The notes beneath the pieces are model-generated. The model saw only the letters and a program-made list of their open reading frames with translations. It was not told the DNA's origin and did no database searches. The position numbers and the translations under genes were made by a program. Below are positions 1-64,000 of a stretch of DNA of 64,000 nucleotides, piece after piece. How positions within the stretch are numbered: position 1 is the first letter of the stretch; each line of letters begins with the position of its first letter. Origin of the DNA: Burkholderia contaminans (GTDB taxonomy: Bacteria > Pseudomonadota > Gammaproteobacteria > Burkholderiales > Burkholderiaceae); assembly GCF_029633825.1 (NCBI RefSeq), contig NZ_CP090646.1, forward strand, positions 1 to 64,000, read 5' to 3'.

Positions 1-50
1 GGGGTTCTACGCCGGAACCCCAGAAAATTCCGTCATTCCACATTGTGAAC
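1..50 (+). repeat. Tn3-family left terminal inverted repeat
   Basis: It begins GGGGTTCTACGCCGGAACCC. It matches the reverse complement of 6306-6355 at 48 of 50 positions, differing at positions 5 and 35. The identity runs past the usual 38-bp Tn3 repeat, so it may include transposase-binding sequence. Confidence 0.95.
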
Positions 51-88
51 GTCAATCGGTTTGTTGCCTGACGTGCCGAGCGAGTAAC

Positions 89-1780
89 TCAGTCGGTAAA
101 TGCCTGCCCGAACTGCCGTGCCCGCTTTACATCGTCGGTATGCAAGTAAATCGACGTGGTCGAAATCGACGCGTGACGCAGGTTATCTCGTACGGCGCTC
201 AGCTCAACCCCTCTGGCGATCGCGTGGGTCGCATGGGTGTGCCGCATCCAGTGCGGAGAGGCCCGATGCAGCTTTTCAGCCAGCACCGGATGGTCGTTCT
301 TGATAATCTGCGCGACGAGCCGAAAAAACCGGCGCATGACTTCCCACAGCCGCAAGGGCTTGATGCCGGCATCGGCGTCGTCAAGGCTGCCAATCAGGGA
401 CGTGGTCGGATTCCAGTGAGCACGGCTGACAGGAAGCCCCCGCTCCTGCAGATATCGGTCCAGCGCTGTGCGCGCTAGGGGTGTCAGGGTAACGCGGGCT
501 GGCTTGCCGCCCTTGCCGACCACGTGCAGCCAGTGATCACCGGCTGCGTCGACTTCGATGCTGCGCAGTGTGGCGTCAGCCAGTTCGCTGATCCGCAGTC
601 CCGTTGCGTAGCCGAAATCCAGCATGAACCGCAACCGTTGCGCAGCGGGCGCCTGCCAGCCGTACGACCACTCGAGCCCGTTGGCGATGGTGCGCGTCAG
701 CATCCATTCTCCTTCGGTGAAAGCGTGCGAGGTTTCAAGAGCCATGGCGCGCTTGCTGCCGCGTACCTTGATGCCGGAGAATGGGTTGGCCACGACGTAG
801 CGCTGCTCGACCAGCCAGCGGAACATGGCGCTGAGCACGGCAAGCGCATGCGCAATCGAACGGGCCGAGAGGTTGTCGACAAACGGGCGCCAGTCCGTTG
901 ATGTGCGCGGCCGCGGTGGCCCGACCCAGCGTTCTCGCGGTGTAGGTCTGCGCAGAAACGCCCTGTAGTCGGTGGCATCCCGGGTGGTCAGCGAAGACAG
1001 CGCCTTGCCGCGAGCAACGATGCCCCAGAGAATCAGCCGTTCGGCTTCCTTGCGGTAGGCCCGCTGCGTGGCCGGGGATTCGTGCAACGCGAGCCATGCC
1101 TGGATAGCGTCGTAATCGTTGTCGACGCCGAGGATGCAGGCCGACACCGGTGCGCGGAAGGCGCCGGCGGATCCGTCGATCTCGTGCGGTAGCCGTAGTT
1201 GCTCCCAAGGCGTCACGACTGACTGCCGATCCGCGATGATCAGTGCGCGGGCCCGCTCCGTGAGCGCCGGGTACGCGGCAAAGAAGGCCTCGATCCTTCT
1301 TGCACTGGCCGGCCCGAGACCCGGAATGACGGTCCACCACTGCCGGCGACGCGGAATCCGTACCGTGAGATCGGCCAGGGTCCGGATGCCGGCCGCGTGC
1401 AGGGTGCGGGCAGCGCGATTCGGCAGCCAGTGCGCAATGTCGTCGCCGATCTGCGGAGCTGGCGCAGGCATGATGCGCAGTAGCTCGACAGCCTGCGTGG
1501 TGGCGCGCGCATGATGCATACGCTTTTGGGCCGGGCATTCGAACAGCGTGGCCAGATCTGCCCGCTGTCGGTTACGGGCATAAAGTGCCAGTTGCCGGCG
1601 GATCTGGCCGATGACGCCGCGGGCTGACTGGCTGTGGCTGAGCCGATCTTGCATGTACCGGTGTGCCGCCTCACGCGAGGATGCGCCCTCGTACCAGGCA
1701 CGCAGCGCTGCCAGTGCATCAGCATCAGGAAAGTCGGTCGGGATGTCGGCGGCGGACGGGCTCGTGGGGCGCGTTTTCAT
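89..1780 (-). CDS. Tyrosine recombinase, likely cointegrate resolvase of the transposon
   Basis: 563 aa. The C-terminal phage-integrase domain carries the catalytic residues: R396 (in ATGLRISEL), H510 and R513 (HWMRH), H536 and Y545 (TSIYLHTDD). Residues about 220-340 look like a SAM-like core-binding domain. The N-terminal 200 residues add a helix-hairpin-helix motif (IPGLGPASARRI, about 152-163), making it roughly twice the size of TnpI of Tn4430. It is divergent from tnpA with a 24-bp palindromic site between them. Inference: it resolves cointegrates in place of the usual serine resolvase. Confidence 0.9.
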   Translation of the reverse strand: MKTRPTSPSAADIPTDFPDADALAALRAWYEGASSREAAHRYMQDRLSHSQSARGVIGQIRRQLALYARNRQRADLATLFECPAQKRMHHARATTQAVELLRIMPAPAPQIGDDIAHWLPNRAARTLHAAGIRTLADLTVRIPRRRQWWTVIPGLGPASARRIEAFFAAYPALTERARALIIADRQSVVTPWEQLRLPHEIDGSAGAFRAPVSACILGVDNDYDAIQAWLALHESPATQRAYRKEAERLILWGIVARGKALSSLTTRDATDYRAFLRRPTPRERWVGPPRPRTSTDWRPFVDNLSARSIAHALAVLSAMFRWLVEQRYVVANPFSGIKVRGSKRAMALETSHAFTEGEWMLTRTIANGLEWSYGWQAPAAQRLRFMLDFGYATGLRISELADATLRSIEVDAAGDHWLHVVGKGGKPARVTLTPLARTALDRYLQERGLPVSRAHWNPTTSLIGSLDDADAGIKPLRLWEVMRRFFRLVAQIIKNDHPVLAEKLHRASPHWMRHTHATHAIARGVELSAVRDNLRHASISTTSIYLHTDDVKRARQFGQAFTD

Positions 1781-1810
1781 GTCATCGAGTTTAATATGGA
1801 AACAATGCCA

Positions 1811-1834
1811 CAGAGATAATAAAGCTTATCTCTG
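1811..1834. other. Putative core recombination site of the tyrosine recombinase
   Basis: A perfect palindrome of 9-bp arms, CAGAGATAA and TTATCTCTG, surrounds a 6-bp spacer, TAAAGC. This is the usual geometry of tyrosine-recombinase core sites. It lies in the 143-bp gap between the divergent recombinase and transposase genes, where Tn3-family resolution sites normally sit. Confidence 0.6.
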
Positions 1835-1923
1835 TAGAATGCGGGAGTTCAATATTTCTGTCGTACCCCATGTCGTGATATCACAAAATTGAAGGATCTG
1901 ACGTTGCGTGGAGAGGATGGTCG

Positions 1924-4900
1924 ATGATCAACAAGAATAAGCTGCTCAGCGTCTTTTCCGACGCCGAACAGGAAGCCCTGTATGGCCTGCCTGATTTCGA
2001 CGATGCGCAGCGGCTGGAATACCTGGCATTGACCGAATCCGAACTGGCGCTCGCCAGTAGCCGGCCCTCCATACCCGCGCAGGTCTATTGCATCTTGCAG
2101 ATTGGCTACTTCAAGTCCAAGCACGCCTTCTTCCGCTTCGATTGGGACGAGGTTGAGGACGATTACGATTTCGTGTTGAGCCGCTATTTCCACGGCGAGC
2201 CGTTCGAACGCAAGCCGATCACCCGGCACGAGTACTACGCCCAGCGCGAACAGATCGCTGAACTGTACGGCTATCGACCGTGGGTGGCCGCCTTCCTGCC
2301 GCAACTCATGCAGCAGGCCGCGCAGATCGTACGTCGCGACGTGACACCGGGATTCGTCGCCGCCGAGCTCATCGTGTGGCTCAATGAGCACAAGATGATC
2401 CGGCCCGGCTACACGACCTTGCAAGAGCTAGTCAGCGAAGCCCTGTCCGTCGAACGTCGGCGGCTGGGCGACCTGCTCACCGGCGTATTGGACGAATTGA
2501 CCCAAACCGCGCTAGACCAACTTCTGGTGCGCGATGATACTCTGTCGAAACTGGCGGCGCTGAAACAGGATGCCAAGAATTTCGGCTGGCGTCAGATGGT
2601 CCGCGAACGCGAAAAGCGCGGCACGCTGCAGCCGTTGCACGAAATCGCCAGGACGCTGCTGCCCCGGCTGGATATCTCGCAGCAGAACGTGCTGTACTAC
2701 GCAAGCCTGGCGAACTTCTATACCGTCCACGACCTGCGCAACCTGAAGGCGGATCAGGCGCAGCTCTACCTGCTGTGTTACGCCTGGGTGCGCTTCCGAC
2801 AGCTCACCGACAACCTGGTCGATGCGATGGCCTTCCACATGAAGCAGCTCGAGGAAGAAAGCAGCGCGGGCGCGAAACAGTCACTCATCGCCGAGCAAGT
2901 AAAACGCCATCGGGAAACGCCGCAGATCGGCCGCCTGTTGTCGCTCTATGTGGACGACAGCGTAGCCGATCCGACGCCGTTCGGCGAGGTGCGTCAGCGC
3001 GCCTATAAAATCATGGCCAAAGATGTGCTACAAAACACGGCGCAACGCATGACGGTCAAGCCGCTGAGTCAACTGGCACTACACTGGTTGGCGGTGGACG
3101 GCCTAGCCAAACGTATTCGCCGTCACCTGCGCCCCTTGTACGTCGAGCTCGACTTCGTCGGCACCTCCCCAGACAACCCGTGGCTCGCGGCGCTGGCTTG
3201 GGTCAAGGGGGCCTTCGCCAAACAGCAGCGCCTGTCACAACGACCGCTCGCCGAATGTCCCGCGGCCACGCTGCCGAAGCGCCTGCGACCGTACCTGCTG
3301 ATCTTCGGCGCTGATGGTCAGCCGACCGGTTTGCACGCCGATCGCTACGAATTCTGGTTGTACCGCCAGATCCGGAAGCGCTTCCAGTCGGGAGAGATCT
3401 ATCTCGACGACAGTCTGCAACATCGTCACTTCTCCGACGAGCTTGTTTCGATGAACGAGAAGGCCGACGCGCTGGCGCAGATGGAGATCCCGTTCCTGCA
3501 GCAGCCAATCGATGCCCAACTCGATGCGTTAGCGGCCGAGTTGCATGCACAATGGCTGGCCTTCAACCGAGAGCTGAAACAGGGCAAGCTTACGCACCTG
3601 GAATACGACAAGGATACGCAGAAGCTGATTTGGCGCAAACCGAAAACCGAGAACCAGAAGGTGCGTGAGCAGGCATTCTACGAGCAACTGCCATTCTGCG
3701 ATGTTGCCGACGTGTTCCGCTTCGTCAACGGCCAGTGCCAGTTCCTGTCGGCGCTGACGCCATTGCAGCCGCGCTACGCGAAGAAGGTAGCGGACGCCGA
3801 TAGCCTGATGGCGGTTATCATCGCTCAGGCAATGAACCATGGCAACCATGTCATGGCGCGCACCAGCGACATTCCGTACCACGTTCTGGATAGCACCTAC
3901 CAGCAGTATCTGCGTCAGGCGACGCTGCATGCGGCCAACGACTGCATCAGCAACGCCATCGCCGCGCTGCCGATCTTCCCGTACTACTCGTTCGATCTCG
4001 ATGCGCTGTACAGCGCCGTCGATGGGCAGAAATTCGGCGTCGAGCGACCGACCGTGAAGGCGCGTTACTCGCGCAAATACTTCGGACGAGGCAAAGGCGT
4101 CGTCGCCTACACGCTGCTGTGCAATCATGTCCCGTTGAACGGCTACCTAATCGGCGCGCACGAGTACGAGGCGCATCACGTGTTCGACATCTGGTATCGC
4201 AACACGTCGGATATAGTGCCGACTGCGATCACCGGCGACATGCACAGCATCAACAAAGCCAACTTCGCTATCCTGTATTGGTTCGGGTTGCGCTTCGAGC
4301 CTCGCTTCACAAACCTCGATGACCAGTTGCAGGAATTGTATTGTATCGACGACCCGGCGCTGTACGAGAAATGCCTGATTCAGCCGATCGGACAAATCGA
4401 TCGGCAGCTCATCACCAGTGAGAAGACAAATATCGATCAGATCGTCGCCACGCTGGGCCTCAAAGAGATCACGCAGGGCTCGCTGATCCGCAAACTATGT
4501 ACGTACTCGCAGGAAAACCCGACACGTCGCGCGATTTTTGAGTTCGATAAGCTCATTCGTACCATCTACACGTTGCGTTACCTGCGCGACCCGCAGCTCG
4601 AGCGAAACGTGCATCGCTCCCAAAACCGCCTCGAGTCTTACCATCAGCTTCGTTCGACCATCGCCCAGGTCGGCGGCAAGAAGGAATTGACCGGCCGCAC
4701 CGACATCGAAATCGAGATCAGCAACCAGTGCGCCCGGCTGATCGCCAACGTCATCATTTTTTACAACTCGGCGATTCTGTCGCATCTACTGACGAAATGG
4801 GAGGCCAGTGGCAACGCCAAGACGCTGGCGCGGCTTACGCAGATATCACCGGCAGCCCGGCGGCATATCCTTTTGAACGGGCACTACACTTTTCAAAGCG

Positions 4901-4950
4901 ACAACAAAATCGACCCGGACGCGCTCATTGCAGGGCTCGAATTGGAGTGA
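1924..4950 (+). CDS. tnpA: Tn3-family transposase TnpA
   Basis: 1008 aa, the family's normal length. The catalytic DDE triad is visible: D700 (SAVDGQKFG), D772 (TGDMHSINK) and E904 (NRLESYHQL), with Tn3-like spacing. The N-terminus has the typical DUF4158-type start. The ATG at 1924 begins the conserved protein. It appears intact. It recognises the 50-bp terminal repeats and carries out replicative transposition. Confidence 0.97.
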   Translation: MINKNKLLSVFSDAEQEALYGLPDFDDAQRLEYLALTESELALASSRPSIPAQVYCILQIGYFKSKHAFFRFDWDEVEDDYDFVLSRYFHGEPFERKPITRHEYYAQREQIAELYGYRPWVAAFLPQLMQQAAQIVRRDVTPGFVAAELIVWLNEHKMIRPGYTTLQELVSEALSVERRRLGDLLTGVLDELTQTALDQLLVRDDTLSKLAALKQDAKNFGWRQMVREREKRGTLQPLHEIARTLLPRLDISQQNVLYYASLANFYTVHDLRNLKADQAQLYLLCYAWVRFRQLTDNLVDAMAFHMKQLEEESSAGAKQSLIAEQVKRHRETPQIGRLLSLYVDDSVADPTPFGEVRQRAYKIMAKDVLQNTAQRMTVKPLSQLALHWLAVDGLAKRIRRHLRPLYVELDFVGTSPDNPWLAALAWVKGAFAKQQRLSQRPLAECPAATLPKRLRPYLLIFGADGQPTGLHADRYEFWLYRQIRKRFQSGEIYLDDSLQHRHFSDELVSMNEKADALAQMEIPFLQQPIDAQLDALAAELHAQWLAFNRELKQGKLTHLEYDKDTQKLIWRKPKTENQKVREQAFYEQLPFCDVADVFRFVNGQCQFLSALTPLQPRYAKKVADADSLMAVIIAQAMNHGNHVMARTSDIPYHVLDSTYQQYLRQATLHAANDCISNAIAALPIFPYYSFDLDALYSAVDGQKFGVERPTVKARYSRKYFGRGKGVVAYTLLCNHVPLNGYLIGAHEYEAHHVFDIWYRNTSDIVPTAITGDMHSINKANFAILYWFGLRFEPRFTNLDDQLQELYCIDDPALYEKCLIQPIGQIDRQLITSEKTNIDQIVATLGLKEITQGSLIRKLCTYSQENPTRRAIFEFDKLIRTIYTLRYLRDPQLERNVHRSQNRLESYHQLRSTIAQVGGKKELTGRTDIEIEISNQCARLIANVIIFYNSAILSHLLTKWEASGNAKTLARLTQISPAARRHILLNGHYTFQSDNKIDPDALIAGLELE

Positions 4951-5006
4951 TCGAATTTTCGGCGGTTCTGGCTTGGAATCCCTTATTCCTGTTACGGTGG
5001 AATACG

Positions 5007-5309
5007 ATGCCACAACCAGGTAATCCTTTACCCCCAGCCGTGGTCAACACCTGGCGACTGAGCGTCGGCACGTCGCTGTTCGTGATCGATATCCTGGCCG
5101 ACGGCAGCTGGCGACCGGCGTATATTGCGCCAAAGCGGCTGGGTGGCTGGACGATGGATGTGTTGCCGAACATGCCGCCGACGTTAGTCGATATCGCTCC
5201 CTCGGTACGCACCTGGGCGCGACAGTACGGCGCGAATGTAACGAACCGGCGCACGCCGGCGCGCCGGTTTCCCGCGCAAACCGCTTCTTCGAACAGGACG
5301 CCAGAATGA
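5007..5309 (+). CDS. Transposon passenger protein of unknown function (100 aa)
   Basis: It begins at ATG 5007, 57 bp after tnpA, and its stop overlaps the next start (ATGA at 5306). The N-terminal half (WRLSVGTSLFVIDILADGSW) looks like a small beta-rich fold. The C-terminus is basic and rich in R, P and T. The overlap suggests translational coupling with the next gene. No known motif was recognised. Confidence 0.6.
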   Translation: MPQPGNPLPPAVVNTWRLSVGTSLFVIDILADGSWRPAYIAPKRLGGWTMDVLPNMPPTLVDIAPSVRTWARQYGANVTNRRTPARRFPAQTASSNRTPE

Positions 5310-5569
5310 ACATGCTGAAACGTCGTCTCGATGCGACAGACGAAAAGCTGCAGGAGCTGAAAACAGCCCGCAAAGCGGCAGCTAAGGCGCAGCGCCAGCA
5401 GGTCAAGCAAACGCGCGCGGATCGCGAGCGAAAGATCATGCTGGCCGGCGAGGCGTTGCTGCGGCGTGTCGATCGCGGCGAGTGGGATGAAGCCGATTTC
5501 CGCGCGATGATGGACGATTATCTGTCGCGGCCCGCCGATCGCGCGCTGTTCGAGCTCGACGATGTATAG
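5306..5569 (+). CDS. Small coiled-coil, TraD/MobC-like accessory protein
   Basis: 87 aa. The first 50 residues are a charged helix rich in K, R and Q, probably a coiled coil. The C-terminal half (AGEALLRRVDRGEWDEADFR) resembles small TraD/MobC-type mobilisation accessory proteins. That resemblance is weak, and no relaxase lies inside the transposon. Its start overlaps the preceding stop, so the two genes are probably co-translated. Confidence 0.55.
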   Translation: MNMLKRRLDATDEKLQELKTARKAAAKAQRQQVKQTRADRERKIMLAGEALLRRVDRGEWDEADFRAMMDDYLSRPADRALFELDDV

Positions 5570-5645
5570 CCTTTGATGTTCGACGTCGACGCACCGCACA
5601 GCCAGGTCGGCAAATGTTGATTTGATTCACGATGAAGGATGCCCG

Positions 5646-6218
5646 ATGCTGCCAACGCTCCGCATGAACCGGAATTTTGTCGAGGCCTTGCTGGCCGAGC
5701 GCGCGCCCTGCTTTGCGATGGGACTCGTGGCCGAGGGCCAGACGCACTATGCTTGCCTGGCACTGCGGCCGGTGGATGACATTCCGAACGACGTAACACG
5801 CAGCGGTTTCAACTTTGGCCACTCGATACGCGGCACCGACGACTTCGAGGTCGTACACTTCGGCTTAGAGTTTTACGGCTACCGCATCTTCAATGCGCTG
5901 ATCAATCCGAGCAACTTCATCGCCAGGACAATCCTGTCGCACATGGTCGACACGAAGGCGTTTTTCTTCTTCGCGGTCAACCCGTCAGGCGGTGTGACGG
6001 TGTTCAAGTCCGGCATCGGTGAATGCAGCCTGGACAGCATCGAGTCTAATCTCGAGCGGATACTGCGCTCGAGCACGTCCGATGCTCAGTACGACGCGGC
6101 GCTGACAACGTTCAGCGACCATCCAGATCCGGTCGGGCCGATGCTGCACTGGGTTTGCCGGGACTGCGAAGATTGTCTCGACCTGTCCCACAATGTAATC
6201 GAACTGGGCCCCGCGTAA
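5646..6218 (+). CDS. Transposon passenger protein of unknown function (190 aa)
   Basis: I chose ATG 5646 because AAGGA lies 8 bp upstream; an in-frame TTG at 5622 would extend it. It is a soluble protein with no membrane segment. A short cysteine cluster near the C-terminus (CRDCEDC) might bind a metal. It is the last gene before the right end of the transposon. The family is not recognised. Confidence 0.6.
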   Translation: MLPTLRMNRNFVEALLAERAPCFAMGLVAEGQTHYACLALRPVDDIPNDVTRSGFNFGHSIRGTDDFEVVHFGLEFYGYRIFNALINPSNFIARTILSHMVDTKAFFFFAVNPSGGVTVFKSGIGECSLDSIESNLERILRSSTSDAQYDAALTTFSDHPDPVGPMLHWVCRDCEDCLDLSHNVIELGPA

Positions 6219-6305
6219 CGGTCCTGATGGTCCGTGTGACCGAGACCGTCATGTCACTCACCGGACGTCGCTCCAACATTCTTCGGCTGGAATAAGCCGA
6301 TTAAT

Positions 6306-6355
6306 GTTCACAATGTGGAACGACGGAATTTTCTGGGGTTCCGGCGTAGATCCCC
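6306..6355 (-). repeat. Tn3-family right terminal inverted repeat
   Basis: The reverse complement begins GGGGATCTACGCCGGAACCC and matches the left repeat at 48 of 50 positions. A TAG at 6347-6349 inside this repeat closes the interrupted downstream frame. Confidence 0.95.
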
Positions 6356-7105
6356 CACTACGAGGAAGACACCGGAGAGGGGTACTTCGTTGTGGTTGAT
6401 GGCGATGCGCCCGCATACGGGGCAGTGGTCAAGCTCGCCGGCGACGATGGTTTGTCGGTCTACCGTCAAGCGAAAGCGCAGGAGCCGCAGGTCACTTATC
6501 CGTCCGTGGCCATCGAGCAGTATTTCGATGATCTCGACCGACACGATTGGTATTGCGACTTCTCCGATGACTACAGCGTGCAAAGACGAGGTAGTGAGGA
6601 CTACGCCCGGCTGAAGGGTGTGGCGTCTCAGAACGGGAGAGATCACGTCGCGCTCTTGGAGGCGTTTCGGCGACACTATTTCTCTGGCGAGCCGTGGGGC
6701 ACTCCGCGGTGGGATAAGCCGGCGCGTCCGGTCGATGGAGTGCTGCTGCTGCCACCCGAGCCGACACAATCCACCCCTGAACCATCGGCACCTGGCGCGA
6801 ATGATGTGATCGACGTGATCGATGCGTCCGGGCTCGTTGATGCGCAAACTGGTACGGAAGCGAAGTCGATGCCGGAAACGGAGTCCGCGATCGTGGACGA
6901 GTCGGGCAAGGAGGCCGGGGAAGGGAAGCTGCCCGGCTGGACGCTAGCGGTGCATGTCGGCATGCCGCTGCTCGCCGCTGCGATTGCAGTGGGATGCCGG
7001 GGCGTCGGCGTGTCATGGTGGATTGCCGCACCGGTCGCGGCCGCAATTGTCATCGGTGGTCTTCTGTGGGAGCGCTCCATCGAGCGCAAGTACCTTTCGG
7101 CATGA
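6356..7105 (+). pseudogene. 5'-truncated membrane-anchored protein gene, interrupted by the Tn3 element
   Basis: The frame is open from the transposon junction (HYEEDTGEGYFVVVDGDAPA) to the stop at 7105, and the first in-frame upstream stop is the TAG inside the transposon repeat. The natural start is therefore presumably left of the window. The remaining 249 codons encode a soluble part, a Pro/Glu/Asp-rich linker, and two C-terminal transmembrane segments separated by a short turn. A GTG at 6392 could restart a shorter product. Family unknown. Confidence 0.7.
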
Positions 7106-7131
7106 CGTTGCCGGTAATCAAGGAGAGATAC

Positions 7132-7605
7132 ATGCAAATTAGAGATTCCATAAAAGCGTGGAGACGTAACGAGGACAGAAGGGAGCGGGTGCGCGGAAAG
7201 GCAACTATCGCGTTCGCAGTTATGGCCGCGGTAGTGCTTTTCGCAGTCCGCAACCATCATCCGTATCTGATTGTTTTCGGCGTGTTCTGCATGCTCGCGA
7301 CAATCGTATGGTGCTTCTCGTCTTCGTCGTTGCCGGACGCGAATGTCGCTGTGTTCGATGACTGTCTTCTGTGGATTGCGCAGGACGCAAAGGTTCCCGA
7401 ATTCGCAAAGGCTTTGATTGCAATCGAAGTCAATGAGGCGACGCAATCGGCACGCCCGTACGTCTTCGACAAGCTCTACGCGCTAGATGACAGGCTCGCT
7501 GAGCAGGCATTTATCGATAGAGTGGAGCGGGGGGAGGGGTATCGCGCAATCATGACGAAGCGGCCGCCGGTCGATGACGAGTCAGCGGGAGTGGCAAATG
7601 GCTAA
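7132..7605 (+). CDS. Membrane protein of unknown function (157 aa)
   Basis: Start ATG 7132 has an AAGGAGAG ribosome-binding site 7 bp upstream. A basic N-terminus (KAWRRNEDRRERVRGK) precedes two hydrophobic segments at about 27-65, then a soluble acidic C-terminal domain. It follows the truncated gene by 26 bp and overlaps the next start, so it is probably part of one operon of small membrane proteins. No motif recognised. Confidence 0.7.
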   Translation: MQIRDSIKAWRRNEDRRERVRGKATIAFAVMAAVVLFAVRNHHPYLIVFGVFCMLATIVWCFSSSSLPDANVAVFDDCLLWIAQDAKVPEFAKALIAIEVNEATQSARPYVFDKLYALDDRLAEQAFIDRVERGEGYRAIMTKRPPVDDESAGVANG

Positions 7606-7825
7606 TGTTCGAGATCAAATCGCTGCCCGCTATTCTGCCGACGATGCGCCTTGGTCTGCGGCTACTGGAGACTTGGCTCACGCGATTCTCGAGCGTGCAT
7701 TGTCTATGCCGCTGGCCGAGCTGCGCGCGTTTGTCGCCTCCACCGCGAACGGGGCGGATCTCTCAGCTACCGGCGACGGGGCGTTAAGCTCAATGGTTCA
7801 GATGGCCCGGATTGCGCTTCTCTGA
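7598..7825 (+). CDS. Small hypothetical protein (75 aa)
   Basis: ATG 7598 overlaps the preceding TAA by 8 bp, suggesting coupled translation. It is a mostly helical soluble protein without cysteines. I do not recognise it. Confidence 0.55.
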   Translation: MANVRDQIAARYSADDAPWSAATGDLAHAILERALSMPLAELRAFVASTANGADLSATGDGALSSMVQMARIALL

Positions 7826-7892
7826 CCAGAGTAACGAGATAATTTTTCTTATCACAACGGCACTGTTTTCGTAAAAAGGAGTGGAGGTAGAT

Positions 7893-8069
7893 ATGTGGAC
7901 ACAGGCAAGAGCGGAGCTGCGTGAGCTGGTGGAGGTGACTGCATGGCTCGCTACGTACGAAGCCACGCTCGCTGCGAAGCGAGAGATTGAGCCGACAGCT
8001 GAGGCTCGCGAGAACTACCACCGCAAGGTAATGCGCAAGATGGAACTCATGGGCAAGTACGAGCTGTGA
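7893..8069 (+). CDS. Small helical hypothetical protein (58 aa)
   Basis: Start ATG 7893 follows a good GGAGG ribosome-binding site; an in-frame ATG 12 bases upstream is less well placed. The sequence is amphipathic helix throughout (ARAELRELVEVTAWLATYEA). Function unknown. Confidence 0.5.
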   Translation: MWTQARAELRELVEVTAWLATYEATLAAKREIEPTAEARENYHRKVMRKMELMGKYEL

Positions 8070-8105
8070 CTATGGAACCGACCTCATGTTCTCGGCGGCA
8101 TTCGG

Positions 8106-8261
8106 ATGACGAACGTGCATAAATGGGCCTCTTGGTTCGTCGGCCTCGGGCTGCTCGACCAAGTGGCGTATGCGATCCTTGTGGGTACATGGGCGGCGGT
8201 GGTTCTTTCGCTGATTCGCCGTATCCCGCGTTCTTTGCGTGGGAACACTGACAGGAGGTAG
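8106..8261 (+). CDS. Small membrane protein (51 aa)
   Basis: ATG 8106 to TAG 8259-8261. One long hydrophobic stretch at about 10-38 (FVGLGLLDQVAYAILVGTWA and on) is followed by a basic tail (RRIPRSLRGNTDRR), predicting a single-pass protein with a cytoplasmic C-terminus. The end of the gene supplies the AGGAGG ribosome-binding site of the next gene. Its own ribosome-binding site is weak, so the call is moderate. Confidence 0.5.
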   Translation: MTNVHKWASWFVGLGLLDQVAYAILVGTWAAVVLSLIRRIPRSLRGNTDRR

Positions 8262-8263
8262 AT

Positions 8264-8587
8264 ATGACCCGGATACGTGCATTGCTCCATGCGGTCGCGC
8301 CTATCAGGTACGCAGCATATGTGGCAGCTTTCCTCGCAGTAGTTTGGTACGGATTCAAATGGCTATTCGTATTTTTCTTTCAAGTCTTCGATTGGTTGGG
8401 AGCCGACTCCTGCAACCTGGGGACGCCCGTAGCGGAAAACATGTGTGCTGTTGTTCGCGACAACCAGCCATTGCTTCACATCGGCTTTGCTGTCATCGCG
8501 GTTGGTGTGCTGGCGCTGTGTGTGCGGCGGTACATGACGGCAAGGAACGAGTCGCCGACTCCCGGCGTCAGATGGCCGTGGGTCTGA
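8264..8587 (+). CDS. Membrane protein of unknown function (107 aa)
   Basis: ATG 8264 sits just behind AGGAGG. There are two transmembrane segments, at about 15-43 and 72-90, with a cysteine-containing loop between them (CNLGTPVAENMC). Two cysteines in a probably periplasmic loop could form a disulfide. It lies in the small-membrane-protein operon. Family unknown. Confidence 0.65.
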   Translation: MTRIRALLHAVAPIRYAAYVAAFLAVVWYGFKWLFVFFFQVFDWLGADSCNLGTPVAENMCAVVRDNQPLLHIGFAVIAVGVLALCVRRYMTARNESPTPGVRWPWV

Positions 8588-8612
8588 CTTCATGATGGAG
8601 AGTGGTTCGGAT

Positions 8613-8906
8613 ATGGCGACAAAAATTTTCGGAGTCGAGCTGAATCGACCGACCTCTGGACGCGCGACGGCGCTGGCCGTCATATATGCAGTCGGATTGA
8701 TCGGCTTGCTCTACTGGACACGGTATTGGGGTTTTGACGTCAATCTACCCGCCAAGGTCTTTCTGTCAGTGTCGGTGTTGTGGGCCTATGTGACGAGTTT
8801 GGTCGGCGTTCGGGTTACTGATGGGTGGCGGTCGTGGGCGATTTACTTGGCTGGCCTGGTGGTGTTCAACGCGATAGCCGGCGCAGTGTTGGTGATCGAA
8901 AATTGA
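8613..8906 (+). CDS. Membrane protein of unknown function (97 aa)
   Basis: I chose ATG 8613 because GGAGAG lies about 10 bp upstream; ATGs at 8592 and 8595 are in frame and would add seven or six residues. Three hydrophobic segments fill the protein after a short hydrophilic N-terminus. Family not recognised. Confidence 0.6.
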   Translation: MATKIFGVELNRPTSGRATALAVIYAVGLIGLLYWTRYWGFDVNLPAKVFLSVSVLWAYVTSLVGVRVTDGWRSWAIYLAGLVVFNAIAGAVLVIEN

Positions 8907-8922
8907 TTGGAGAGAAATCCCG

Positions 8923-9387
8923 ATGAAGGCATTGACAGATTCGGCCGTGCTCAGCCTGGCGAAGCTCGGTGTAGCCATCGTGATATTCGCGGTAGCTTAC
9001 GTTCTAGTGTTCTTGAGCACACGAAAGCACATGGATAAGCGGTTTGCTGATCTAACCGCAAGGGCGGCGGCCGCTCTCTGCTTCATTGTCGCCATGTACT
9101 TCGGATTTGTGGTTGTGGCACACGCATCGCCGGCTGGAGACGTGAAACCGCACGCTGATTCAACTAACGGCGTCCTCATGGCGGATGAGAAATCGGGCGC
9201 TTGGTGGGGCTACAGCGAGCAAGGCGGAGTCACCATCTGCTCGCGTGATGGCGTCGATGAAATGTCGCCGGGGTGGACTAAGCCTTGCAAGTCGAAGGCG
9301 GGAGGGACGCCAGCGGCGTGGCAAATCGCGCACTTCTGGCGCTCATTCGGGGGTGGTAGTCCCGGCCTCTTGGGGCTGGTTGACTAA
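8923..9387 (+). CDS. Membrane protein with a cysteine-containing exported domain (154 aa)
   Basis: Ribosome-binding site GGAGAG precedes ATG 8923. Two transmembrane segments, at about 9-31 and 45-65, are followed by a hydrophilic domain with two cysteines (TICSRDG and KPCKSKAG) that are probably periplasmic and disulfide-bonded. Function unknown. Confidence 0.6.
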   Translation: MKALTDSAVLSLAKLGVAIVIFAVAYVLVFLSTRKHMDKRFADLTARAAAALCFIVAMYFGFVVVAHASPAGDVKPHADSTNGVLMADEKSGAWWGYSEQGGVTICSRDGVDEMSPGWTKPCKSKAGGTPAAWQIAHFWRSFGGGSPGLLGLVD

Positions 9388-9406
9388 ATCGCGTAAGGAG
9401 AAAGGG

Positions 9407-9565
9407 ATGTCGAGACAGAAATTTGCGGCGTGGGCGTGCCGATTCGCCTCAGAATTCTGCGCAGGAGCGCCGAAATGGAAGGTCGGATGTATTTTGCTGA
9501 CAGCAATTGCGCTTCTCGTTGCGCTTGAATTCCTTCCGCCCCCGCCGTACCAGAGCCCCCTTTGA
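9407..9565 (+). CDS. Small membrane protein (52 aa)
   Basis: ATG 9407 follows AAGGAG. A basic N-terminus precedes one transmembrane helix (GCILLTAIALLVALEFL) and a short proline-rich tail (PPPPYQSPL). Likely a single-pass inner-membrane protein in the same operon. Confidence 0.55.
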   Translation: MSRQKFAAWACRFASEFCAGAPKWKVGCILLTAIALLVALEFLPPPPYQSPL

Positions 9566-9594
9566 GGGGTATCAATCACTGAACGGAGAGACAG

Positions 9595-10680
9595 ATGCGC
9601 AAGGAATACGAACTGCAGACCGATGTGCTCGCGACGATCGTCGCGGCCACGCCGGTGACGCCTAAGCACGCGGAGTTGCTGACGACGTTTGCGACTCGCA
9701 CAGACTATCGCAGCGCGCGCTACGCGGTGACGCGCTACGAATTCTCCGAACGGCCGGCGCGTGTGATCGATGCCGACGGCCGTGAGATCGCGGCTGACTA
9801 TCACGCGTGGATAGACGCGCAGCTCGACGCCCACGGCGGGTCGGTGGGAGATGTGTTGCTCGCGCACCAGGATGCCGGCTACCAGCTGGTCGAGGTCCAG
9901 CCGCTGTTGCACTACTTCGTGCTTGACCGCGGCGGCGACCAGGACAATTTCGTGCAGCTCGAAATCTGGGAAGAGCAGGAATTCGTCGAGCGCGGGGTGT
10001 TTCCGCGCACCACGCCGTGGCGCTTGCCGGATGCGCGCGAGTTGCGTTCCGGTTGGCACGACATGCCGGTCGAACGGTTCGAGCGGCGCGAGCTGGGCGC
10101 TCCGCGCTATCGGCTTGAGACGGTGATCGACATGCAACGCTTCGTGGCACTTGCCGAGTCGACCTACCGCGAGCGGCGCGAACGCGACGGCGATCGGAAG
10201 CTGATCGAGCGGAACGTGGAGACGGCCGAAGAGCGAGTGGTGAGCGTGCGCGAACTAACGCCCGGCTACGATCGCCAACAGTGGTGTGGCCGCCGCTTCT
10301 TCGACGACTGGGCCGCGTCGAGCGCGGGTCGTGACGGCGAGCGCGCCTGCCAGCGCTGGGTGTTCAGCACCCAGGACTACACCGATCCGCGCAGCGGCCG
10401 CGACATGAACTTCGTTCCGCGCTGGACTCACACGCGCAAGATCGCGGCGCTGAAGAATACCGCGAAGCTGGACGTGTACAGCCTCTACGGCAAGCTGACG
10501 CAATTCGACGATCGGATTGGTCATCGCTTCGCCTGGTACTTCTACGGCCTGCACGGCAACCTGATCCTGAGCGGACAGATGGAGCGCGTAATCGAGGCGG
10601 CCGAAGCGGGATTGATCGTGTTATCCGAACACGACTATCAAGTGCTGCGGCGCTGGGCAGACGATCAATACGGCTTCTGA
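9595..10680 (+). CDS. Hypothetical protein (361 aa)
   Basis: ATG 9595 has GGAGAG upstream. It is a large soluble protein rich in arginine and acidic residues, with strong G/C third positions compared with its neighbours. A region of about residues 115-150 carries many aromatic and acidic residues (LEIWEEQEFVERG). No catalytic motif was recognised. The richer codon composition hints at a different recent origin. Confidence 0.6.
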   Translation: MRKEYELQTDVLATIVAATPVTPKHAELLTTFATRTDYRSARYAVTRYEFSERPARVIDADGREIAADYHAWIDAQLDAHGGSVGDVLLAHQDAGYQLVEVQPLLHYFVLDRGGDQDNFVQLEIWEEQEFVERGVFPRTTPWRLPDARELRSGWHDMPVERFERRELGAPRYRLETVIDMQRFVALAESTYRERRERDGDRKLIERNVETAEERVVSVRELTPGYDRQQWCGRRFFDDWAASSAGRDGERACQRWVFSTQDYTDPRSGRDMNFVPRWTHTRKIAALKNTAKLDVYSLYGKLTQFDDRIGHRFAWYFYGLHGNLILSGQMERVIEAAEAGLIVLSEHDYQVLRRWADDQYGF

Positions 10681-10718
10681 AAAGCTACTACACACCAAAA
10701 ACGCCGCTAGATACCATT

Positions 10719-11063
10719 ATGTTAAATCGAGTCTTAATCTTGTCCACGAAAGCGCTTGGCGCGCTCATCCTAGCTGCCGTGGGCACGTACGCTTACGGCG
10801 GTTCGGTGTCCGTGATCGACGGCGCTGCGCTCGCCCGCGCAGCCTCGATGCCTTCCGCTTCGATGGTCATGCCACAAGCCGATCCAGTGCCGGTTACGCA
10901 ACGCGTCGCAGACGGCAAGATGCACGTTACGCGTGATGGCCGGCTTGTCGAATGTGATGGAACCGGACAGGCGTATGAAATCACGATCAAGACCTTTGTA
11001 ATCCGCGACCCGGTTTGGAAGGACGGAAAGCCCGTCAAATGCCGGCGCGATATGTTCTTATGA
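10719..11063 (+). CDS. Secreted or membrane-anchored hypothetical protein (114 aa)
   Basis: The N-terminus (VLILSTKALGALILAAVGTYA) is a signal peptide or anchor. The exported part has two cysteines (LVECDG and VKCRRD) about 34 residues apart. Its VTRDGRLVECDG segment resembles IDADGRLLKCGA of the exported protein at 18562, so the two may be distant relatives. Function unknown. Confidence 0.55.
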   Translation: MLNRVLILSTKALGALILAAVGTYAYGGSVSVIDGAALARAASMPSASMVMPQADPVPVTQRVADGKMHVTRDGRLVECDGTGQAYEITIKTFVIRDPVWKDGKPVKCRRDMFL

Positions 11064-11083
11064 AGTGCCTCAAAGGAGAATTG

Positions 11084-11578
11084 ATGAACAAGATCCGACG
11101 CGTAGGAGCTGCTGCCATTCACGTTGCAGGGGCCGTATCCGGTCTCACATTGATGTGGCATGCCGTGCGCTTTTGCAGGGGCGAGGTAGGCGCGCCGATC
11201 GTAGACCAAGTGAGAGCGATGATTGAACGGGGTGCCCCCGATTGGCCGATTGCACCATCGCTCCGGGGATTGATTGTGATCGATTGGGTGAGCCAGCTCT
11301 ACTATTACCTCTTGGGCGTCGTCGCGTGGATCTCGCTCGGCGCGTTGGCGTTGCTCATTTCTCAGGCAGTCTCTCGTATCGTCCTGGTCGGCTTCAAGCA
11401 ATTTTTGGATGAAGAGAAGGCGGCTCGGGAGGAAGACGCACGGATCGCGAAGATCGAAGCAGCACGGGCACGCCGGCGCGAGCTTAGGAGAAAGCTCACC
11501 GAGCCGAAGTCATCCATTGGTTCGGCCATCCTTATCGGAACTCTCATCGGCTTTTTCTTTCTCTTCCTCGCGCGATAA
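11084..11578 (+). CDS. Membrane protein with coiled coil (164 aa)
   Basis: ATG 11084 follows AAAGGAG. There are hydrophobic segments at about 8-30, 62-102 and 146-163. Between the last two is a highly charged helix (KAAREEDARIAKIEAARARR), predicted to be a cytoplasmic coiled coil. Three transmembrane passes are likely. Family unknown. Confidence 0.6.
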   Translation: MNKIRRVGAAAIHVAGAVSGLTLMWHAVRFCRGEVGAPIVDQVRAMIERGAPDWPIAPSLRGLIVIDWVSQLYYYLLGVVAWISLGALALLISQAVSRIVLVGFKQFLDEEKAAREEDARIAKIEAARARRRELRRKLTEPKSSIGSAILIGTLIGFFFLFLAR

Positions 11579-11629
11579 GCCCGCGCAGCTACGCTGGCAG
11601 TATTCGCCAGAATAAAATCTCTTGATAGC

Positions 11630-11682
11630 GATAGACAAAGTGATTGACGAATGTAATTCGAGTCGTCTATCCTTTGTCTATG
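11630..11682 (+). promoter_or_regulatory. Promoter flanked by ATAGACAAAG inverted repeats
   Basis: ATAGACAAAG at 11631 and CTTTGTCTAT at 11672 are perfect inverted copies around a TTGACG box at 11644; a further GTCTATC lies at 11665. The same GATAGAC/GTCTATC words recur at promoters across the plasmid. A regulator-bound promoter for the peptide and genes that follow is inferred. Confidence 0.5.
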
Positions 11683-11704
11683 TGTTCTTCTGGAGACGAA
11701 CGGT

Positions 11705-11788
11705 ATGAAAGTAGTTGGCGTGGCGGCTGTTCTCATCGCGGTACTGATCCTGAGTTACATCATCAATGGCGTAACTCATCTCCTTTAA
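11705..11788 (+). CDS. Tiny membrane peptide (27 aa)
   Basis: ATG 11705 with GGAG 9 bp upstream. The product is almost wholly one hydrophobic helix (VAAVLIAVLILSYIINGV). It is the first frame after the promoter at 11630-11682. It could be a real small protein or a leader peptide. Confidence 0.4.
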   Translation: MKVVGVAAVLIAVLILSYIINGVTHLL

Positions 11789-11809
11789 TAAACCACCATC
11801 GGGGAATAT

Positions 11810-12460
11810 GTGGACTACGGAAATCTGAAGATTGCTTTGTGGGTTCTGGGCGTCGTGCTCGCGTTCGGCGGGCTGCTCGTGTGGTCGCGGCCGCTTGCCC
11901 GTTCGGTGTGCATCCTGGGGGCGATTCTCTCGGGATGTGGCCTGATCGTGTTTCATGGTTATGGAACCTACGCCGTGCCGGATCGAGCACTGGCCTACAA
12001 CCATGCTGTCGAACTGGCTCTTGTGAAAACGGGAGTTCAGGTGACGAAGGATCTGAAGAGCATGCGTTGTACGCCGGATCGCTCGAAGGTTGCGGGGCCC
12101 GTGTATGGGCTGAATGACGACTATGAGTACAAGTACACATGCGTAGTTTCTCTGGATGGAATGAAGGGTGACTTCGTGGTGGAAAAGATCGACGTCGAAG
12201 CGCTTTTGCGAGAAAGCGTCGACGGCAAACTCAACCTCAAAGTAACGAGACTGACCACGAAAGACGGTATTGAGTTGCCGCGGGTCGAGGTCTACGCGAT
12301 GCCTGAGCGAGTGAGTGCCGGGCAGGCGGCCGACTCGATTCGCGCTCTTATGGCCTACGCTCTTCCAAGGGCGATTGCGAAACGCGATGCTGATGTGGCC
12401 GCTGAAGAAATCGAGAAAGCAAATCGCGCGAGCTGGCAGGGGAAGTCCGATGGATCGTAA
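11810..12460 (+). CDS. Membrane-anchored hypothetical protein (216 aa)
   Basis: Starts at GTG 11810 behind a GGGG stretch. Two transmembrane helices lie at about 6-49; the remaining 165 residues are probably periplasmic and include two cysteines (KSMRCTPD and YKYTCVVS). The soluble part alternates beta strands and a long C-terminal helix. It overlaps the next gene. Family not recognised. Confidence 0.6.
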   Translation: MDYGNLKIALWVLGVVLAFGGLLVWSRPLARSVCILGAILSGCGLIVFHGYGTYAVPDRALAYNHAVELALVKTGVQVTKDLKSMRCTPDRSKVAGPVYGLNDDYEYKYTCVVSLDGMKGDFVVEKIDVEALLRESVDGKLNLKVTRLTTKDGIELPRVEVYAMPERVSAGQAADSIRALMAYALPRAIAKRDADVAAEEIEKANRASWQGKSDGS

Positions 12461-12782
12461 CGAGCCGGCCGTCGCGCGGCGTGTCTTGCGCGTAGTGAAA
12501 ACCGCGATCATCTGCGGCGTTTCTCTCGCCTGCGTGTTCAACGTGCTTGAGCGTTTGTATCTCATCAACGGGAGCTACTATCCGCGAATCCTGGGCGTCG
12601 ACGTTGGTGCGATCGACTACCAGGCGCTTGGCACCCTAAGACGCGATAGGTGTCCGGACGAGCCGCTTGAGGTCTATCAGAAGCAGGCTGGTACGGTCGT
12701 GATCCGATGCGGTACGCAATGGTTGTTCGGTCATACCTTCATCAGCAGTGTGAACCCCTTCCGCGACGTCGCGAGCCAGTAA
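12450..12782 (+). CDS. Membrane-anchored hypothetical protein (110 aa)
   Basis: ATG 12450 lies within the end of the preceding gene, with AGGGGAAG upstream. One transmembrane helix at about 16-35 is followed by an exported domain with two cysteines (RDRCPDE and VIRCGTQ). The overlap suggests co-translation with the preceding anchored protein, perhaps as partners. Confidence 0.6.
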   Translation: MDRNEPAVARRVLRVVKTAIICGVSLACVFNVLERLYLINGSYYPRILGVDVGAIDYQALGTLRRDRCPDEPLEVYQKQAGTVVIRCGTQWLFGHTFISSVNPFRDVASQ

Positions 12783-12801
12783 GCAACACGCGGACGTTGC
12801 T

Positions 12802-12830
12802 TGTAGGTGTGTTCAGTAATGTGTATAGTA
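12802..12830 (+). promoter_or_regulatory. Predicted sigma70-type promoter
   Basis: TTGTAG at 12802 and TATAGT at 12825 are separated by 17 bp. It lies in the gap before two tiny membrane-peptide genes and the zeta-toxin operon, and could drive all of them. Confidence 0.4.
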
Positions 12831-12878
12831 ATCAAAGATACGCCGTGATTCGGCGGGGCTCACATTGCTGGACGCGCC

Positions 12879-12953
12879 ATGTTCCGTTGGGGATTGTTTG
12901 TGATGTTTGGGATACCTGCGATGTACATCCTGTACCACTGGATGACTCGCTGA
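12879..12953 (+). CDS. Tiny membrane peptide (24 aa)
   Basis: ATG 12879 to TGA 12951-12953: mostly hydrophobic, ending in a short basic tail (YHWMTR). Its pattern (FRWGLFVMFGIPAMYILYHW) resembles the peptide encoded at 12993, which supports a real gene. The ribosome-binding site is weak. Confidence 0.4.
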   Translation: MFRWGLFVMFGIPAMYILYHWMTR

Positions 12954-12992
12954 TCGCCCTGCCCGATCGACGGCGGGGCATAGGAGAAATAG

Positions 12993-13091
12993 ATGAATGC
13001 CTTTCGCCTTTTTGTCGGGATGGTTTACGGTGTGCCGTTCTGCGTGGTGCTTATGCACTGGCTCGCAAACGCGGCGCGCGTGGTTCACTGA
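12993..13091 (+). CDS. Tiny membrane peptide (32 aa)
   Basis: ATG 12993 follows a good TAGGAG ribosome-binding site. One hydrophobic helix is followed by a basic tail. It shares the order F-R-x-(x)-L-F-V, G-(I/V)-P and H-W with the peptide at 12879, as if duplicated. It lies directly before the toxin operon. It might be a type I toxin-like or regulatory peptide, but that is a guess. Confidence 0.45.
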   Translation: MNAFRLFVGMVYGVPFCVVLMHWLANAARVVH

Positions 13092-13116
13092 AGAAGCTCA
13101 TTTGCAGAGGTACAGC

Positions 13117-13371
13117 ATGATTCGGATCGAGAACATCGAGACTATGACGCCGCAGCAAGAGCGCGATTTCTGGACGCTGTTTTCCAGCGATATCGCACGC
13201 GACGATGGGGCCGTTGCCCGCCGTCATCTCGATGCTGGAAACCCGGTGTATTGCAAAACCGAGAACACGCCGAAGGGCACGATCGAGAAGCGATTTCCCG
13301 ATGGCCGCCGGCAACTGGTGACGTGGGACAGTAAGGGTGAGCACGTCGTCTCGGAGCTGGCCCTGTCGTGA
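13117..13371 (+). CDS. Candidate antitoxin or chaperone of the zeta-type toxin (84 aa)
   Basis: ATG 13117, with AGAGG upstream. A small soluble protein, its stop overlaps the start of the zeta-type kinase (GTGA at 13368), the tight coupling typical of antitoxin-toxin pairs. The sequence has no epsilon-antitoxin signature that I recognise, so the role rests on position only. Confidence 0.6.
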   Translation: MIRIENIETMTPQQERDFWTLFSSDIARDDGAVARRHLDAGNPVYCKTENTPKGTIEKRFPDGRRQLVTWDSKGEHVVSELALS

Positions 13372-13997
13372 GCGTGGAACAACCTCACCGACCACAGCTA
13401 TGGGTTGTCGCTGGGCCAAACGGCGCAGGCAAAACCACGCTGACCGGCCAGCATTTCGCCGGCCGCATCCCTGTCGTCAATCCTGACGACATTGCCAATC
13501 AGATCAATCCGGGGCATCAAGGCTCGCCCGCGACGATGGTTGCAGCCGGTCGGCTCGCGATCGCGCAGCGTCAGGCGCTACTGTCCGAAGGCAAGAGCTT
13601 CGCGGTCGAAACCACGCTGACCGGTAAAGGTGAGCTGGAGCTGATGCGCCGGGCCGCTGCGCAGGGCTACAAGGTCAACCTGTTTTTCGTCGGACTGGAT
13701 GACGCGCAGCTCTCGGCCGGTCGTGTCGCGCAACGGGTCAGAAGTGGCGGCCACCCTGTTCCGCTTGATGACATTTTTCGCCGCTTTGACCGAAGCCTCT
13801 CCCATCTATCCGAAGCCCTGACGCTGGCAGATCGAGCGTACGTGCTCGACAACAGTGGGCTCAGGCGGCAGCTACTGCTATCGATGGAGAACGGCCGCGT
13901 CAAGCACATGACCCGACAACTGCCCGATTGGGCCAAGACGGCCATTCCGACCGGGATGCAACATGCGGCGAAGCATCACCGCTCGATGGGGCGCTAG
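13368..13997 (+). CDS. Zeta toxin-family P-loop kinase
   Basis: 209 aa, starting at GTG 13368. The Walker A motif (AGPNGAGKTTLT) lies at about 16-27, followed by the NPDD motif of the zeta fold (about 38-41) and ETTLTGKG (about 82-89). These match the zeta toxin/PezT-like family, which phosphorylates UDP-GlcNAc or other small molecules. Its start overlaps the upstream gene and a small HTH protein follows. Target and toxicity are inferred from the family only. Confidence 0.85.
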   Translation: MSVEQPHRPQLWVVAGPNGAGKTTLTGQHFAGRIPVVNPDDIANQINPGHQGSPATMVAAGRLAIAQRQALLSEGKSFAVETTLTGKGELELMRRAAAQGYKVNLFFVGLDDAQLSAGRVAQRVRSGGHPVPLDDIFRRFDRSLSHLSEALTLADRAYVLDNSGLRRQLLLSMENGRVKHMTRQLPDWAKTAIPTGMQHAAKHHRSMGR

Positions 13998-14001
13998 AAC
14001 T

Positions 14002-14385
14002 ATGACCTCAAACGCAACAGAGGCGGCACGGGCCGACCGTGATCGACTGAGCGCGATCGAGCAGCTTCGAAGCGGAGCAATGCGCCTGGCCGACGCGCCG
14101 GATCTCTCGAAGGCCGACGTGAAATTGCTGTCGGGCATCGTTGCTGCGATCGACAAGCTCGAACGCAACTTCAGCGGCTCGATTCCGCCGGCGACGTCTC
14201 TACCCCGACCACGCGGCCGGAACGGCGGGGCCAAAGAGCGACTGAGCGAAGCAGATCAGAAACGGCTGCTTTCCATGTACGGGGCCGGTGAAAAGGTCTC
14301 GAAGGTCTGTCAGGAATTTGGGGTGACGCGAGGCACTGTGTATCGGTATCTGCACAAGCACGGGGTCATCGCGGAAGCGGTCTGA
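14002..14385 (+). CDS. Resolvase-type HTH DNA-binding protein (127 aa)
   Basis: ATG 14002, 4 bp after the toxin gene. The C-terminal 45 residues form a resolvase-style helix-turn-helix (VSKVCQEFGVTRGTVYRYLH). The N-terminus is a charged helix. It carries no serine-recombinase catalytic domain, so it is probably a regulator, of the toxin operon or of repA just downstream. Confidence 0.65.
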   Translation: MTSNATEAARADRDRLSAIEQLRSGAMRLADAPDLSKADVKLLSGIVAAIDKLERNFSGSIPPATSLPRPRGRNGGAKERLSEADQKRLLSMYGAGEKVSKVCQEFGVTRGTVYRYLHKHGVIAEAV

Positions 14386-14391
14386 AACATC

Positions 14392-14424
14392 AAAAAAGAG
14401 GCCGTGCCAAGAGTCGACACGGCC
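14392..14424 (-). terminator. Hairpin in the repA leader, terminator-like on the minus strand
   Basis: GGCCGTG (14400) pairs with CACGGCC (14418). On the minus strand the stem is followed by TCTTTTTTG, a Rho-independent terminator shape, yet no minus-strand gene is nearby. It may stop antisense transcription entering from the rep side, or act as a structured leader for repA. Confidence 0.5.
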
Positions 14425-14449
14425 CAATCTCCTGTTAAGGAGCAGAGAA

Positions 14450-15463
14450 TTGAAGAATACCATGCAGGCTACATTGCTCAGCGAGGCCCGGCCAAGCCCG
14501 GTCGTCCGCAGTTCGGACGAGGGCGACACGTCGACGCCGCGGCGGAAACGCAATGTCGGCCAGCCCCAGCAACTTGAGCTGGTTCTTGCCGACATGGTGG
14601 ACGTCGCGCCGAAGGACGATTTGGCGTCGATGGAGATCCCCCTTTACTCCCTCTCGAAGAACAAGGACACGGAGACGCGGGTGTATCAGCGTGGGAACCG
14701 CTCCGTCCGGATTATCCCGTCCGGCGAGGGCGCGGCAACGGTCTTCGACAAGGATCTGATCCTGTACGTCGCATCGCAGCTTGTCGAGCGGATGAACCGG
14801 AAATTGCCCGTCTCTCCGACTGTGCAGATCCAAACCTACGATTTTATCAAGGCCACCGATCGGGACGACAGCAGAGGCGGCTACGAGAATATTCTCGGCA
14901 TGCTGCGCCGGCTTCGCGGCACGACGATCGAAACCAACATCCCGACCGGTGGCGAGCGCCAGGCAGACGGTTTTTCGCTGATCACCAACTACTCGGTCAT
15001 CTCCGGTAAGCGCAGCTTCAACAAAAAGAAGGGCGAGAACGTCGAGCGCGTGCTGTCGTTCACTGTCACCCTTTCCGACTGGATCTATAACGGCTTGCTG
15101 GAGCTGGAAGTGCTCACGCTCGATCGCAAGTATTTCCAGCTCGGCAAGGCGATCGAGCGCAAGCTGTACGAGGTCGCCCGAAAGCACTGTGGGACAGATA
15201 AGGCGATGTGGGAGGTCGGAATCGACCTGCTGGCCGAGAAGATCGGATTCCGGCGTGATCGCCCCAAGTTTCGATCGGAGCTGCGTGCGATCATCAAGGC
15301 CGACACGCTGCCCGAGTACCGTATGGCCCTAGATCAAAGCCGGCGGCCGGATATGGTGGTCTTCTACACACGCGATGCCGCTGCGCTTTCCAAGCACATC
15401 CGTACCCAAGGGTGCTACGACTGGTTCAGAGCCCTTGAGACCAAGGAAACGCTGACCGCCTGA
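14450..15463 (+). CDS. repA: Replication initiator RepA (RPA family)
   Basis: 337 aa. The block IPLYSLSKNKDTETRVYQRG and the segment FDKDLILYVASQLVERMNRK are characteristic of the RPA-type plasmid initiators found on IncW-like broad-host-range plasmids. It should bind the iterons directly downstream and load the host replisome. I chose TTG 14450 because AAGGAG lies 7 bp upstream; the in-frame ATG 14462 would be 19 bp from it. A TTG start may keep initiator levels low. Confidence 0.9.
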   Translation: MKNTMQATLLSEARPSPVVRSSDEGDTSTPRRKRNVGQPQQLELVLADMVDVAPKDDLASMEIPLYSLSKNKDTETRVYQRGNRSVRIIPSGEGAATVFDKDLILYVASQLVERMNRKLPVSPTVQIQTYDFIKATDRDDSRGGYENILGMLRRLRGTTIETNIPTGGERQADGFSLITNYSVISGKRSFNKKKGENVERVLSFTVTLSDWIYNGLLELEVLTLDRKYFQLGKAIERKLYEVARKHCGTDKAMWEVGIDLLAEKIGFRRDRPKFRSELRAIIKADTLPEYRMALDQSRRPDMVVFYTRDAAALSKHIRTQGCYDWFRALETKETLTA

Positions 15464-15506
15464 CCCCCACCCCCTCCTGACAGTTCTACCAGCATCCGCG
15501 CCGTTC

Positions 15507-15962
15507 CGGGTTTCGCGGATGTTTTCGCTCGCCCTCACCGTTTGGACGAGCTGGCCGCCGGTGCGCGGCCGGCTCGCGTCAGTGCATCTTTTCTCCGTAC
15601 GTCATCGCTGCCGATCCACTGCAGGCGCGCCTACTGGCCTTTCTTCGTTCCGGGTTTCGCGGATGAAAGCACGAATCACGGATTCGGGTTTCGCGGATGT
15701 TTTTTCCGGGTTTCGCGGATGTTTTCCAGCGGTATCGACGTCGCCAGAGGCCAATACGGGCGGGGATTTCAGCGATTTAGGCATCAACAGGCAACAAAGT
15801 GCGCCTCTTTCGTTCACCGAGCGAGTAACCGGGTTTCGCGGATGTTTTCGGCACTTATCCACAGAGGCCGCGCGAAAACCGGGTTTCGCGGATGCCTCTG
15901 TCGGGTTTCGCGGATGCCATTTGTCGGGTTTCGCGGATGCTCGGCTTCGGGTTTCGCGGATG
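15507..15962 (+). repeat. Iterons: nine direct copies of CGGGTTTCGCGGATG
   Basis: Identical 15-mers start at 15507, 15651, 15685, 15707, 15830, 15880, 15902, 15925 and 15948. Six of them lie in two clusters with 22-23-bp periodicity (two helical turns), so bound RepA would align on one face. Partial inverted copies flank the set. Confidence 0.95.
15855..15863 (+). promoter_or_regulatory. DnaA box
   Basis: TTATCCACA, the perfect consensus, lies between the fifth and sixth iterons. Confidence 0.85.
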
Positions 15963-16087
15963 AATTTCGGCCGCTCAGGCGCGCCACACAAGGCTTCCGC
16001 GAAACGTAACACGCGCGCGGTTTTTAACGCTTCTTTTTTTAACGTTGTAACGCGCCGAAGAGGCTCCCGCCTCTTCTCGATCCCACC

Positions 16088-16370
16088 CGACCGGGCAAGC
16101 CCGGTCTCCCATCTCCGGGCGGTCTAAGCATCCGTCGCGGCAAGCCGCGCCAGATGCAAGACCGAAGACCAAACCAAATCCACGCCCCAAAGGGGCCAAC
16201 ACGGCGCTTCGCGCCTTGACGACCCCAACCCTCGTCAGCTCTCCCTCGCTTGGGGTCTAAGCTCCCGCCGCGGCTACGCCGCGCCAGGAGCTAAGACCGG
16301 GATAAATCGCGCCCGCAGCGTCCGCTACGCAGCCGCTGCGCCCGCTCAACCCGGCTAGGCCGGCTACGCC
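16088..16370. repeat. Hairpin-rich non-coding tail of the origin
   Basis: Several strong stems occur in 280 bp: CCGGGC/GCCCGG at 16091, a long hairpin at 16120-16164, GGCGC/GCGCC at 16203, a second long hairpin at 16254-16298, and CCGGC/GCCGG near 16345. The two long hairpins share a plan: GGTCTAAGC outside, CGCGGC/GCCGCG inside, AAGACC at the end. From here to 16640 I see no gene. The area could be a single-strand initiation site, a copy-control RNA region or a replication terminus. Confidence 0.55.
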
Positions 16371-16644
16371 GTCCTTCTGAAGCCCCTGCGAACACCTCAC
16401 ACGAAACACCAACGCCCAAAAGTCTACAGAGAGGGGGGCGCGCCCCTCGTCGTCGCCCTCTCTGGCTCAACTACAGCCTCTAGGACGGGCTGATTGCCAC
16501 CGGGCAATGGGTAGCCGTGGTCAGGGCCCACGCGCGGCGCTATGCCCGCGATTCGCGATGCCCTCATTGCGGTCATCCAGCTCGCTACCCTCAATGACGG
16601 TGCATGTGCTGCCGATAAAGTCCTATGCCCTTCTTCGCACGCCC

Positions 16645-16685
16645 ACTAAAAATAAACATTTGGTTATCTAAAAGATGACGTTTAG
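16645..16685 (+). promoter_or_regulatory. CTAAAAG/TTTAG operator region before the sprT-like gene
   Basis: CTAAAAA at about 16645 and CTAAAAG at 16668 paired with TTTAG at 16681 (CTAAA-N8-TTTAG) lie just upstream of the next gene. The same word precedes the thin-pilus and T4SS operons, so a shared regulator is likely. Confidence 0.5.
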
Positions 16686-16714
16686 AATGCTGTTAATCGA
16701 TCTTTGGTAACGTC

Positions 16715-17479
16715 ATGTCGACACCAACTATCAAACCTACCGCCGAAATGTCCGCCGAATTGCAGGCGGCATTCGATCACTTCAACGAAAACCTGTTCGG
16801 TGGGGATATTCCGCCGACACTGCTCACCTTGCAGCGGCAGAAAATGACTGCCGGCTATTTCACCGCAGAGGGATGGGTCAATCGAAAGGGGGCGCAGAAA
16901 ATCGATGAGATTGCACTGAATCCCCAATACTTCGCCGTTCAGACGCTGACGGAGAGCATGAAGACGTTGGTGTTGCAGATGACGTTCGCTTGGCAAAAGC
17001 ACTTTGGCCAGCCTGGTCGCCGTCGCTACGCAAACAAGAACTACGCAGAGAAGTTGCAGAGCATCGGCCTTATGCCAAGCCACACCGGTAAGCCGGGCGG
17101 GCGCATGACGGGCGAGAAGATCGACGCCTACGTGATCGAGGGCGGACTGTTCGAGAGAGCCTGCGAGAAGCTGCTTACCGAATCGTTCGCGCTGTCGTGG
17201 CTCGATCGCTTTCCCGTGACGGTTCAAGAGCTTTCTCGAGTCCTGCACCAACTGCCCGAAGAGACGCGGATCGGGCTGACGGAAGACGAGGTGAAGAAGC
17301 TCGATATCAAGGTTGTTGAGAAGGCCGAACCGGCGTCCGGTCAGTGCCGCTACCACTGTCCGCTGTGTCTGAAGCGAGTGTGGGGCAAGAAAGGCATGGA
17401 AGGCGAGTTCGTTCACGTTCCCTGCGGTCAGGTCATGGTGACTGGCGACATTCCCGACGAAGAAGAGTCCGACGCATAA
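16715..17479 (+). CDS. SprT-like domain protein lacking the HExxH metal site
   Basis: 254 aa. Residues about 10-140 follow the plasmid SprT-like fold (HFNENLFGGDIPPTLLTLQR, then a conserved W and EIALNP). Where the family has HExxH within a stretch like LVHEMxHLWQ, this protein reads LVLQMTFAWQ (about 85-94), so both histidines and the glutamate are missing. The C-terminus keeps a zinc-ribbon-like cysteine set (QCRYHCPLC and VPCGQ). It is probably a non-catalytic relative, perhaps DNA- or protein-binding. Close copies of such genes are common on conjugative plasmids. Confidence 0.8.
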   Translation: MSTPTIKPTAEMSAELQAAFDHFNENLFGGDIPPTLLTLQRQKMTAGYFTAEGWVNRKGAQKIDEIALNPQYFAVQTLTESMKTLVLQMTFAWQKHFGQPGRRRYANKNYAEKLQSIGLMPSHTGKPGGRMTGEKIDAYVIEGGLFERACEKLLTESFALSWLDRFPVTVQELSRVLHQLPEETRIGLTEDEVKKLDIKVVEKAEPASGQCRYHCPLCLKRVWGKKGMEGEFVHVPCGQVMVTGDIPDEEESDA

Positions 17480-17522
17480 GCCGGCGGACGCAGACGATAT
17501 TCCACTTTCATAAGGAGTTCAA

Positions 17523-17774
17523 ATGTCTCTCAGGTTTCTCCCCATCGGTTCGTTCCTTTACCTGATCGGAGGAATGGTTTTTGGCTTTGGAATCGGCTTC
17601 GCCGCGATCATGCCCGGCTACGTATCGCTGGTGAGCACTGGTGTGGGATCGCTCACGATCGTAGCCGGGTATTTCACTCTTCGCCCCCTCTTCCGTCGCG
17701 CCAAGGCAGAGATCAAAGCGCGTAGTAAGGCTTCGTCGCTGCCGGCGGCCGCTCCGGGGGCATCTGGCGAATGA
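17523..17774 (+). CDS. Small membrane protein (83 aa)
   Basis: AAGGAG precedes ATG 17523. Two transmembrane helices at about 8-30 and 36-56 are followed by a basic, alanine-rich cytoplasmic tail. The stop overlaps the next start (ATGA), so it is co-translated with the next membrane-anchored protein. Family unknown. Confidence 0.65.
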   Translation: MSLRFLPIGSFLYLIGGMVFGFGIGFAAIMPGYVSLVSTGVGSLTIVAGYFTLRPLFRRAKAEIKARSKASSLPAAAPGASGE

Positions 17775-18199
17775 CGCTGCTTATTCGTCTCCTGATGGTC
17801 GGTTTGCTCGGGCTGGGGCTCTTCTTCGGCTATATCAAATGGGGCGAACCGACACTTCGTGCGATGCAGGCTGAAGAGCAGCACGGCCCGGCCAGCGGGA
17901 CCGTGCCGCGGGAAATCTCCCGCCTGTTCGGCAAGTACACGGCATCGAATTCGAACGGCCGCTACGTCTTGATTCTCGATGGTAGCGGTGCAGAGCTGCG
18001 ATTTACCGACAACAAGCGCCAGGAGTACGCCTATCGCGGGCATTACACGGTAGATGGCAACAGCCTCGAAGTTGCATGGGCTGAGCAACGGAACGGCACT
18101 AGCTGGGTGTCGATGCAAACCGTGGCCGACAAGATGCGAGTGACGTCGGCCGATACGATTGCGGCGGCCGAAGGGACGTTTACCCGCGCAAAGAATTAA
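17771..18199 (+). CDS. Membrane-anchored periplasmic protein (142 aa)
   Basis: An N-terminal hydrophobic helix at about 4-22 acts as anchor or uncleaved signal. The remaining 115 residues look like a small beta-barrel or lipocalin-like fold (ISRLFGKYTASNSNGRYVLI, then repeated strands). No cysteine. Coupled to the preceding gene by ATGA overlap. Function unknown. Confidence 0.6.
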   Translation: MTLLIRLLMVGLLGLGLFFGYIKWGEPTLRAMQAEEQHGPASGTVPREISRLFGKYTASNSNGRYVLILDGSGAELRFTDNKRQEYAYRGHYTVDGNSLEVAWAEQRNGTSWVSMQTVADKMRVTSADTIAAAEGTFTRAKN

Positions 18200-18241
18200 T
18201 TATTCCGCATCAGTTCGATAGTTTTTCAACCAGAGCATTCA

Positions 18242-18508
18242 ATGATGAAGAAACTTGCTGTCGCCATGCTGTTCGTCATCCCGGCCATCGCGTCTTCGGC
18301 CACGTACTCCGTTACCGAACGATCAGGCATGACTACCACCGGCGCGCAGCTCACTGCACTCGGTAAGACCGGCTGCGTCTATGCGAACGTGCCCATCGCG
18401 TTGGGCGACATACTGAACTATCCGGACGGGACGCGTCAGGTATGTGCGAGTGGGCCGAACGGCCCGCTGATGGTCAATGTGACATCCGAAAGAGCGGCGA
18501 AGCACTGA
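18242..18508 (+). CDS. Small secreted protein (88 aa)
   Basis: A clear signal peptide (MKKLAVAMLFVIPAIASSA) would be cleaved near residue 20, leaving a 68-residue periplasmic protein with two cysteines (KTGCVYA and RQVCASG), likely one disulfide. ATGs at 18242 and 18245 both fit. Family unknown. Confidence 0.6.
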   Translation: MMKKLAVAMLFVIPAIASSATYSVTERSGMTTTGAQLTALGKTGCVYANVPIALGDILNYPDGTRQVCASGPNGPLMVNVTSERAAKH

Positions 18509-18561
18509 TCACGGCCGGCTGTCATTCAAATAACCCCGATCACTCCAAGGAGAGAATCTAG

Positions 18562-18843
18562 ATGAAGAAAATCGCCATCCTTTTTGCATCGCTTGCAATG
18601 GCGTCTGCGGCAGTTGCCGAGCCGGTTCCAGCTCAGGCGGTCAAGGCTACTGCAACTGCGTGCACACCCGGAACCGTGACGATCGACGCTGACGGGCGGC
18701 TGCTCAAATGCGGAGCGGATGCCGCCTGGACGCACAGCGCAGATAGCGCGATCGTTGAGCAACTGGCTCAACTGAACGCAACGAATGTGCTGATTCTCAA
18801 CCGCCTTACCGAAATCGCCGCCGAGCGTTCGCAGGCCAAGTAA
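18562..18843 (+). CDS. Small secreted protein (93 aa)
   Basis: AAGGAG precedes ATG 18562. A signal peptide ends at about AVAEP (residue 20). The mature part has two cysteines (TACTPG and LKCGAD) flanking TVTIDADGRL, then a helix suited to oligomerisation (EQLAQLNATNVLILNRLTEI). It may be related to the exported protein at 10719. Function unknown. Confidence 0.6.
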   Translation: MKKIAILFASLAMASAAVAEPVPAQAVKATATACTPGTVTIDADGRLLKCGADAAWTHSADSAIVEQLAQLNATNVLILNRLTEIAAERSQAK

Positions 18844-18859
18844 CAAGGACGAAACCGCT

Positions 18860-19144
18860 ATGAGTACAACATCGTATAAGCAACTTCTGAAGCAACGTGA
18901 AGAACTCGAAGCAGAAATTGCGAGGGTGCGCGAAAGCGAAAGGGCCGATGCCGTTGCGAAGATCCGCGAGCTGATGGAGATGTACAGCATCTCCGCCGAC
19001 GAGCTCGGGGATCGCCGTCGTACCCGCAAGCACAAGCCCGTGGAGGCAAAATACCGCGACCCGGATTCCGGCGCGACGTGGTCGGGGCGTGGAAAGCCGC
19101 CTCGCTGGATCGCGGGAAAGGATCGCGAGAGCTTCGCAATCTGA
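18860..19144 (+). CDS. hns: H-NS family nucleoid-associated protein
   Basis: 94 aa. The N-terminal half is a coiled-coil oligomerisation helix (LLKQREELEAEIARVRESER). The C-terminal DNA-binding domain has the family signature KYRDPDSGATWSGRGKPPRW, with the GRGKPP loop that inserts into the A/T minor groove. Burkholderiaceae plasmids often carry such a protein, which can silence plasmid genes and reduce host cost. A strong terminator follows at once. Confidence 0.93.
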   Translation: MSTTSYKQLLKQREELEAEIARVRESERADAVAKIRELMEMYSISADELGDRRRTRKHKPVEAKYRDPDSGATWSGRGKPPRWIAGKDRESFAI

Positions 19145-19164
19145 CGCCAGTGTGCGAACAAAAG

Positions 19165-19189
19165 AGCCGGGGAATCCCCGGCTTTTTTT
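19165..19189 (+). terminator. Rho-independent terminator after hns
   Basis: AGCCGGGG and CCCCGGCT form an 8-bp stem with a 3-base loop, followed by seven T. Confidence 0.93.
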
Positions 19190-19220
19190 ATGTCTTTGCT
19201 TCCTTCGTGTATCTCGAAAT

Positions 19221-19270
19221 GTCTATTGCTAAAGTCTGCATTGCTCACGTAGAATGGAGTTGCGATAGAC
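19221..19270 (+). promoter_or_regulatory. Promoter with GTCTAT/ATAGAC flanks
   Basis: TTGCTA (19226) and TAGAAT (19250) are separated by 18 bp. GTCTATT (19221) and GATAGAC (19264) lie on either side, 36 bp apart, close to the 37-bp spacing of the leading-region promoters. It should drive the gene at 19296 under the same regulator. Confidence 0.55.
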
Positions 19271-19295
19271 AATATGAAATACAAAGGAGCAGAGA

Positions 19296-19622
19296 TTGAC
19301 GAACTATTTGGAGATCCCGTACGAGGCACTTGGGCCTGACGGCCGAGAACGAAGCCGCTACGCCTGCACAATCGGGGAGCTGCCGCACTCCATGCGGTTG
19401 CAGGCGTGCGAAGACGCGACAAAGCGCATTGCGCACCTGATTGGGCGCGAGAGCACGCGTCGCATTCCGTTCGGGATGCCGGTGTATGTGGCGTTCTCGA
19501 TGCGCCCGGCAGACGCGGATCGGCACAAGTTTCGTGCGGTGCTCAGGATGCGTGGGGCGGATTTACCGTTGACCTACTGCATGATCGAAGCGATCCGTGC
19601 TGTACCGGTAGCTGCCGAGTGA
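19296..19622 (+). CDS. Hypothetical protein (108 aa)
   Basis: TTG 19296 is chosen because AAGGAGCAGAGA stands directly before it, the same ribosome-binding arrangement used by the TTG start of repA. A soluble mixed alpha/beta protein with two cysteines. Unknown family. It is the first gene after the GTCTAT/ATAGAC promoter. Confidence 0.6.
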   Translation: MTNYLEIPYEALGPDGRERSRYACTIGELPHSMRLQACEDATKRIAHLIGRESTRRIPFGMPVYVAFSMRPADADRHKFRAVLRMRGADLPLTYCMIEAIRAVPVAAE

Positions 19623-19744
19623 CGCGTTACGACGGAACGCCGGCGGGGACTTCCCTTCCCTGTCCGGTCGCTGGCTTTCGGGGTAAACCAGTGGTCTTCG
19701 AGGAAGATCCGCGAGTGGGGGATAATTACGGGATTAGCAACCAT

Positions 19745-20314
19745 ATGATGACAACCAACATGGCGACGACACGTCTGAAGCCGAAGCAGTTTGACGCGCT
19801 TGTGATGAAATCGAGAATGAAGGAAGACGCGGTAGCGATCGCGCGCTCGGTGTTGGTCGAGGGCCGCGGCTATGCCGAGGCGGCGGAAGAGCATGGGCGT
19901 AAGCGCCAGTACGCATACCAAGTTGTTACGCGCCTGCTGGCTCTCGAAGAGCCGCAGATGCACACCTACACGGGGTCTCCGGAGGTCTTCGTGCAGATCG
20001 ACCTGATCGTAGAGCGGCACAAGGGACGCAAGATGCTGACGCGCAAGCAGTTCAATGCGCTCGAAAAGTTGTCGATGCTTGAGCCGCACTCGCTCGAACT
20101 AGCGAAAGGCGTGCTGGTCGATGGCGTCGAGAACATCGAGCTGGCGAAGAAGAACAACATCGCCCGGCATCTTCCGTGGCAGGCATCCCAGCGGCTGATG
20201 AAGCGATTCGATCCGTCAATGGAGGACACGCGCGTCTACAGGGGGCCGGCGGAAATGTTCGAAGAGATCGACGCGCTTATCAAGGGGCACGGTGGCAAAA
20301 AGGAGGCGGTATGA
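19745..20314 (+). CDS. Regulator with two KorA/TrfB-type DNA-binding domains
   Basis: 189 aa with two repeats of the KorA/TrfB domain: residues about 8-64 (LKPKQFDALVMKSRMKED then IARSVLVEGRGYAEAAEE) and about 98-158 (LTRKQFNALEKLSMLEPH then LAKGVLVDGVENIELAKK). Single-domain KorA of IncP plasmids dimerises on GTTTAGCTAAAC; this fusion could act as its own pseudo-dimer. The CTTTTAG/CTAAAAG words upstream of the thin-pilus, sprT-like and T4SS genes are plausible targets. The start is uncertain between ATG 19745, 19748 and 19760. Confidence 0.75.
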   Translation: MMTTNMATTRLKPKQFDALVMKSRMKEDAVAIARSVLVEGRGYAEAAEEHGRKRQYAYQVVTRLLALEEPQMHTYTGSPEVFVQIDLIVERHKGRKMLTRKQFNALEKLSMLEPHSLELAKGVLVDGVENIELAKKNNIARHLPWQASQRLMKRFDPSMEDTRVYRGPAEMFEEIDALIKGHGGKKEAV

Positions 20315-20898
20315 GCAAGGAGCAGTACAAGTCTTCGTCCGGCCGGTACAAGTCTATGTTCGAGCGTGTCGCGCATCAGTTCAACGATGGCGCAAACTTC
20401 GCGCGCTGCAATATCCGTATCCGCAAGCCGCAAGCGCATATCGTATTCGGACGCCAGCATCTTGACGACGGCAAGCTGCCGTTTGAACTTTCGACGGACG
20501 ATGCTCTGAAGATGTGGAAATGGGCATACGAATGGCTTTCCATCGACTCGTCCAAGCAACCCGTGTTTGTTAGCAGTGCGCGCCAGTCGGCTCGCCTCCG
20601 AGTGGAACACGATAGCGGCGTTATGGTTCTTGCGTATGAAGCGATTCCTACGGTCGACGGCCTGACCGTGTTGTTGGGAAGTACGTGGATTCCGCCGGAG
20701 TTCTTCGAGAGCCTGGTACGTGATGTGGCGGCTGAGCTGGAGGCGAACGCCGTGCAGATTGTTTCCGTTGACCGCAATGTGATGGTGCTGCAACCCGGCG
20801 CTTCGGATGCGGACGTAATTGCACGCTTCAGGGAGGCTGCTTCGCATGGACGGCCGGTGTTAGTCGCTCCCGTCGCAGATTCGAGCGACACTGAATGA
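20311..20898 (+). CDS. Hypothetical protein co-translated with the KorA-like regulator (195 aa)
   Basis: ATG 20311 overlaps the regulator's stop (ATGA), with AAAAAGGAGG upstream. A soluble alpha/beta protein with no cysteine cluster or membrane segment. The first 25 residues are basic and tyrosine-rich. Not recognised. Confidence 0.6.
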   Translation: MSKEQYKSSSGRYKSMFERVAHQFNDGANFARCNIRIRKPQAHIVFGRQHLDDGKLPFELSTDDALKMWKWAYEWLSIDSSKQPVFVSSARQSARLRVEHDSGVMVLAYEAIPTVDGLTVLLGSTWIPPEFFESLVRDVAAELEANAVQIVSVDRNVMVLQPGASDADVIARFREAASHGRPVLVAPVADSSDTE

Positions 20899-20919
20899 CG
20901 ACACCGAAGAGGCCGCCAC

Positions 20920-21207
20920 GTGATCGAATACAACCTGAGCGCGCTAGATAAGGCGCTGATCGAACACTTCCACGCGCAAGCTGGTGTAAGCGGCTTCGAT
21001 GGCGTTTCGTCGCTTTCGCAGACCGATCGAGGCGTGCTGGCCGTCGCGGATTTGGTTCGCCGGCAAACAGTGGTGCAGGTCTGCGAATCCTTGCATCTGA
21101 ATGGCGAGGACGCTGCACGTCTCTGGTTCCATCTGTCCGACTTCGAGCCACCTCTATCTGACGGTGAGGCGCGATCGGCGCTCAACGAGTTGGTCAAAGC
21201 AAGGTGA
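20920..21207 (+). CDS. Small hypothetical protein (95 aa)
   Basis: GTG 20920. A helical acidic protein whose middle part (VLAVADLVRRQTVVQVCESL) could be a winged-helix remnant, but that is weak. It sits between the preceding protein and a 72-aa helical protein in one operon. Unknown. Confidence 0.5.
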   Translation: MIEYNLSALDKALIEHFHAQAGVSGFDGVSSLSQTDRGVLAVADLVRRQTVVQVCESLHLNGEDAARLWFHLSDFEPPLSDGEARSALNELVKAR

Positions 21208-21212
21208 CACCC

Positions 21213-21431
21213 ATGAACAAGCGAGCCGTCGTGCGGGCAGCACGCCTGTACTCGATCGCAGTCGTCGCACTGATGGACAATGGCGGCGCAGAAACGGCCG
21301 AGGAAATCGCTGTTGTGCAGGCGGCGGCTGACGCAGCAAGGGCCAAGCTCGATGCAATGCGGCTGAGGCTTGGCGATGTGCGATCGATTCGGGACTGCAT
21401 CGCACTGGCGAAAGGAATGGAGGGCCAGTGA
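21213..21431 (+). CDS. Small helical hypothetical protein (72 aa)
   Basis: ATG 21213; an in-frame GTG at 21204 overlaps the preceding stop. All-helical, alanine-rich (AAADAARAKLDAMRLRLGDV). Its end overlaps the next start. Unknown. Confidence 0.5.
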   Translation: MNKRAVVRAARLYSIAVVALMDNGGAETAEEIAVVQAAADAARAKLDAMRLRLGDVRSIRDCIALAKGMEGQ

Positions 21432-21811
21432 GCGAGTGCTCCATGAAGGCTGCGGCGCGGCCGTGTCCATCATGCCCGTGGCGCGTTGACCAGGATGCTG
21501 GCGACATTCCGAATTTCAGTCTCGCGCTGGCTGAATCCCTGGCGGGTACGTGCCCCGACGAGCGCGGCATCGGGCCGGACTTCGGTGCGTCGTTTTTCGC
21601 GTGCCATCAGTCGAAGCTAGGCAGCGAAATCCCTTGCGCTGGCTGGCTCGCGATGGTCGGCCACCGCCATCCACGCGTGCGGATGGCCGTTAGGCGCGGG
21701 AGCATATCGCCCGACGCGCTTACGCCCGGCGAGAACTGGCCCGAGCTACACGACAGCTATCCCGACGTGCTTGCGAAGCTGCGTGCGACGTGCGGCAACG
21801 AGGAGTGGTGA
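21428..21811 (+). CDS. DUF6283-type cysteine-rich protein (127 aa)
   Basis: GTG 21428 overlaps the preceding stop. The N-terminus carries the CPSCPWRVDQ pattern and further conserved cysteines (GTCPDE, FFACHQS, IPCAGW), matching the DUF6283 proteins found on phages and plasmids and suggesting a metal-binding fold. Function unknown. It converges with the transglycosylase gene on the other strand. Confidence 0.7.
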   Translation: MSECSMKAAARPCPSCPWRVDQDAGDIPNFSLALAESLAGTCPDERGIGPDFGASFFACHQSKLGSEIPCAGWLAMVGHRHPRVRMAVRRGSISPDALTPGENWPELHDSYPDVLAKLRATCGNEEW

Positions 21812-21833
21812 GACTTTTCGGGAATGCCGAGGG

Positions 21834-22325
21834 TTATTGATTTGCCATCGGCCCGGTGGTCGTTGCCCCGCCCTGCAACCTCATGAGCTGCCCGTAGATC
21901 TTCCGTGCATACGCGTCACGCTTGCTCGGTGTGACGGCGTTGTACGCACCAATGGCCGTCCAGTTGTAGCCGAGCTGCGCAATGTTCTGCGCCATGATCC
22001 ACGTCCCCACATACGCGTTCTTGCAGGCGTCTAGTAGGTCTTCTTCCCCGATGCCGTATTGCTTCAGCCGCGGAAGCCAAGACGAGTTGATTTGCATCAG
22101 GCCAATGTCGCGCGAGCCGTTGGTGTTTTTCGAAACGACGCGTGGCCGCATTCCTGATTCCTGCATCGCGACCGCTCGCGCCAGCGACGTCGGCACGCTC
22201 CAGTAGTTCGCGGCGTCGTCCAAGCAATCCGCCCTGGCCGCCGGCAGCGAAGTTGCCCAAAGCATTCCCATCCCGATCGTCATCACGGCCGCCCGGAGCA
22301 GCCGATCGTTCAGACGGTCTTTCAT
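21834..22325 (-). CDS. Lytic transglycosylase of the thin pilus (PilT/VirB1-like)
   Basis: 163 aa with a signal peptide ending about ARADC (residue 33). The SLT domain shows the catalytic glutamate in AVAMQESGMRP, then DIGLMQINSSW and IGAYNAV. It opens peptidoglycan for passage of the pilus. In R64-type pilus clusters a transglycosylase (PilT) has this role; here it is divergent from the operon across a 349-bp regulatory gap. Confidence 0.88.
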   Translation of the reverse strand: MKDRLNDRLLRAAVMTIGMGMLWATSLPAARADCLDDAANYWSVPTSLARAVAMQESGMRPRVVSKNTNGSRDIGLMQINSSWLPRLKQYGIGEEDLLDACKNAYVGTWIMAQNIAQLGYNWTAIGAYNAVTPSKRDAYARKIYGQLMRLQGGATTTGPMANQ

Positions 22326-22674
22326 CTCTTTTTCCTCATTAGACGTCTACCAAAAGTGCATAAAGGGTTCAGGAAACATGCACTTATGCCGTTATCCCTT
22401 TACGGCATGGCGGACTGTTCCTTGAGGCACTAGCTGACCCTTGCCGCCCGACTCCCCGAGGTCTCACCTCCCCGAAGCGCTCCCCCGAGTTGGCGGCTAT
22501 CCCGGCGCGTATCAAGCAGTGCCCGACCCTTTCCGATACAAATGCGTCTTTTAGGCCACTAAAAGCTATCTTTTAGTGGTCGGTATGATAGCATTTCGTT
22601 GTCGGCAGGTGCTATCTCGCCGCTGGTGTGGAGTCGGGCTTAGCCGTGTCCCTTCAACGAAAAAAAGGAATGCA
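22326..22674. promoter_or_regulatory. Divergent regulatory region with CTTTTAG operators
   Basis: CTTTTAG-GCCA-CTAAAAG (22548-22565) is a perfect palindrome with 7-bp arms, followed by a third copy, CTTTTAG, at 22570. Nearer the transglycosylase, AAGTGCAT/ATGCACTT and GCCGT/ACGGC form further inverted repeats. I see no gene here. The palindrome resembles the KorA operator core TTTAG/CTAAA and probably controls the pilus operon. Confidence 0.6.
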
Positions 22675-23169
22675 ATGAGGAAGCTATTGGTAGCGCTCGC
22701 TCTGGTACCGGCGTTCAGCCAGGCCGCGCTTGTCATCGAGGGCGGCCCGGCGCAGAGCGCGCCGCAACCCGCATCGAGCAATTCGAGCGCCCCTGTCGTG
22801 AAAGCCGCGAACCCGGCTGCTTCGAGCGTTACCACTGCGCCAGCTCCGGCCGCTGGTGCCGCCGTGTCGGCCGCAACGCCCGAGCTGCAGGGTTTCGTTG
22901 TTGCCCCGCTTTGGGAGGCGACGCCGGCCGATCAGACGTTTCAAGGGCTCTTCGCTCGTTGGGGCAAGCAAGCGGGCTGGACGACGTTTTGGGAAGTCGG
23001 GCAGGACGTTCCCGTTGTCGCCTCGTCACCGTTCTCTGGCTCGTTCACCGATGCGGTTCAGGCAGTGCTCGATACCACGTTGAGCACGGATTTGCCGGTG
23101 CATCCGTGCTTCTACACCAACAACGTGGTGCGCGTGCTTCCGACGAGCACTGAATGCAATCCCAAGTGA
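22675..23169 (+). CDS. pilL: PilL/TcpQ-domain pilus assembly protein
   Basis: 164 aa from ATG 22675 (AAAAAGGA upstream). A signal peptide (MRKLLVALALVPAFSQA) is followed by a Ser/Ala/Pro-rich linker, then a TcpQ-type C-terminal domain (ATPADQTFQGLFARWGKQAG, and FSGSFTDAVQAVL). Full-length PilL of R64 is longer; this is the short TcpQ form. It probably helps place the secretin encoded next. A paralogue lies at 34077-34751. Confidence 0.75.
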   Translation: MRKLLVALALVPAFSQAALVIEGGPAQSAPQPASSNSSAPVVKAANPAASSVTTAPAPAAGAAVSAATPELQGFVVAPLWEATPADQTFQGLFARWGKQAGWTTFWEVGQDVPVVASSPFSGSFTDAVQAVLDTTLSTDLPVHPCFYTNNVVRVLPTSTECNPK

Positions 23170-23182
23170 CCAAGGCACGCAC

Positions 23183-24955
23183 ATGAAAGCACAACGATTC
23201 GTCCTCTACCCTCTTCTCTCGTCGCTCGTCCTGTCCGGGTGCGTTTCGCCGCAGCTCACTCAATCCACGAACAAATTCGTTACGAACGCGGGTGCAGAGA
23301 CTGACACGGCATCGCGCAGTCTCATCAGCCAGATCACGAATGGTCGTGAAGAGCGGCGTAAAAGCGCATTTGTCGATCACCCCTATCTCGCCGGCAAGAG
23401 CGTAGCTCTGCCGCCGAGCGCAACGCTTCCGCTTCCGTTGCAGCGCGGCGTCAAGGTCAAACTGGTTTTTCCGAATAAGCGCGTCAACCTGCCGGTCGCT
23501 GCTGAGCAGATCACGCTTGCGACCAAGATCCCCGTTGTCATCTCGTCCGACGTCTACCTGCCGGCCAACGCGTTGCTTCCGCGCACGCAGAAGCTGGACG
23601 ATAGCCCCAGCGGCGGCAACGGGCCGGTTCCCCCGGTTATGCCGGCCGGCCCCGGCCGTCTCGCGTCCGGCCCCCTGCCCGCCCTTTCGAGCGTGACGGG
23701 GGGCGGGGGGTTGGTCTCGTCCGGCTACTCCGGGCAAGACTCGCCGCAAGAGGTCGAGATTACGCAAGACGAGATGCCGCTCAACCAGATTCTTGACCTG
23801 ATGACGACACGCATCGGCGTGAATTGGGAGTGGGACGCAAAGAAGGGTGTCATTCGCGTCTATCGCATGCTGACGAAAACGTGGCTGCTGCCGGTTCGGC
23901 CTTCGAGCATGAGCTATTCGACCGACCAGATCAACAACACCGCGCTGTCGAACAACCAGAATGCTTTGCAAAACCAAGGGCAGGACAAGGCGGCCCTGAA
24001 GAGCGAGGCTCAGAACGTCAATGAAATCACGTCGATCCTCAACGATGTGCAAACGGTGATGACCCGATCGGGATCGGTCAGCGGAAACATTTCGCAAGGC
24101 ACCATCACTATCACCGACACGAAGGATGCAGTTGAACGAGCGGAATCGATCGTCAACTTCCATCGCGCTTTGCTTTCCAAGATGGTCGCGGTCCATATGC
24201 GGCTCGTTCAGGTGACGTTGAACGATACAGGGCAACTCGGCGTTGACTGGCAGGCTGTCCTGACGAAAGCTTTGAACAAGGTTCCGGGCTTCATCCTCAC
24301 GTCTGCGTCACCGATCTCGCTCGTTTCCGCGAACGCCGGAGAGCTGGGTGCGAAGATCACCTCCGGACAGTTCAGTGGCACGCAGGCGGCAGTGAAGGCG
24401 CTTGCCGAATTGGGGAATACGGCATCGTCCGATGACATTCCTCTCGAAGTGCAGAACCGTCACACGCACTACTACAACAACCGCGTTCGCTTCTCCTACG
24501 TTTCGCAAACGACCCCCGCGACGGCAACGGCGGGCGGTACTGGTGGCATTCCTGGTGTCACGACGGCCCAAGATCAAGTCGGCCTGAAGATGCTGGTGTA
24601 TGCGAGCGTCACGAATAACAACTCGGTCGCCGTAACGGTTTCGCTCGATACGTCGGTGTTGCAGAGCATTCAGCCGTTCACGTCGGGCTCCGGTTCGAAT
24701 CAGCAGACCGTCCAGCTCGTCAATACGACCGGGCAAGGTCTCTCTACCGACGCGATCATCCGGAACGGGGCAACAACCGTGTTGACGGTGTTCGATTCGA
24801 ACACGGCGCAATACGATCGACGTACGCTCGGCCATAACATTCCGCTGCTCGCCGGCGGATCGGTCAATGCTTCGCGCACGCGTACCGCAACGCTGCTGGT
24901 CATGAGCGCGACGATCAAGGACACGGACGCCGGACAGCAAGGGCCAGCGCAATGA
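23183..24955 (+). CDS. pilN: PilN-family outer-membrane secretin lipoprotein
   Basis: 590 aa. The lipobox LVLSGC sits at residue 18. The N-terminal half holds the TcpQ-facing and secretin N domains with a Gly/Pro-rich linker near 135-180. The C-terminal half is a secretin barrel (VAVTVSLDTSVLQSIQPF and LGHNIPLLAGG). It forms the outer-membrane channel of the type IVb thin pilus. The stop overlaps the next start by 4 bp. Confidence 0.92.
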   Translation: MKAQRFVLYPLLSSLVLSGCVSPQLTQSTNKFVTNAGAETDTASRSLISQITNGREERRKSAFVDHPYLAGKSVALPPSATLPLPLQRGVKVKLVFPNKRVNLPVAAEQITLATKIPVVISSDVYLPANALLPRTQKLDDSPSGGNGPVPPVMPAGPGRLASGPLPALSSVTGGGGLVSSGYSGQDSPQEVEITQDEMPLNQILDLMTTRIGVNWEWDAKKGVIRVYRMLTKTWLLPVRPSSMSYSTDQINNTALSNNQNALQNQGQDKAALKSEAQNVNEITSILNDVQTVMTRSGSVSGNISQGTITITDTKDAVERAESIVNFHRALLSKMVAVHMRLVQVTLNDTGQLGVDWQAVLTKALNKVPGFILTSASPISLVSANAGELGAKITSGQFSGTQAAVKALAELGNTASSDDIPLEVQNRHTHYYNNRVRFSYVSQTTPATATAGGTGGIPGVTTAQDQVGLKMLVYASVTNNNSVAVTVSLDTSVLQSIQPFTSGSGSNQQTVQLVNTTGQGLSTDAIIRNGATTVLTVFDSNTAQYDRRTLGHNIPLLAGGSVNASRTRTATLLVMSATIKDTDAGQQGPAQ

Positions 24956-26277
24956 TCAGCGAAATCAACGGGAAAAAACTCGCCTTCGGGATGGAATGGC
25001 GGCTGCTTGTTGAATCGGGCTCGTATGCCACGATCGCGGCGAGGCGAGCCCGCGAGATGCGATCGCCACTGCTTTGGCACGCGGACAAAGCGGACTACGC
25101 TGGGTTTCTGCCGAAGTCGGATTCGTCCGCTTCGCAGGCTGGGCAGATCTTCGCCGCTGCCGCCGCGTTTCTTCGTGTACCGGGGCTTCCCGATGATGCC
25201 CTGCTGCTGATCCGGACACCTGACGACAAGATTTCTCTCATCGGTGTGCGGCAGCGCAGGCCGTTGCGTCGCTTCGATCAAATCGGCCTGACCGAGCAGC
25301 AGGCCCATGAGCTGTATATCGAGTTCGGCAAAAAATGCGGTGAATCCGGGTTTGCGGTCGTGGGTGAAACGAATCTGTCGTTCGTTGGCGAGGCAACGCC
25401 GCTTACGCTCGCGGAGCTGGCGGAACATGCAGACAGCACTTGTCTGTTGAAGCCACCAAGCCGATCGGCGCTCTACAAGAAAGTCGCCGTCGCCATCGTC
25501 GCTGTCGGCGTGCTGGCAGTTATGGCGCCGAGGGCTGCTGACTACTTCTTTCCCCCTGACCCGGTTGCGACGAAGACGCCGACGGAGTTGTACGCGGATA
25601 GCCTGAAGGCGCACGCACTCGATCCCGTCGTAAGGGCAAGCGATTTCTCGTCGTGGTACGACTGGATACGATCGCTCACCACCATGTACGGTGGATGGTC
25701 TCTATCCAAAGTGTCGTGCAAGTTCAGTGCTCCTGGCTCGCAGGGCGGATCGTACCAAGCGTGGGATGGGCGCGCGCAATGCGCTCTCACCTACGACCGA
25801 GACTTGAAGAGCTACGCGACGAATCAGACCTTCATCGCAGCCGCTCCGAAGGAATACGCATCGAGCGCTACGTATCTCCCAACGGCAGACCAGATGATCG
25901 TCAATGCGTCGCCGCAAGCGGTCAAGAAGGTAACGCTGAATACGGTCTTGACGTCAGCAGGTACGGCCGCCGATCGGCAGATGCGTTTCACGTCGACGCT
26001 GCAATCGGCAAGCCAGCTCGTCAAGAAAGCGTCGCTCAATGATGCCGAGGCGTTTCTCATTCCTCCCGGTGTCCAGCCCGCAGGAGTCGCGGCAGTCGCC
26101 TACAAGGCGTCGCACTGGACGATCGAGGGCGCATCTCACTTCGTGAAGCTGCTTTCTGATTTTCCCGCATACGCGACGTTGAGCAAGGCGGAGCTGACGA
26201 TCAACAAATCCACCAGCGCTTCCGACGACACGCCATATCAGATTTCGATCGAGGGCGAAGCCATCACACGCAACTGA
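24952..26277 (+). CDS. pilO: PilO-like thin-pilus assembly protein
   Basis: 441 aa. An N-terminal cytoplasmic domain (ISEINGKKLAFGMEWRLLVE) is followed by one transmembrane helix at about 183-201 (KKVAVAIVAVGVLAVMAP) and a C-terminal periplasmic domain. This topology and its place between PilN and PilP match PilO of the R64 pilus set. It is thought to join the cytoplasmic ATPase platform to the secretin. Confidence 0.85.
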   Translation: MISEINGKKLAFGMEWRLLVESGSYATIAARRAREMRSPLLWHADKADYAGFLPKSDSSASQAGQIFAAAAAFLRVPGLPDDALLLIRTPDDKISLIGVRQRRPLRRFDQIGLTEQQAHELYIEFGKKCGESGFAVVGETNLSFVGEATPLTLAELAEHADSTCLLKPPSRSALYKKVAVAIVAVGVLAVMAPRAADYFFPPDPVATKTPTELYADSLKAHALDPVVRASDFSSWYDWIRSLTTMYGGWSLSKVSCKFSAPGSQGGSYQAWDGRAQCALTYDRDLKSYATNQTFIAAAPKEYASSATYLPTADQMIVNASPQAVKKVTLNTVLTSAGTAADRQMRFTSTLQSASQLVKKASLNDAEAFLIPPGVQPAGVAAVAYKASHWTIEGASHFVKLLSDFPAYATLSKAELTINKSTSASDDTPYQISIEGEAITRN

Positions 26278-26284
26278 GACCACT

Positions 26285-27202
26285 ATGAAGACCAGACAAA
26301 CCACTATCGCAGCCGCCGCGCTTTGCATGCTGATCGGTGTGCCGCTCGCCGCATCGGCGTCGCCGTCGCTCAACCTGCCGCTTGGCCAGAAAACATCCGC
26401 CACCGCTCAGCAAGCGCCCGTTGGCCCGGTGCCGAAGGTGGTCGCTTCAACGCCGCCTGGACTCGGTGCGCCGACGAGCGCTCCCCCAGCTCCCGCCCCG
26501 GCACCGGCCACGAAGCCGGCTTTCGCCGCACCGCAGCCGCCGGTTGCGTCTGCGCCCGTCCAAGTGGCAAAGGCCAGCACCACGACGCTGGTTGCGGCGC
26601 AAGAACCTGCCAAGACTGTCGCATCGGTAGCCGCGCAGGAACCTGCCAAGACCGTAGCACCGCAACCCGGCGTTGATCGTGCGCCGTCGCTGGGTGATTG
26701 GGAGGATCTGTACCAGCGAAAAGCCTATCAGGCCCAGCTCGCGACGTTGAAAGGCAGTGAGTCGACGGTTGCTCCGCAAGGTGCGCAACAGGCCATGTTG
26801 CCGCCTCTTCCGCCGCCGAATCAGCAGGGTATCGCTCAGCTTGGCGACGCACCCGAGAAAAAGACCAATCGGCGGTTCAGCGCTGCGTGTCCTGACGACA
26901 ACAAGCCGTGCTTCTTCTCCGTGTACGGCGTTCACGTCGACGGAGGCGAAAACAATTTCCGCGGCCAGCTCGCGATCAACGGCCGCGTCATCTCAGTCTA
27001 CAAGGGCAAGAAGTTCGAGGGGTACACGATCACCGACGTGTCCGACTCGGCGCTTACGGCGACGAAAGGGCGAGCCCGCTACGTGTGGCCGCTCTATGCG
27101 CAGGGTGATTTCGAGGCCGATCCGCGTCCGCTCGAAGCGGCTCGACCGCAAGCACCGACGCCGGGGTTCCCGGTGATTCCCAACAACCCCTACATGCGCT
27201 GA
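26285..27202 (+). CDS. pilP: PilP-family pilus biogenesis protein
   Basis: 305 aa. A signal peptide ends near ASASP (about 25). A long Ala/Pro-rich linker includes a duplicated QEPAKTV unit. The compact C-terminal PilP domain (about 190-285) has two cysteines (AACPDDNKPCFFS) and the motif GYTITDVSDSALTATKGRAR. It should link the inner-membrane complex to the secretin. Confidence 0.87.
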   Translation: MKTRQTTIAAAALCMLIGVPLAASASPSLNLPLGQKTSATAQQAPVGPVPKVVASTPPGLGAPTSAPPAPAPAPATKPAFAAPQPPVASAPVQVAKASTTTLVAAQEPAKTVASVAAQEPAKTVAPQPGVDRAPSLGDWEDLYQRKAYQAQLATLKGSESTVAPQGAQQAMLPPLPPPNQQGIAQLGDAPEKKTNRRFSAACPDDNKPCFFSVYGVHVDGGENNFRGQLAINGRVISVYKGKKFEGYTITDVSDSALTATKGRARYVWPLYAQGDFEADPRPLEAARPQAPTPGFPVIPNNPYMR

Positions 27203-27205
27203 GCC

Positions 27206-29152
27206 ATGCAGATCCAATTCCCGAAGCTGTTCTCGCGCTTTGCGCGTCGTCGCGGCGAGGAAAAGGCGAATGTGCCCGTCGACGCTCCGGCCACGCCGGC
27301 CGTGGCGTCGACTCGCCAGTTCTCGCGCGTGGTGGTGGCAGAGGACGCAGGCGACGATCGAGCCATGCGGCACGGTGAGTATGTCGTCGCGTCTCAAGAA
27401 GTGATTCAGACTGCAGATCTGCCCGAGTTCCGTCGCACTATCCAATCGACGGTAATTCGCGCCGAGTATCGGCAATCCATCTGCCCGATCCAGATTTCCG
27501 GCGATCAGTTCGCAATCGTGCTGACGCGGAACATGCTCAATACCGAAGTGGTTGATGAGGTGTACTCGGAGCTTCAGAAGCAGCACCGTCCGCATATTCC
27601 GGCGATCTACGTTGCAACGCAATCTGTCGTGTCTGAGCTGGCACGCGCGGAGAGCGGCAGTAACGCAACGCGCGTACGCAGCTCCGATCGAGATAGCCCG
27701 CTGTTCAAGCTCTTTGTCGAGATTGTCGACTTCGCACTCGATAACGGCGTATCCGACATTCACATGAAACTGAAGCTCGATCGCGAGTATTCGCAAGTCG
27801 GATTCCGCATGGACGGCAACGTGATCCGACCGAGAAAGTTTCGCATGACGACCGACCAGATGCAGCGCATGCTCGGCTTCATGTACTCGTTCAAGGGCAA
27901 CTCAACCACAACCAGTAGCTACAGCGTCACCTTGGCGCTGCAATGCCAGCTCGAAGAAGTCATATCGGGGCAGTCGCTTAGCTTCCGATGGGCTCAGTTG
28001 CCGACCCACAAGGGGCTGAAGGTTGTGCTGCGGGTTATGAAGGTCGACGTGAACGATGCATACACCTCTGTAGGGATGCAGCCGAACGGGGCGGGTCTTC
28101 CGCCCTATCAGGAGCGGGCGATCATGCGTGAGCTGTATACGGACGGCGGTGGATGGGTATTTTCCGGGCGCGTTAACTCCGGCAAGTCCAAGTTTCTCCA
28201 AACGCTGATCAATCTGATGCCCCCGTACTACGAGATCAATTCGGCAGAAGATCCGATCGAGTATTTGCACAACCACGAAGGTTCGAATCAGCATTCCGCG
28301 TCGCGTGGTCTCAACGACGATGAGGGTTCGGATGCGTTCGCGTCTTTCAAGCTCCAGAACAAGCGAACAGACCCCGACGTGACGGTGATTTCGGAACTGC
28401 GAGACCCCAGCACAACGGGCGCATTTCGCGATGCTGTGCTGGCCGGTCAACGCGGTTTCACGACGATTCACGCACCGAGCGCCCTTGCAATTCCCAATCG
28501 CTTGATGAGTGAAGAGTTCGCCCTGGCCCGCGACATTGTCACGCTTCCTGGCTTCCTGAAGATGATGGTTCACCTCGCGCTCGTCCCGAAGACTTGCCCG
28601 ATATGCTCGCTGTTGGCGACCTCGCATGAAACGTCCGGTTTCCTGCGATCGGTGATCGAGAGTCATAGCGGCGACTCGGCAGTTGCGACGATCGCGGCCG
28701 AATCACTGCGGATTGCGAATAGCGAATTCCTCGCACGTCTTGAGCATCTTTTCCAAATCGATGTGAGCAAGATCCGAGTGCGGAATCCGATCGGCTGCTC
28801 GCACTGCGCGCGTGAAGGTGTCCCGGAGCTGAACGGTATCCGTGGGCGCACCCTGATCGCTCAGATCATCGAGCCGTCCGATGACATGATGCGCTTAGTG
28901 CGCGACGCAAGGAGCATCGAGCTGCTGCACTACTACCGCTCTCTCCGTGTTGCCGGATTCGACAGCGATAACTCCGATGGCAAGTCGCCGCTTGAAATCT
29001 CGATGTACAAGGTTTCGCTCGGAGAAATTTGCTTAACAGAAGCCGAGAAGCGATTCCAGTCGATCGACGCTTACGAGCACGACCTGAAGCGACTCATGCA
29101 CCGATCGTCCACGACGCACATAACCGCCGGCAACCTCGAAGTGGTTGCGTAG
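27206..29152 (+). CDS. pilQ: PilQ thin-pilus assembly ATPase (GspE/PilB superfamily)
   Basis: 648 aa. Walker A is GRVNSGKS at 321-328. The Asp-box region (SAEDPIEYLH) and the Walker B/His-box area (FTTIHAPSA) follow. Four cysteines (CPICSLL and CSHCARE) probably bind zinc, as in GspE. The N-terminal domain (about 60-300) matches the N2/N-ATPase part. It powers pilin addition at the inner membrane with PilR. Confidence 0.93.
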   Translation: MQIQFPKLFSRFARRRGEEKANVPVDAPATPAVASTRQFSRVVVAEDAGDDRAMRHGEYVVASQEVIQTADLPEFRRTIQSTVIRAEYRQSICPIQISGDQFAIVLTRNMLNTEVVDEVYSELQKQHRPHIPAIYVATQSVVSELARAESGSNATRVRSSDRDSPLFKLFVEIVDFALDNGVSDIHMKLKLDREYSQVGFRMDGNVIRPRKFRMTTDQMQRMLGFMYSFKGNSTTTSSYSVTLALQCQLEEVISGQSLSFRWAQLPTHKGLKVVLRVMKVDVNDAYTSVGMQPNGAGLPPYQERAIMRELYTDGGGWVFSGRVNSGKSKFLQTLINLMPPYYEINSAEDPIEYLHNHEGSNQHSASRGLNDDEGSDAFASFKLQNKRTDPDVTVISELRDPSTTGAFRDAVLAGQRGFTTIHAPSALAIPNRLMSEEFALARDIVTLPGFLKMMVHLALVPKTCPICSLLATSHETSGFLRSVIESHSGDSAVATIAAESLRIANSEFLARLEHLFQIDVSKIRVRNPIGCSHCAREGVPELNGIRGRTLIAQIIEPSDDMMRLVRDARSIELLHYYRSLRVAGFDSDNSDGKSPLEISMYKVSLGEICLTEAEKRFQSIDAYEHDLKRLMHRSSTTHITAGNLEVVA

Positions 29153-29204
29153 CCGATTAAGCGTGATAGCGGATACATCAGGGAATTCACCGGAATAGAT
29201 AACT

Positions 29205-30377
29205 ATGAGCGACATACTTGAGCAGATCACGAAACCGTTTAGCGACGGAATCAGGCGCTTGTTTCAACCGCTTTGGGATCAGTTCGCCCGAGACAAGATG
29301 CGGTTCGAGAAGAAGCGTGCCGCATTCTATGTCGACCTTGCGGCAACGATGGAGAGTCAACCGCGCGTGAACATCAGCGTTCACATCGAGCGTATCGCTG
29401 ACCGCTACCCTGACGAGCCCAAGGGACGGCTCGCCGCTCGATGGCTCGACAACTACATGATCGACGGGTCATTCTCGGAAGCGATTCGCGACAGCGTTCC
29501 GGAAGAGGACTACGCGCCCCTCATGGTCGCTGAGCGAGCCGGGGATTTGACCAAGGGCTTGAAGGAGCTGGGAGGGGTCGTTACTGCGCTCGATGCGACT
29601 AAAGAAGCGGTTGCATCAATCTGGTTGTCCACTCTCTTCGTCTTTGTTGCGGCTCAGATCTTCATCGGCATGTACTCGTTCCGAATCGTGCCGGACATTG
29701 AAAGCTCGCTACCGCCCAACGTGCCGATCTCTGACCTCGGCCTCATTGCGGTCATCATGCACTGGATGAGCGTGTCGATTCGAACAGTTTGGCCGCTCTG
29801 GATCGTCTTCATCGTGGCTTCGATCTCGATCGTGAAGTGGGCCGTACCGAACTACGTTGGAAGGTGGCGGCAGTGGCTCGATCGACACGTTTTACCCTTC
29901 CGTCTGTACGCGGAGTTTCAGGCCGCATCCTTCATCGTAGCCCTTGCTGCCGTGACGCAACGGGTCAACAACAAAGTAGTTTCCGTTCCCAAGGCATTGC
30001 AGATGATGGAGCCCAACGCCAGCGTGTGGCTTCGGCATCACATTCTCCGGATCGTGCACAACCTCGAAGAGAACCCACACGGGAAAGGCGAGAACTTTCA
30101 AACCGGTATGGTCGATCGCGATACCGAGTATCGGATGATGGACATTGCCGACTACGCTGACGTGTCCGAGATGCTAAAGCAGGTTGGCGGAACCATCCTG
30201 GAAACAGCGCCGAAAGAGCTGGAGAAGCGAGCGAAGCGCATTCAGAACACTTCGCGAGCGGTGCTGGTGATTCTCGTTGTCGCGATTCAGGGGGGATTCA
30301 ATTACATGGGATGGCAGTTCCAAGACGCGGTGTCTACGAGTGGTTATTCAAATGCGCCGGCACAGATTTCACACTAG
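29205..30377 (+). CDS. pilR: PilR inner-membrane platform protein (GspF/PilC family)
   Basis: 390 aa. Two cytoplasmic four-helix domains are separated by hydrophobic segments at about 140-165, 185-215 and 345-368. The segment AERAGDLTKGLKELGGVV matches the GspF signature. It works with the PilQ ATPase to assemble the thin pilus. Confidence 0.92.
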   Translation: MSDILEQITKPFSDGIRRLFQPLWDQFARDKMRFEKKRAAFYVDLAATMESQPRVNISVHIERIADRYPDEPKGRLAARWLDNYMIDGSFSEAIRDSVPEEDYAPLMVAERAGDLTKGLKELGGVVTALDATKEAVASIWLSTLFVFVAAQIFIGMYSFRIVPDIESSLPPNVPISDLGLIAVIMHWMSVSIRTVWPLWIVFIVASISIVKWAVPNYVGRWRQWLDRHVLPFRLYAEFQAASFIVALAAVTQRVNNKVVSVPKALQMMEPNASVWLRHHILRIVHNLEENPHGKGENFQTGMVDRDTEYRMMDIADYADVSEMLKQVGGTILETAPKELEKRAKRIQNTSRAVLVILVVAIQGGFNYMGWQFQDAVSTSGYSNAPAQISH

Positions 30378-30495
30378 TTAACGGGGGGTAATTCTAGTAT
30401 GATTGTAATGATCTGATTTTGATTTGCATTCCGAATTATTAGGAGCAGAGCGAGCTTTTTTGGCTCGATTTTTTGAGATCAATGTAAAGGAACAA

Positions 30496-31128
30496 ATGAT
30501 GAAAGAGATGAAGGTGTCCGCTGAAGATGTGGTTGTGTTCGACAGCGAAGTTGGCGACGTCGAAAGGAGCGATGGTGCGAAGCGTCTGTATCGTGGCGGC
30601 CCGATCAATCATCGGCTCGCGCGCGGGCAGTCCGGCGCGACGATCGGGGAGTTCATGTTTTGGGCGATTCTCGCCGCGGCGGTGATCGTGACGGCGATCT
30701 ACGGGTTCAACCGTGGACGTGCCGGGCAGAACGGTGCCGACTTCGTGAAGGAGTTCAACGAGCTGGGCGCTAATGCAAGCAACCTGTACGTCGGCCAATG
30801 GTCGAAGTTCACGACGGCAAACGCGTCGCTGTCGGGGCTGTTCAAGAACTTCTCGACCATCGTTGACGCCGGCGGTGGTGTCGTTACGCTCAAGGGTGGC
30901 GGTACGCTCGCAGTTGCGCCCGGCCAGGTCACGACGGCCAACGATTCCGGTCAATACACGGTCGCGGGCGTGACCGACGAGACCTGCAAGAAGATCGTCG
31001 CTGGTGTTGCCGGGAGCGCAGCAACCATGTCGCTGAACGGCACTTCGGTCAAGGCATTTGGCGGTCAGCTCGATCCGACTGCATCGTGCCAACCGACCAA
31101 TAACAGCATCGTCGTACAGCGTCAGTAA
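30496..31128 (+). CDS. pilS: PilS major type IVb prepilin
   Basis: 210 aa from ATG 30496 (AAAGGAAC upstream). The long leader ends at G47, giving SG|ATIGEFMFWAI with Glu at +5, the signature of type IV prepilins. The hydrophobic spine follows at about 52-70, and the C-terminal half has a cysteine pair (ETCKK and ASCQP) for the pilin disulfide loop. No prepilin peptidase gene is visible in this window, so processing must depend on a gene elsewhere. Confidence 0.92.
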   Translation: MMKEMKVSAEDVVVFDSEVGDVERSDGAKRLYRGGPINHRLARGQSGATIGEFMFWAILAAAVIVTAIYGFNRGRAGQNGADFVKEFNELGANASNLYVGQWSKFTTANASLSGLFKNFSTIVDAGGGVVTLKGGGTLAVAPGQVTTANDSGQYTVAGVTDETCKKIVAGVAGSAATMSLNGTSVKAFGGQLDPTASCQPTNNSIVVQRQ

Positions 31129-31140
31129 AGCCGTCGAGCT

Positions 31141-31175
31141 GCCGACTGCACTTCCGGGTGCGGTCGGCTTTTTTT
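31141..31175 (+). terminator. Terminator or attenuator between pilS and pilV
   Basis: GCCGAC-T-GCAC and GTGC-G-GTCGGC form an interrupted 10-bp stem with a run of seven T. It lies inside the pilus operon, so it probably lowers expression of the minor tip protein PilV relative to the major pilin PilS. Confidence 0.85.
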
Positions 31176-31202
31176 GCGTTTACAGAACCTACGGGGAAAG
31201 TT

Positions 31203-32657
31203 ATGACGACGATGTTCGAGGCCACTCTCGGCGTTGCTCTGATGACCATGGCGCTTGCTAACTCCAACATGCAGGCAGTGAGGGCGAACGAGCGTTCAAC
31301 CGCGATTCAGACGGGCCAGTACATGAGCGGCCTTCAGGCAGGGATCAACAAGTTCATCGCGGGCAATGGAGACCAGCTCTCCGGCCGCACGGCGACGGGA
31401 TATGTCGATCCGAACGGCGCACCCATTACGCTCGCGAACCCGACTTCACCCACGATCGCGGAACTTCAGAAGTACGGCTTTTTGCCGATGGGATACACCA
31501 CCAACAATCCGAGCAACCTCGCATTCAAGATCACAATCACCCCGACGAACTGTCCCGGCGTCGGCTGTCAGTTGCCCGCCCTGGTCGAGTCTTCGCCGTA
31601 TCGAGACGTGCAAGGCAACGTGCGAAACGACCTGCTGGGGTTTGCGGTGAATGCGGCCGGTCTCGATGGCGGTCAGTCGTTGCCAAACAATCCCGGAACC
31701 TACTTCTCGCGCGGGGCGTCGTGGAATCTCCCCAACACGTATAGCGGGGCCGCCGGCGCGCTCGCGATGCGAGCCGGGTCATTGACGACGGGGTACGTCG
31801 ATACCCTGCCCTTCTACAAGACCGACGGTAGCCGCGCGTTGACCGGGCCGATGAATGCAAACGGAAACGACGTGAACAACGTTGCTACCCTTGCTACTAC
31901 CACCATCAAGAACGTTGGCGACGTGGCCACAAACTCGGTTACGGCATCTGGTCGCATCGCGACGTCGGGATATAGCCCAACGGACTTGCCGAACGGATGG
32001 AGTGGTGGTGTTAGAACGTGGGACGTCTACGCAGGTGGATCAATTGGTGTCGGGCCGAGTGGCGGCGCAGCCCCGGTTGCGTACCTCAGTAGCAACGGCT
32101 TTGTCGTGGGTCAGAACGTGGTGGGTGGTAGCTCGGTTACTGGTGGATGGCTCCATTCGACGGGAAGCGCGCAGGTCGACGGCGACGTGTACACGGCTGG
32201 CAATCAGACCATCAACGGCGTGTTGACCGCTCGCAACGTGGTCAATCTGCCTGCCCTTGCGTGGTCGGGTTGGGGGTGTGGCGGGAACGCGATCACGACT
32301 GATCCGAACGGGCAAATACTCTCTTGCCAATCGGGAGTGTGGACTGCATCTGGCGGCGGCCTTGGCGTCGGCCAGTCGTGGTCGAATCCACCGCGCGCAA
32401 TGAACGTCACGTATCAGAACAACTCAGCGAAGCCAATTGCTGTCTCGATCACTGGCTATTGCGGCGCTGGCGGGCCGGGCTCGCAAAACTTCGTTCGAAT
32501 GTTCGTCAATGGTGTGATGGTAGGTGGGTGGTACGCGTCTTTGAGCGACGCCGCTGCCGGCGGGTCTGCCACGGGCATTGTGCCGCCGGGCGCTACGTAT
32601 TACGTCACGTACAACAACGGTCTCTGCGGACTTTTTTCGTGGTCCGAGCTGAGTTGA
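31203..32657 (+). CDS. pilV: PilV-like thin-pilus tip adhesin
   Basis: 484 aa from ATG 31203 (GGGGAAAG upstream). A hydrophobic N-terminus (FEATLGVALMTMALANSN), without a clear G|xxxxE cleavage site, is followed by the conserved PilV region (LTGPMNANGNDVNNVATL) and a C-terminal receptor-binding-type domain. R64 varies this end by a shufflon; here there is no second PilV C-terminus, no shufflon repeats and no Rci recombinase, so one tip is fixed. It determines recipient recognition. Confidence 0.88.
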   Translation: MTTMFEATLGVALMTMALANSNMQAVRANERSTAIQTGQYMSGLQAGINKFIAGNGDQLSGRTATGYVDPNGAPITLANPTSPTIAELQKYGFLPMGYTTNNPSNLAFKITITPTNCPGVGCQLPALVESSPYRDVQGNVRNDLLGFAVNAAGLDGGQSLPNNPGTYFSRGASWNLPNTYSGAAGALAMRAGSLTTGYVDTLPFYKTDGSRALTGPMNANGNDVNNVATLATTTIKNVGDVATNSVTASGRIATSGYSPTDLPNGWSGGVRTWDVYAGGSIGVGPSGGAAPVAYLSSNGFVVGQNVVGGSSVTGGWLHSTGSAQVDGDVYTAGNQTINGVLTARNVVNLPALAWSGWGCGGNAITTDPNGQILSCQSGVWTASGGGLGVGQSWSNPPRAMNVTYQNNSAKPIAVSITGYCGAGGPGSQNFVRMFVNGVMVGGWYASLSDAAAGGSATGIVPPGATYYVTYNNGLCGLFSWSELS

Positions 32658-32755
32658 CGACGCGGGCGGAACACTACGTTTCCGCCCGCTTGATTTGCTC
32701 ACTAGAAGCGCAACCGCTTGTAGTGTTGTCGAGTCAGCATACCCTTCCGCGCCAG

Positions 32756-32783
32756 TAAAAAAGCCCGGTGATTGCCGGGCTTT
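32756..32783. terminator. Bidirectional terminator between pilV and the lipoprotein gene
   Basis: AAAAAA, AAGCCCGG-TGATTG-CCGGGCTT and TTGGG. The stem has U-tract-like sequence on both sides and lies between convergent genes. Confidence 0.85.
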
Positions 32784-32817
32784 GGGTCTCTCTATTCGTG
32801 TGCTTCCCGCTATAGCA

Positions 32818-33933
32818 TTAGCCGACGTACTTCGATCGGTTGTTGGTCGGGATCTTCGCGCTGATCGTGTTCATGTTGCTGGTGTACGTGGCGCACGTGG
32901 TCGAATCGAGATAGTCCGACTGCCCTGCTGCCAGCGGGAAGCGCGCATAGAACGCGGTGTGATCGCCGCTTGCGCACGCTTGGGCCGCGTTCATCTGCTG
33001 GACGATCGAGGCGACGGCATCCTGCACGGAGATCCCGCCGGCCATGCTTGCCACCGTGAGCGGGGCCGATTCGTTGAACACTTGTCCCGACCACGCGCCG
33101 ACATTGACGGCTTGGCCGTTCTGGTCGGTCACGCCGTTGTTGCCGGCGATCGACGTCGCGATGAAGATGCGGACAGTGGTGTGGGACGGCAGGTCATACT
33201 TGACGCCGTAGTATTCGAGCGCCTTGAGCGTATCGGCATAAGCGTTCAGCGTGTCCTGCGAAGAGCCCGGTGTGATCGAGAGATAGTCGACGCCGCTATG
33301 TGCGCGATTGGTCGACGCGATCGCATCGAGACCGGACAGAACACTGACGGCGGCCGACGACGCCTTGGAGTAGGCCGAGATCAGCGATTGGCCCTGCTTG
33401 ACGAGAAACGAGATCCGCTGCGACGCATAGTGCGTGACCGGCGTAACAATGAACGTGTTGAGCGCCGTCGTGACGTAAGGGGCGACCAGTTCGAGCGACG
33501 CGTTGTTCTGCGTCGACGCATCGGCTTCCGATATGAACGTGCCGCCCGTCGCGACGATACGGATCATGCCGGTGGGCGCCTGGCGCAGCGTTGCCGTGAA
33601 CGCGCCCGAGGCATCGGTTATTGCCGAGCCGATGGCGTTGCCGTTCGTGCCGTCGTTGTTCAGAGCGTAGATCGTGACAGTTGCGCCAGCCGTTGCGCCA
33701 TTCACGACGGAGCCGGAAATCTGATTCGTCGCGGAACCGGCCGCCGGTTGGCCGGTGTACGGATCGGTCGCGTTCTGCTGAACAGGCGTCGGGTTCGAGC
33801 CGCCGCCGGACGATCCGCCCGAGCTGGCGCTACCGCCGTCACCACCACCGCCACCGCAAGCGGCCAAGAATGCCGCCATCGACGTGGCGATGATGAGCTT
33901 CGCCACCTTCTTCATTTGTTCCTCGCGCTTCAT
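32818..33933 (-). CDS. Predicted lipoprotein (371 aa)
   Basis: The lipobox AAFLAAC gives a lipidated cysteine at about residue 26, followed by a Gly/Ser-rich linker and a short Ig-like or carboxypeptidase-regulatory-type beta domain at about 70-130 (ISGSVVNGATAGATVTIYAL). The remaining 240 residues are helical. ATG 33933 has GGAG 5 bp upstream; ATG 33915 is also possible. Its promoter carries the same GTCTATC-N37-GATAGAC architecture as the leading-region genes. Surface exclusion or recipient contact is a possible role; unproven. Confidence 0.75.
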   Translation of the reverse strand: MKREEQMKKVAKLIIATSMAAFLAACGGGGGDGGSASSGGSSGGGSNPTPVQQNATDPYTGQPAAGSATNQISGSVVNGATAGATVTIYALNNDGTNGNAIGSAITDASGAFTATLRQAPTGMIRIVATGGTFISEADASTQNNASLELVAPYVTTALNTFIVTPVTHYASQRISFLVKQGQSLISAYSKASSAAVSVLSGLDAIASTNRAHSGVDYLSITPGSSQDTLNAYADTLKALEYYGVKYDLPSHTTVRIFIATSIAGNNGVTDQNGQAVNVGAWSGQVFNESAPLTVASMAGGISVQDAVASIVQQMNAAQACASGDHTAFYARFPLAAGQSDYLDSTTCATYTSNMNTISAKIPTNNRSKYVG

Positions 33934-33989
33934 GGATTCTCCGTTGGAAATCTGTTGGCCTCTCGATGCGTTTCGAGCACCGTGGTTAA

Positions 33990-34064
33990 ATCGTACTTCA
34001 TGTAAAACGATATGTCTATCGTCGCGAAATGAAAAGTAACTATCACCCGCAATATGCGATAGAC
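33990..34064 (-). promoter_or_regulatory. Minus-strand promoter with GTCTATC-N37-GATAGAC
   Basis: On the minus strand GTCTATC (34064-34058), 37 bp, then GATAGAC (34020-34014). TAGACA (34018-34013), 17 bp, then TACGAT (33995-33990). It drives the lipoprotein gene. The architecture is identical to the leading-region modules although the surrounding sequence is unrelated. Confidence 0.7.
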
Positions 34065-34076
34065 GAAAAGATATAC

Positions 34077-34751
34077 TTATCCGCCGATTGAGTCGATGAC
34101 CGTAATGCTTTTTTTGTCGAGAGACGCTCTGAAGTCGAGCTGTGGGGCGGCAGACGCGAGCGCTCGAAGCGCATCTATGAACGTGCCGCGGATCTCACCA
34201 CGACCTTGGAACGGATTCTTCGCATTCCACGTCGGTTCGTTCCATCCGGCGATCTTGGCCCATGCGGAAAGTGTCTGCTGCGCGGTGTAGTCCGGGCGGA
34301 AGGACCAAGTCAACACGGGATCGGGGGCCGGCGTCGAGGGCGCAGCCGATTCCGAAGCGGTCTTGGACGTTTCTTTCGTTCCGGTCTTCGCGGCGTCTCT
34401 AGTCGTCGATGCGGCTACAACTGCCGGAACCCCTGTCGAATCATTGGCAGGTCGGGACTCCCCTTCCCATGTCAGGCCATTGCCTTGACTTTGAATGAGG
34501 TGAAAAACCGCATTGAGGCGATCGTTTGTCCGCGTGTCGTTTGTATAGCGGCGGTAGACAAAGCGGTTGGTGTCGTCGTTCAGATTTGCCGGTTCGTCGC
34601 TGGCTACTTGCGATTCCGGGTCGGTCGCTGCGCTATGTGCGGCCTCTTGCGCTTGCGCGATCGATGCCGAACCAAGCAGGACGGCCCCGGTCGTGATGAT
34701 CGAGGTGGCGATAACGCTCCGAAGCGAACGCGCGGTGCGATAGTTGGTCAT
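34077..34751 (-). CDS. Second TcpQ-domain exported protein (224 aa)
   Basis: A signal peptide ends about SIAQAQE (35). A long Ser/Thr/Ala linker is followed by a C-terminal TcpQ-type domain (FRPDYTAQQTLSAWAKIAGW, then FQGRGEIRGTFIDALRAL) like that of the protein at 22675. It probably serves the pilus secretin or an alternative assembly state. It lies outside the pilus operon on the opposite strand. Confidence 0.7.
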   Translation of the reverse strand: MTNYRTARSLRSVIATSIITTGAVLLGSASIAQAQEAAHSAATDPESQVASDEPANLNDDTNRFVYRRYTNDTRTNDRLNAVFHLIQSQGNGLTWEGESRPANDSTGVPAVVAASTTRDAAKTGTKETSKTASESAAPSTPAPDPVLTWSFRPDYTAQQTLSAWAKIAGWNEPTWNAKNPFQGRGEIRGTFIDALRALASAAPQLDFRASLDKKSITVIDSIGG

Positions 34752-34940
34752 GAGTTCCCCGCAGCGCCGTTGCTGGACGGCGCGTGTTCGTTACAAAGCC
34801 GCGCCCATTCTCGGAGCGCGGTTCTCTCTGATTGTTACCTGCATATAGGTGTGTCAGGCGACACCGACCGGCAGTCCGATCGTTTCGATTGTAGCGCATC
34901 CATGATACAAATGCTGCATGTATGCGGCATTGTGATGGGT

Positions 34941-35132
34941 CTAGCCGCCTACGACGGCCAGTCCGCGGTACGCGTCGGCAACTTTCGGGGGGACAATCTG
35001 CCCCGTCTTCTCATATCGGCCGATTTGCGCGCGACTTAAGCCCCAGCGATCAGCAAGTTGCTGCTGGGTGAATCCGGCCTTTTTCCGCAGCGCTGCCGCG
35101 TCTTCGCCGTACAGGGGCCTGGTGTCGCTCAT
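34941..35132 (-). CDS. Small XRE-type HTH regulator (63 aa)
   Basis: From ATG 35132 the whole protein is one helix-turn-helix (LRKKAGFTQQQLADRWGLSR then AQIGRYEKTGQ). An upstream ATG would add 29 residues. A free-standing HTH next to the leading region is a candidate controller of the GTCTATC/GATAGAC promoters, in the way ArdK controls CUP promoters on pKM101. Confidence 0.7.
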   Translation of the reverse strand: MSDTRPLYGEDAAALRKKAGFTQQQLADRWGLSRAQIGRYEKTGQIVPPKVADAYRGLAVVGG

Positions 35133-35279
35133 GGATTTGCTAAGGTTCTCAACTTTGGCCGGGCACGGCCGATAATCCTGATTCTTGCGTCGTGCGATTG
35201 TACCGGCTATATCAGCCACCAGTTCTAGGCATCGGAATTTTGCGAGGATGTGCAGAGGATAGGGTTATCTAAGAATAGA

Positions 35280-35308
35280 TAGACAATACGAAGTACCGTG
35301 AGTATGCT
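35280..35308 (+). promoter_or_regulatory. Promoter TAGACA-N17-TATGCT
   Basis: GATAGAC (35278) supplies the -35 TAGACA; TATGCT (35303) is the -10. ACCGTGAG/CTCACGGT forms a hairpin over the -10 region (35296-35315). The upstream GTCTATC partner is absent here. Confidence 0.55.
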
Positions 35309-35337
35309 CACGGTGATCTGAACGTTGGAGGGTGCAT

Positions 35338-35550
35338 ATGAAGGTGCTGGATATTCGGGTAACCGGGGCTTTGATGTTGTTCGTCGGCTTCGTTCTGTGC
35401 GGGCTGGGTGCTTTGGGCGCGCTGGGTTCTCTCGGCAGCTTTTTCTTCTCTTCGGTCGTTTCGGGGCTGGATTCAGCTCTGAGCGTGCTGATCTCCGCTG
35501 TGCTTCTCGTTGCTGGTGGTTGGATGATGAAGCGCGCGCGGCTTCAGTAA
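35338..35550 (+). CDS. Small membrane protein (70 aa)
   Basis: ATG 35338 follows GGAGGG. Two hydrophobic helices, at about 8-31 and 40-63, are linked by a Ser/Gly-rich turn (SLGSFFFSSVVSGLDS), with a basic C-terminus. It is the most oriT-distal leading-region gene in this set and has its own promoter and terminator. Unknown function. Confidence 0.65.
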   Translation: MKVLDIRVTGALMLFVGFVLCGLGALGALGSLGSFFFSSVVSGLDSALSVLISAVLLVAGGWMMKRARLQ

Positions 35551-35572
35551 GGGATCAGAGTGTTCTCGTAAC

Positions 35573-35606
35573 GCCCCAGCCGTTCGTCGTGCTGGGGCTT
35601 TTTTTT
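35573..35606 (+). terminator. Rho-independent terminator
   Basis: GCCCCAGC and GCTGGGGC form the stem, followed by eight T. It takes the place of the terminator found at the front of full module copies. Confidence 0.93.
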
Positions 35607-35639
35607 GTAACCCTGCGCGCCTGGTGGTCTGCGCGATTC

Positions 35640-35935
35640 GGCGGCCGCCGGAGTCCTGCGCCGGGCTACGGGGGTCGTGGCCGCTCACGCGGCCCCGAGG
35701 TCTACCGACCCGGCCCCCTACCGTCGCACCCGCCCGTCCACTGGACGGTCGGGCAAGGGACGGCACCGGCGGGGCGAGCGCCTGGTGGTGATCGACGTTC
35801 CGGATTGGCTTTGCAGGAAAGGGGGTCTGCCGGGCGTGTCGCGTAATTCGCAACGTCTATCTATGTCCGCCCGCCATTGGGACAATCAATCGCCAAACGA
35901 TAGACGTAACGAGATACGAAGAGTAAAATGGTTTC
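35640..35935 (+). repeat. Leading-region composite repeat, copy A
   Basis: Starts at the GGCGGCCGCCGGAGTCCTGC block and ends in the promoter of the ParB-like gene. It lacks the first 200 bp of the full module but is preceded by its own terminator. Internal hairpins include CCGTCC-ACT-GGACGG near 35733 and GGCCGC/GCGGCC near 35680. Confidence 0.9.
35855..35929 (+). promoter_or_regulatory. Module promoter A
   Basis: GTCTATC (35855), 37 bp, GATAGAC (35899); -35 TAGACG (35901), 17-bp spacer, -10 TAAAAT (35924). Confidence 0.75.
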
Positions 35936-35977
35936 CATGGCGGTTGGGAATCGAAAGACACGAATAGGAGAGGTGAA

Positions 35978-36940
35978 ATGAAGGTTCATTGCTCGCTCAA
36001 GCAGGCGGCGGAAGACAAGGAAGATCCGTCTGTCTCCAAGCGCACGGAGTTTTACGTTGATCCGGAGACTCTGGTGCTCGAAGAGGGCTACAACCTTCGA
36101 AGGGAGACCAAGGCACTTCGCGAATCGATTCAGCAACTGAAGATCGCGTACATCAACGGGGCCACGTTCCCGGCCATCGACGTGGAGATGGTCAACGGTA
36201 AGAGAGTCGTTCGCGATGGTCATCGCAGAACTCGCGCTGTTCTGGAAGCCATCGCTGAGGGGTATCCGGCGCGGCGATTGGAGGCGCGAGAATGGAGGGG
36301 CAATAGTGTGGAAAGCCTCCTTCATATGCTGGGTACGGCGGATGCCATGGCCCTCTCGACTCTTGAGAAGGGGATCGGCTATCTGCGACTTGTGAAATTC
36401 GGCTGGACAAAGGCTGAGATCGCAAGCAAGCGGAACGTATCGCTGCCGCACGTCGATCAAGCCCTGATGCTCGCGAATGCGGAACCGGATGTGCAGCAGA
36501 TCGTCGCGGAAGAGCTGGTAACTGTGAATGTGGCAATTGAGACGTTGCGTGAGCATGGCAAGAATGCCGGGGCCGTGCTTCGTGAGGTCATCGAGACCGC
36601 CCCGATCGAGTTAACAGAAAGTGGCGAGGAACGCCGGAAGAAGGTAACGAAGCGCGAAGTGAAAGCAGCCCGCGCGCCTGCGAAGCGACGTACCCTGCCC
36701 CGAGCGCTGGCGGACCGATACGTGTCGAATGTGAACGCCCTGTTCTCTTCGATGCCCGATGACGTGCGGGCTCAGGTGGCGGCCGCTGGTGACGAGGCGA
36801 CAATTCCGGTATCGGCGCGCTTCCTGAAAGAGCTGATGGCGGCTCAGCTCGAAGCGCAGCAGATCTGCCAGCCGGTTAGCGAACCGGAAAGCGATAACGA
36901 TCCGCGACAAACTAGCCTGCTGGTCGACGGAGATGGTTAA
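35978..36940 (+). CDS. ParB/RepB/Spo0J-like DNA-binding protein (320 aa)
   Basis: AGGAGAGG precedes ATG 35978. Residues about 28-90 form the ParB N-terminal domain, with the NG-RVVRDGHRRTRAVLEA box (GHRR in place of GERR). An HTH follows (TKAEIASKRNVSLPHVDQAL, about 148-167), then a basic linker and an acidic tail. No ParA neighbour is present, so it is more likely a KorB-like regulator than a partition protein. Its promoter carries the GTCTATC/GATAGAC sites, compatible with self-control. Confidence 0.85.
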   Translation: MKVHCSLKQAAEDKEDPSVSKRTEFYVDPETLVLEEGYNLRRETKALRESIQQLKIAYINGATFPAIDVEMVNGKRVVRDGHRRTRAVLEAIAEGYPARRLEAREWRGNSVESLLHMLGTADAMALSTLEKGIGYLRLVKFGWTKAEIASKRNVSLPHVDQALMLANAEPDVQQIVAEELVTVNVAIETLREHGKNAGAVLREVIETAPIELTESGEERRKKVTKREVKAARAPAKRRTLPRALADRYVSNVNALFSSMPDDVRAQVAAAGDEATIPVSARFLKELMAAQLEAQQICQPVSEPESDNDPRQTSLLVDGDG

Positions 36941-36968
36941 ACCAGTTTCCCCGTCCTTTCTCTCGTTT

Positions 36969-36995
36969 GCCCCTGCCTAGCAGGGGCTTTTTTTT
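36969..36995 (+). terminator. Rho-independent terminator
   Basis: GCCCCTG-CCTAG-CAGGGGC followed by eight T. Confidence 0.93.
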
Positions 36996-37009
36996 ATCCG
37001 CGTTGCGCG

Positions 37010-37086
37010 GACTATCGAGATGGAAAATCGATAGAAAAAAATCGGTCTGCGAAAGGATAGACGAAGTGAGTTACATGGCATACGAT
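37010..37086 (+). promoter_or_regulatory. Promoter with degenerate GTCTATC and two GATAGAC sites
   Basis: GACTATC (37010) lies 39 bp before GATAGAC (37056). TAGACG (37058) and TACGAT (37081) are 17 bp apart, and a second GATAGAC (37084) overlaps the -10. It drives the gene at 37120. Confidence 0.55.
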
Positions 37087-37119
37087 AGACGCAACGTTAT
37101 ACATACAAGGAGAGGGCGT

Positions 37120-37356
37120 GTGTCAAAACTCAAAGATCTTGTCATCAGGCATAGCGCAGAGATTCGTCAATTGCAGCGGACGACGATCGAAACCATATCC
37201 GGAGCGTTGGAGATCGCAACGAGCCTACCGCAGCTCAAGACGACGATTCAGGAAGCGCTAGATACGCTCGCGCACCGTCAAAGGGCTGCTGAAGAGCGAT
37301 ACAGTATCAAGCTGCAAGAGATCGACAGGAGTGCGCGCAAGCGGCCGGAGAACTGA
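37120..37356 (+). CDS. Small coiled-coil protein (78 aa)
   Basis: GTG 37120 stands after AAGGAGAGG; ATGs further upstream lie within the promoter. The product is entirely amphipathic helix (IRQLQRTTIETISGALEIAT), as in small KfrA-like or structural DNA-binding accessory proteins, but no family was recognised. Confidence 0.55.
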   Translation: MSKLKDLVIRHSAEIRQLQRTTIETISGALEIATSLPQLKTTIQEALDTLAHRQRAAEERYSIKLQEIDRSARKRPEN

Positions 37357-37380
37357 CGTGCGTTCTCTATCGAGGTCAAA

Positions 37381-37477
37381 AAAATGGGGAAGCGCCCGGC
37401 CCGCAAGAGGCAGGGGCGCGGTGCGGTTGTCCACGGGACGCTGGCGGCGGCCGGTGGACAACCGCATCCCCATTTCC
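37381..37477 (+). repeat. 97-bp long-range inverted repeat, left copy
   Basis: It is the reverse complement of 50176-50272 except for two adjacent central bases. Inside is a strong hairpin: TGCGGTTGTCCAC (37422) and GTGGACAACCGCA (37454) are perfect 13-bp arms around 19 bp; ATGGGGA and TCCCCAT lie outside. It lies between convergent genes. Confidence 0.9.
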
Positions 37478-37559
37478 TTCCTAGAGCGAAGTGATGTGAA
37501 GCGGGATCTGGTGTGAGGGGAGCTAACGCTGACGTCGTTCGGCTGACGATCGAGGCAGA

Positions 37560-38036
37560 TCACTTACCGGGGTTGCCACCCGCCTTCGAATTGCCAAAGT
37601 CCCCAGCTCGCCACCGCTCGTTCTGAGCGAGGCAGCGTAATAGATTCATCGCAACCAGTCCGTCGCCATACTCACGGCGAATGATAGTAACCAGATGCTC
37701 GATCTCGGCCATTACACGCCGCGCACGCACGACCTCGAGGATTACGCGCCTCACGTCCGGGTCGCGCTCGCGCCGGTATAACTCAACCAGTTCGCCGTGC
37801 ATAGGCGGTTCGAATTCGGGCAGCGGCTTCACACCACTAGGCTTTACTTTGAACGCTTCCCGCCATTCTGGCGGTCCTACGCGCTCACGACGCGTATGGT
37901 TTAGGCACCGTCCCCATGCCTCTGTAAGCGTTTGAGATCGCAAACCCTCGCTCCTAGTTAACCAGAACGGGTACAGCTTTACCTGCCCGTTATCGAGATC
38001 CGTGTACTCCCACTGATATTCCCAAACAGTCCCCAT
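37560..38036 (-). CDS. Hypothetical protein (158 aa), the only minus-strand gene inside the leading array
   Basis: ATG 38036 is chosen; the frame is open to 38114. It is soluble, with an N-terminal aromatic-rich strand region (VWEYQWEYTDLDNGQVKLYP) and a helical C-terminus. A TGGATATCCA palindrome lies just upstream, a possible operator. Family not recognised. It is co-oriented with stbABC rather than with its neighbours. Confidence 0.6.
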   Translation of the reverse strand: MGTVWEYQWEYTDLDNGQVKLYPFWLTRSEGLRSQTLTEAWGRCLNHTRRERVGPPEWREAFKVKPSGVKPLPEFEPPMHGELVELYRRERDPDVRRVILEVVRARRVMAEIEHLVTIIRREYGDGLVAMNLLRCLAQNERWRAGDFGNSKAGGNPGK

Positions 38037-38092
38037 TTTCGGCACCAACACTGTATGGATATCCAGTGTATCCCATCGACGCGCTACACACA

Positions 38093-38425
38093 TGCGCGCC
38101 GCGGTTGTGTGCAAGCGGCGGCGGCCGCCGGAGTCCTGCGCCGGGCTACGGGGGGTCGTGGCCGCTTACGCGGCTCCGAGGTCTACCGACCCGGCCCCCC
38201 TACCGTCACACCCGCCCGTCCACTGGACGGTCGGGCAAGGGACAGCTCCGGCGGGGCAAGCGCCTGGTGGTGATCGACGTTCCGGATTGGCTTTGCAGGA
38301 AAGGGGGTCTGCCGGGCGCGTCTCGTAATTCGCAATGTCTATCTATGCCTGCCCGCCATTGGGACAATCAATCTCCAAACGATAGACGAAACGAGATACG
38401 AATAGTAAAATGGTTTCCGTGGTGG
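38093..38425 (+). repeat. Leading-region composite repeat, copy B
   Basis: Begins near GCGCGCCGCGGTT and ends in a promoter. It lacks the front terminator and about 180 bp of the GC-rich body, and has lost a few bases relative to full copies. Confidence 0.9.
38337..38411 (+). promoter_or_regulatory. Module promoter B
   Basis: GTCTATC (38337), 37 bp, GATAGAC (38381); TAGACG (38383), 17 bp, TAAAAT (38406). Confidence 0.75.
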
Positions 38426-38484
38426 TGATGACCACGGAATACGACGATGCCCCGGCCACTACCTTAACTACTACAGGAGAAACA

Positions 38485-38832
38485 ATGGATACGTTGCATG
38501 TTGCGCGTCGTGTTACGCGCAAGTTTGTCGGCACGTTCCGCCACCTGGACGCATGGGACGAGCTGGGCACGATCCGGCACACGCCATTCCGCAAGGTGTA
38601 CAACCCGGCACGCGATGAAGATTTGTCGGACGGCCCCAGCTACGTCGCCTTCGCCCGCCTGCCCGCCGGCGCGGACGTCAAAGAGTGGTGCCTCGCCATC
38701 GAGGACAGCATGTCGTCGCACGGCTGCTCGCACGAGTACGACTGCTGCGGCTGCGCCTCGCACTACGCGCGGGTGTATCCGTACCGCGGCCGCGTGGTGC
38801 GGATCAGCGTCGGCGTGTCCTACAACTACTGA
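38485..38832 (+). CDS. Hypothetical protein (115 aa) with a cysteine/histidine cluster
   Basis: CAGGAG precedes ATG 38485. Residues about 81-95 hold a dense metal-binding-type cluster (HGCSHEYDCCGCASHYARVY). The rest is beta-rich. First of five small genes in a row behind module B, it is probably an early-expressed leading protein. No known family. Confidence 0.65.
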   Translation: MDTLHVARRVTRKFVGTFRHLDAWDELGTIRHTPFRKVYNPARDEDLSDGPSYVAFARLPAGADVKEWCLAIEDSMSSHGCSHEYDCCGCASHYARVYPYRGRVVRISVGVSYNY

Positions 38833-38858
38833 CCAACGCAACGCCAAGGGGAACGACG

Positions 38859-39053
38859 ATGGCACGAATCAAGGCTGACGAGGTTTGCGTGGGCGACAAG
38901 ATCGTCCGCCCCGGCGATGCGATTTACGAAGTCGTGGCGCTCGAATGGTTCACGGTCACGGTGCATCTGCATTGCGTCGAGCGCCGCGTGGCCAAGCTCG
39001 ACCGACACGAGACGTTCTCGTACAACCGCGACGAAAAGGTCGAGGTTGCCTAA
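38859..39053 (+). CDS. Small beta-rich protein (64 aa)
   Basis: AAGGGGAACGACG precedes ATG 38859. The sequence suggests a small SH3-like barrel (KIVRPGDAIYEVVALEWFTV). It resembles the protein at 39081 in size and strand pattern. Function unknown. Confidence 0.55.
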   Translation: MARIKADEVCVGDKIVRPGDAIYEVVALEWFTVTVHLHCVERRVAKLDRHETFSYNRDEKVEVA

Positions 39054-39080
39054 CAACCGCTCCCGCTACAGGAGAACGAC

Positions 39081-39305
39081 ATGTCAATCACTATCGAATT
39101 CGAAGATCTCGGGCAAGACTTTCTTGTGTGGACGCTCAATGAGAACGGCGTCGTGATCGAGTGCAAGCCGTTTCAGGCGTGGCTGTGGAAAGGTCGACAG
39201 GTAGTCGACTACGCAAGCCTGAAGCGCGGTGACGTTGTGCACTTCCTCGACAACGACAACCACATGCGACCGCTGAAATACCGCATTGCGCGCATCACGC
39301 ACTGA
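39081..39305 (+). CDS. Small beta-rich protein (74 aa)
   Basis: It is preceded by the recurring leader AACCGCTCCCGCTACAGGAG. The C-terminal segment (LKRGDVVHFLDNDNHMRPLK) reads like a small barrel domain. Unknown function. Confidence 0.55.
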   Translation: MSITIEFEDLGQDFLVWTLNENGVVIECKPFQAWLWKGRQVVDYASLKRGDVVHFLDNDNHMRPLKYRIARITH

Positions 39306-39333
39306 TCAACCGCTCTCGCTACAGAAGAAAGAC

Positions 39334-39465
39334 ATGGACGACTTCGGCAACTCGATCAACAACTACGCATTCCTGATGCACGACATGATCTGGAAGCGAA
39401 TCTACTTCTTCACCAGCGCTATCAGCGGCGGTTCGCACGTCGACGCGGCCGACAACGTGATCTAA
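39334..39465 (+). CDS. Small protein (43 aa)
   Basis: ATG 39334 follows the leader variant AACCGCTCTCGCTACAGAAG. The product (NSINNYAFLMHDMIWKRIYF and on) is amphipathic and may touch the membrane. Unknown. Confidence 0.45.
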   Translation: MDDFGNSINNYAFLMHDMIWKRIYFFTSAISGGSHVDAADNVI

Positions 39466-39494
39466 CCAACCGCTACCGCTACAGGGGAAAGACC

Positions 39495-39674
39495 ATGCCA
39501 GAAGAACAACTCGCGAGCGCAGTGGAACTGCTGATGGCGCTCAAACGCGACCTGATGCACGCGCGCCGGTTCGGGCCGGACACACTCGCTAACTACCGGC
39601 GCGCTTGTTCGTCGGCAGAAGGTGACGTTGAAGCGTGGCTCATCGAACATGGCCACCTCAAATCGACCGAGTAG
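39495..39674 (+). CDS. Small helical protein (59 aa)
   Basis: ATG 39495 follows the leader variant AACCGCTACCGCTACAGGGG. All-helical and acidic (ASAVELLMALKRDLMHARRF). Its stop abuts the truncated module copy C. Unknown. Confidence 0.5.
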   Translation: MPEEQLASAVELLMALKRDLMHARRFGPDTLANYRRACSSAEGDVEAWLIEHGHLKSTE

Positions 39675-39862
39675 CAAGGGACAGATCCGGCGGGGCAAGC
39701 GCCTGGTGGTGATCGACGTTCCGGAATGGCTTTGCAGGAAAGGGGGGCTGCCGGGCGCGTCGCGTAATTCGCGCCGTCGATCGAAAATCGCCCGCCATTG
39801 GGACAATCAATCACGAAGCGATAGACAAAACGAAGTACGGCACGTAAAATGGTTTCCATGGT
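39675..39862 (+). repeat. Leading-region composite repeat, copy C (3' part only)
   Basis: Begins at CAAGGGACAGATCCGGCGGG directly after a stop codon and keeps only the last 190 bp, including the promoter. It is the most diverged copy: the left operator is GTCGATC instead of GTCTATC. Confidence 0.9.
39776..39850 (+). promoter_or_regulatory. Module promoter C
   Basis: GTCGATC (39776, one mismatch), 37 bp, GATAGAC (39820); TAGACA (39822), 17 bp, TAAAAT (39845). Confidence 0.75.
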
Positions 39863-39890
39863 GATTGTGACAATTTTTGGAGAAAGTACC

Positions 39891-40709
39891 GTGCCGCAAG
39901 CGACGACAGACCTGGTTAAGAGTGTGAGTGTTGAGAACATGCTCCGGCAGCGTGACGCCGTAATGGAGCGTATCGCAGAAGCGAAGCGGCTGATTGGCGA
40001 AGCTGACGAAATTGCTTCGAAGGCCGGATTTGGCGCAGTGAGTGGCTATATCTCGGACAGATATTCGCACGGTGGTGCGCGCTTTGGTCATGCTGATTTC
40101 GTGGAGCAGATGCGCAAGCATGTTGATGCTTCCGGTTGGAAGCATCTGATGAACGAGTCAGGAATTCGAACCCTGATGGATGCCGAGGCGCGGAAGCAAT
40201 GGGACAGCAGCGTCTATGAATTGAAGACGCCGGAGCTGACACTTGCAAACGTCACTTCGACCTTTACAGTGCTGCGCGATGGCCGGGAAGAACTGTTCGA
40301 ACGAGGCGTGATCGCTTGCTTTCGCGGACTGTCGTGGGACTATAAGACCAATCAACCGTTCAAGTTTGGTAAGCGTATTGTGATGCGATGCCTCTACCAG
40401 GCTCAGGTTGGCCCCTATACGCAGAGTGTCAACCACCACGCGGCCGACAAGCTAGACGATCTTGTGCGCGTGTTCAGCGTGCTTGATGGGAAGCCGGAAC
40501 CCGACCACCGGAACGGCATGTATATGCACCTGAGCAATGCTACGTGCAAACGTCCCGTTGAGCGCTTCATCGATCTCGAATATTTTGAGATTCGCTGGTT
40601 CAAGAATGGTAACGGACACTTGACATTCAAGCGGCCCGAGCTTGTCGAAAAGATCAATCGAATTATCGCGAAGTGCTACCCGCACGCACTCGCATCCGAG
40701 GTTAGATAA
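39891..40709 (+). CDS. DUF4942-type leading-region protein (272 aa)
   Basis: GTG 39891 is chosen because GGAG stands 8 bp upstream; upstream ATGs lie in the promoter. The middle part (FERGVIACFRGLSWDYKTNQ and PFKFGKRIVM) and the C-terminal block (FEIRWFKNGNGHLTFKRPEL) match the DUF4942 proteins encoded by many plasmids. The family's function is not established. It is the only gene behind module C. Confidence 0.75.
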   Translation: MPQATTDLVKSVSVENMLRQRDAVMERIAEAKRLIGEADEIASKAGFGAVSGYISDRYSHGGARFGHADFVEQMRKHVDASGWKHLMNESGIRTLMDAEARKQWDSSVYELKTPELTLANVTSTFTVLRDGREELFERGVIACFRGLSWDYKTNQPFKFGKRIVMRCLYQAQVGPYTQSVNHHAADKLDDLVRVFSVLDGKPEPDHRNGMYMHLSNATCKRPVERFIDLEYFEIRWFKNGNGHLTFKRPELVEKINRIIAKCYPHALASEVR

Positions 40710-40772
40710 CCCGGCACCGCTGAACGGCCACGCCAGCGCGGCATTGATCTGACGGAGCCCCCCCACACACTA

Positions 40773-40806
40773 ACGCCCCAGCAGCTTGCCGCGCTGGGGC
40801 GTTTTG
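40773..40806 (+). terminator. Module terminator D
   Basis: ACGCCCCAGC and GCGCTGGGGCGT form the stem around AGCTTGCC, followed by TTTT. It ends the DUF4942 transcript. Confidence 0.85.
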
Positions 40807-41195
40807 CTATCCAGCTCGCGCGTTGCGCTCGATGGGGACGGCGCGCCGCTGCGCGTCGCGATCGCGGGCCGGCCGCCGGCGACGCGGGCGGGGGCTCTCG
40901 ATCCAGCTCGCGCGCCCTGGCGGCCGCGCTCGATGCCGACGACGGGCGGCGCATTCGCGCCGCGGTGGTCTGCGAGCGGCGGCGGCCGCCGGAGTCCTGC
41001 GCCGGGCTACGGGGGTCGTGGCCGCTTGCGCGGCCCCGAGGTCTACCGACCCGGCCCCCTACCGTCTCACCCGCCCGTCCACTGGACGGTCGGGCAAGGG
41101 ACGACACCGGCGGGGCAAGCGCCTGGTGGTGATCGACGTTCCGGATTGGCTTTGCAGGAAAGGGGGGCTGCCGGGTGTGTCGCGTAATTCGCAAC

Positions 41196-41270
41196 GTCTA
41201 TCTATTTCCGCCCGCCATTGGGACAATCAATCGCCAAACGATAGACAAAACGAAGTACGTAGCGTAAAAT
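41196..41270 (+). promoter_or_regulatory. Module promoter D
   Basis: GTCTATC (41196), 37 bp, GATAGAC (41240); TAGACA (41242), 17 bp, TAAAAT (41265). CGTAATTCG (41183) can pair with CGAAGTACG (41251) at 8 of 9 positions, extending the stem formed by the 7-bp sites. Confidence 0.75.
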
Positions 41271-41306
41271 GATTTCCATGGTGAGGCGTTGACAAGGAGA
41301 TGAGAA

Positions 41307-41789
41307 ATGCAAGCCAAGATTGAAGTTGCAGCCGTTCTGGACAGCCTGCGCATCCAGGCGTCTACCCGCGTCTTTGCGGAGAGCGATGATCGGCAGTATT
41401 TCGTGAACAGCAGCTACATCGAAGATCGTGACGTGATTCTTCGCATCCTGATCGAGCGCGCCATCATTCGCCGTGCCGTGAGCGACATTCTGGCCGACAG
41501 TGAAGGCTATACCGTTCGCGTGTGGGACGGCGAAGCATATGCCATCAAGTCGTCTCGCGATCTTATCGAGATCATGGGTGCGATCATGGCGACGGACGAG
41601 GAAACCATCATCATCCACCGTCCCCACACGGAAGAGAATCGGAGCAAGCCGGTGCGTGTCGGATCGTTGTCTCTGGTCTACGGTAACTCCGGCTGGGACG
41701 TCATTTCCGACAACGCGGACAACGACGAGACGAACCGCCTGATCGCGGGAGCCGAGAAGCTCGCCAGCGCCTTCGCCGCAGTGCTTTGA
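41307..41789 (+). CDS. Hypothetical protein (160 aa)
   Basis: AAGGAG precedes ATG 41307. A soluble alpha/beta protein; the N-terminal 60 residues are helical, followed by strands (GYTVRVWDGEAYAIKSSRDL) and an acidic end. It is the first gene behind module D. No family recognised. Confidence 0.65.
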   Translation: MQAKIEVAAVLDSLRIQASTRVFAESDDRQYFVNSSYIEDRDVILRILIERAIIRRAVSDILADSEGYTVRVWDGEAYAIKSSRDLIEIMGAIMATDEETIIIHRPHTEENRSKPVRVGSLSLVYGNSGWDVISDNADNDETNRLIAGAEKLASAFAAVL

Positions 41790-41835
41790 TCGAAACGGCC
41801 TGCCTGATGCGGGCCGACCTGATGAGGAAGGGATT

Positions 41836-42126
41836 ATGTATCTGTTTCTGATCGTCGCTAGGCTTAGCGGTAGCGATGCAGAGTTCGGCACGTTCTTGGA
41901 ACCGGCCGAAGATGAGCAAATCGCACAAGATCTTGTGCTGTCCAGATTCACGGACGAGATGGAAGAGATCGAGAAGCGAGAGAAGTCGCTCGAAATCGAG
42001 GTCTCGGTACTGATCGGGGAGTATGTCGCAGAAGACACGCTACGAATCCCGACCGGTGTTGACTGGATGCTCGATCGGCAAGTGTGGCTGCGGTCTGTTG
42101 TACAGCCGCGCAGGCTCGGCTACTAA
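41836..42126 (+). CDS. Hypothetical acidic protein (96 aa)
   Basis: GAAGGGATT precedes ATG 41836. A strand-rich start is followed by a strongly acidic helix (FTDEMEEIEKREKSLEIEVS). Acidic small proteins of leading regions include DNA mimics such as ArdA, but nothing here proves mimicry. Confidence 0.55.
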   Translation: MYLFLIVARLSGSDAEFGTFLEPAEDEQIAQDLVLSRFTDEMEEIEKREKSLEIEVSVLIGEYVAEDTLRIPTGVDWMLDRQVWLRSVVQPRRLGY

Positions 42127-42151
42127 TCAACGTACCCGAAGGGGAACGACC

Positions 42152-42382
42152 ATGAACGCAGCCAAGCAAGCAGTGATCGCAGACGCGGAGCGCGCCGGCT
42201 ACACGATCGAACGTCATGAAACGTGCGTTGACATCGTGAAGCGCACGAAGCATGCGAAGCCGCGCGTTGCAGTGGCGCTGCGCATCTATGAGGACGGCAC
42301 GGCGTTCGATGCAACGATGGACCTGTCGGCCGCGAAGGCCATCCGTAACGCGGCCGACATGCGGGCGTTCCTTGGCATTTAA
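42152..42382 (+). CDS. Small alpha/beta protein (76 aa)
   Basis: AAGGGGAACGACC precedes ATG 42152. A helix, three strands, then a C-terminal helix (LSAAKAIRNAADMRAFLGI). Proteins at 43851 and 44076 end in a similar way (ATRKAARDWLGY and GAKAARHFII), suggesting a small family of related leading proteins. Confidence 0.6.
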   Translation: MNAAKQAVIADAERAGYTIERHETCVDIVKRTKHAKPRVAVALRIYEDGTAFDATMDLSAAKAIRNAADMRAFLGI

Positions 42383-42410
42383 CAACCGCTCCCGCTAGAG
42401 GAGAAAGACC

Positions 42411-42575
42411 GTGAAAGTCGAAAAGGTAGTGCTGCCGGACGGACGTGAGCGTGTGCGAGTTACAGGTGATGACGGCCGCAAGTCCTATTGGTGGCACATC
42501 CGCCAGCGGCCGCGCGAAATCACGTCGGCAAAGCAACGCGTGCTGATCGACGCAGCAATCGCGCGCTCCGCCTGA
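42411..42575 (+). CDS. Small basic protein (54 aa)
   Basis: GTG 42411 follows the leader AACCGCTCCCGCTAGAGGAG. Basic, with a WW pair (DGRKSYWWHIRQRPREITSA); it could bind nucleic acid. Unknown. Confidence 0.5.
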   Translation: MKVEKVVLPDGRERVRVTGDDGRKSYWWHIRQRPREITSAKQRVLIDAAIARSA

Positions 42576-42603
42576 CCAACCGCTCCCACTACAGGAGAAA
42601 GCC

Positions 42604-42798
42604 ATGAACAAGCCGCAAATGACGCTTCGCTGGAACGACGGCGAAGAACAAGCGATCAGCCGGGCGAAAGCCGCCCGCGAGATTCGCAAGAACCGCAACG
42701 CACACCCTGCGCTTGGCGTGCGCGTTTTCCGGAAATTTCGCGAGACGTACATCGTCAGCGAATTCCTCGGTGTCGGCTGCTGCATCCATCGCGCATGA
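42604..42798 (+). CDS. Small basic protein (64 aa)
   Basis: It is preceded by the leader AACCGCTCCCACTACAGGAG. The middle is a strongly basic helix (SRAKAAREIRKNRNAHPALG) and the end has CC. It could bind nucleic acid. Unknown. Confidence 0.55.
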   Translation: MNKPQMTLRWNDGEEQAISRAKAAREIRKNRNAHPALGVRVFRKFRETYIVSEFLGVGCCIHRA

Positions 42799-42853
42799 AC
42801 AACTGGCCGCGCGTCCCGACTGACAACCGTAGTCACTATAGGAGATGGGCGAA

Positions 42854-42970
42854 ATGAAGATGCGTAAGCGCCGCATCAAACGAGGGCTGATTCTCGGGCC
42901 GTGGAAAGGGCAGCCAAACGCCCGACCGCTTCTGCTGTTATGGTGGCCGCATCACCACCGTAAAGCCTGA
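42854..42970 (+). CDS. Very small basic protein (38 aa)
   Basis: ATG 42854 with GGAG 9 bp upstream; ATG 42845 is in frame. The product has an extremely basic start (MKMRKRRIKRG) and a hydrophobic, His-rich end (LLLLWWPHHHRKA). Its leader (AACCGTAGTCACTATAGGAG) is a variant of the recurring one. Confidence 0.4.
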   Translation: MKMRKRRIKRGLILGPWKGQPNARPLLLLWWPHHHRKA

Positions 42971-43003
42971 AAAACCGCCCCCGCTACGACGGACATTGAA
43001 GTC

Positions 43004-43512
43004 ACGCCCCAGCAGCTTGCCGCGCTGGGGCGTTTTGCTATCCAGCTCGCGCGTTGCGCTCGATAGGGACGGCGCGCCGCTGCGCGTCGCGATCGCGGGC
43101 CGGCCGCCGGCGACGCGGGCGGGGGCTCTCGATCCAGCTCGCGCGCCCCGGCGGCCGCGCTCGATGCCGACGACGGGCGGCGCATTCGCGCCGCGGTGGT
43201 CTGCGAGCGGCGGCGGCCGCCGGAGTCCTGCGCCGGGCTACGGGGGTCGTGGCCGCTTGCGCGGCCCCGAGGTCTACCGACCCGGCCCCCTACCGTCGCA
43301 CCCGCCCGTCCACTGGACGGTCGGGCAAGGGACGACACCGGCGGGGCAAGCGCCTGGTGGTGATCGACGTTCCGGATTGGCTTTGCAGGAAAGGGGGTCT
43401 GCCGGGCGCGTCGCGCAATTCGCATCGCCTATCTATATCTGCCGACCATTGGGACAATCAATCGTCAAACGATAGACAAAACGAGATACGGATAGTAAAA
43501 TGGTTTCCATGG
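43004..43512 (+). repeat. Leading-region composite repeat, copy E (full length)
   Basis: Full module including terminator 43004-43037. An orphan leader (AACCGCCCCCGCTACGACGG) sits just before it at 42973 with no gene after it, as if a cassette had been lost when the module was inserted or recombined. Confidence 0.95.
43427..43501 (+). promoter_or_regulatory. Module promoter E
   Basis: GCCTATC (43427, one mismatch), 37 bp, GATAGAC (43471); TAGACA (43473), 17 bp, TAAAAT (43496). Confidence 0.75.
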
Positions 43513-43533
43513 TGATAGACATGGGGAACGACG

Positions 43534-43821
43534 ATGAACAAACCGACTTTCGCAAAGCTGCTTGACGCATGCGACTGCGCGACACGCGGTCTGATGTTCA
43601 ACGTCTGCTGCGCGCTCAGCGAGGCCGCTGACAACGCGATCCACAGCGAAGTGCTGGTCAGCAATGAGTTCGTTCGCGTTGGTGACAACTGTTCGCCCCT
43701 GTTCGACGGAGCCGCGCTCGACAGCCTAGCAACTGTCATGTCCTGCAACGTGCTAGGTTGGTCCGACGCAGAACACGCCGACGTCGCTGCATGGCTCGCG
43801 GCCCGTGGCTTCACTTTTTAA
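43534..43821 (+). CDS. Hypothetical protein (95 aa)
   Basis: GGGGAACGACG precedes ATG 43534. A helical protein with five cysteines (LDACDCATRG, NVCCALSE, MSCNVLGW), ending in an amphipathic helix. First gene of five behind module E. Unknown. Confidence 0.6.
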   Translation: MNKPTFAKLLDACDCATRGLMFNVCCALSEAADNAIHSEVLVSNEFVRVGDNCSPLFDGAALDSLATVMSCNVLGWSDAEHADVAAWLAARGFTF

Positions 43822-43850
43822 CAACCGTACCTACCAAGCTGGAGATCGCA

Positions 43851-44039
43851 ATGTTCGAAACTACAGCGGCCCTGATCCGATGGATCGACACCCATTACCT
43901 GCCCGAGCCGACGATCGACAACGGCGACGGCACCCTGACCGTAGCTTGCGCAGTGGTCGCGGCCGACAGAAGCGTGTTGATCGAGCGCTCGAAGATCCCG
44001 GCGACGCGTAAGGCCGCTCGCGACTGGCTCGGCTATTGA
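43851..44039 (+). CDS. Small alpha/beta protein (62 aa)
   Basis: CTGGAGATCGCA precedes ATG 43851. The layout is helix, beta hairpin (TIDNGDGTLTVACAVV), C-terminal helix (IPATRKAARDWLGY), similar to the protein at 42152. Unknown. Confidence 0.6.
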   Translation: MFETTAALIRWIDTHYLPEPTIDNGDGTLTVACAVVAADRSVLIERSKIPATRKAARDWLGY

Positions 44040-44075
44040 TCCGGTCGTACTGACCGACGACGAAGGGGAGTGACG

Positions 44076-44297
44076 ATGGAAAAGCTGAGCGCAATCGCGA
44101 AGTGTCAGGAAATGAAGCCGGTTCTGTCCAGCATCCAACAATCTGGATTCGCGGCGCAGATGATGCAGAACGGAACTATTGAAGTGCAAGACCCGGTTCT
44201 CTGCCTTGGCGTCGGCGGCAAGAACCATACGGAATACCGCACGATCAAGCTGCACGGTGCCAAGGCCGCGCGGCATTTCATTATCGAACGCAGCTAA
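44076..44297 (+). CDS. Small alpha/beta protein (73 aa)
   Basis: AAGGGGAGTGACG precedes ATG 44076; a GTG 6 bp upstream is in frame. Ends KLHGAKAARHFIIERS, like the proteins at 42152 and 43851. Unknown. Confidence 0.55.
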   Translation: MEKLSAIAKCQEMKPVLSSIQQSGFAAQMMQNGTIEVQDPVLCLGVGGKNHTEYRTIKLHGAKAARHFIIERS

Positions 44298-44313
44298 CTA
44301 AGGGGAAGAGTCC

Positions 44314-44544
44314 ATGACTACCGATACGATCGATCTGACGCCCACATGGGGTGAAGTCGGAAATATGTATGTCCGACTGGCAGAGTCGGGGGAAGTGGCC
44401 GCGATTCGGAGGATGCGATCGGAGGCTGCAAAGGCGTTTGCCGCAGCTCAGGCGTTCACGGCGATTCAAGCGACGCTCTCGGAAGAGCAGCGCGCGATCG
44501 CAAGTGGCGTACTGACCACTGAACTTTCGAAGATGGGCTACTGA
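44314..44544 (+). CDS. Small helical protein (76 aa)
   Basis: AAGGGGAAGAG precedes ATG 44314. Alanine-rich helix (AKAFAAAQAFTAIQATLSEE). The next gene starts 3 bp after its stop, so the two are co-translated. Unknown. Confidence 0.55.
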   Translation: MTTDTIDLTPTWGEVGNMYVRLAESGEVAAIRRMRSEAAKAFAAAQAFTAIQATLSEEQRAIASGVLTTELSKMGY

Positions 44545-44547
44545 AAA

Positions 44548-44760
44548 ATGACGTTGCTTAACCAAACCATGAGCGCTCGCGCGGTTCAGCTTCTGGTCGA
44601 TGCCGAGGCGCAACGCTACGGGGAGCTGATTCGCGATCAAACGTGGTCACTGGAACACGCGCATTACGTTCTGACTCACATCGATCAGGAAAAGCTCGAC
44701 CTCTTCTCTGTTGCAGGGCTCGCGATGGCGATCGCTTGGTATCAGTGCAGCGACAGCTAA
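44548..44760 (+). CDS. Small helical protein (70 aa)
   Basis: ATG 44548 follows the previous stop by 3 bp without a strong ribosome-binding site of its own, so it is probably translated by re-initiation. Helical and acidic. Last gene before module F. Confidence 0.5.
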   Translation: MTLLNQTMSARAVQLLVDAEAQRYGELIRDQTWSLEHAHYVLTHIDQEKLDLFSVAGLAMAIAWYQCSDS

Positions 44761-44781
44761 CCGCCCCGCCCTGCCCAACCG

Positions 44782-45293
44782 ACGCCCCAGCAGCTTGCCG
44801 CGCTGGGGCGTTTTGCTATCCAGCTCGCGCGTTGCGCTCGATGGGGACGGCGCGCCGCTGCGCGTCGCGATCGCGGGCCGGCCGCCGGCGACGCGGGCGG
44901 CGGCTCTCGATCCAGCTCGCGCGCCCTGGCGGCCGCGCTCGATGCCGACGACGGGGCGGCGCATGCGCGCCGCGGTGGTCTGCGAGTGCCTGCGGCCGCC
45001 GGAGTCCTGCGCCGGGCTACGGGGGTCGTGGCCGCTTACGCGGCCCCGAGGTCTACCGACCCGGCCCCCTACCGTCGCACCCGCCCGTCCACTGGACGGT
45101 CGGGCAAGGGACAGCACCGGCGGGGCGAGCGCCTGGTGGTGATCGACGTTCCGGATTGGCTTTGCAGGAAAGGGGGTCTGCCGGGCGCGTCTCGTAATTC
45201 GCAGCGTCTATCTATTCCCGCCCGCCATTGGGACAATCAATCGCCAAACGATAGACAAAACGAAGTACGTATCGTAAAATGGTTTCCATGGTG
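44782..45293 (+). repeat. Leading-region composite repeat, copy F (full length)
   Basis: Full module including terminator 44782-44815. Differs from D, E and G by a few substitutions and a one-base insertion in GACGACGGGGCGGCGC. Confidence 0.95.
45206..45280 (+). promoter_or_regulatory. Module promoter F
   Basis: GTCTATC (45206), 37 bp, GATAGAC (45250); TAGACA (45252), 17 bp, TAAAAT (45275). Confidence 0.75.
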
Positions 45294-45342
45294 ATCGAGA
45301 CGATCACCGCAGCAGAAACGGCAAATTTTCGGAGATTCCACC

Positions 45343-46176
45343 ATGCGCCTCGCTTCCCGCTTCGCCCCCAACGCTCACCAACTCCGCGCGAACTCCCCGC
45401 TTTCGGATGACCAAATCGCGCGCGTTGCTCCGTCGATCTTCGCGACGGAGAAGCACGAAAGCCGCTCCGACCGTTACACCTACATCCCGACGATCGAGGT
45501 GCTGAACGGCCTGCGTGGCGCTGGCTTCCAGCCGTTCATGGTGGCGCAAACCCGCGTTCGTGATGCTGGCAAGCGCGAACATACCAAGCACATGATCCGC
45601 CTGCGTCATGCAGATCAGATCATCGGCGCGGAAGCCGACGAAATCATCCTGCTTAACTCGCACGACGGGACGAGCAGCTATCAGATGATCGCGGGTCAAT
45701 TCCGTTTCGTCTGCGCGAACGGGATGGTTTGCGGCGAGACGGCGAGCGAGATCCGCGTTCCGCACAAGGGCAAGATCGTGGATGACGTCATTCAAGGCGC
45801 GTTCGACGTGCTGGACGGGTTCCAGTACATCCGCGAGGTCAAGGGCGAAATGAAGTCGCTCACGTTGAGCCGTGGCGAACAGGAAGCGTTCGCTACCGCT
45901 GCGCTCCAGCTCAAATACGAGCCGAGCGACGTGAAGCCGGCACCGGTCACGGAAACGCAAATTCTCGAAGCGCGCCGCTTCGAAGATCGCAAGGATGACC
46001 TGTGGACGACGTTCAATCGCCTGCAGGAGAATCTGATTCAGCGCGGCGGCCTGCCCGGACGCACGGCATCCGGCCGGACGACCCGGACGCGCCCGGTCGA
46101 GGGCATCGACCAAAACGTCAAACTGAATCGCGCGTTGTGGACGCTGACCGAGGCGATGGCGGCACTGAAGAAGTAA
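45343..46176 (+). CDS. DUF932-family protein (277 aa)
   Basis: ATG 45343; GGAGATTCCACC lies upstream. The DUF932 core is clear: YTYIPTIEVLNGLRGAGFQP, then HMIRLRHADQ, and FRFVCANGMVCGE. DUF932 proteins are widespread in the leading regions of conjugative plasmids and in phages; their biochemical role is not established. It is the first gene behind module F. Confidence 0.9.
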   Translation: MRLASRFAPNAHQLRANSPLSDDQIARVAPSIFATEKHESRSDRYTYIPTIEVLNGLRGAGFQPFMVAQTRVRDAGKREHTKHMIRLRHADQIIGAEADEIILLNSHDGTSSYQMIAGQFRFVCANGMVCGETASEIRVPHKGKIVDDVIQGAFDVLDGFQYIREVKGEMKSLTLSRGEQEAFATAALQLKYEPSDVKPAPVTETQILEARRFEDRKDDLWTTFNRLQENLIQRGGLPGRTASGRTTRTRPVEGIDQNVKLNRALWTLTEAMAALKK

Positions 46177-46225
46177 AGAGTAAGCGGGCCGGGAGACCGG
46201 CCCGCAGACCGAACGGAGGGAGAGA

Positions 46226-46486
46226 ATGAGCGAAACGAACGCACCGAACCCGGACGGAGCCGCCGGAGGCTGGTCGGAAGTCAATGAGTTTTCGTTGACG
46301 CGGAACGGGCACTACCTGACGCGCTACATGGTTCATGGCGTTGCGGGTTATCTGTTGTGGGATAAGGCTGGAAAGCCGCATGGGCCGTTCGACACCGTGA
46401 AGGCGGGAATGGATCACTACGATTGCATCGCTCCCACCGACGAAGGCGAAGGTAACGACGGAACGGAGGTGCAGGATGAGCAGTGA
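46226..46486 (+). CDS. Hypothetical protein (86 aa)
   Basis: GGAGGGAGAGA precedes ATG 46226. Acidic ends surround a strand-rich middle (HYLTRYMVHGVAGYLLWDKA). Its 3' end overlaps the next start by 11 bp. Unknown. Confidence 0.6.
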   Translation: MSETNAPNPDGAAGGWSEVNEFSLTRNGHYLTRYMVHGVAGYLLWDKAGKPHGPFDTVKAGMDHYDCIAPTDEGEGNDGTEVQDEQ

Positions 46487-46736
46487 TGAGCTGACGCCGG
46501 ACGACGTGGACGGATTTCGTGCGCAACTCCGTGCGGGCGATATGGTCGGCGCGTTCGGGGCAGTCAAGAAGCTGCCGATCGAAAGCGCCGCCAACATGAT
46601 GTTGCGCGCAGGGTTCAGCGTCGCGTACGACAGGCGAAGCCCGCGCGCATTTTGGGAGCGCACCCAAACCGATATAGTCCGCGCATGTAGACAGAACACG
46701 GACGGTTACGGGCTTCGGCCGAAAGACTCCTTCTAA
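46476..46736 (+). CDS. Hypothetical protein (86 aa)
   Basis: ATG 46476 overlaps the preceding gene, with GGAGGTGCAGG upstream. Helical; ends basic. Unknown. Last gene before module G. Confidence 0.55.
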   Translation: MSSDELTPDDVDGFRAQLRAGDMVGAFGAVKKLPIESAANMMLRAGFSVAYDRRSPRAFWERTQTDIVRACRQNTDGYGLRPKDSF

Positions 46737-46756
46737 GCCACTCCCCGCTTTTCATC

Positions 46757-47267
46757 ACGCCCCAGCAGCTTGCCGCGCTGGGGCGTTTTGCTATCCAGCT
46801 CGCGCGTTGCGCTCGATGGGGACGGCGCGCCGCTGCGCGTCGCGATCGCGGGCCGGCCGCCGGCGACGCGGGCGGGGGCTCTCGATCCAGCTCGCGCGCC
46901 CCGGCGGCCGCGCTCGATGCCGACGACGGGCGGCGCATTCGCGCCGCGGTGGTCTGCGAGCGGCGGCGGCCGCCGGAGTCCTGCGCCGGGCTACGGGGGT
47001 CGTGGCCGCTTGCGCGGCCCCGAGGTCTACCGACCCGGCCCCCTACCGTCGCACCCGCCCGTCCACTGGACGGTCGGGCAAGGGACGGCACCGGCGGGGC
47101 GAGCGCCTGGTGGTGATCGACGTTCCGGATTGGCTTTGCAGGAAAGGGGGTCTGCCGGGTGTGTCGCGTAATTCGCAACGTCTATCTATGCCCGCCCGCC
47201 ATTGGGACAATCAATCGCCAAACGATAGACAAAACGAAGTACGTAGCGTAAAATGGTTTTCATGGTG
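46757..47267 (+). repeat. Leading-region composite repeat, copy G (full length)
   Basis: Full module including terminator 46757-46790. Closest to copy D, including the CCGGGTGTGTCGCGTAATTC segment. Confidence 0.95.
47180..47254 (+). promoter_or_regulatory. Module promoter G
   Basis: GTCTATC (47180), 37 bp, GATAGAC (47224); TAGACA (47226), 17 bp, TAAAAT (47249). Confidence 0.75.
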
Positions 47268-47286
47268 ACCGACAAGGAGAAACGTG

Positions 47287-47532
47287 ATGTGCAGCCGGAG
47301 TCTTGCTCTTAACGCTCGCGCTAGTTGGGCGCTTTATACGTGTGCGCTGCTTGCTGGCGATGCACGCGCCGAAGAACTGAAGCTCGATGCGCAAATTTTC
47401 GCGCAGGAAAGCGGCATCGACTCCTTTATCGAAAAATCTGGTCTTCCGCTGTTTCTTCGAGACGTGCCCGCCCTTGCTGCTGAATGGGATCATGGGTGGA
47501 AGTTGTGGAGCGACATTCGAGAGTACGCATAG
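47287..47532 (+). CDS. Hypothetical protein (81 aa)
   Basis: AAGGAG lies 7 bp before ATG 47287 (GTG 47284 also in frame). The N-terminus (LALNARASWALYTCALLAGD) is moderately hydrophobic; the rest is acidic and helical. Unknown. First gene behind module G. Confidence 0.55.
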   Translation: MCSRSLALNARASWALYTCALLAGDARAEELKLDAQIFAQESGIDSFIEKSGLPLFLRDVPALAAEWDHGWKLWSDIREYA

Positions 47533-47548
47533 TTCAGGAGGTGCGGCC

Positions 47549-47767
47549 ATGAAACGATTGGCGATTGCAGAGATCGAGACCGCGATCAACGTATGGCGTA
47601 ATCGGTGCCCGGTAGCAGATGACGAGTCTTTCGCACTCTGCCGGGAAGCCCGCTTGCTCGCGGATGTATACGGGCTGATGATCGTGAGCGGCATGGCGGA
47701 AGTTGCGATTGCCACCCTGTCGGCGGATCAAGTTTCCGCGCTGAACGGTGCGGGAATCACGGTGTGA
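47549..47767 (+). CDS. DUF3717-family protein (72 aa)
   Basis: CAGGAGG precedes ATG 47549. The pattern IAEIETAINVWRNRCPVADD followed by LCREARLLADVYGLMIV matches DUF3717, a small family seen mainly in Burkholderiales. Function unknown. Confidence 0.75.
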   Translation: MKRLAIAEIETAINVWRNRCPVADDESFALCREARLLADVYGLMIVSGMAEVAIATLSADQVSALNGAGITV

Positions 47768-47786
47768 TGATTGCGAGGCTTATAGC

Positions 47787-48776
47787 ATGCAGATCGGATT
47801 CGATTTTGGGGATACTGGAGCGGTCAAGGAGGTTCGCCCGTCGCCGGTATGGAAACCGGCGCGGCCGTCACTGCGGGAATGGGGGCGACTGCTTGACGAT
47901 GCGAAGCGCGCAGTGCAGTTGCTTCCCTACGTTGAACGCGCAATCTTCTCGGCTTGCATCGAGGCGGCCAGGACGCACCGGGGGGACGAGATCGAGCGCT
48001 CGATGACGCGCGCAAAGACGGACGCGGAGCGCGAAGCGCTTATGAATGGCGATGTGTGGTCGCCGCACTCCTGTACGACGGTTGAGGCGACCGACGAGGC
48101 ACGCGCGAACCTCATGCGCCACTGCGTTACAAGGGCCGAAAGCGGGCAGGACGTCCCCGGCATCGAGTACAAGACGCGACACGACGAAAACGTAAAGGGC
48201 GGCGCAATCCACGCGGTAGGCGTCGGCACGGTCATTGTGCGGGAGTGGTGTTCCGTCGGGGTCGGCTCAATCACTTTCGAGCCGAGCCGATCGACGTTCT
48301 TTCTCGCGAGCTTTCGTGATGATATGCCCGCACACTACGCACCTGCATCGCTCTGGAGGCCCGCATACTGCGCCGACAAGATCGCGTTTTCGAACGACAC
48401 GGCCCCGAGCGTCCCGACGTTTCTTTTCAACGGGCGAGAGTACGTCAACACGGGGAGCGTGAGCATTAGCGGTAGGGAGTCCTGTACCGCATGGAGTATC
48501 GCCCCGCTCGATGGCTGGAGCGAGCAGACGTACAACTATCGCAGCAAGTGCGCGGCATATGACCGCTACGAGAAGGAGCGCGGCGACTCGCGCGGCATGG
48601 TTGTGAAGGTGCGCGGCCAGCTCTGCGTGCTGGACAAACCGATTTGCTTCTTCGATGACAACGTGACGCACAACTATTCGTTCATTGACGAAAAGGAGGA
48701 CGGCGAAGCTGAACAAGATGATGCGGTGAACTACGACGATCGCATCGAGGAAGACGCAGACTTACTTGCCGCATAG
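47787..48776 (+). CDS. Hypothetical protein (329 aa)
   Basis: ATG 47787 (start weakly supported; a GTG about 40 bp upstream is in frame). A soluble protein with an N-terminal helical region and a beta-rich centre (GAIHAVGVGTVIVREWCSVG), a run of aromatic residues (WSEQTYNYRSKCAAYDRYEK) and a strongly acidic C-terminus (EKEDGEAEQDDAVNYDDRIE). The largest unknown protein in the leading array, with a DNA-mimic-like acidic tail. No family recognised. Confidence 0.7.
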   Translation: MQIGFDFGDTGAVKEVRPSPVWKPARPSLREWGRLLDDAKRAVQLLPYVERAIFSACIEAARTHRGDEIERSMTRAKTDAEREALMNGDVWSPHSCTTVEATDEARANLMRHCVTRAESGQDVPGIEYKTRHDENVKGGAIHAVGVGTVIVREWCSVGVGSITFEPSRSTFFLASFRDDMPAHYAPASLWRPAYCADKIAFSNDTAPSVPTFLFNGREYVNTGSVSISGRESCTAWSIAPLDGWSEQTYNYRSKCAAYDRYEKERGDSRGMVVKVRGQLCVLDKPICFFDDNVTHNYSFIDEKEDGEAEQDDAVNYDDRIEEDADLLAA

Positions 48777-48791
48777 GAGGAACGATACGAG

Positions 48792-48819
48792 AAAGGCCGG
48801 TGATGAACCGGCCTTTTTT
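48792..48819 (+). terminator. Rho-independent terminator
   Basis: AAGGCCGGT and ACCGGCCTT form the stem around GATGA, followed by six T. Confidence 0.93.
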
Positions 48820-48886
48820 ATTTCGGATAACGATGCATTTATCCTATTCTCGGCGCTTTCCAGTTAACACTTTCAATCGAATAAAG

Positions 48887-48917
48887 GATAGACGAAACGA
48901 GATACCGCGAGTATAAT
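48887..48917 (+). promoter_or_regulatory. Promoter TAGACG-N17-TATAAT without a module
   Basis: GATAGAC (48887), TAGACG (48889), 17 bp, perfect TATAAT (48912). A degenerate upstream partner (CCTATTC, about 48843) lies at about the usual distance. The GC-rich module body is absent. It drives 48967-49960. Confidence 0.75.
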
Positions 48918-48966
48918 TTATTCCATGGTGATCGAGTGATGTAGCAGGGTTCAACGGAGATAGATC

Positions 48967-49293
48967 ATGGTGTCGGCCAGCACGAACGTAGTCAGCATTG
49001 CGCAGTTCAAGAGCGCTAAACAGACCGCTGTTGCGCAGCAGGAGATGACCTTGTCGACGGCGTTCGAACCCGAGGACTCGGAAGACATTCAGTTTCGCGT
49101 GGGTAGCGATCGGAAGCCCGCGCACCTTTCCCACTCATGGGAGAACCGGACGCCGCGCGCCCCGTTGACGTCGAGTACCCCGTTGGGCGACGCCGCGCTT
49201 GACGGCATCTACCGATTGCTTCGGGGTCAACGCGCAGCTCCGGCACGCCGTCCCGCGCTCGATGTTCCGACGTGGCAATTGCAGGGCAGTTGA
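48967..49293 (+). CDS. Hypothetical protein (108 aa)
   Basis: CGGAGATAGATC precedes ATG 48967. Low complexity, rich in Ser/Thr/Arg/Pro and probably largely disordered. The short N-terminal helix (NVVSIAQFKSAKQTAVAQQE) may be a binding segment. Unknown. Confidence 0.5.
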   Translation: MVSASTNVVSIAQFKSAKQTAVAQQEMTLSTAFEPEDSEDIQFRVGSDRKPAHLSHSWENRTPRAPLTSSTPLGDAALDGIYRLLRGQRAAPARRPALDVPTWQLQGS

Positions 49294-49369
49294 GAATAGC
49301 CGCCCGCACACCGTTGTTGAATGGCGCGCGGTGCGCCCCGAACTGGCCGGTAGCCATAGAAGGATGACG

Positions 49370-49660
49370 ATGAATACTCAGCCGACGCCCGAGGAAGTGG
49401 CGAGCTACTTTGACCAAGATTACGGCGAACGGACGCTGATTGAAGCGATGGGTCGTATCGGCCAGACATACGCTCACAGCGGTCACTACGGGCCGGACGG
49501 AAGCTATCAGATCCTCGCCATTCGAACCGATCACATCGGCCCGGTTCGTCGGTTCGTCGCTGTAACGTTGATGAAACTGATCGGATGGCTGGCGCGCCCG
49601 GAGTCTTACGAGGCCGCGAGCGGCAAGGACGGGATCACCGAGACGTCGCCCGACCGATAA
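49370..49660 (+). CDS. Hypothetical protein (96 aa)
   Basis: GAAGG precedes ATG 49370 (ATG 49364 also in frame). Acidic and tyrosine-rich start, one modestly hydrophobic helix (RRFVAVTLMKLIGWLARPES). Unknown. Confidence 0.55.
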   Translation: MNTQPTPEEVASYFDQDYGERTLIEAMGRIGQTYAHSGHYGPDGSYQILAIRTDHIGPVRRFVAVTLMKLIGWLARPESYEAASGKDGITETSPDR

Positions 49661-49681
49661 CCCCCCCCACTGGAGATAGGC

Positions 49682-49960
49682 ATGACGAGCGAAAAGGAAC
49701 TCTACGAGCTGATCGAGCGCGCCCAAAGCGTCGGCGCGATCGTGACCGTAACCCACGACGGGAACAAGGACGCCCGCGACCCCCGCGGATTCATCCAGTC
49801 GATTCAAGTGTCGAATCTGGATGGTATCGGGCCGCATCCCATGTCACCGCTGCATGCTGCTGAACGCCTGCGCGAAGCGCTGCGCGAGCCGTTTGGCTGG
49901 CTGATCGCCGGGACGAGCCACCCGGACATGGAGGCCGATCGCTCCGTGAAACACTCGTAG
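49682..49960 (+). CDS. Hypothetical protein (92 aa)
   Basis: CTGGAGATAGGC precedes ATG 49682. Alpha/beta (LYELIERAQSVGAIVTVTHD). Last plus-strand gene of the leading region; a terminator follows. Unknown. Confidence 0.55.
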   Translation: MTSEKELYELIERAQSVGAIVTVTHDGNKDARDPRGFIQSIQVSNLDGIGPHPMSPLHAAERLREALREPFGWLIAGTSHPDMEADRSVKHS

Positions 49961-50002
49961 GGAAACGCGACGCGCGAAGAAGTCTTTATGTATCAAATGG
50001 AT

Positions 50003-50025
50003 AGGGCCGATTTTCGGCCCTTTTT
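50003..50025 (+). terminator. Terminator at the end of the leading array
   Basis: AGGGCCGA-TT-TTCGGCCCT followed by a T run. The 350 bp from here to stbC hold this terminator, the right 97-bp repeat and the stbC terminator; no further gene is seen. Confidence 0.85.
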
Positions 50026-50175
50026 CATTTGTGTTTCACGGCGCGGTAATTCACTCACACGTTTTTTTCTGTGCCGGAACGACTCGCTGTATCGAATGAT
50101 ACGAATACCGTTTCATTTGAGACGAAATCGTGTTTCGGGCCGGAGTCGCGGCGGGCGCGTGGGCGGTACTAACGG

Positions 50176-50272
50176 GGAAATGGGGATGCGGTTGTCCACC
50201 GGCCGCCGCTGGCGTCCCGTGGACAACCGCACCGCGCCCCTGCCTCTTGCGGGCCGGGCGCTTCCCCATTTT
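50176..50272 (-). repeat. 97-bp long-range inverted repeat, right copy
   Basis: Reverse complement of 37381-37477 with two adjacent differences (TG against CA) near the centre of the internal palindrome. Like the left copy it sits between convergent genes. Confidence 0.9.
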
Positions 50273-50300
50273 GCGCGCGCGCGAGAATGCGGCCCCATGC

Positions 50301-50330
50301 AACAAAGCCCCGCTATTGCGAGGCTTTGTT
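50301..50330 (-). terminator. Terminator overlapping the 3' end of stbC
   Basis: AACAAAGCC and GGCTTTGTT form a 9-bp stem around 12 bases; the stem overlaps the last codons of stbC. The T tract is short. Confidence 0.55.
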
Positions 50331-50750
50331 GATGGCCGCTTGCAGCTTCGCCTGCGTTACCGCATCGAGCAACGGAAACGCTGCCGTCACGGCGCGGCCG
50401 AGCTTGGCCTCTTCCTGCCCTTTGCCGAAGATTTGCATGCCGCCGACCACCACGACGCCGGCGACGAGTCCCGCGACCAGCGCGGCGGCGATCGCCACCG
50501 TCAACGGGTTTGTCCTCTTCGGCTCGATCATCGGCACCGGTTTATCCGGCATGGCCGCTAACAACTTCTTAGCGGCCATCGTGGCTTCCTGCACGGATCG
50601 AGCGGTGTCCTTGGTGCTCGCGTCAATCTCCTGCACCCTGTTCGTCAAGGCTTCCGCCTTGCCGAACAGGTCGTGCATTTCTCCGAGCACGATTCTCAGG
50701 GCCGCATCCCGTCTTGTCTGAGGCCCCGGAGCCGTCTCCGTGTCGCTCAT
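50313..50750 (-). CDS. stbC: StbC-like membrane-anchored protein
   Basis: 145 aa. A coiled-coil N-terminal half (MHDLFGKAEALTNRVQEIDA) is followed by one transmembrane helix at about 88-110 (PLTVAIAAALVAGLVAGVVV) and a short C-terminal domain. It overlaps stbB by 4 bp. Position and size match StbC of the R388 stbABC operon next to oriT, whose role is not well defined. Confidence 0.75.
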   Translation of the reverse strand: MSDTETAPGPQTRRDAALRIVLGEMHDLFGKAEALTNRVQEIDASTKDTARSVQEATMAAKKLLAAMPDKPVPMIEPKRTNPLTVAIAAALVAGLVAGVVVVGGMQIFGKGQEEAKLGRAVTAAFPLLDAVTQAKLQAAINKASQ

Positions 50751-51499
50751 TTGCCTTTCGCCTTGCCGAACAGCAGATCCGTTGAGCGCGCGAGGTTGGC
50801 TTGCGCGTCGACGGCCAGATCGTGGTCGGCTTGTGCCTCAATCGCGGCCAACTCCGCATCCAGGTCGCCCGCTGCCTTGGCTTCGGCTCGCTTTGCGCGC
50901 CAGTCCGTCTGGTCTTCCGCCAGTTCACGGATGTTCTTGCGGCGAACGAGATCGAATACTTCGCTTTGCTTGATGACGATATGCGGTTCGTAGGTTGCCT
51001 TGTTCTTGCCTTCCGTTGCCGCGTATCCCGCGATTTGCGCGTAGACGTGTTCCACCGGCAAATTCGCTTCCCCGCCATCGTACATATTGAAGACGAGACG
51101 GATTTTACTCGACGGGAAACCGAGCTTCGAAAGCCATTCGATCGTTGCGATCGTGTCTTTCTGTTGCTTGTCGGCCGGAACGGTCGGGACGACGATCAAA
51201 TCCAGTTCGCCAATCGCACTTTTATAACGCGTCAGTTCGCCCATGAATTGAACGACATTCGATGCGCCGACGTCTACGATTACGTCATCGTTCAACATGA
51301 TTGTTCGGAAAATATCACGGAACTCGGATGCCGAAAACTCTTCGGCTTTCGTGCTCTCGATTTCATTCGCCACCGAGGCGTTGTGAAGTTCGACCGAAAC
51401 AAATTTTGCGTCCGGACGACTCGCTTTCAACCAGTTGGTCGCCAGCGTGGTTTTTCCGACGTTACCGCTCAGGTTGATGACGGCGATTTTTTTGCTCAT
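50747..51499 (-). CDS. stbB: StbB, ParA-like ATPase
   Basis: About 250 aa. The deviant Walker A reads NLSGNVGKTTLATNW near the N-terminus, with a Walker B-like strand (NDDVIVDVGAS). I chose ATG 51499 because AAAGGA is 7 bp upstream; ATG 51505 is also in frame. In R388 StbB is needed for conjugation and works against StbA in plasmid positioning. It is flanked by StbA and StbC homologues in the same order. Confidence 0.88.
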   Translation of the reverse strand: MSKKIAVINLSGNVGKTTLATNWLKASRPDAKFVSVELHNASVANEIESTKAEEFSASEFRDIFRTIMLNDDVIVDVGASNVVQFMGELTRYKSAIGELDLIVVPTVPADKQQKDTIATIEWLSKLGFPSSKIRLVFNMYDGGEANLPVEHVYAQIAGYAATEGKNKATYEPHIVIKQSEVFDLVRRKNIRELAEDQTDWRAKRAEAKAAGDLDAELAAIEAQADHDLAVDAQANLARSTDLLFGKAKGK

Positions 51500-51501
51500 G
51501 T

Positions 51502-51987
51502 TCATTTCCTTTGGCTGCGTGCGAATTTTCGATAATCGACTTGACTTGCTTTCTGAGCTTCTTGCAATGCGTCTTTCACTTCGAACGCACTGCCGACGCT
51601 ATCTGATTCCGGGGGCGTAACCTGCTCCCGTGGTTCCGCTGATCCACTCCCTTTTGGTTCCACTGATCCACTAACGTTTGGATCATCTGATCCAACCCGG
51701 ATTGGTTCAGGTGATCCATGCGTGATTGGCTTGACCGATCCAGCCTGTTCCGCTCGCTTGCGCACCCGCTTCAAGGTCGTGTTGTACACATCGAACGTCA
51801 TCTGAACACCGGCAGCGACCAGCGCTTGATGAATGGTTGCGTGTCGATGCCCGAGGTTGTTTGCCCGCTCGATTAGCGGGAACAGTCGTTCGAGCAACAC
51901 TGCCTTCGAGCGGAGGTTTTGCGCCTGCAACTTTCGGGCGGTTTCCTCTAGTTCGATCAGTTCGTCTACGGTTTGCATGGAAGTCAT
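51502..51987 (-). CDS. stbA: StbA-like DNA-binding segregation protein
   Basis: 161 aa from ATG 51987 (ATG 51978 and TTG 52014 are alternatives). The N-terminal 75 residues form the DNA-binding domain (GHRHATIHQALVAAGVQMTF, a helix-turn-helix). The C-terminal half is a linker with five GSxxP units (GSVKP, GSPEP, GSDDP, GSVEP, GSAEP), whose DNA repeats the TGATCC word. R388 StbA binds direct repeats next to oriT and ensures stable inheritance; the same layout is seen here. Confidence 0.8.
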   Translation of the reverse strand: MTSMQTVDELIELEETARKLQAQNLRSKAVLLERLFPLIERANNLGHRHATIHQALVAAGVQMTFDVYNTTLKRVRKRAEQAGSVKPITHGSPEPIRVGSDDPNVSGSVEPKGSGSAEPREQVTPPESDSVGSAFEVKDALQEAQKASQVDYRKFARSQRK

Positions 51988-52014
51988 CGTAACTTGTCGT
52001 GTACTTAAAGGCAA

Positions 52015-52393
52015 CTAAAAAGGAACAAAATGTATCGTGAATTTTCGACAAGGTAACACGACGGGAACACTTTTGGAACTGAGGCGGTACAGACGTGGAA
52101 CATTTGAGGGGTCGTCGCGCCCCTAATCGGCCTCGCCAGGGCCGCAAAAGCCCCAAAAACCGGGTTGAAATACGCTTTTTCTGGCCTGATCAGACCATCA
52201 AATGCCCTCGCACGGGCCGAAATCGGCGGTCGACCGACTGTCCTAGAACCCCAACACACCATACGCACCTCTTGCGAGGTGCTGCAAAGCCAAGCTGCGC
52301 TTGGCTTTAAAGGCAAAACCGGCGCCAATTTTTGGGTTATCAGGTAACACGTTAGGGTGTAGGATGCCCGTGTTTTAAGGGAGATCGTGTGTT
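52015..52393. other. oriT: Origin of transfer (oriT) region
   Basis: A non-coding 379-bp gap between divergent stbA and trwA, as in R388. GCACCTC-TTGC-GAGGTGC (52265-52282) is a perfect hairpin. On the minus strand it continues as GGTGCGTATGGTGTGTTG, very like R388 GGTGCGTATTGTCTATAG. By that alignment the nick falls between 52256 and 52255 on the minus strand. A second hairpin, AAAGCCAAGC/GCTTGGCTTT, follows at 52286-52308. GGTAACAC occurs at 52052 and 52343, and GGAACA words at 52022, 52073 and 52106 may be StbA or TrwA sites. Confidence 0.8.
52251..52282 (-). other. Predicted nic site and adjacent relaxase hairpin
   Basis: The hairpin arms at 52265-52271 and 52276-52282 and the following nine bases match the R388 relaxase substrate at the positions that matter (GGTGCGTAT, then G-T-x-T before the nick). 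Predicted cut: minus strand, 5' of the G at 52255. The 35-50-kb side would then enter the recipient first. Confidence 0.65.
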
Positions 52394-52780
52394 ATGCGTC
52401 GTACAACTAGTATTAGTTTGAGCAGTGAGGAAGAGGCGTTCATGCGTCGGCAGATGGAGATCGCTGGCGAGACGGAGCTGGGGCCGCACATCAAGCGGGT
52501 CTACTTTGGTCGGCTCAATCCAGGAGAAGGTGTGCTTGCTGAGCTTCGGACGAACACCGACATGACGCTGTCGATGCTCGCAACCATGACGAAAGGGCTG
52601 CCTGCCGGCGCTGGCCGACCGGCAGAGAAAGACGACTCGCGGGATTTAGAACTGCGTTTGCTTGCCGCTATCTTCACCATGCTTCACATGTCCGTCGGGA
52701 AGGATCAGCGCTTGTTGATCGAGCGCTACATCGACCCGAAGGCGGTCGAAACCTTTTTGAAAGCTGGAGATGATGTATGA
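52394..52780 (+). CDS. trwA: TrwA/TraJ-like relaxosome accessory protein
   Basis: 128 aa. The N-terminus is a ribbon-helix-helix (RRTTSISLSSEEEAFMRRQM). The C-terminal helices would mediate tetramer formation. It should bind oriT and stimulate the relaxase, and repress its own operon. Its stop overlaps the coupling-protein start by 4 bp. Confidence 0.85.
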   Translation: MRRTTSISLSSEEEAFMRRQMEIAGETELGPHIKRVYFGRLNPGEGVLAELRTNTDMTLSMLATMTKGLPAGAGRPAEKDDSRDLELRLLAAIFTMLHMSVGKDQRLLIERYIDPKAVETFLKAGDDV

Positions 52781-54411
52781 GCGCTGGATCGCGACGGTAT
52801 GACGACCGCCACAAGGGGTTGATGTTTCTGCTGGTGCTGCTGGGTTCGGTGGGTGCATGGTTTTGGGCCGCGCAGCGGTTATATACCCTGCCCCACGATC
52901 AACTCGCGAGAGCGCTGTATTATGCAGCGCTCTCGACGCCCCACACTCCCCTATTATGGGTGCCGACAACTTTGGCATTTATATATGGGATGATCGTATT
53001 CGCTGTACTAGCCGTCTACTTTAGAAGTGGTTTTGAAGGGGCCGATTTTGCGATATTTTTGCGCGGTGCGACAATGGCGAGTCCGGCGCAACTACGGGAT
53101 TTGACAAGAAACTGGTTTCGCCCTCAGTTAATTTTGGGTGGGATTCCGGTGCCGATTAAAATCGAGAGCCAACATTACAGTTTCACCGGTTCTACGGGTT
53201 CGGGTAAATCTCAGGCAATTGCCGAGTACATCGAGTCGGCATTGGCGAGAGGTAAGCCGCGTTGGTATCGACCGTGGGCAAAGCCTGAGAGAATTGTTTG
53301 CGTCGATCCGAACGGCGCGTTCATGGAGAAGTTTTATCAGCCCGGCGACATTATCATCAATCCATTTGATGAGCGATCGCGGTCATGGGGTATCTACAAC
53401 GAAATCCGTGTCCCGTTTGACGTCGAGCTTTTTGCAGTGAGTGTTATTCCGAAAAGTCCTTCGACCGAACAGGAAGTCTGGAATGCGATGGCGCGAACCA
53501 TCACCGCAGAGGTGATGCTGAAGTTGTGGAGGCTCAACCGCGGGACGACAGACCATCTGGTGTACTGGCTGACGATGGCCCCGAACGAGCAGCTTCAAGA
53601 GATGCTGGCTGACACCGCCGCCGCCGGCATGTTCCACGGTGCAGAAGAAACCCTCGGCAGTGTGCGGACGGTGCTTACCCGGTACATCACCCCACACAAG
53701 TTTCTCGCGGCGATCGAGACTGCTCAGAAGGAATTCTCCTTCCGTGATTGGCTGGACAACGGAGCGGGTAACGTCTGGATTACGTGGCGGGAAGATCAAT
53801 TGTCCGCCCTGAAGCCGCTTATTTCGTGCCAGTTCGACGTGCTCTGCGCTGCGGCTCTGTCCGCGCCCGCCAATCGCAAGCGCCCTGCTACGCATCTGGT
53901 TGCCGACGAGCTGGATTCGCTTGAGAAGTTGAACTACGTCGTCCAGGCTGGCACCAAGGGCCGAAAGCACAAGCTGTACATCGCGGCTGGCTTCCAATCC
54001 TACGCGCAGCTTGACGACACGAACGGCAAGCAGGCCGCCCTGACCTTGCGCAACAGCTTCCGTAACACGTTGAGCTTCGGTATTGCGGATATGGACACCT
54101 ATACGGCCGGCGAGATCTCCAAGGGTCTCGGGGAGCATGAGGTGATTCGGAAGCGTGAGACCGGGGGCAAGAATCCGACCACCACGTACGACAAAGAGCG
54201 CGAGCCGCTGGTTATGCCGTCGCAGATCCATAACCTGCCCGACCTGACTGGTTACGTGAAGCTCTCTGGCAGGCACCCTATTGCTCGCGTTACCTTGCAG
54301 TACAAGGATCGGCCGAAAGTCATTGAGCCGATCGTCATGGCCAAGAACGTGTGGACGACCGCCCCCGACTTCGACTCGGTGTCGACGCTCAACTTTGCGC
54401 GAGACGAGTGA
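52777..54411 (+). CDS. trwB: TrwB/VirD4-type coupling protein
   Basis: 544 aa. Two N-terminal transmembrane helices at about 14-31 and 57-82 anchor a hexameric ATPase with Walker A GSTGSGKS at 138-145 and Walker B HLVADELDS at about 371. It joins the relaxosome to the secretion channel. The stop overlaps the relaxase start by one base. Confidence 0.95.
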   Translation: MSAGSRRYDDRHKGLMFLLVLLGSVGAWFWAAQRLYTLPHDQLARALYYAALSTPHTPLLWVPTTLAFIYGMIVFAVLAVYFRSGFEGADFAIFLRGATMASPAQLRDLTRNWFRPQLILGGIPVPIKIESQHYSFTGSTGSGKSQAIAEYIESALARGKPRWYRPWAKPERIVCVDPNGAFMEKFYQPGDIIINPFDERSRSWGIYNEIRVPFDVELFAVSVIPKSPSTEQEVWNAMARTITAEVMLKLWRLNRGTTDHLVYWLTMAPNEQLQEMLADTAAAGMFHGAEETLGSVRTVLTRYITPHKFLAAIETAQKEFSFRDWLDNGAGNVWITWREDQLSALKPLISCQFDVLCAAALSAPANRKRPATHLVADELDSLEKLNYVVQAGTKGRKHKLYIAAGFQSYAQLDDTNGKQAALTLRNSFRNTLSFGIADMDTYTAGEISKGLGEHEVIRKRETGGKNPTTTYDKEREPLVMPSQIHNLPDLTGYVKLSGRHPIARVTLQYKDRPKVIEPIVMAKNVWTTAPDFDSVSTLNFARDE

Positions 54412-57400
54412 TGCTGACGTTCTCGTTTGTGAAGGACTCGCGGCAGGCCGGAAAGTACTACGAAGAGACCGACGACTACTATGCGAAGGAAGGTCATCGC
54501 GGCGAATGGGATGGCGAAGGCGCGGAAGCGCTGGGGCTGCAAGGCGGTGTCGACAAAGAGACCTTCAAGAATCTGCTTGATGGCAAATTGCCGGATGGCA
54601 CCGTGGTTCGAAAGCCCGCGCCGAAGACGAACAAGGACGGCAAGAAAGCCAATGCCCGGCTCGGCATTGACTTCACGTTCAGCGCGCCGAAGAGTGTCAG
54701 TATCGTTGCTTTGGTCAGTGGCGATCGGCGTGTGATTGCTGCGCACGATGCGGCCGTGGCTGATGCCTTGAAAATGCTTGAGAGCAAGGTCGTCGCACGC
54801 AAGAAGGTCAAGAAGCTGTCTTTTCGCGAGCACACCAACAATTTCGTCGTCGCGAAGTTTCAGCACGATCTATCGAGAGACCAAGATCCGCAGTTGCACA
54901 CCCATGCGGTCGTCATGAATCTCACGCAGCGCGAAGACAAGCGTTGGACGGCGCTTTCCAACGAGGAAATGCTGAAGAGCGTCAAGGTGACTGGAGCGTA
55001 CTACCGCGCGCGACTCGCGGAGAGATTGCAGGACATGGGCTACGACATTCGGGCGACGCGGCACGGCTTCGAGATGGCGTCGGTTCCGGATGCTGCGATC
55101 GAAATGTTCAGTCAGCGCAGCCGCACGATCGAGAAGCACCTCGACGCCCAAGGACTGACGAGAGATACCGCCAGCGGCGGCATGAAGCAGACCATCACGA
55201 AGAACACGCGCAAGCGCAAAGACGAGGGCGATCGCGCGGTGTTGCGTCAAGAGTGGCGTGATGCCCTTGCTACCGCAGGCATCAAGATTCCAGAAGCCGC
55301 GCCCGAACATCAGGCCGCGCCTGCAAGAACCCCGACGCCCCCCGGCCGCGAGGCCGGGCACGGAGCATCGGACGGCGCTGGCCCGCGCGATCCTGGTGCT
55401 GGTGGTGGCTCATCCGGGCGCGGTGGCGCAGAGCCGCGGCGTCCCGAGGTGACACCGCAATCGCCAAGCACTCGGCCGACGTCGGGCGATTTCAACAGAG
55501 ATGCGACCGACCCGCGCGACTCACGGGAGCGGCCGCAGCAGCCCGAGCGTGTCGATGCAGAATCATTCCCAGCGCATTCTCCGCAGCAGGCCGCCGGCCC
55601 GACAGGTGGAGATCCACCGTTGCCCGATAAGCAGCGCCGCGCCCGCGAGGCTCTGGACTTTGCGATCGAGCATTTAACCGAGCGGCAGGGCATTTTCACG
55701 CATGGCGAGCTGCTTGAGCGCGCGTACATGAAGGCGCTGGGTGGAACGGCCGAGATCGACCGTGAGCTAGATCGAGCCAAGGTGGACGGGCGATTGTTGC
55801 CCGAACTGCCGTTGTACCAAACTGCAAAGTCTTTCTCGCGTGACGAGCAGGCAAAATCAGACGATCCGCAGTTCGACAAGTTTCGGCACGACAACGACAT
55901 CCACAAGCTCACGCGCGCGTCGTGGGTGTCGATGCTCGTCAACGTTGAGGGTTATAGCGCCGATCGCGCGGAAAAAACAGTCGACAACGCGATCGCAAGC
56001 GGTCGCCTTGTGCAGACCGAAGAGCGCTACACGACTCCCGACATGCGAAGCCGCGAGCTGCGCATCCTCTGGATGGAGCGGCTTGGCCGCGATACGGTGC
56101 AGCCGATCAAGACGGCCGAAGAGGTCGATACGATGCTCGCGCAGAGTGACCTGAATGCGGGGCAACGTGACGCTGCGAAACTTGTGTTGACCACGACGAA
56201 CCGTATTGTCGGTGTGCAAGGTTATGCCGGTGTGGGGAAAAGCCACATGCTGAGCAAGTCGGTCGAGGGCATCAAGGCGGAGACTGCAAAGAGGGCGTCT
56301 GAAAGCGGTTATCGCGTCATCGGGCTCGCGCCATACGGTTCGCAGAACAAGGCATTGAAGGAGCTGGGGATGGACTCTCAGACCCTCGCATCGTTCTTGG
56401 CGAAGAAGCCAGAGCCGGGGCTGCTGGGGCCGAACACGATCGTCTTTCTTGACGAGGCAAGCGTGGTGCCCGCACACCAGATGGAAGCACTGATGAAGCG
56501 CATTGAGCAGCATGGTGCGCGCCTGGTGCTACTCGGTGATCGTAAGCAAACACAGGCGGTCGAGGCGGGCAAGCCCTTCGAGCAACTTCAGGACGCAGGG
56601 ATGCAGCTCGCACATATCACCGAGATCCAGCGTCAGAAGAACGCAACCCTGAAAGCCGCTGTCGAGAAGGCCGCGAACGACAACATCGGCGGTTCCGTTT
56701 TTACGCTCAAAGAGAACGTACATCAGGTTAAGGAGGCTCCAGAGCGTCACAAGGCTATCGCGGACGCGTACGCATCCAAGCCCCTTGAAGAGCGCAATAA
56801 CACACTGATCGTCGTTGGCACGAATGAAGCCCGACGAGAGATCAACAAGCTTGTTCGCGAGAATCTGGAGCTGCCAAAGGGCGAGCTGGTGCGCGCGCTG
56901 GAGTCGTTTGACATGACGCGGGCAGAGCATCGTCATGCATCCAGCTATGTGCCGGGGCTCATTGTGCTCGCAGAGCGGGACGGATCGCACGGACTGAAGC
57001 GCGGTGAGCACTTCAAGGTTGTGTCGATCGACGCGAATGCGAACACGCTACGCCTGGTCGGCAAGGACACGGGTGAGCTGGTGGTCAATGCGTCGAAACT
57101 TGAAGGACTGTCGACGTATCAGCCAACAGAAATCGAGATCGTCCGCGGCGATTGGCTCAGAATGACCCGAAACGACAACAAGCAGGGCGTCTACAACGGC
57201 GAGCGGCATCAAGTTGCGGCCGTGGAGGCGGATGCGGTTGTTCTCGAGAACGGCGCGCGTCTGCCGCGCGAGAACGCGATTCACGCTCAGCATGGCTATG
57301 CGCAAACCGTCCATAGCGCTCAGGGACTGACGACGAACAGCGTATTGATGGATGCGGACACGAAAAGCCTCACCGCGAACCGGGCCGTTTTCTATGTCGC

Positions 57401-57665
57401 CATCTCCCGCGCTCGCCACGATATCGCGATCTATACCAACGATCGATCGAAGCTGGCTGAAACGATGAGCCGTGAGCCCAAGAAGTACGCAGCACTCGAA
57501 TTGCGCGATAACCGGCGCGAGGATGAGGTTTTAAGGGCCATATCGGCTATCCGCCGATCCGAGAAGGACGCCCGGTCAGCGCGGCAAGCGCTGTCCCGAG
57601 ACATTCGTGGCAGTGCAACCCGCACCACCCAGCAGCGAGCCGCGCGTCGCGGGCGTTCACGCTGA
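54411..57665 (+). CDS. trwC: TrwC-type MOBF relaxase-helicase
   Basis: 1084 aa from ATG 54411. The relaxase domain has two tyrosine pairs near the N-terminus (Y16-Y17 and Y23-Y24) and the metal triad H152, H163, H165 (QLHTHAV). A disordered Pro/Gly/Arg-rich linker of about 110 residues follows near 310-425. The SF1 helicase half has Walker A GYAGVGKS at 604-611, IVFLDEAS, LVLLGDRKQTQ, and YAQTVHSAQGLT. It nicks oriT, pilots the strand into the recipient and unwinds the plasmid. Confidence 0.96.
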   Translation: MLTFSFVKDSRQAGKYYEETDDYYAKEGHRGEWDGEGAEALGLQGGVDKETFKNLLDGKLPDGTVVRKPAPKTNKDGKKANARLGIDFTFSAPKSVSIVALVSGDRRVIAAHDAAVADALKMLESKVVARKKVKKLSFREHTNNFVVAKFQHDLSRDQDPQLHTHAVVMNLTQREDKRWTALSNEEMLKSVKVTGAYYRARLAERLQDMGYDIRATRHGFEMASVPDAAIEMFSQRSRTIEKHLDAQGLTRDTASGGMKQTITKNTRKRKDEGDRAVLRQEWRDALATAGIKIPEAAPEHQAAPARTPTPPGREAGHGASDGAGPRDPGAGGGSSGRGGAEPRRPEVTPQSPSTRPTSGDFNRDATDPRDSRERPQQPERVDAESFPAHSPQQAAGPTGGDPPLPDKQRRAREALDFAIEHLTERQGIFTHGELLERAYMKALGGTAEIDRELDRAKVDGRLLPELPLYQTAKSFSRDEQAKSDDPQFDKFRHDNDIHKLTRASWVSMLVNVEGYSADRAEKTVDNAIASGRLVQTEERYTTPDMRSRELRILWMERLGRDTVQPIKTAEEVDTMLAQSDLNAGQRDAAKLVLTTTNRIVGVQGYAGVGKSHMLSKSVEGIKAETAKRASESGYRVIGLAPYGSQNKALKELGMDSQTLASFLAKKPEPGLLGPNTIVFLDEASVVPAHQMEALMKRIEQHGARLVLLGDRKQTQAVEAGKPFEQLQDAGMQLAHITEIQRQKNATLKAAVEKAANDNIGGSVFTLKENVHQVKEAPERHKAIADAYASKPLEERNNTLIVVGTNEARREINKLVRENLELPKGELVRALESFDMTRAEHRHASSYVPGLIVLAERDGSHGLKRGEHFKVVSIDANANTLRLVGKDTGELVVNASKLEGLSTYQPTEIEIVRGDWLRMTRNDNKQGVYNGERHQVAAVEADAVVLENGARLPRENAIHAQHGYAQTVHSAQGLTTNSVLMDADTKSLTANRAVFYVAISRARHDIAIYTNDRSKLAETMSREPKKYAALELRDNRREDEVLRAISAIRRSEKDARSARQALSRDIRGSATRTTQQRAARRGRSR

Positions 57666-57713
57666 TCTAGCCGCCTCGCAGGCGGAAACAAAAAATGATC
57701 TTGTAGGTAACAC

Positions 57714-57750
57714 AAGCGGAACTGTGATGGAACAGTTCCGCTTGTTTTCT
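57714..57750 (+). terminator. Terminator of the mobilisation operon
   Basis: AAGCGGAACTGT and AACAGTTCCGCTT make a 12-bp stem with a GATGG loop, followed by TGTTTTCTTT. A GGTAACAC word like those in oriT overlaps its left edge (57706). Confidence 0.88.
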
Positions 57751-57839
57751 TTCGCCTGTCCTACAGGACGGGCCTTCTCCCGTCGTTAACCAACCACGTT
57801 TTGTCCGACGTTACGTTTTATTACGTTGGCGTGCCTTGC

Positions 57840-57904
57840 CATACCGTACGGAATACTGTAAATATCACTATAGTTCACTATTTGTATACTTTTAGGGGTC
57901 TAGA
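57840..57904 (+). promoter_or_regulatory. T4SS operon promoter region with CTTTTAG
   Basis: The A/T-rich stretch before the T4SS genes ends with CTTTTAG at 57889, only 10 bp before the first start codon; TATACT (57885) and TATAGT (57870) are -10-like. The word also appears before the pilus operon and the sprT-like gene. No separate ribosome-binding site is obvious. Confidence 0.45.
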
Positions 57905-58627
57905 ATGCGTCTTTTCGTGAAACTGTTTGTAACCGCCGCACTTGCTTTCGGCGTGTACGGCAGTGCGTCCGCACAACAGTCCGTGCTGCCGGGTAGCTTC
58001 ATCCCCAACTTCAACGGGGATATCCAAGAGTCCGACTTTCCCTGCGCCCTGATCCTCTGCTTCGCGAATCCCGCTGGCGTGACGGCTGAGCCCAAGTGCG
58101 GGTCGCCCGTCAACTGGCTCATCGACAACTTCATCAAGAAGTTCAGGCCGTGGCCGCTGTGCATCTTCAAAGATCCGTTCGGCACGCAAGTTTCATATGG
58201 CAACCAGGCGCACGTCGATTGCCCGGCTGGGTTCACGCCGGAGACGATGAGCAACAGCATGATGGGCATGATCTACGGGAGCAACTACACGGGCGTTTGT
58301 TTGCGCCCGGTTCAGTCCTGCGAAACCACTGGCCGCAATGCGTTCACGCCGACCGTAAGCGGATCGGCCTGCCACACCTACAACATTTACAACGACTACG
58401 GCTCGGTCGTCCAAAGCTACCACTACGAGTACGTGATTCCGCCGAACGGCGTTACCAGCTACTCGATGCGGCTTACCAGCAGCACATACAACAACACGTT
58501 CTTTTTCAACTTGGGCGGGAACGGCACTGGCAACCTGAGCCAATCGATCATCTACAAGAAAGACCCCTACGCGAACAACGGTGCGAGCAACGGAAATGCC
58601 TACTTTCGATTCGGCACCAATCATTGA
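57905..58627 (+). CDS. Secreted cysteine-rich protein at the head of the T4SS operon (240 aa)
   Basis: A signal peptide is cleaved about SASAQQ (24). The mature protein has eight or nine cysteines (FPCALILC, PKCGSP, WPLCIF, VDCPAG, GVCLRPVQSC, SACHTY), suggesting several disulfides, and a beta-rich Asn/Gly/Tyr-rich C-terminus. It overlaps the VirB1-like gene. I know no VirB protein like it; it may be a pilus-associated or adhesin-type protein. Confidence 0.65.
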   Translation: MRLFVKLFVTAALAFGVYGSASAQQSVLPGSFIPNFNGDIQESDFPCALILCFANPAGVTAEPKCGSPVNWLIDNFIKKFRPWPLCIFKDPFGTQVSYGNQAHVDCPAGFTPETMSNSMMGMIYGSNYTGVCLRPVQSCETTGRNAFTPTVSGSACHTYNIYNDYGSVVQSYHYEYVIPPNGVTSYSMRLTSSTYNNTFFFNLGGNGTGNLSQSIIYKKDPYANNGASNGNAYFRFGTNH

Positions 58628-59318
58628 GACGTGTGCGGCCGGCGTCGATGCCCGGCTGTTCACCTCGCTTGTTCGGCAGGAGTCGAACTTCAATCCGTTT
58701 GCCATCGGCCTCGATGGCAAAGCGGTTCTAAAAGCCCAGCCTCGCAGCTATGAAGAAGCGGTGAAAACTGCCGTTAACCTGAGACGACAAGGCATAGGAT
58801 TTTCTGTAGGGCTGTCACAGGTGCATATCTCAAACGTCGTCCGTTTAAAGATGACGTGGCAAGAGGCGTTCGATCCGTGCACGAACCTGCGTACTGGTAG
58901 CGAAATCTTTCGCGGGTTCTACACGCAAGCGGTGCAAGCTGGGTATAGGTCAGATAGCGCGGTTTTCGCCGCGCTTCGCGGCTTCAACTCGGGGAGCGTG
59001 CACAACCCCGTCAGCAACGGCTATGCGAAGGCGATTCTCGTTCGTATCGGAGTCGCCCCCGCAACGCCATCACCTTCCGTCGTGTCTTCGCTGCCCGCAG
59101 TGGCGGCGGAATCTGCTCGGACAGCACCCGAGCAAGACGGTAGCAGCCCCGATATGTTTGCCGCCCCGTCGACGTCGCTCTTTGGTGAGCGGCGCGACGT
59201 CCTCGCGCAAGCTAAATCCGCCAGTGTCGCCGTGGCCGACGTCGCGCAAGCCGGAGCACCTCAGTCGATCGAGACCGGGGGTGCGCCGGTCGTTTTGCGC
59301 GCATCGGTCGTTCCCTAA
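58596..59318 (+). CDS. virB1: VirB1-like lytic transglycosylase
   Basis: 240 aa from ATG 58596 (GTG 58581 also possible). The SLT domain shows the catalytic glutamate in LFTSLVRQESNFNPFAIGLD, then GFSVGLSQVHISN, ending about residue 155. The rest is a Ser/Ala/Pro-rich tail. No signal peptide is evident, unusual for VirB1. It cuts peptidoglycan for channel assembly. Confidence 0.88.
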   Translation: MPTFDSAPIIETCAAGVDARLFTSLVRQESNFNPFAIGLDGKAVLKAQPRSYEEAVKTAVNLRRQGIGFSVGLSQVHISNVVRLKMTWQEAFDPCTNLRTGSEIFRGFYTQAVQAGYRSDSAVFAALRGFNSGSVHNPVSNGYAKAILVRIGVAPATPSPSVVSSLPAVAAESARTAPEQDGSSPDMFAAPSTSLFGERRDVLAQAKSASVAVADVAQAGAPQSIETGGAPVVLRASVVP

Positions 59319-59395
59319 ATATCTCACCCAGCGGGGAGGGAGGGCCAACGAAGACGCGCCTAATGCTTGGAATCACTTTTTTCTGTAGTTCAGGA

Positions 59396-59438
59396 CACTA
59401 AAAATACATAAACAGTGTACAATATGCCTATATTTAGT
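59396..59438 (+). promoter_or_regulatory. Second T4SS promoter region with CTAAAAA/TTTAG
   Basis: CTAAAAA (59398) and TTTAG (59433) are inverted halves of the recurring motif around a TACAAT -10-like box at 59418. It lies between virB1 and the next gene, so the rest of the T4SS operon may be separately controlled. Confidence 0.45.
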
Positions 59439-59512
59439 CTCTCGAAATGGGGGTTTTCGGTGTGGTGTAATGCAGGGTTTATCACTTCGCACAGACCACC
59501 ACAGGGAACCCC

Positions 59513-59794
59513 ATGAGACTTCAAGACATTGCGGCGCTGGCGGGCGACATAGCTCACATCAAACTTAGGCAAAACTCCGCCGGACTCTGGGAGGTCGGCG
59601 TTTTCTTGGGGGGCGCGATATCGCAAGAACACAAGGTGACGAAGTTTCACAACAGGGCCGAACCGCGTACGTGGAAGAGCTTGGACAAGCTGGTGGGGAC
59701 ACTGGAATCCGTCTTTCACTGTCGGTTTGAAGAAATAGATATCCCATTCCAAATACGGATACAACATGACCAAACAGAAGAAGGGGGCGCTTAG
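59513..59794 (+). CDS. Small hypothetical protein between virB1 and virB2 (93 aa)
   Basis: GGGAACCCC precedes ATG 59513. A soluble alpha/beta protein (HIKLRQNSAGLWEVGVFLGG), no signal. It overlaps virB2 by 29 bp. Its position suggests a regulator or small accessory of the T4SS, but no motif supports either. Confidence 0.55.
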   Translation: MRLQDIAALAGDIAHIKLRQNSAGLWEVGVFLGGAISQEHKVTKFHNRAEPRTWKSLDKLVGTLESVFHCRFEEIDIPFQIRIQHDQTEEGGA

Positions 59795-60152
59795 CAAGCT
59801 GAGCGCCATTCGCGCACGTATCACGGCCGAGCGCGTCGGTCGAATCTATAGCGTTGCCATCGTCGGCGGTTACACGTTTCTCGCGCTGACCGATCCGGCG
59901 ACCGCCCAATCCCTTCGCTCTGCGGGCGAGAGCGTCTTCAACACCATCTATGGCGTGGTGGGCGTCGCCGGCGGCATCGCAGGCGTCACCACCGCGATCA
60001 ACTGGAAAATGGGCAACTTCCTCGGTGCCCGTGATCCCAAGCAAGCGTTCGTCAACTCCCTCATCGGCACCGGTGCTGCTTTCGGCATCGTCGGTATCGT
60101 CCAGTGGGTCAAAACGGCGACGGCCGGGTCGAGCAGCATCAGCGGCGTCTAA
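59766..60152 (+). CDS. virB2: VirB2-like conjugative pilin
   Basis: 128 aa. A long N-terminal export segment (about 1-48, ending TDPATAQS) is followed by two hydrophobic helices at about 62-78 and 100-116, the pilin topology. Forms the extracellular conjugation pilus, distinct from the type IVb thin pilus encoded upstream. Confidence 0.85.
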   Translation: MTKQKKGALSKLSAIRARITAERVGRIYSVAIVGGYTFLALTDPATAQSLRSAGESVFNTIYGVVGVAGGIAGVTTAINWKMGNFLGARDPKQAFVNSLIGTGAAFGIVGIVQWVKTATAGSSSISGV

Positions 60153-60157
60153 GCATC

Positions 60158-60493
60158 ATGGAAGACGACAACTTGATTGAGAGTGTCGTCATCCGGGCGG
60201 GGCAACGCCCCGCCATGATGCTCTACGTTCCTCTCTCCATCTTCCTGCTCGAAATGCTGATCGGCTTGGCCTTGTTTCGCCTCGTCGGTTTTTGGGTCTT
60301 CACCCTCGTACCGATTCATTTCTATTTCGTTGTCAAGACGGCCGGCGACTACCACTGGCTATCCACCTTGAAGGCCGACGTCTATCACTGGTGGCTCTTT
60401 GTGGCAAACAAAGGGCTGCAGGGGAAAAAGGTTGTGACCTTCTGCGCAGAACCGCCGAAAGCAAGGACGAACGACTATGACGGTCTCTTCTGA
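60158..60493 (+). CDS. virB3: VirB3-like membrane protein
   Basis: 111 aa. A short cytoplasmic start is followed by two transmembrane segments at about 20-62, then the tail (WLFVANKGLQGKKVVTFCAE). Overlaps virB4 by 17 bp. Size and position match VirB3. Confidence 0.87.
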   Translation: MEDDNLIESVVIRAGQRPAMMLYVPLSIFLLEMLIGLALFRLVGFWVFTLVPIHFYFVVKTAGDYHWLSTLKADVYHWWLFVANKGLQGKKVVTFCAEPPKARTNDYDGLF

Positions 60494-63026
60494 CCTGATC
60501 ACCAACGAAACGCCCGCGACCAAGTACATACCGTATCGAAGCCAGCTCAACGCAACGACGTGTACGACGATCGAGCGTGACGTAACGTCGACCATCCAGT
60601 TCCGCGGCATTCCGTTCGAAACGATGAGCAAGGAGGAACTGGACGGCTACACACGGCAATGGTTCTCGACCATCAATACGCTGGGCGCGAACAACGCGCG
60701 CGTTGCGCTGTGGTCTCATCTGGTGCGACGACAATTGCAGTACGACATTTCGGGCATTGAGTACGACAACTCGTTCTCCGAGATGCTGGGCTCGCAATAC
60801 GCTGAGCGTGTCGGCAAGCAAACGTACTATGTGAACGATCTGTTCCTCTCGCCCGTATATCGTCCTGCGCCGGGGCGTGCCGAGCGTATTGGCGCGAAGC
60901 TCGACAAGAAGGGCGGCCAGGCTGTTGCGGCAGTCGCGCTTGAGCAAATGGAACGCATCACTGCGCAACTGGTTCGAAGCATGCGCCGGTTCCAACCGAC
61001 CGTTCTTGGCGTGCGCGAGTTCGATGACAAGCCGGCGGTGTCCGACCTTCAGTCGTTCTACGGAATGATCCTGAATGGGGAGTGGTCGCCGGTGCCGCTC
61101 GACACCTTCTCGGTTCGATACGGAATCCAGCGAAACGATCTCAATTTCGGCACCGAAGTCATCGAGATCATGGGGCCGACGCGCTCGCGCTACGCCGGCA
61201 TCATTGGCCTCAAGGCCCCGTACGGCGCAGAAATGGCGAACGCTCGGATCTTTCATCCGCTGCTGCGCTTGCCCTGTGAGTTCATTCTGAGCCAGTCGCT
61301 CACGTTCATGCCTTTCAACGAGGCTGACAAGTTTCTCGAAAAGCAGATCAACAACTTCAGCAGCACCGATGAATCGGCCAACGCCGTCCAGTTGAAGCAG
61401 TTGCGTGACGCGCGAAGCAATCTTGCGGCTGGCAAATTTGGCATGGGCCAGCACGAATTCATTCTGACGGTCTACGGCGACTCCATCAAGGAGGTCAACG
61501 AGGCCATCGGCATGGCCGTTGCCGCGCTCGAAGAGAAGAGCATGATCGCGATCCGTAAGCGTCGCGGCAAACTGATTTCACAGTATTTCAGCATGCTGCC
61601 GGGCAACTTCCTGTTGGATCGGCTCGACGCGATGCCGATCAGCACCGACAACTTCGCTGCCTTCTTCCCGATGCACAACTTCATGACGGGGCGCGCAGAT
61701 GGGAGTCAGTGGGGCATGCCGATCACCGTCCTGAAGACGACGAGCGGCGCGCCGTACTTCTTCAACTACCACGTCTCCCGGAAGAGCATGAAAGATCAGG
61801 GGGTGCAACTCGAATACGTCGATGACGAGGACGAGAAGCAGATCACCGAAGAGGAAGAGGAAAAGGCAGAGCTGGAAGGGCGTTCGGTCAGGGAACACCG
61901 CAAAGAGCTGGGCAATTACACCATCATCGGCCCGTCCGGCAGTGGCAAGACGCTGACTAAGCTATTCCTCCGCGCGCTGCTGCGCAAGCGTCGCAAAGGC
62001 GCGGGGATGCGCCCGATCAAGACGTTCGCATGGGACAAGGACTACGGCGAAGAGATCCTTGTCTGTGCCATGGGCGGAAAGTATTTTCGGTTCGAGGACA
62101 GCAAGCCGAGCGGGCTCAATCCGTTTGGCCTGCCTGATACACCGCAGAACCGCTCCTTCATCATGACTCTGCTGATGTGGTGCGCAGAGAGCGATCCGAC
62201 CTACACGCGATCCGGTTCGGACGAGGAAACGTTGCTCAAGGTGATCGGTGACGTGTATGACCTGCCGACTACCCGTCGACTCTCGCGGATCATGGACACG
62301 CTTCCTGGTCCGATTGATGCGGTACGTACTGCGGGCGGGGTGGTTACTGGTCTAAAGGCTGCACTGCGCCGGTGGGTAGGCAACGACAGTCCGTATGGCT
62401 GGGTTCTCGACAACGCATACGATCGATTCGATTTGACTGGCGCGAATGACTTCGGGTTCGACATGACGTCGTTCCTTGACAACGCATATGCGCGCACGCC
62501 GATCCAGCTTCTCATCAACCATAAGATCGAATCGGCTATCGACGGTAGCCCGTTCGTTCTCGATATTACTGAGGCGTGGAAGGCCCTGAAAGATCCGTAC
62601 ATGCAATCGATGATCGAGAACAAGGCGAAAACGGTACGAAAGCAACTCGGGCTGATCGGGCTCGATACGCAAGATCCGACAGATCTGACCACTTCGCCAA
62701 TCAAGGGGACGCTGCTGCAACAGTTCCCGACGCAGATCTATCTGCCGAACGACAAAGCGGATCGGGCCGATTACATCGACGGCATGAAGCTGACGGCGCG
62801 CGAATTCAAGTTCGTTACTACTGACATGCTGGAAGAGCCCGGCCAATTTTTGCTGAAGCAAGGCAAGGAGTCCGTAGTGGTTCGCAACGATCTTTCTGGC
62901 ATGGATGACATGAACGCCGTGCTGTCAGCAAGTATCGAGAACGTCATGCTGGTGCGTGATTTGATCGAGAACAACGGGGATGACCCGAACGTCTGGTTGC
63001 CGAAATTCTTTAAGACAAGGAGCTAA
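60477..63026 (+). CDS. virB4: VirB4-like T4SS ATPase
   Basis: 849 aa. The N-terminal CagE/TrbE/VirB domain spans about 180-400. Walker A is GPSGSGKT at 485-492, with FVLDITEAWKAL as Walker B near 690. It energises pilus assembly and substrate transfer. Confidence 0.95.
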   Translation: MTVSSDLITNETPATKYIPYRSQLNATTCTTIERDVTSTIQFRGIPFETMSKEELDGYTRQWFSTINTLGANNARVALWSHLVRRQLQYDISGIEYDNSFSEMLGSQYAERVGKQTYYVNDLFLSPVYRPAPGRAERIGAKLDKKGGQAVAAVALEQMERITAQLVRSMRRFQPTVLGVREFDDKPAVSDLQSFYGMILNGEWSPVPLDTFSVRYGIQRNDLNFGTEVIEIMGPTRSRYAGIIGLKAPYGAEMANARIFHPLLRLPCEFILSQSLTFMPFNEADKFLEKQINNFSSTDESANAVQLKQLRDARSNLAAGKFGMGQHEFILTVYGDSIKEVNEAIGMAVAALEEKSMIAIRKRRGKLISQYFSMLPGNFLLDRLDAMPISTDNFAAFFPMHNFMTGRADGSQWGMPITVLKTTSGAPYFFNYHVSRKSMKDQGVQLEYVDDEDEKQITEEEEEKAELEGRSVREHRKELGNYTIIGPSGSGKTLTKLFLRALLRKRRKGAGMRPIKTFAWDKDYGEEILVCAMGGKYFRFEDSKPSGLNPFGLPDTPQNRSFIMTLLMWCAESDPTYTRSGSDEETLLKVIGDVYDLPTTRRLSRIMDTLPGPIDAVRTAGGVVTGLKAALRRWVGNDSPYGWVLDNAYDRFDLTGANDFGFDMTSFLDNAYARTPIQLLINHKIESAIDGSPFVLDITEAWKALKDPYMQSMIENKAKTVRKQLGLIGLDTQDPTDLTTSPIKGTLLQQFPTQIYLPNDKADRADYIDGMKLTAREFKFVTTDMLEEPGQFLLKQGKESVVVRNDLSGMDDMNAVLSASIENVMLVRDLIENNGDDPNVWLPKFFKTRS

Positions 63027-63031
63027 TCATC

Positions 63032-63727
63032 ATGCTGCGGAAGATCCTCATCGCTGTTGCTGCAACGTTCACGATCGGCGCGCACGCGCAGGGCGTACCC
63101 ACTTACGACAACATGGCGGCCATCAACATGGCTCAGCAGCTCGTCCAGGCCGCTCAACAGGTCGCCCAGCTCAAAGCGCAGTACGACCAAATCAAGGCGC
63201 AATTCGAGTCACTGAACGGTTTGCGCGATATTTCCAACCTGCTGAAGAACAAGCTGCTCACGCAGTTCCTCACGCCTGACCAGCAAGCACTTCTGAACGC
63301 GTTGCGGAGCGGCAGCATCAATGGGACGTTGGCCGGTCTCAGCGGCACGCTCGGGGACATTCAACAACAGAACGCGATCGTGAGCTGTCAGTCGGGCTAC
63401 AGCAATGCGGCGATGCAAGCGGACTGCAATAAGCGCTGGAAACAGGCATCGCTGTCTCAGTACGTCGGCTCACAGGGGTACGAAGCTGCCGCGCAGAACA
63501 TCGACAACTTGCAGCAGTTCCTGTCGAGCATCCAGTCGGCACCCGACCCGAAATCGCTCCAAGACCTTCAGGCTCGTATCGCGCTGGAGCAAGTCAAGCA
63601 GTCTGCCGAATCGCAAAAGCTGGCGATGTTCAAGGTGATGCAGGACGCGCAGGACAAGATGGACCGACTCAACGCGTCGGCTTCCACGGGAAAGATGCTG
63701 TCCGGCGGCACGGGCATCCGCTTCTAA
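63032..63727 (+). CDS. virB5: VirB5-like minor pilin
   Basis: 231 aa. The signal peptide ends GAHAQG (20). A helical Gln-rich N-terminus (AQQLVQAAQQVAQLKAQYDQ) and a small globular middle with two cysteines (IVSCQSG and ADCNKRW) match the P-type minor pilin family. Located at the pilus tip; adhesin role known from the family. Confidence 0.87.
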   Translation: MLRKILIAVAATFTIGAHAQGVPTYDNMAAINMAQQLVQAAQQVAQLKAQYDQIKAQFESLNGLRDISNLLKNKLLTQFLTPDQQALLNALRSGSINGTLAGLSGTLGDIQQQNAIVSCQSGYSNAAMQADCNKRWKQASLSQYVGSQGYEAAAQNIDNLQQFLSSIQSAPDPKSLQDLQARIALEQVKQSAESQKLAMFKVMQDAQDKMDRLNASASTGKMLSGGTGIRF

Positions 63728-63750
63728 ACCAGTTTTAACAGAGAAAAATC

Positions 63751-64000
63751 ATGAGGGCACCCTTTTACACGATCGCAATCGCGGCTCTGCTTACCATGCT
63801 CGGGGCGTGTGGTCAGCACAAGGCCGACGCGGACAACCAGAAAGCGTCCGAAGCGAAGCCGGTTGCTGATCCGATCAAGGCGGCACATACCTACTACGAC
63901 GGCACCGATACCGCTCCGTGGCTCGCGCTGAACAAGGCTTGCAAAGGCGAGATCGCGGGTGGTAGCAAGGGCGTCAACTGCGAGGCATATACCGCCGCCA
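63751..64000 (+). CDS. EexN-like entry-exclusion lipoprotein (3' end beyond window)
   Basis: ATG 63751. The lipobox LTMLGAC gives a lipidated cysteine at residue 20, followed by a charged linker, then TYYDGTDTAPWLALNKACKG with a second cysteine (VNCEAY). This small-lipoprotein pattern after virB5 is that of EexN-type exclusion proteins, which block redundant transfer between donors. The frame is still open at the window end. Confidence 0.75.
   Translation, partial: MRAPFYTIAIAALLTMLGACGQHKADADNQKASEAKPVADPIKAAHTYYDGTDTAPWLALNKACKGEIAGGSKGVNCEAYTAA

What the first reader, a model, noticed from the sequence alone, without database searches (positions are those of the whole stretch)
35640..47267. 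Seven copies of a terminator-body-promoter module drive the leading region (CUP-like regulon)
Near-identical modules occur at 35640, 38093, 39675, 40773, 43004, 44782 and 46757, each in the same direction and each before a gene or gene group. Full copies (D-G) comprise a Rho-independent terminator, about 300 bp of GC-rich hairpin-forming body, a conserved 190-bp stretch and a promoter with constant geometry. Each module ends one transcription unit and starts the next. Established parallel: the IncN plasmid pKM101 leading region carries repeated CUP elements that place anti-restriction genes under ArdK control. The sequence here looks unrelated, so this may be an independent or undescribed version in a Burkholderia-type plasmid.
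Basis: partly seen in the sequence, partly recalled or inferred. Interest (0 to 1): 0.9.

Follow-up and report, generated by a model that had tools for sequence, protein, structure and literature searches.

The report
Priming sites paired with plasmid promoters
A plasmid whose leading region is almost identical to that of Burkholderia contaminans plasmids carries six copies of a DNA element predicted to fold, shared with other plasmids and with P2-like phages, each 140 bases upstream of a promoter-like sequence for genes predicted to enter a new cell first; the element is likely a starting point for copying the incoming single strand, which would make those promoters double-stranded, and so usable, early.

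Summary
The repeats are real: four full modules, two lacking the first ~200 bp, one truncated, plus an eighth promoter-only copy. Each ends in a sigma70-like promoter (TAGACA/G-N17-TAAAAT, or TATAAT in the eighth) inside an operator-like motif (17 in the window, 0 expected). They lie in the inferred leading region of a MOBF plasmid with an R46-like layout; genes run toward the inferred oriT. The new result is a ~107-nt core in six modules. Read on the predicted transferred strand it is a covarying fold (19 of 33 pairs change on both sides) with invariant GGTA loops and no Rfam 15 match. It recurs in other Burkholderiales and Xanthomonas plasmids and in 16 viral contigs, 13 with P2-type portal genes in reach. 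All 20 judgeable copies in six plasmids lie on the inferred T-strand (5 more could not be judged); all 13 judgeable phage copies share one orientation. In Herbaspirillum, Acidovorax and Paracidovorax a core precedes a different promoter-like sequence by 111-194 nt. Best reading (inferred): a priming (ssi) site that would make the adjacent operon duplex soon after entry, coupled to a repressible duplex promoter. CUP membership is not supported; a CUP-like logic is plausible. A Frpo-like ssDNA promoter is not excluded.

The parts
35654..35760 (-). Core (ssi-like fold) of module A, on the inferred T-strand
   Evidence: CM R1 75.5 bits
38134..38242 (-). Core of module B
   Evidence: CM R1 72.3 bits
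40995..41101 (-). Core of module D
   Evidence: CM R1 77.6 bits
43226..43332 (-). Core of module E
   Evidence: CM R1 75.6 bits
45005..45111 (-). Core of module F
   Evidence: CM R1 77.2 bits
46979..47085 (-). Core of module G
   Evidence: CM R1 75.6 bits
35901..35929 (+). Promoter-like site of module A (TAGACG-17-TAAAAT)
38383..38411 (+). Promoter-like site of module B
39822..39850 (+). Promoter-like site of truncated module C (39674-39865; no core)
41242..41270 (+). Promoter-like site of module D
43473..43501 (+). Promoter-like site of module E
45252..45280 (+). Promoter-like site of module F
47226..47254 (+). Promoter-like site of module G
48889..48917 (+). Promoter-like site of the promoter-only copy H (48883-48935), TAGACG-17-TATAAT
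41184..41258 (.). Inverted operator-like motif pair of module D (41184-41202 minus, 41240-41258 plus, 56-nt pitch); same pitch in A, B, F and G
40773..40805 (+). Terminator-like hairpin heading module D (likewise 43004, 44782, 46757; a similar one at 35569)
   Evidence: family D6
35978..36940 (+). Gene after module A: ParB-like protein (HTH_ParB just below Pfam cut-off; 60% to PsJN)
39849..40709 (+). Gene after module C: DUF4942 (33% to a ColIb-P9 protein)
45343..46176 (+). Gene after module F: DUF932, 54% to the DUF932 protein near F oriT
50313..52014 (-). stb-like operon; middle gene StbB-like (31% to R46 StbB)
52015..52393 (.). Inferred oriT region, between the divergent stb-like and transfer genes (nic not mapped)
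   Evidence: layout; inference
52777..54411 (+). Coupling protein (TrwB_AAD_bind)
54351..57665 (+). MobF relaxase (TrwC)

Best explanation
Six of the seven modules join a core with a predicted, covarying single-strand fold, on the predicted transferred strand, to a sigma70-like promoter 140 bases further on, and the core is likely a single-strand initiation (priming) site that would start second-strand synthesis through that promoter and its operon soon after the strand enters the recipient. Shown by sequence: the repeats, the covariation, the placement and strand relative to the genes, the constant promoter and operator-like motif, and the same core-then-promoter order in other plasmids. Inferred: (1) the bottom strand is the T-strand, with its 5' end at an oriT near 52.0-52.4 kb; (2) the core folds on the incoming strand and recruits a host primer-making system (PriA primosome, DnaG or RNA polymerase; not settled); (3) the new strand grows from the core through the promoter and operon, because priming on the T-strand runs in the gene direction; (4) the duplex promoter then fires while the plasmid's own regulator is still absent, and is shut down once that regulator binds the motif pair. 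Several cores would let several operons become duplex in parallel.
For: Structure: 27 sequences, 33 pairs, 89.7% of cells paired (shuffled 73.9), 19 pairs with double changes (14.5 +- 1.3), covariation score 0.344 (0.104 +- 0.010; slid at most 0.090). Of 38 distinct model hits, the modelled strand folds more stably than its complement in 32, less in 4, equal in 2. Whole module E, bottom strand z -4.3, top strand z -3.2. Strand: cores lie on the inferred T-strand in 20 of 20 copies in the six plasmids with an identified relaxase: own 6, PsJN 6, Herbaspirillum 3, Acidovorax 2, P. citrulli 2, X. axonopodis 1. Phages: in 13 of 13 contigs with a P2 gpQ relative in reach (of 16 contigs with the core) it is on the strand opposite Q, 1.0-1.4 kb past the Q end; P2 replicates by rolling circle (PMC8537503, section 13) and its record notes gpB as needed for lagging-strand synthesis. 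Single copies lie near rep genes in small plasmids. Architecture: promoter-like sites 111-194 nt past the core in Herbaspirillum (3), Acidovorax (1) and P. citrulli (1 of 2), all with TATAAT, and 138-144 nt in G121 and PsJN. Setting: stb/coupling/MobF order mirrors R46.
Against: No experiment; nic not mapped, so every T-strand call is inferred from gene layout. The 20 copies come from about four lineages (own/PsJN related; Acidovorax/P. citrulli related; Herbaspirillum; Xanthomonas), so they are not 20 independent tests. Five further copies could not be judged (Eleftheria 2, P. aromaticivorans, B. glumae, Massilia 1 each; no relaxase identified, and MOBF was not searched there), and Eleftheria's two lie on the same strand as their neighbouring genes, against the pattern. 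One of two P. citrulli copies has no promoter-like site within 300 nt. The model gives no significant match in phiX174 (E 1.3), ColE1 (E 0.8), F (E 0.34) or phage P2, so no proven ssi is recognised as kin. Copy C and copy H have promoters without a core. P2's direction of replication relative to the core is recalled.
Confidence: 0.55

Rival explanations
1. The core, or the core plus promoter region, is itself a single-stranded-DNA promoter of the Frpo kind: RNA polymerase would start on the folded T-strand and transcribe the downstream leading operon, the transcript also serving as primer.
For: Same place and strand as Frpo in F, which drives early leading genes in vivo and folds to rebuild -10 and -35 (PMC9849209 passages); F also has two near-identical copies (559-bp repeat, 89%).
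Against: The core is 70-80% GC with no AT-rich box in its invariant columns. The modules have canonical duplex promoters. My pairing tests found the -35/-10 boxes no more paired than the rest of the strand and no promoter boxes held in a hairpin arm, but the F repeats used as positive control were not recovered either, so these tests do not count against it; some hexamers (PsJN, Acidovorax, P. citrulli rows) were also one base off.
Confidence: 0.22
2. The modules are only duplex regulatory repeats (a CUP-like regulon); the conserved core is a duplex binding site or structural spacer and has no single-strand role.
For: Operator-like motif at every promoter, 17 in window against 0 expected, inverted pairs at 56-nt pitch also away from the cores.
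Against: Covariation of paired bases with invariant loops is not expected of a duplex site; the core occurs without this promoter in phages and rep regions; copies C and H show the promoter part is separable.
Confidence: 0.1
3. The core is a transcribed structured RNA (small RNA or leader) encoded on the bottom strand.
For: RNA-like covariation and invariant loops.
Against: No Rfam 15 match to the core up to E 1; the only two hits in 35000-50500 were weak, below gathering scores and elsewhere. In the six judgeable plasmids it faces away from the operon it precedes. Its contexts (leading regions, rep regions, P2-like phages) share single-strand phases rather than a gene family. I did not search for promoters reading the core's strand.
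Confidence: 0.07

Closest known systems
Frpo and ssi2/ssi3 single-stranded promoters of F and ColIb-P9
   Same: Repeated structured non-coding DNA on the T-strand just upstream of leading-region genes; expected early expression in the recipient
   Different: No sequence match; GC-rich fold without recognised -10/-35; a canonical duplex promoter with operator-like motif follows the core; six copies; also in P2-like phages
CUP elements and ArdK regulon of IncN R46/pKM101
   Same: Repeated promoter/operator units before leading-region genes on a MOBF plasmid with stbABC next to oriT
   Different: No sequence similarity, no ArdK or ArdR relative found; modules also contain the folded core
Single-strand initiation (ssi) signals for complementary- or lagging-strand start (F, R6K, R100, ColE2 ssi; titles seen in reference lists only)
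   Same: Folded element on a strand that becomes single; near rep genes and in leading regions
   Different: New sequence and structure class; function untested here; coupled to promoters
phiX174 primosome assembly site (location and role recalled)
   Same: Hairpin flanked by CCGAAGC and TGAG text and a nearby GGTAGG; the best-scoring place in phiX174 for model R1, tied best for R2
   Different: Match not significant (E 1.3 and 3); the second domain differs; ColE1 gave no significant match

Membership tests
CUP/ArdK regulon (IncN) | Sequence similarity to the R46 leading region | tested here: not met
   blastn of modules E and G against R46 1-50000, no hit at E 1
CUP/ArdK regulon (IncN) | ArdK (or ArdR) regulator encoded on the plasmid | tested here: not met
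   tblastn against all of C7, no hit at E 0.1; a distant regulator would be missed
CUP/ArdK regulon (IncN) | Repeated operator/promoter units before leading-region genes | tested here: met
CUP/ArdK regulon (IncN) | Repressor binding and zygotic induction | not testable with these tools
   needs DNA-binding and mating experiments
Frpo ssDNA promoter | Sequence similarity to F or ColIb-P9 leading regions | tested here: not met
   CM none up to E 10 in F 48000-70000 and R46, best E 0.34 with filters off; blastn none for F, only a 19-nt chance-level match in ColIb (E 0.67)
Frpo ssDNA promoter | Structured element on the T-strand upstream of leading genes | tested here: met
   T-strand inferred from layout
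Frpo ssDNA promoter | Fold rebuilds -10 and -35 boxes | tested here: inconclusive
   none found, but the positive control failed
Single-strand initiation (ssi) signal | Conserved fold on a strand that becomes single-stranded | tested here: met
   which strand is single is inferred
Single-strand initiation (ssi) signal | Starts complementary-strand synthesis | not testable with these tools
   needs in vitro or mating assays
phiX-type primosome assembly site | Sequence/structure match to a known site | tested here: inconclusive
   best place in phiX174 is the F-G intergenic site but E 1.3 and 3; ColE1 best E 0.8
Rfam RNA family | Match to a curated covariance model | tested here: not met
   window 35000-50500, E up to 1: two weak hits, neither at a core

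The most novel reading that the evidence does not exclude
A new way to express establishment genes during conjugation: instead of a promoter that works on single-stranded DNA, each leading operon carries its own second-strand start site just upstream of an ordinary repressible promoter, so it makes itself double-stranded and switches itself on. The start site is one conserved DNA structure shared by conjugative T-strands, small plasmid replicons and P2-like phages of Burkholderiales and Xanthomonas relatives.
Probability: 0.45. Interest if true: 0.88.

Novelty: new variant of a known kind. Interest (0 to 1): 0.74.

Why it matters
How leading-region genes are switched on outside the F and IncI model plasmids is, to my knowledge, little tested. 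The large survey whose passages I read searched with five known Frpo/ssi sequences by BLAST plus -35/-10 consensus (PMC11541004), which is unlikely to find this element. A covariance model now marks predicted start points base by base, so priming versus ssDNA transcription becomes a direct deletion and 5'-end-mapping test. It could also flag leading regions and T-strand polarity in plasmids that typing calls non-mobilizable although a relaxase is present (Herbaspirillum, Acidovorax, P. citrulli). A shared start signal would link plasmid conjugation and rolling-circle phages.

Tried and rejected
GC-rich blast hits: 146 of 398 family genomes matched the 517-bp module at E 0.001, but most listed matches are short and fall in its GC-rich first half; they were not counted as homologues. 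Plasmid hits in Streptomyces, Rhizobium and four Xanthomonas records are short; the one fetched (L046) has no CM hit. Of 23 viral stretches hit by the loose pattern, 15 were confirmed by R1 and 8 gave no match; I had set those 8 aside by eye before building the seed. Copies left out of the seed alignment: two of six window copies, four of six PsJN copies, one of two P. citrulli copies, L063 and L066 (near L056), L014 and L016 (same elements as L047 and L048), and the near-identical B. contaminans plasmids. One of the 57 hits in A3 is weak (L047 4200-4297, 20 bits, E 0.81).

Strand test by wobble pairs: 21 G-U against 16 A-C in the free alignment, not decisive; 14 against 5 in the model-fitted alignment, which leans to the model. 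Pairing of the -35/-10 boxes: uninformative because the F/ColIb control failed. PriA-site kinship: suggestive rank, not significant. F leading region with filters off: 27 hits up to E 10, best 0.34, treated as chance. INPHARED phages: no match for three queries. Transposon idea: no transposase was seen in or between the modules and there is no scatter on chromosomes; the XL73 relative has one IS256 insertion in the region. Genome surveys are lower bounds: one search scored only 10 candidates per genome; searches used an exact pattern that misses one of the six own cores.

Literature: searches listed no description of this element in the held open-access library. Papers seen: PMC11541004, PMC7736820, PMC6289460, PMC4129139 and PMC9849209 as passages; PMC8537503 as passages and section 13. 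The original Frpo, ssi and CUP papers were seen only as titles in reference lists.
Full report
Observation. The seven repeats are present and on one strand. D, E, F and G are full copies; A and B lack the first ~180 bp; C lacks the folded core; an eighth, promoter-only copy lies at 48883-48935. All eight have a sigma70-like promoter with a 17-nt spacer. The surrounding motif GATAGACNNNNCGNNNTAC occurs 17 times in the window against 0 expected, and in five modules (A, B, D, F, G) it forms an inverted pair at a constant 56-nt pitch. A similar pair occurs without a core at 34002/34058 (right member diverged) and at 74402/74459 of the contig (57 nt), so it belongs to a plasmid-wide regulatory scheme.

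Setting. The window is part of a 76,682-bp contig nearly identical in this region to Burkholderia contaminans plasmids (ten window proteins 100% identical to strain 5080). Right of the modules lie a leftward stb-like operon (StbB 31% to R46; StbA and StbC assigned by position), then a rightward coupling protein and MobF relaxase. R46 has the mirror-image order. I therefore infer oriT at 52.0-52.4 kb, a leading region to its left, and the bottom strand as the T-strand. The DUF932 gene behind module F is 54% identical to the one near F oriT, and the DUF4942 gene behind module C is 33% identical to one in ColIb-P9, which supports 'leading region'.

The core. About 100 nt of the body matched plasmids that share little else with the module. 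Aligned on the bottom strand (27 sequences) it reads as hairpin 1, then a long stem with invariant GGTA and GTA text enclosing a GGTA-loop hairpin and a variable hairpin 2. Pair counts: 89.7% paired, 19 of 33 pairs with double changes, covariation score 0.344 against 0.104 shuffled and at most 0.090 slid. On all 57 model hits (38 distinct; alignment fitted to the model): 23 of 33 pairs. Rfam 15 gave no match at a core up to E 1.

Where it occurs. Own plasmid 6, PsJN pBPHYT01 6, Herbaspirillum 3, Acidovorax 2, P. citrulli 2, Eleftheria 2, and one each in B. glumae, P. aromaticivorans, X. axonopodis and Massilia: 25 copies in 10 plasmids, B. contaminans near-copies and a second P. citrulli record not counted. 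It is rare in genomes: covariance model 3 of 399 genomes of the order, exact pattern 6 of 398 of the family and 2 of 369 of the class, own genome included each time, reversed-pattern control 0. In IMG/VR it is in 16 contigs, 13 of which carry a P2-type portal gene in the stored stretch; all 13 share one orientation, 1.0-1.4 kb past the portal gene. P2 itself, F, R46 and ColE1 gave no significant match.

Strand. In six plasmids a relaxase is identified by annotation or by Pfam. Taking the relaxase side as trailing (rule quoted in PMC11541004, passages), all 20 copies in them lie on the inferred T-strand. They stand for about four lineages. The other five copies are in plasmids without an identified relaxase (PF03432 searched and not found in Eleftheria and P. 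aromaticivorans; B. glumae and Massilia judged from partial annotation and typing only); Eleftheria's two lie on the same strand as their neighbouring genes and may contradict the rule. In P2 the nick site is in gene A at 29892, and rolling-circle replication is stated in PMC8537503 (section 13). That the displaced strand is the one carrying the core is my inference from a recalled rightward direction.

Architecture beyond this plasmid. Reading away from the core in the gene direction, a promoter-like sequence follows after 140 nt here, 144 in PsJN (first copy), 138 in G121, 189-194 in Herbaspirillum (three modules), 111 in Acidovorax and 118 in P. citrulli (positions). In the last five the -10 is TATAAT and the surrounding sequence differs from the window's motif while the core stays, which is what a two-part device would show. 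One of the two P. citrulli copies has no promoter-like site near it.

Mechanism. A primer made on the T-strand is extended in the gene direction, so a start at the core would make the promoter and operon duplex first. Combined with a repressor absent from the recipient this would give an early burst followed by shut-off. Frpo in F reaches a similar end differently: a fold that rebuilds -10 and -35 on ssDNA, switched off by duplex formation (PMC9849209 passages). I cannot exclude that the core is transcribed on ssDNA; my pairing tests had no working positive control. The enzyme is unknown; the phiX174 F-G intergenic region (recalled as the primosome assembly site) is the model's best place in that genome, but not significantly.

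Verdict. Observation confirmed; the CUP idea is right in spirit (repeated leading-region promoters with a shared operator-like motif) but membership fails on sequence and regulator; the interesting part is a structured, ssi-like DNA element paired with duplex promoters.

Noticed in passing
window 37381-37477 (+) and 50178-50274 (-): A ~97-bp palindromic repeat, 98% identical and inverted, flanks the leading region. PsJN pBPHYT01 (L009) has five relatives (88-93%); three end about 140 nt before a core and one lies just left of the stb genes as here. Function unknown.
   Followed up: partly
window 11653, 34002/34058, 35278, 37084; contig C7 74402/74459: The operator-like motif also occurs away from the modules, partly as the same inverted pair, so the regulon reaches beyond the leading region.
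   Followed up: partly
window 34941-35132 (-): A 63-aa helix-turn-helix protein is encoded near motif sites; a possible regulator of the motif, untested.
   Followed up: no
window 39051-39493 and 42380-42850: A 30-bp repeat (about AACCGCTCCCGCTACAGGAGAA), six copies, just before starts of small genes: a repeated gene-start junction (family D5).
   Followed up: no
L072 14418-14905, 15855-16210, 19690-20106: The three Herbaspirillum modules share a second GC-rich hairpin (CCCCGCGCCCTCTCGGGACGCGG) between core and promoter, not seen in the window modules.
   Followed up: no
L060, L063, L066 (also L051, L065): In several viral contigs the core begins about 500-550 bases from the left end of the stored stretch, which may be the cos end of the virion DNA.
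   Followed up: no
L074 1-97 and L076 1471-1572 (Eleftheria terrae plasmid): Two cores lie on the same strand as the neighbouring genes, unlike the judgeable plasmids; no PF03432 relaxase was found there.
   Followed up: partly
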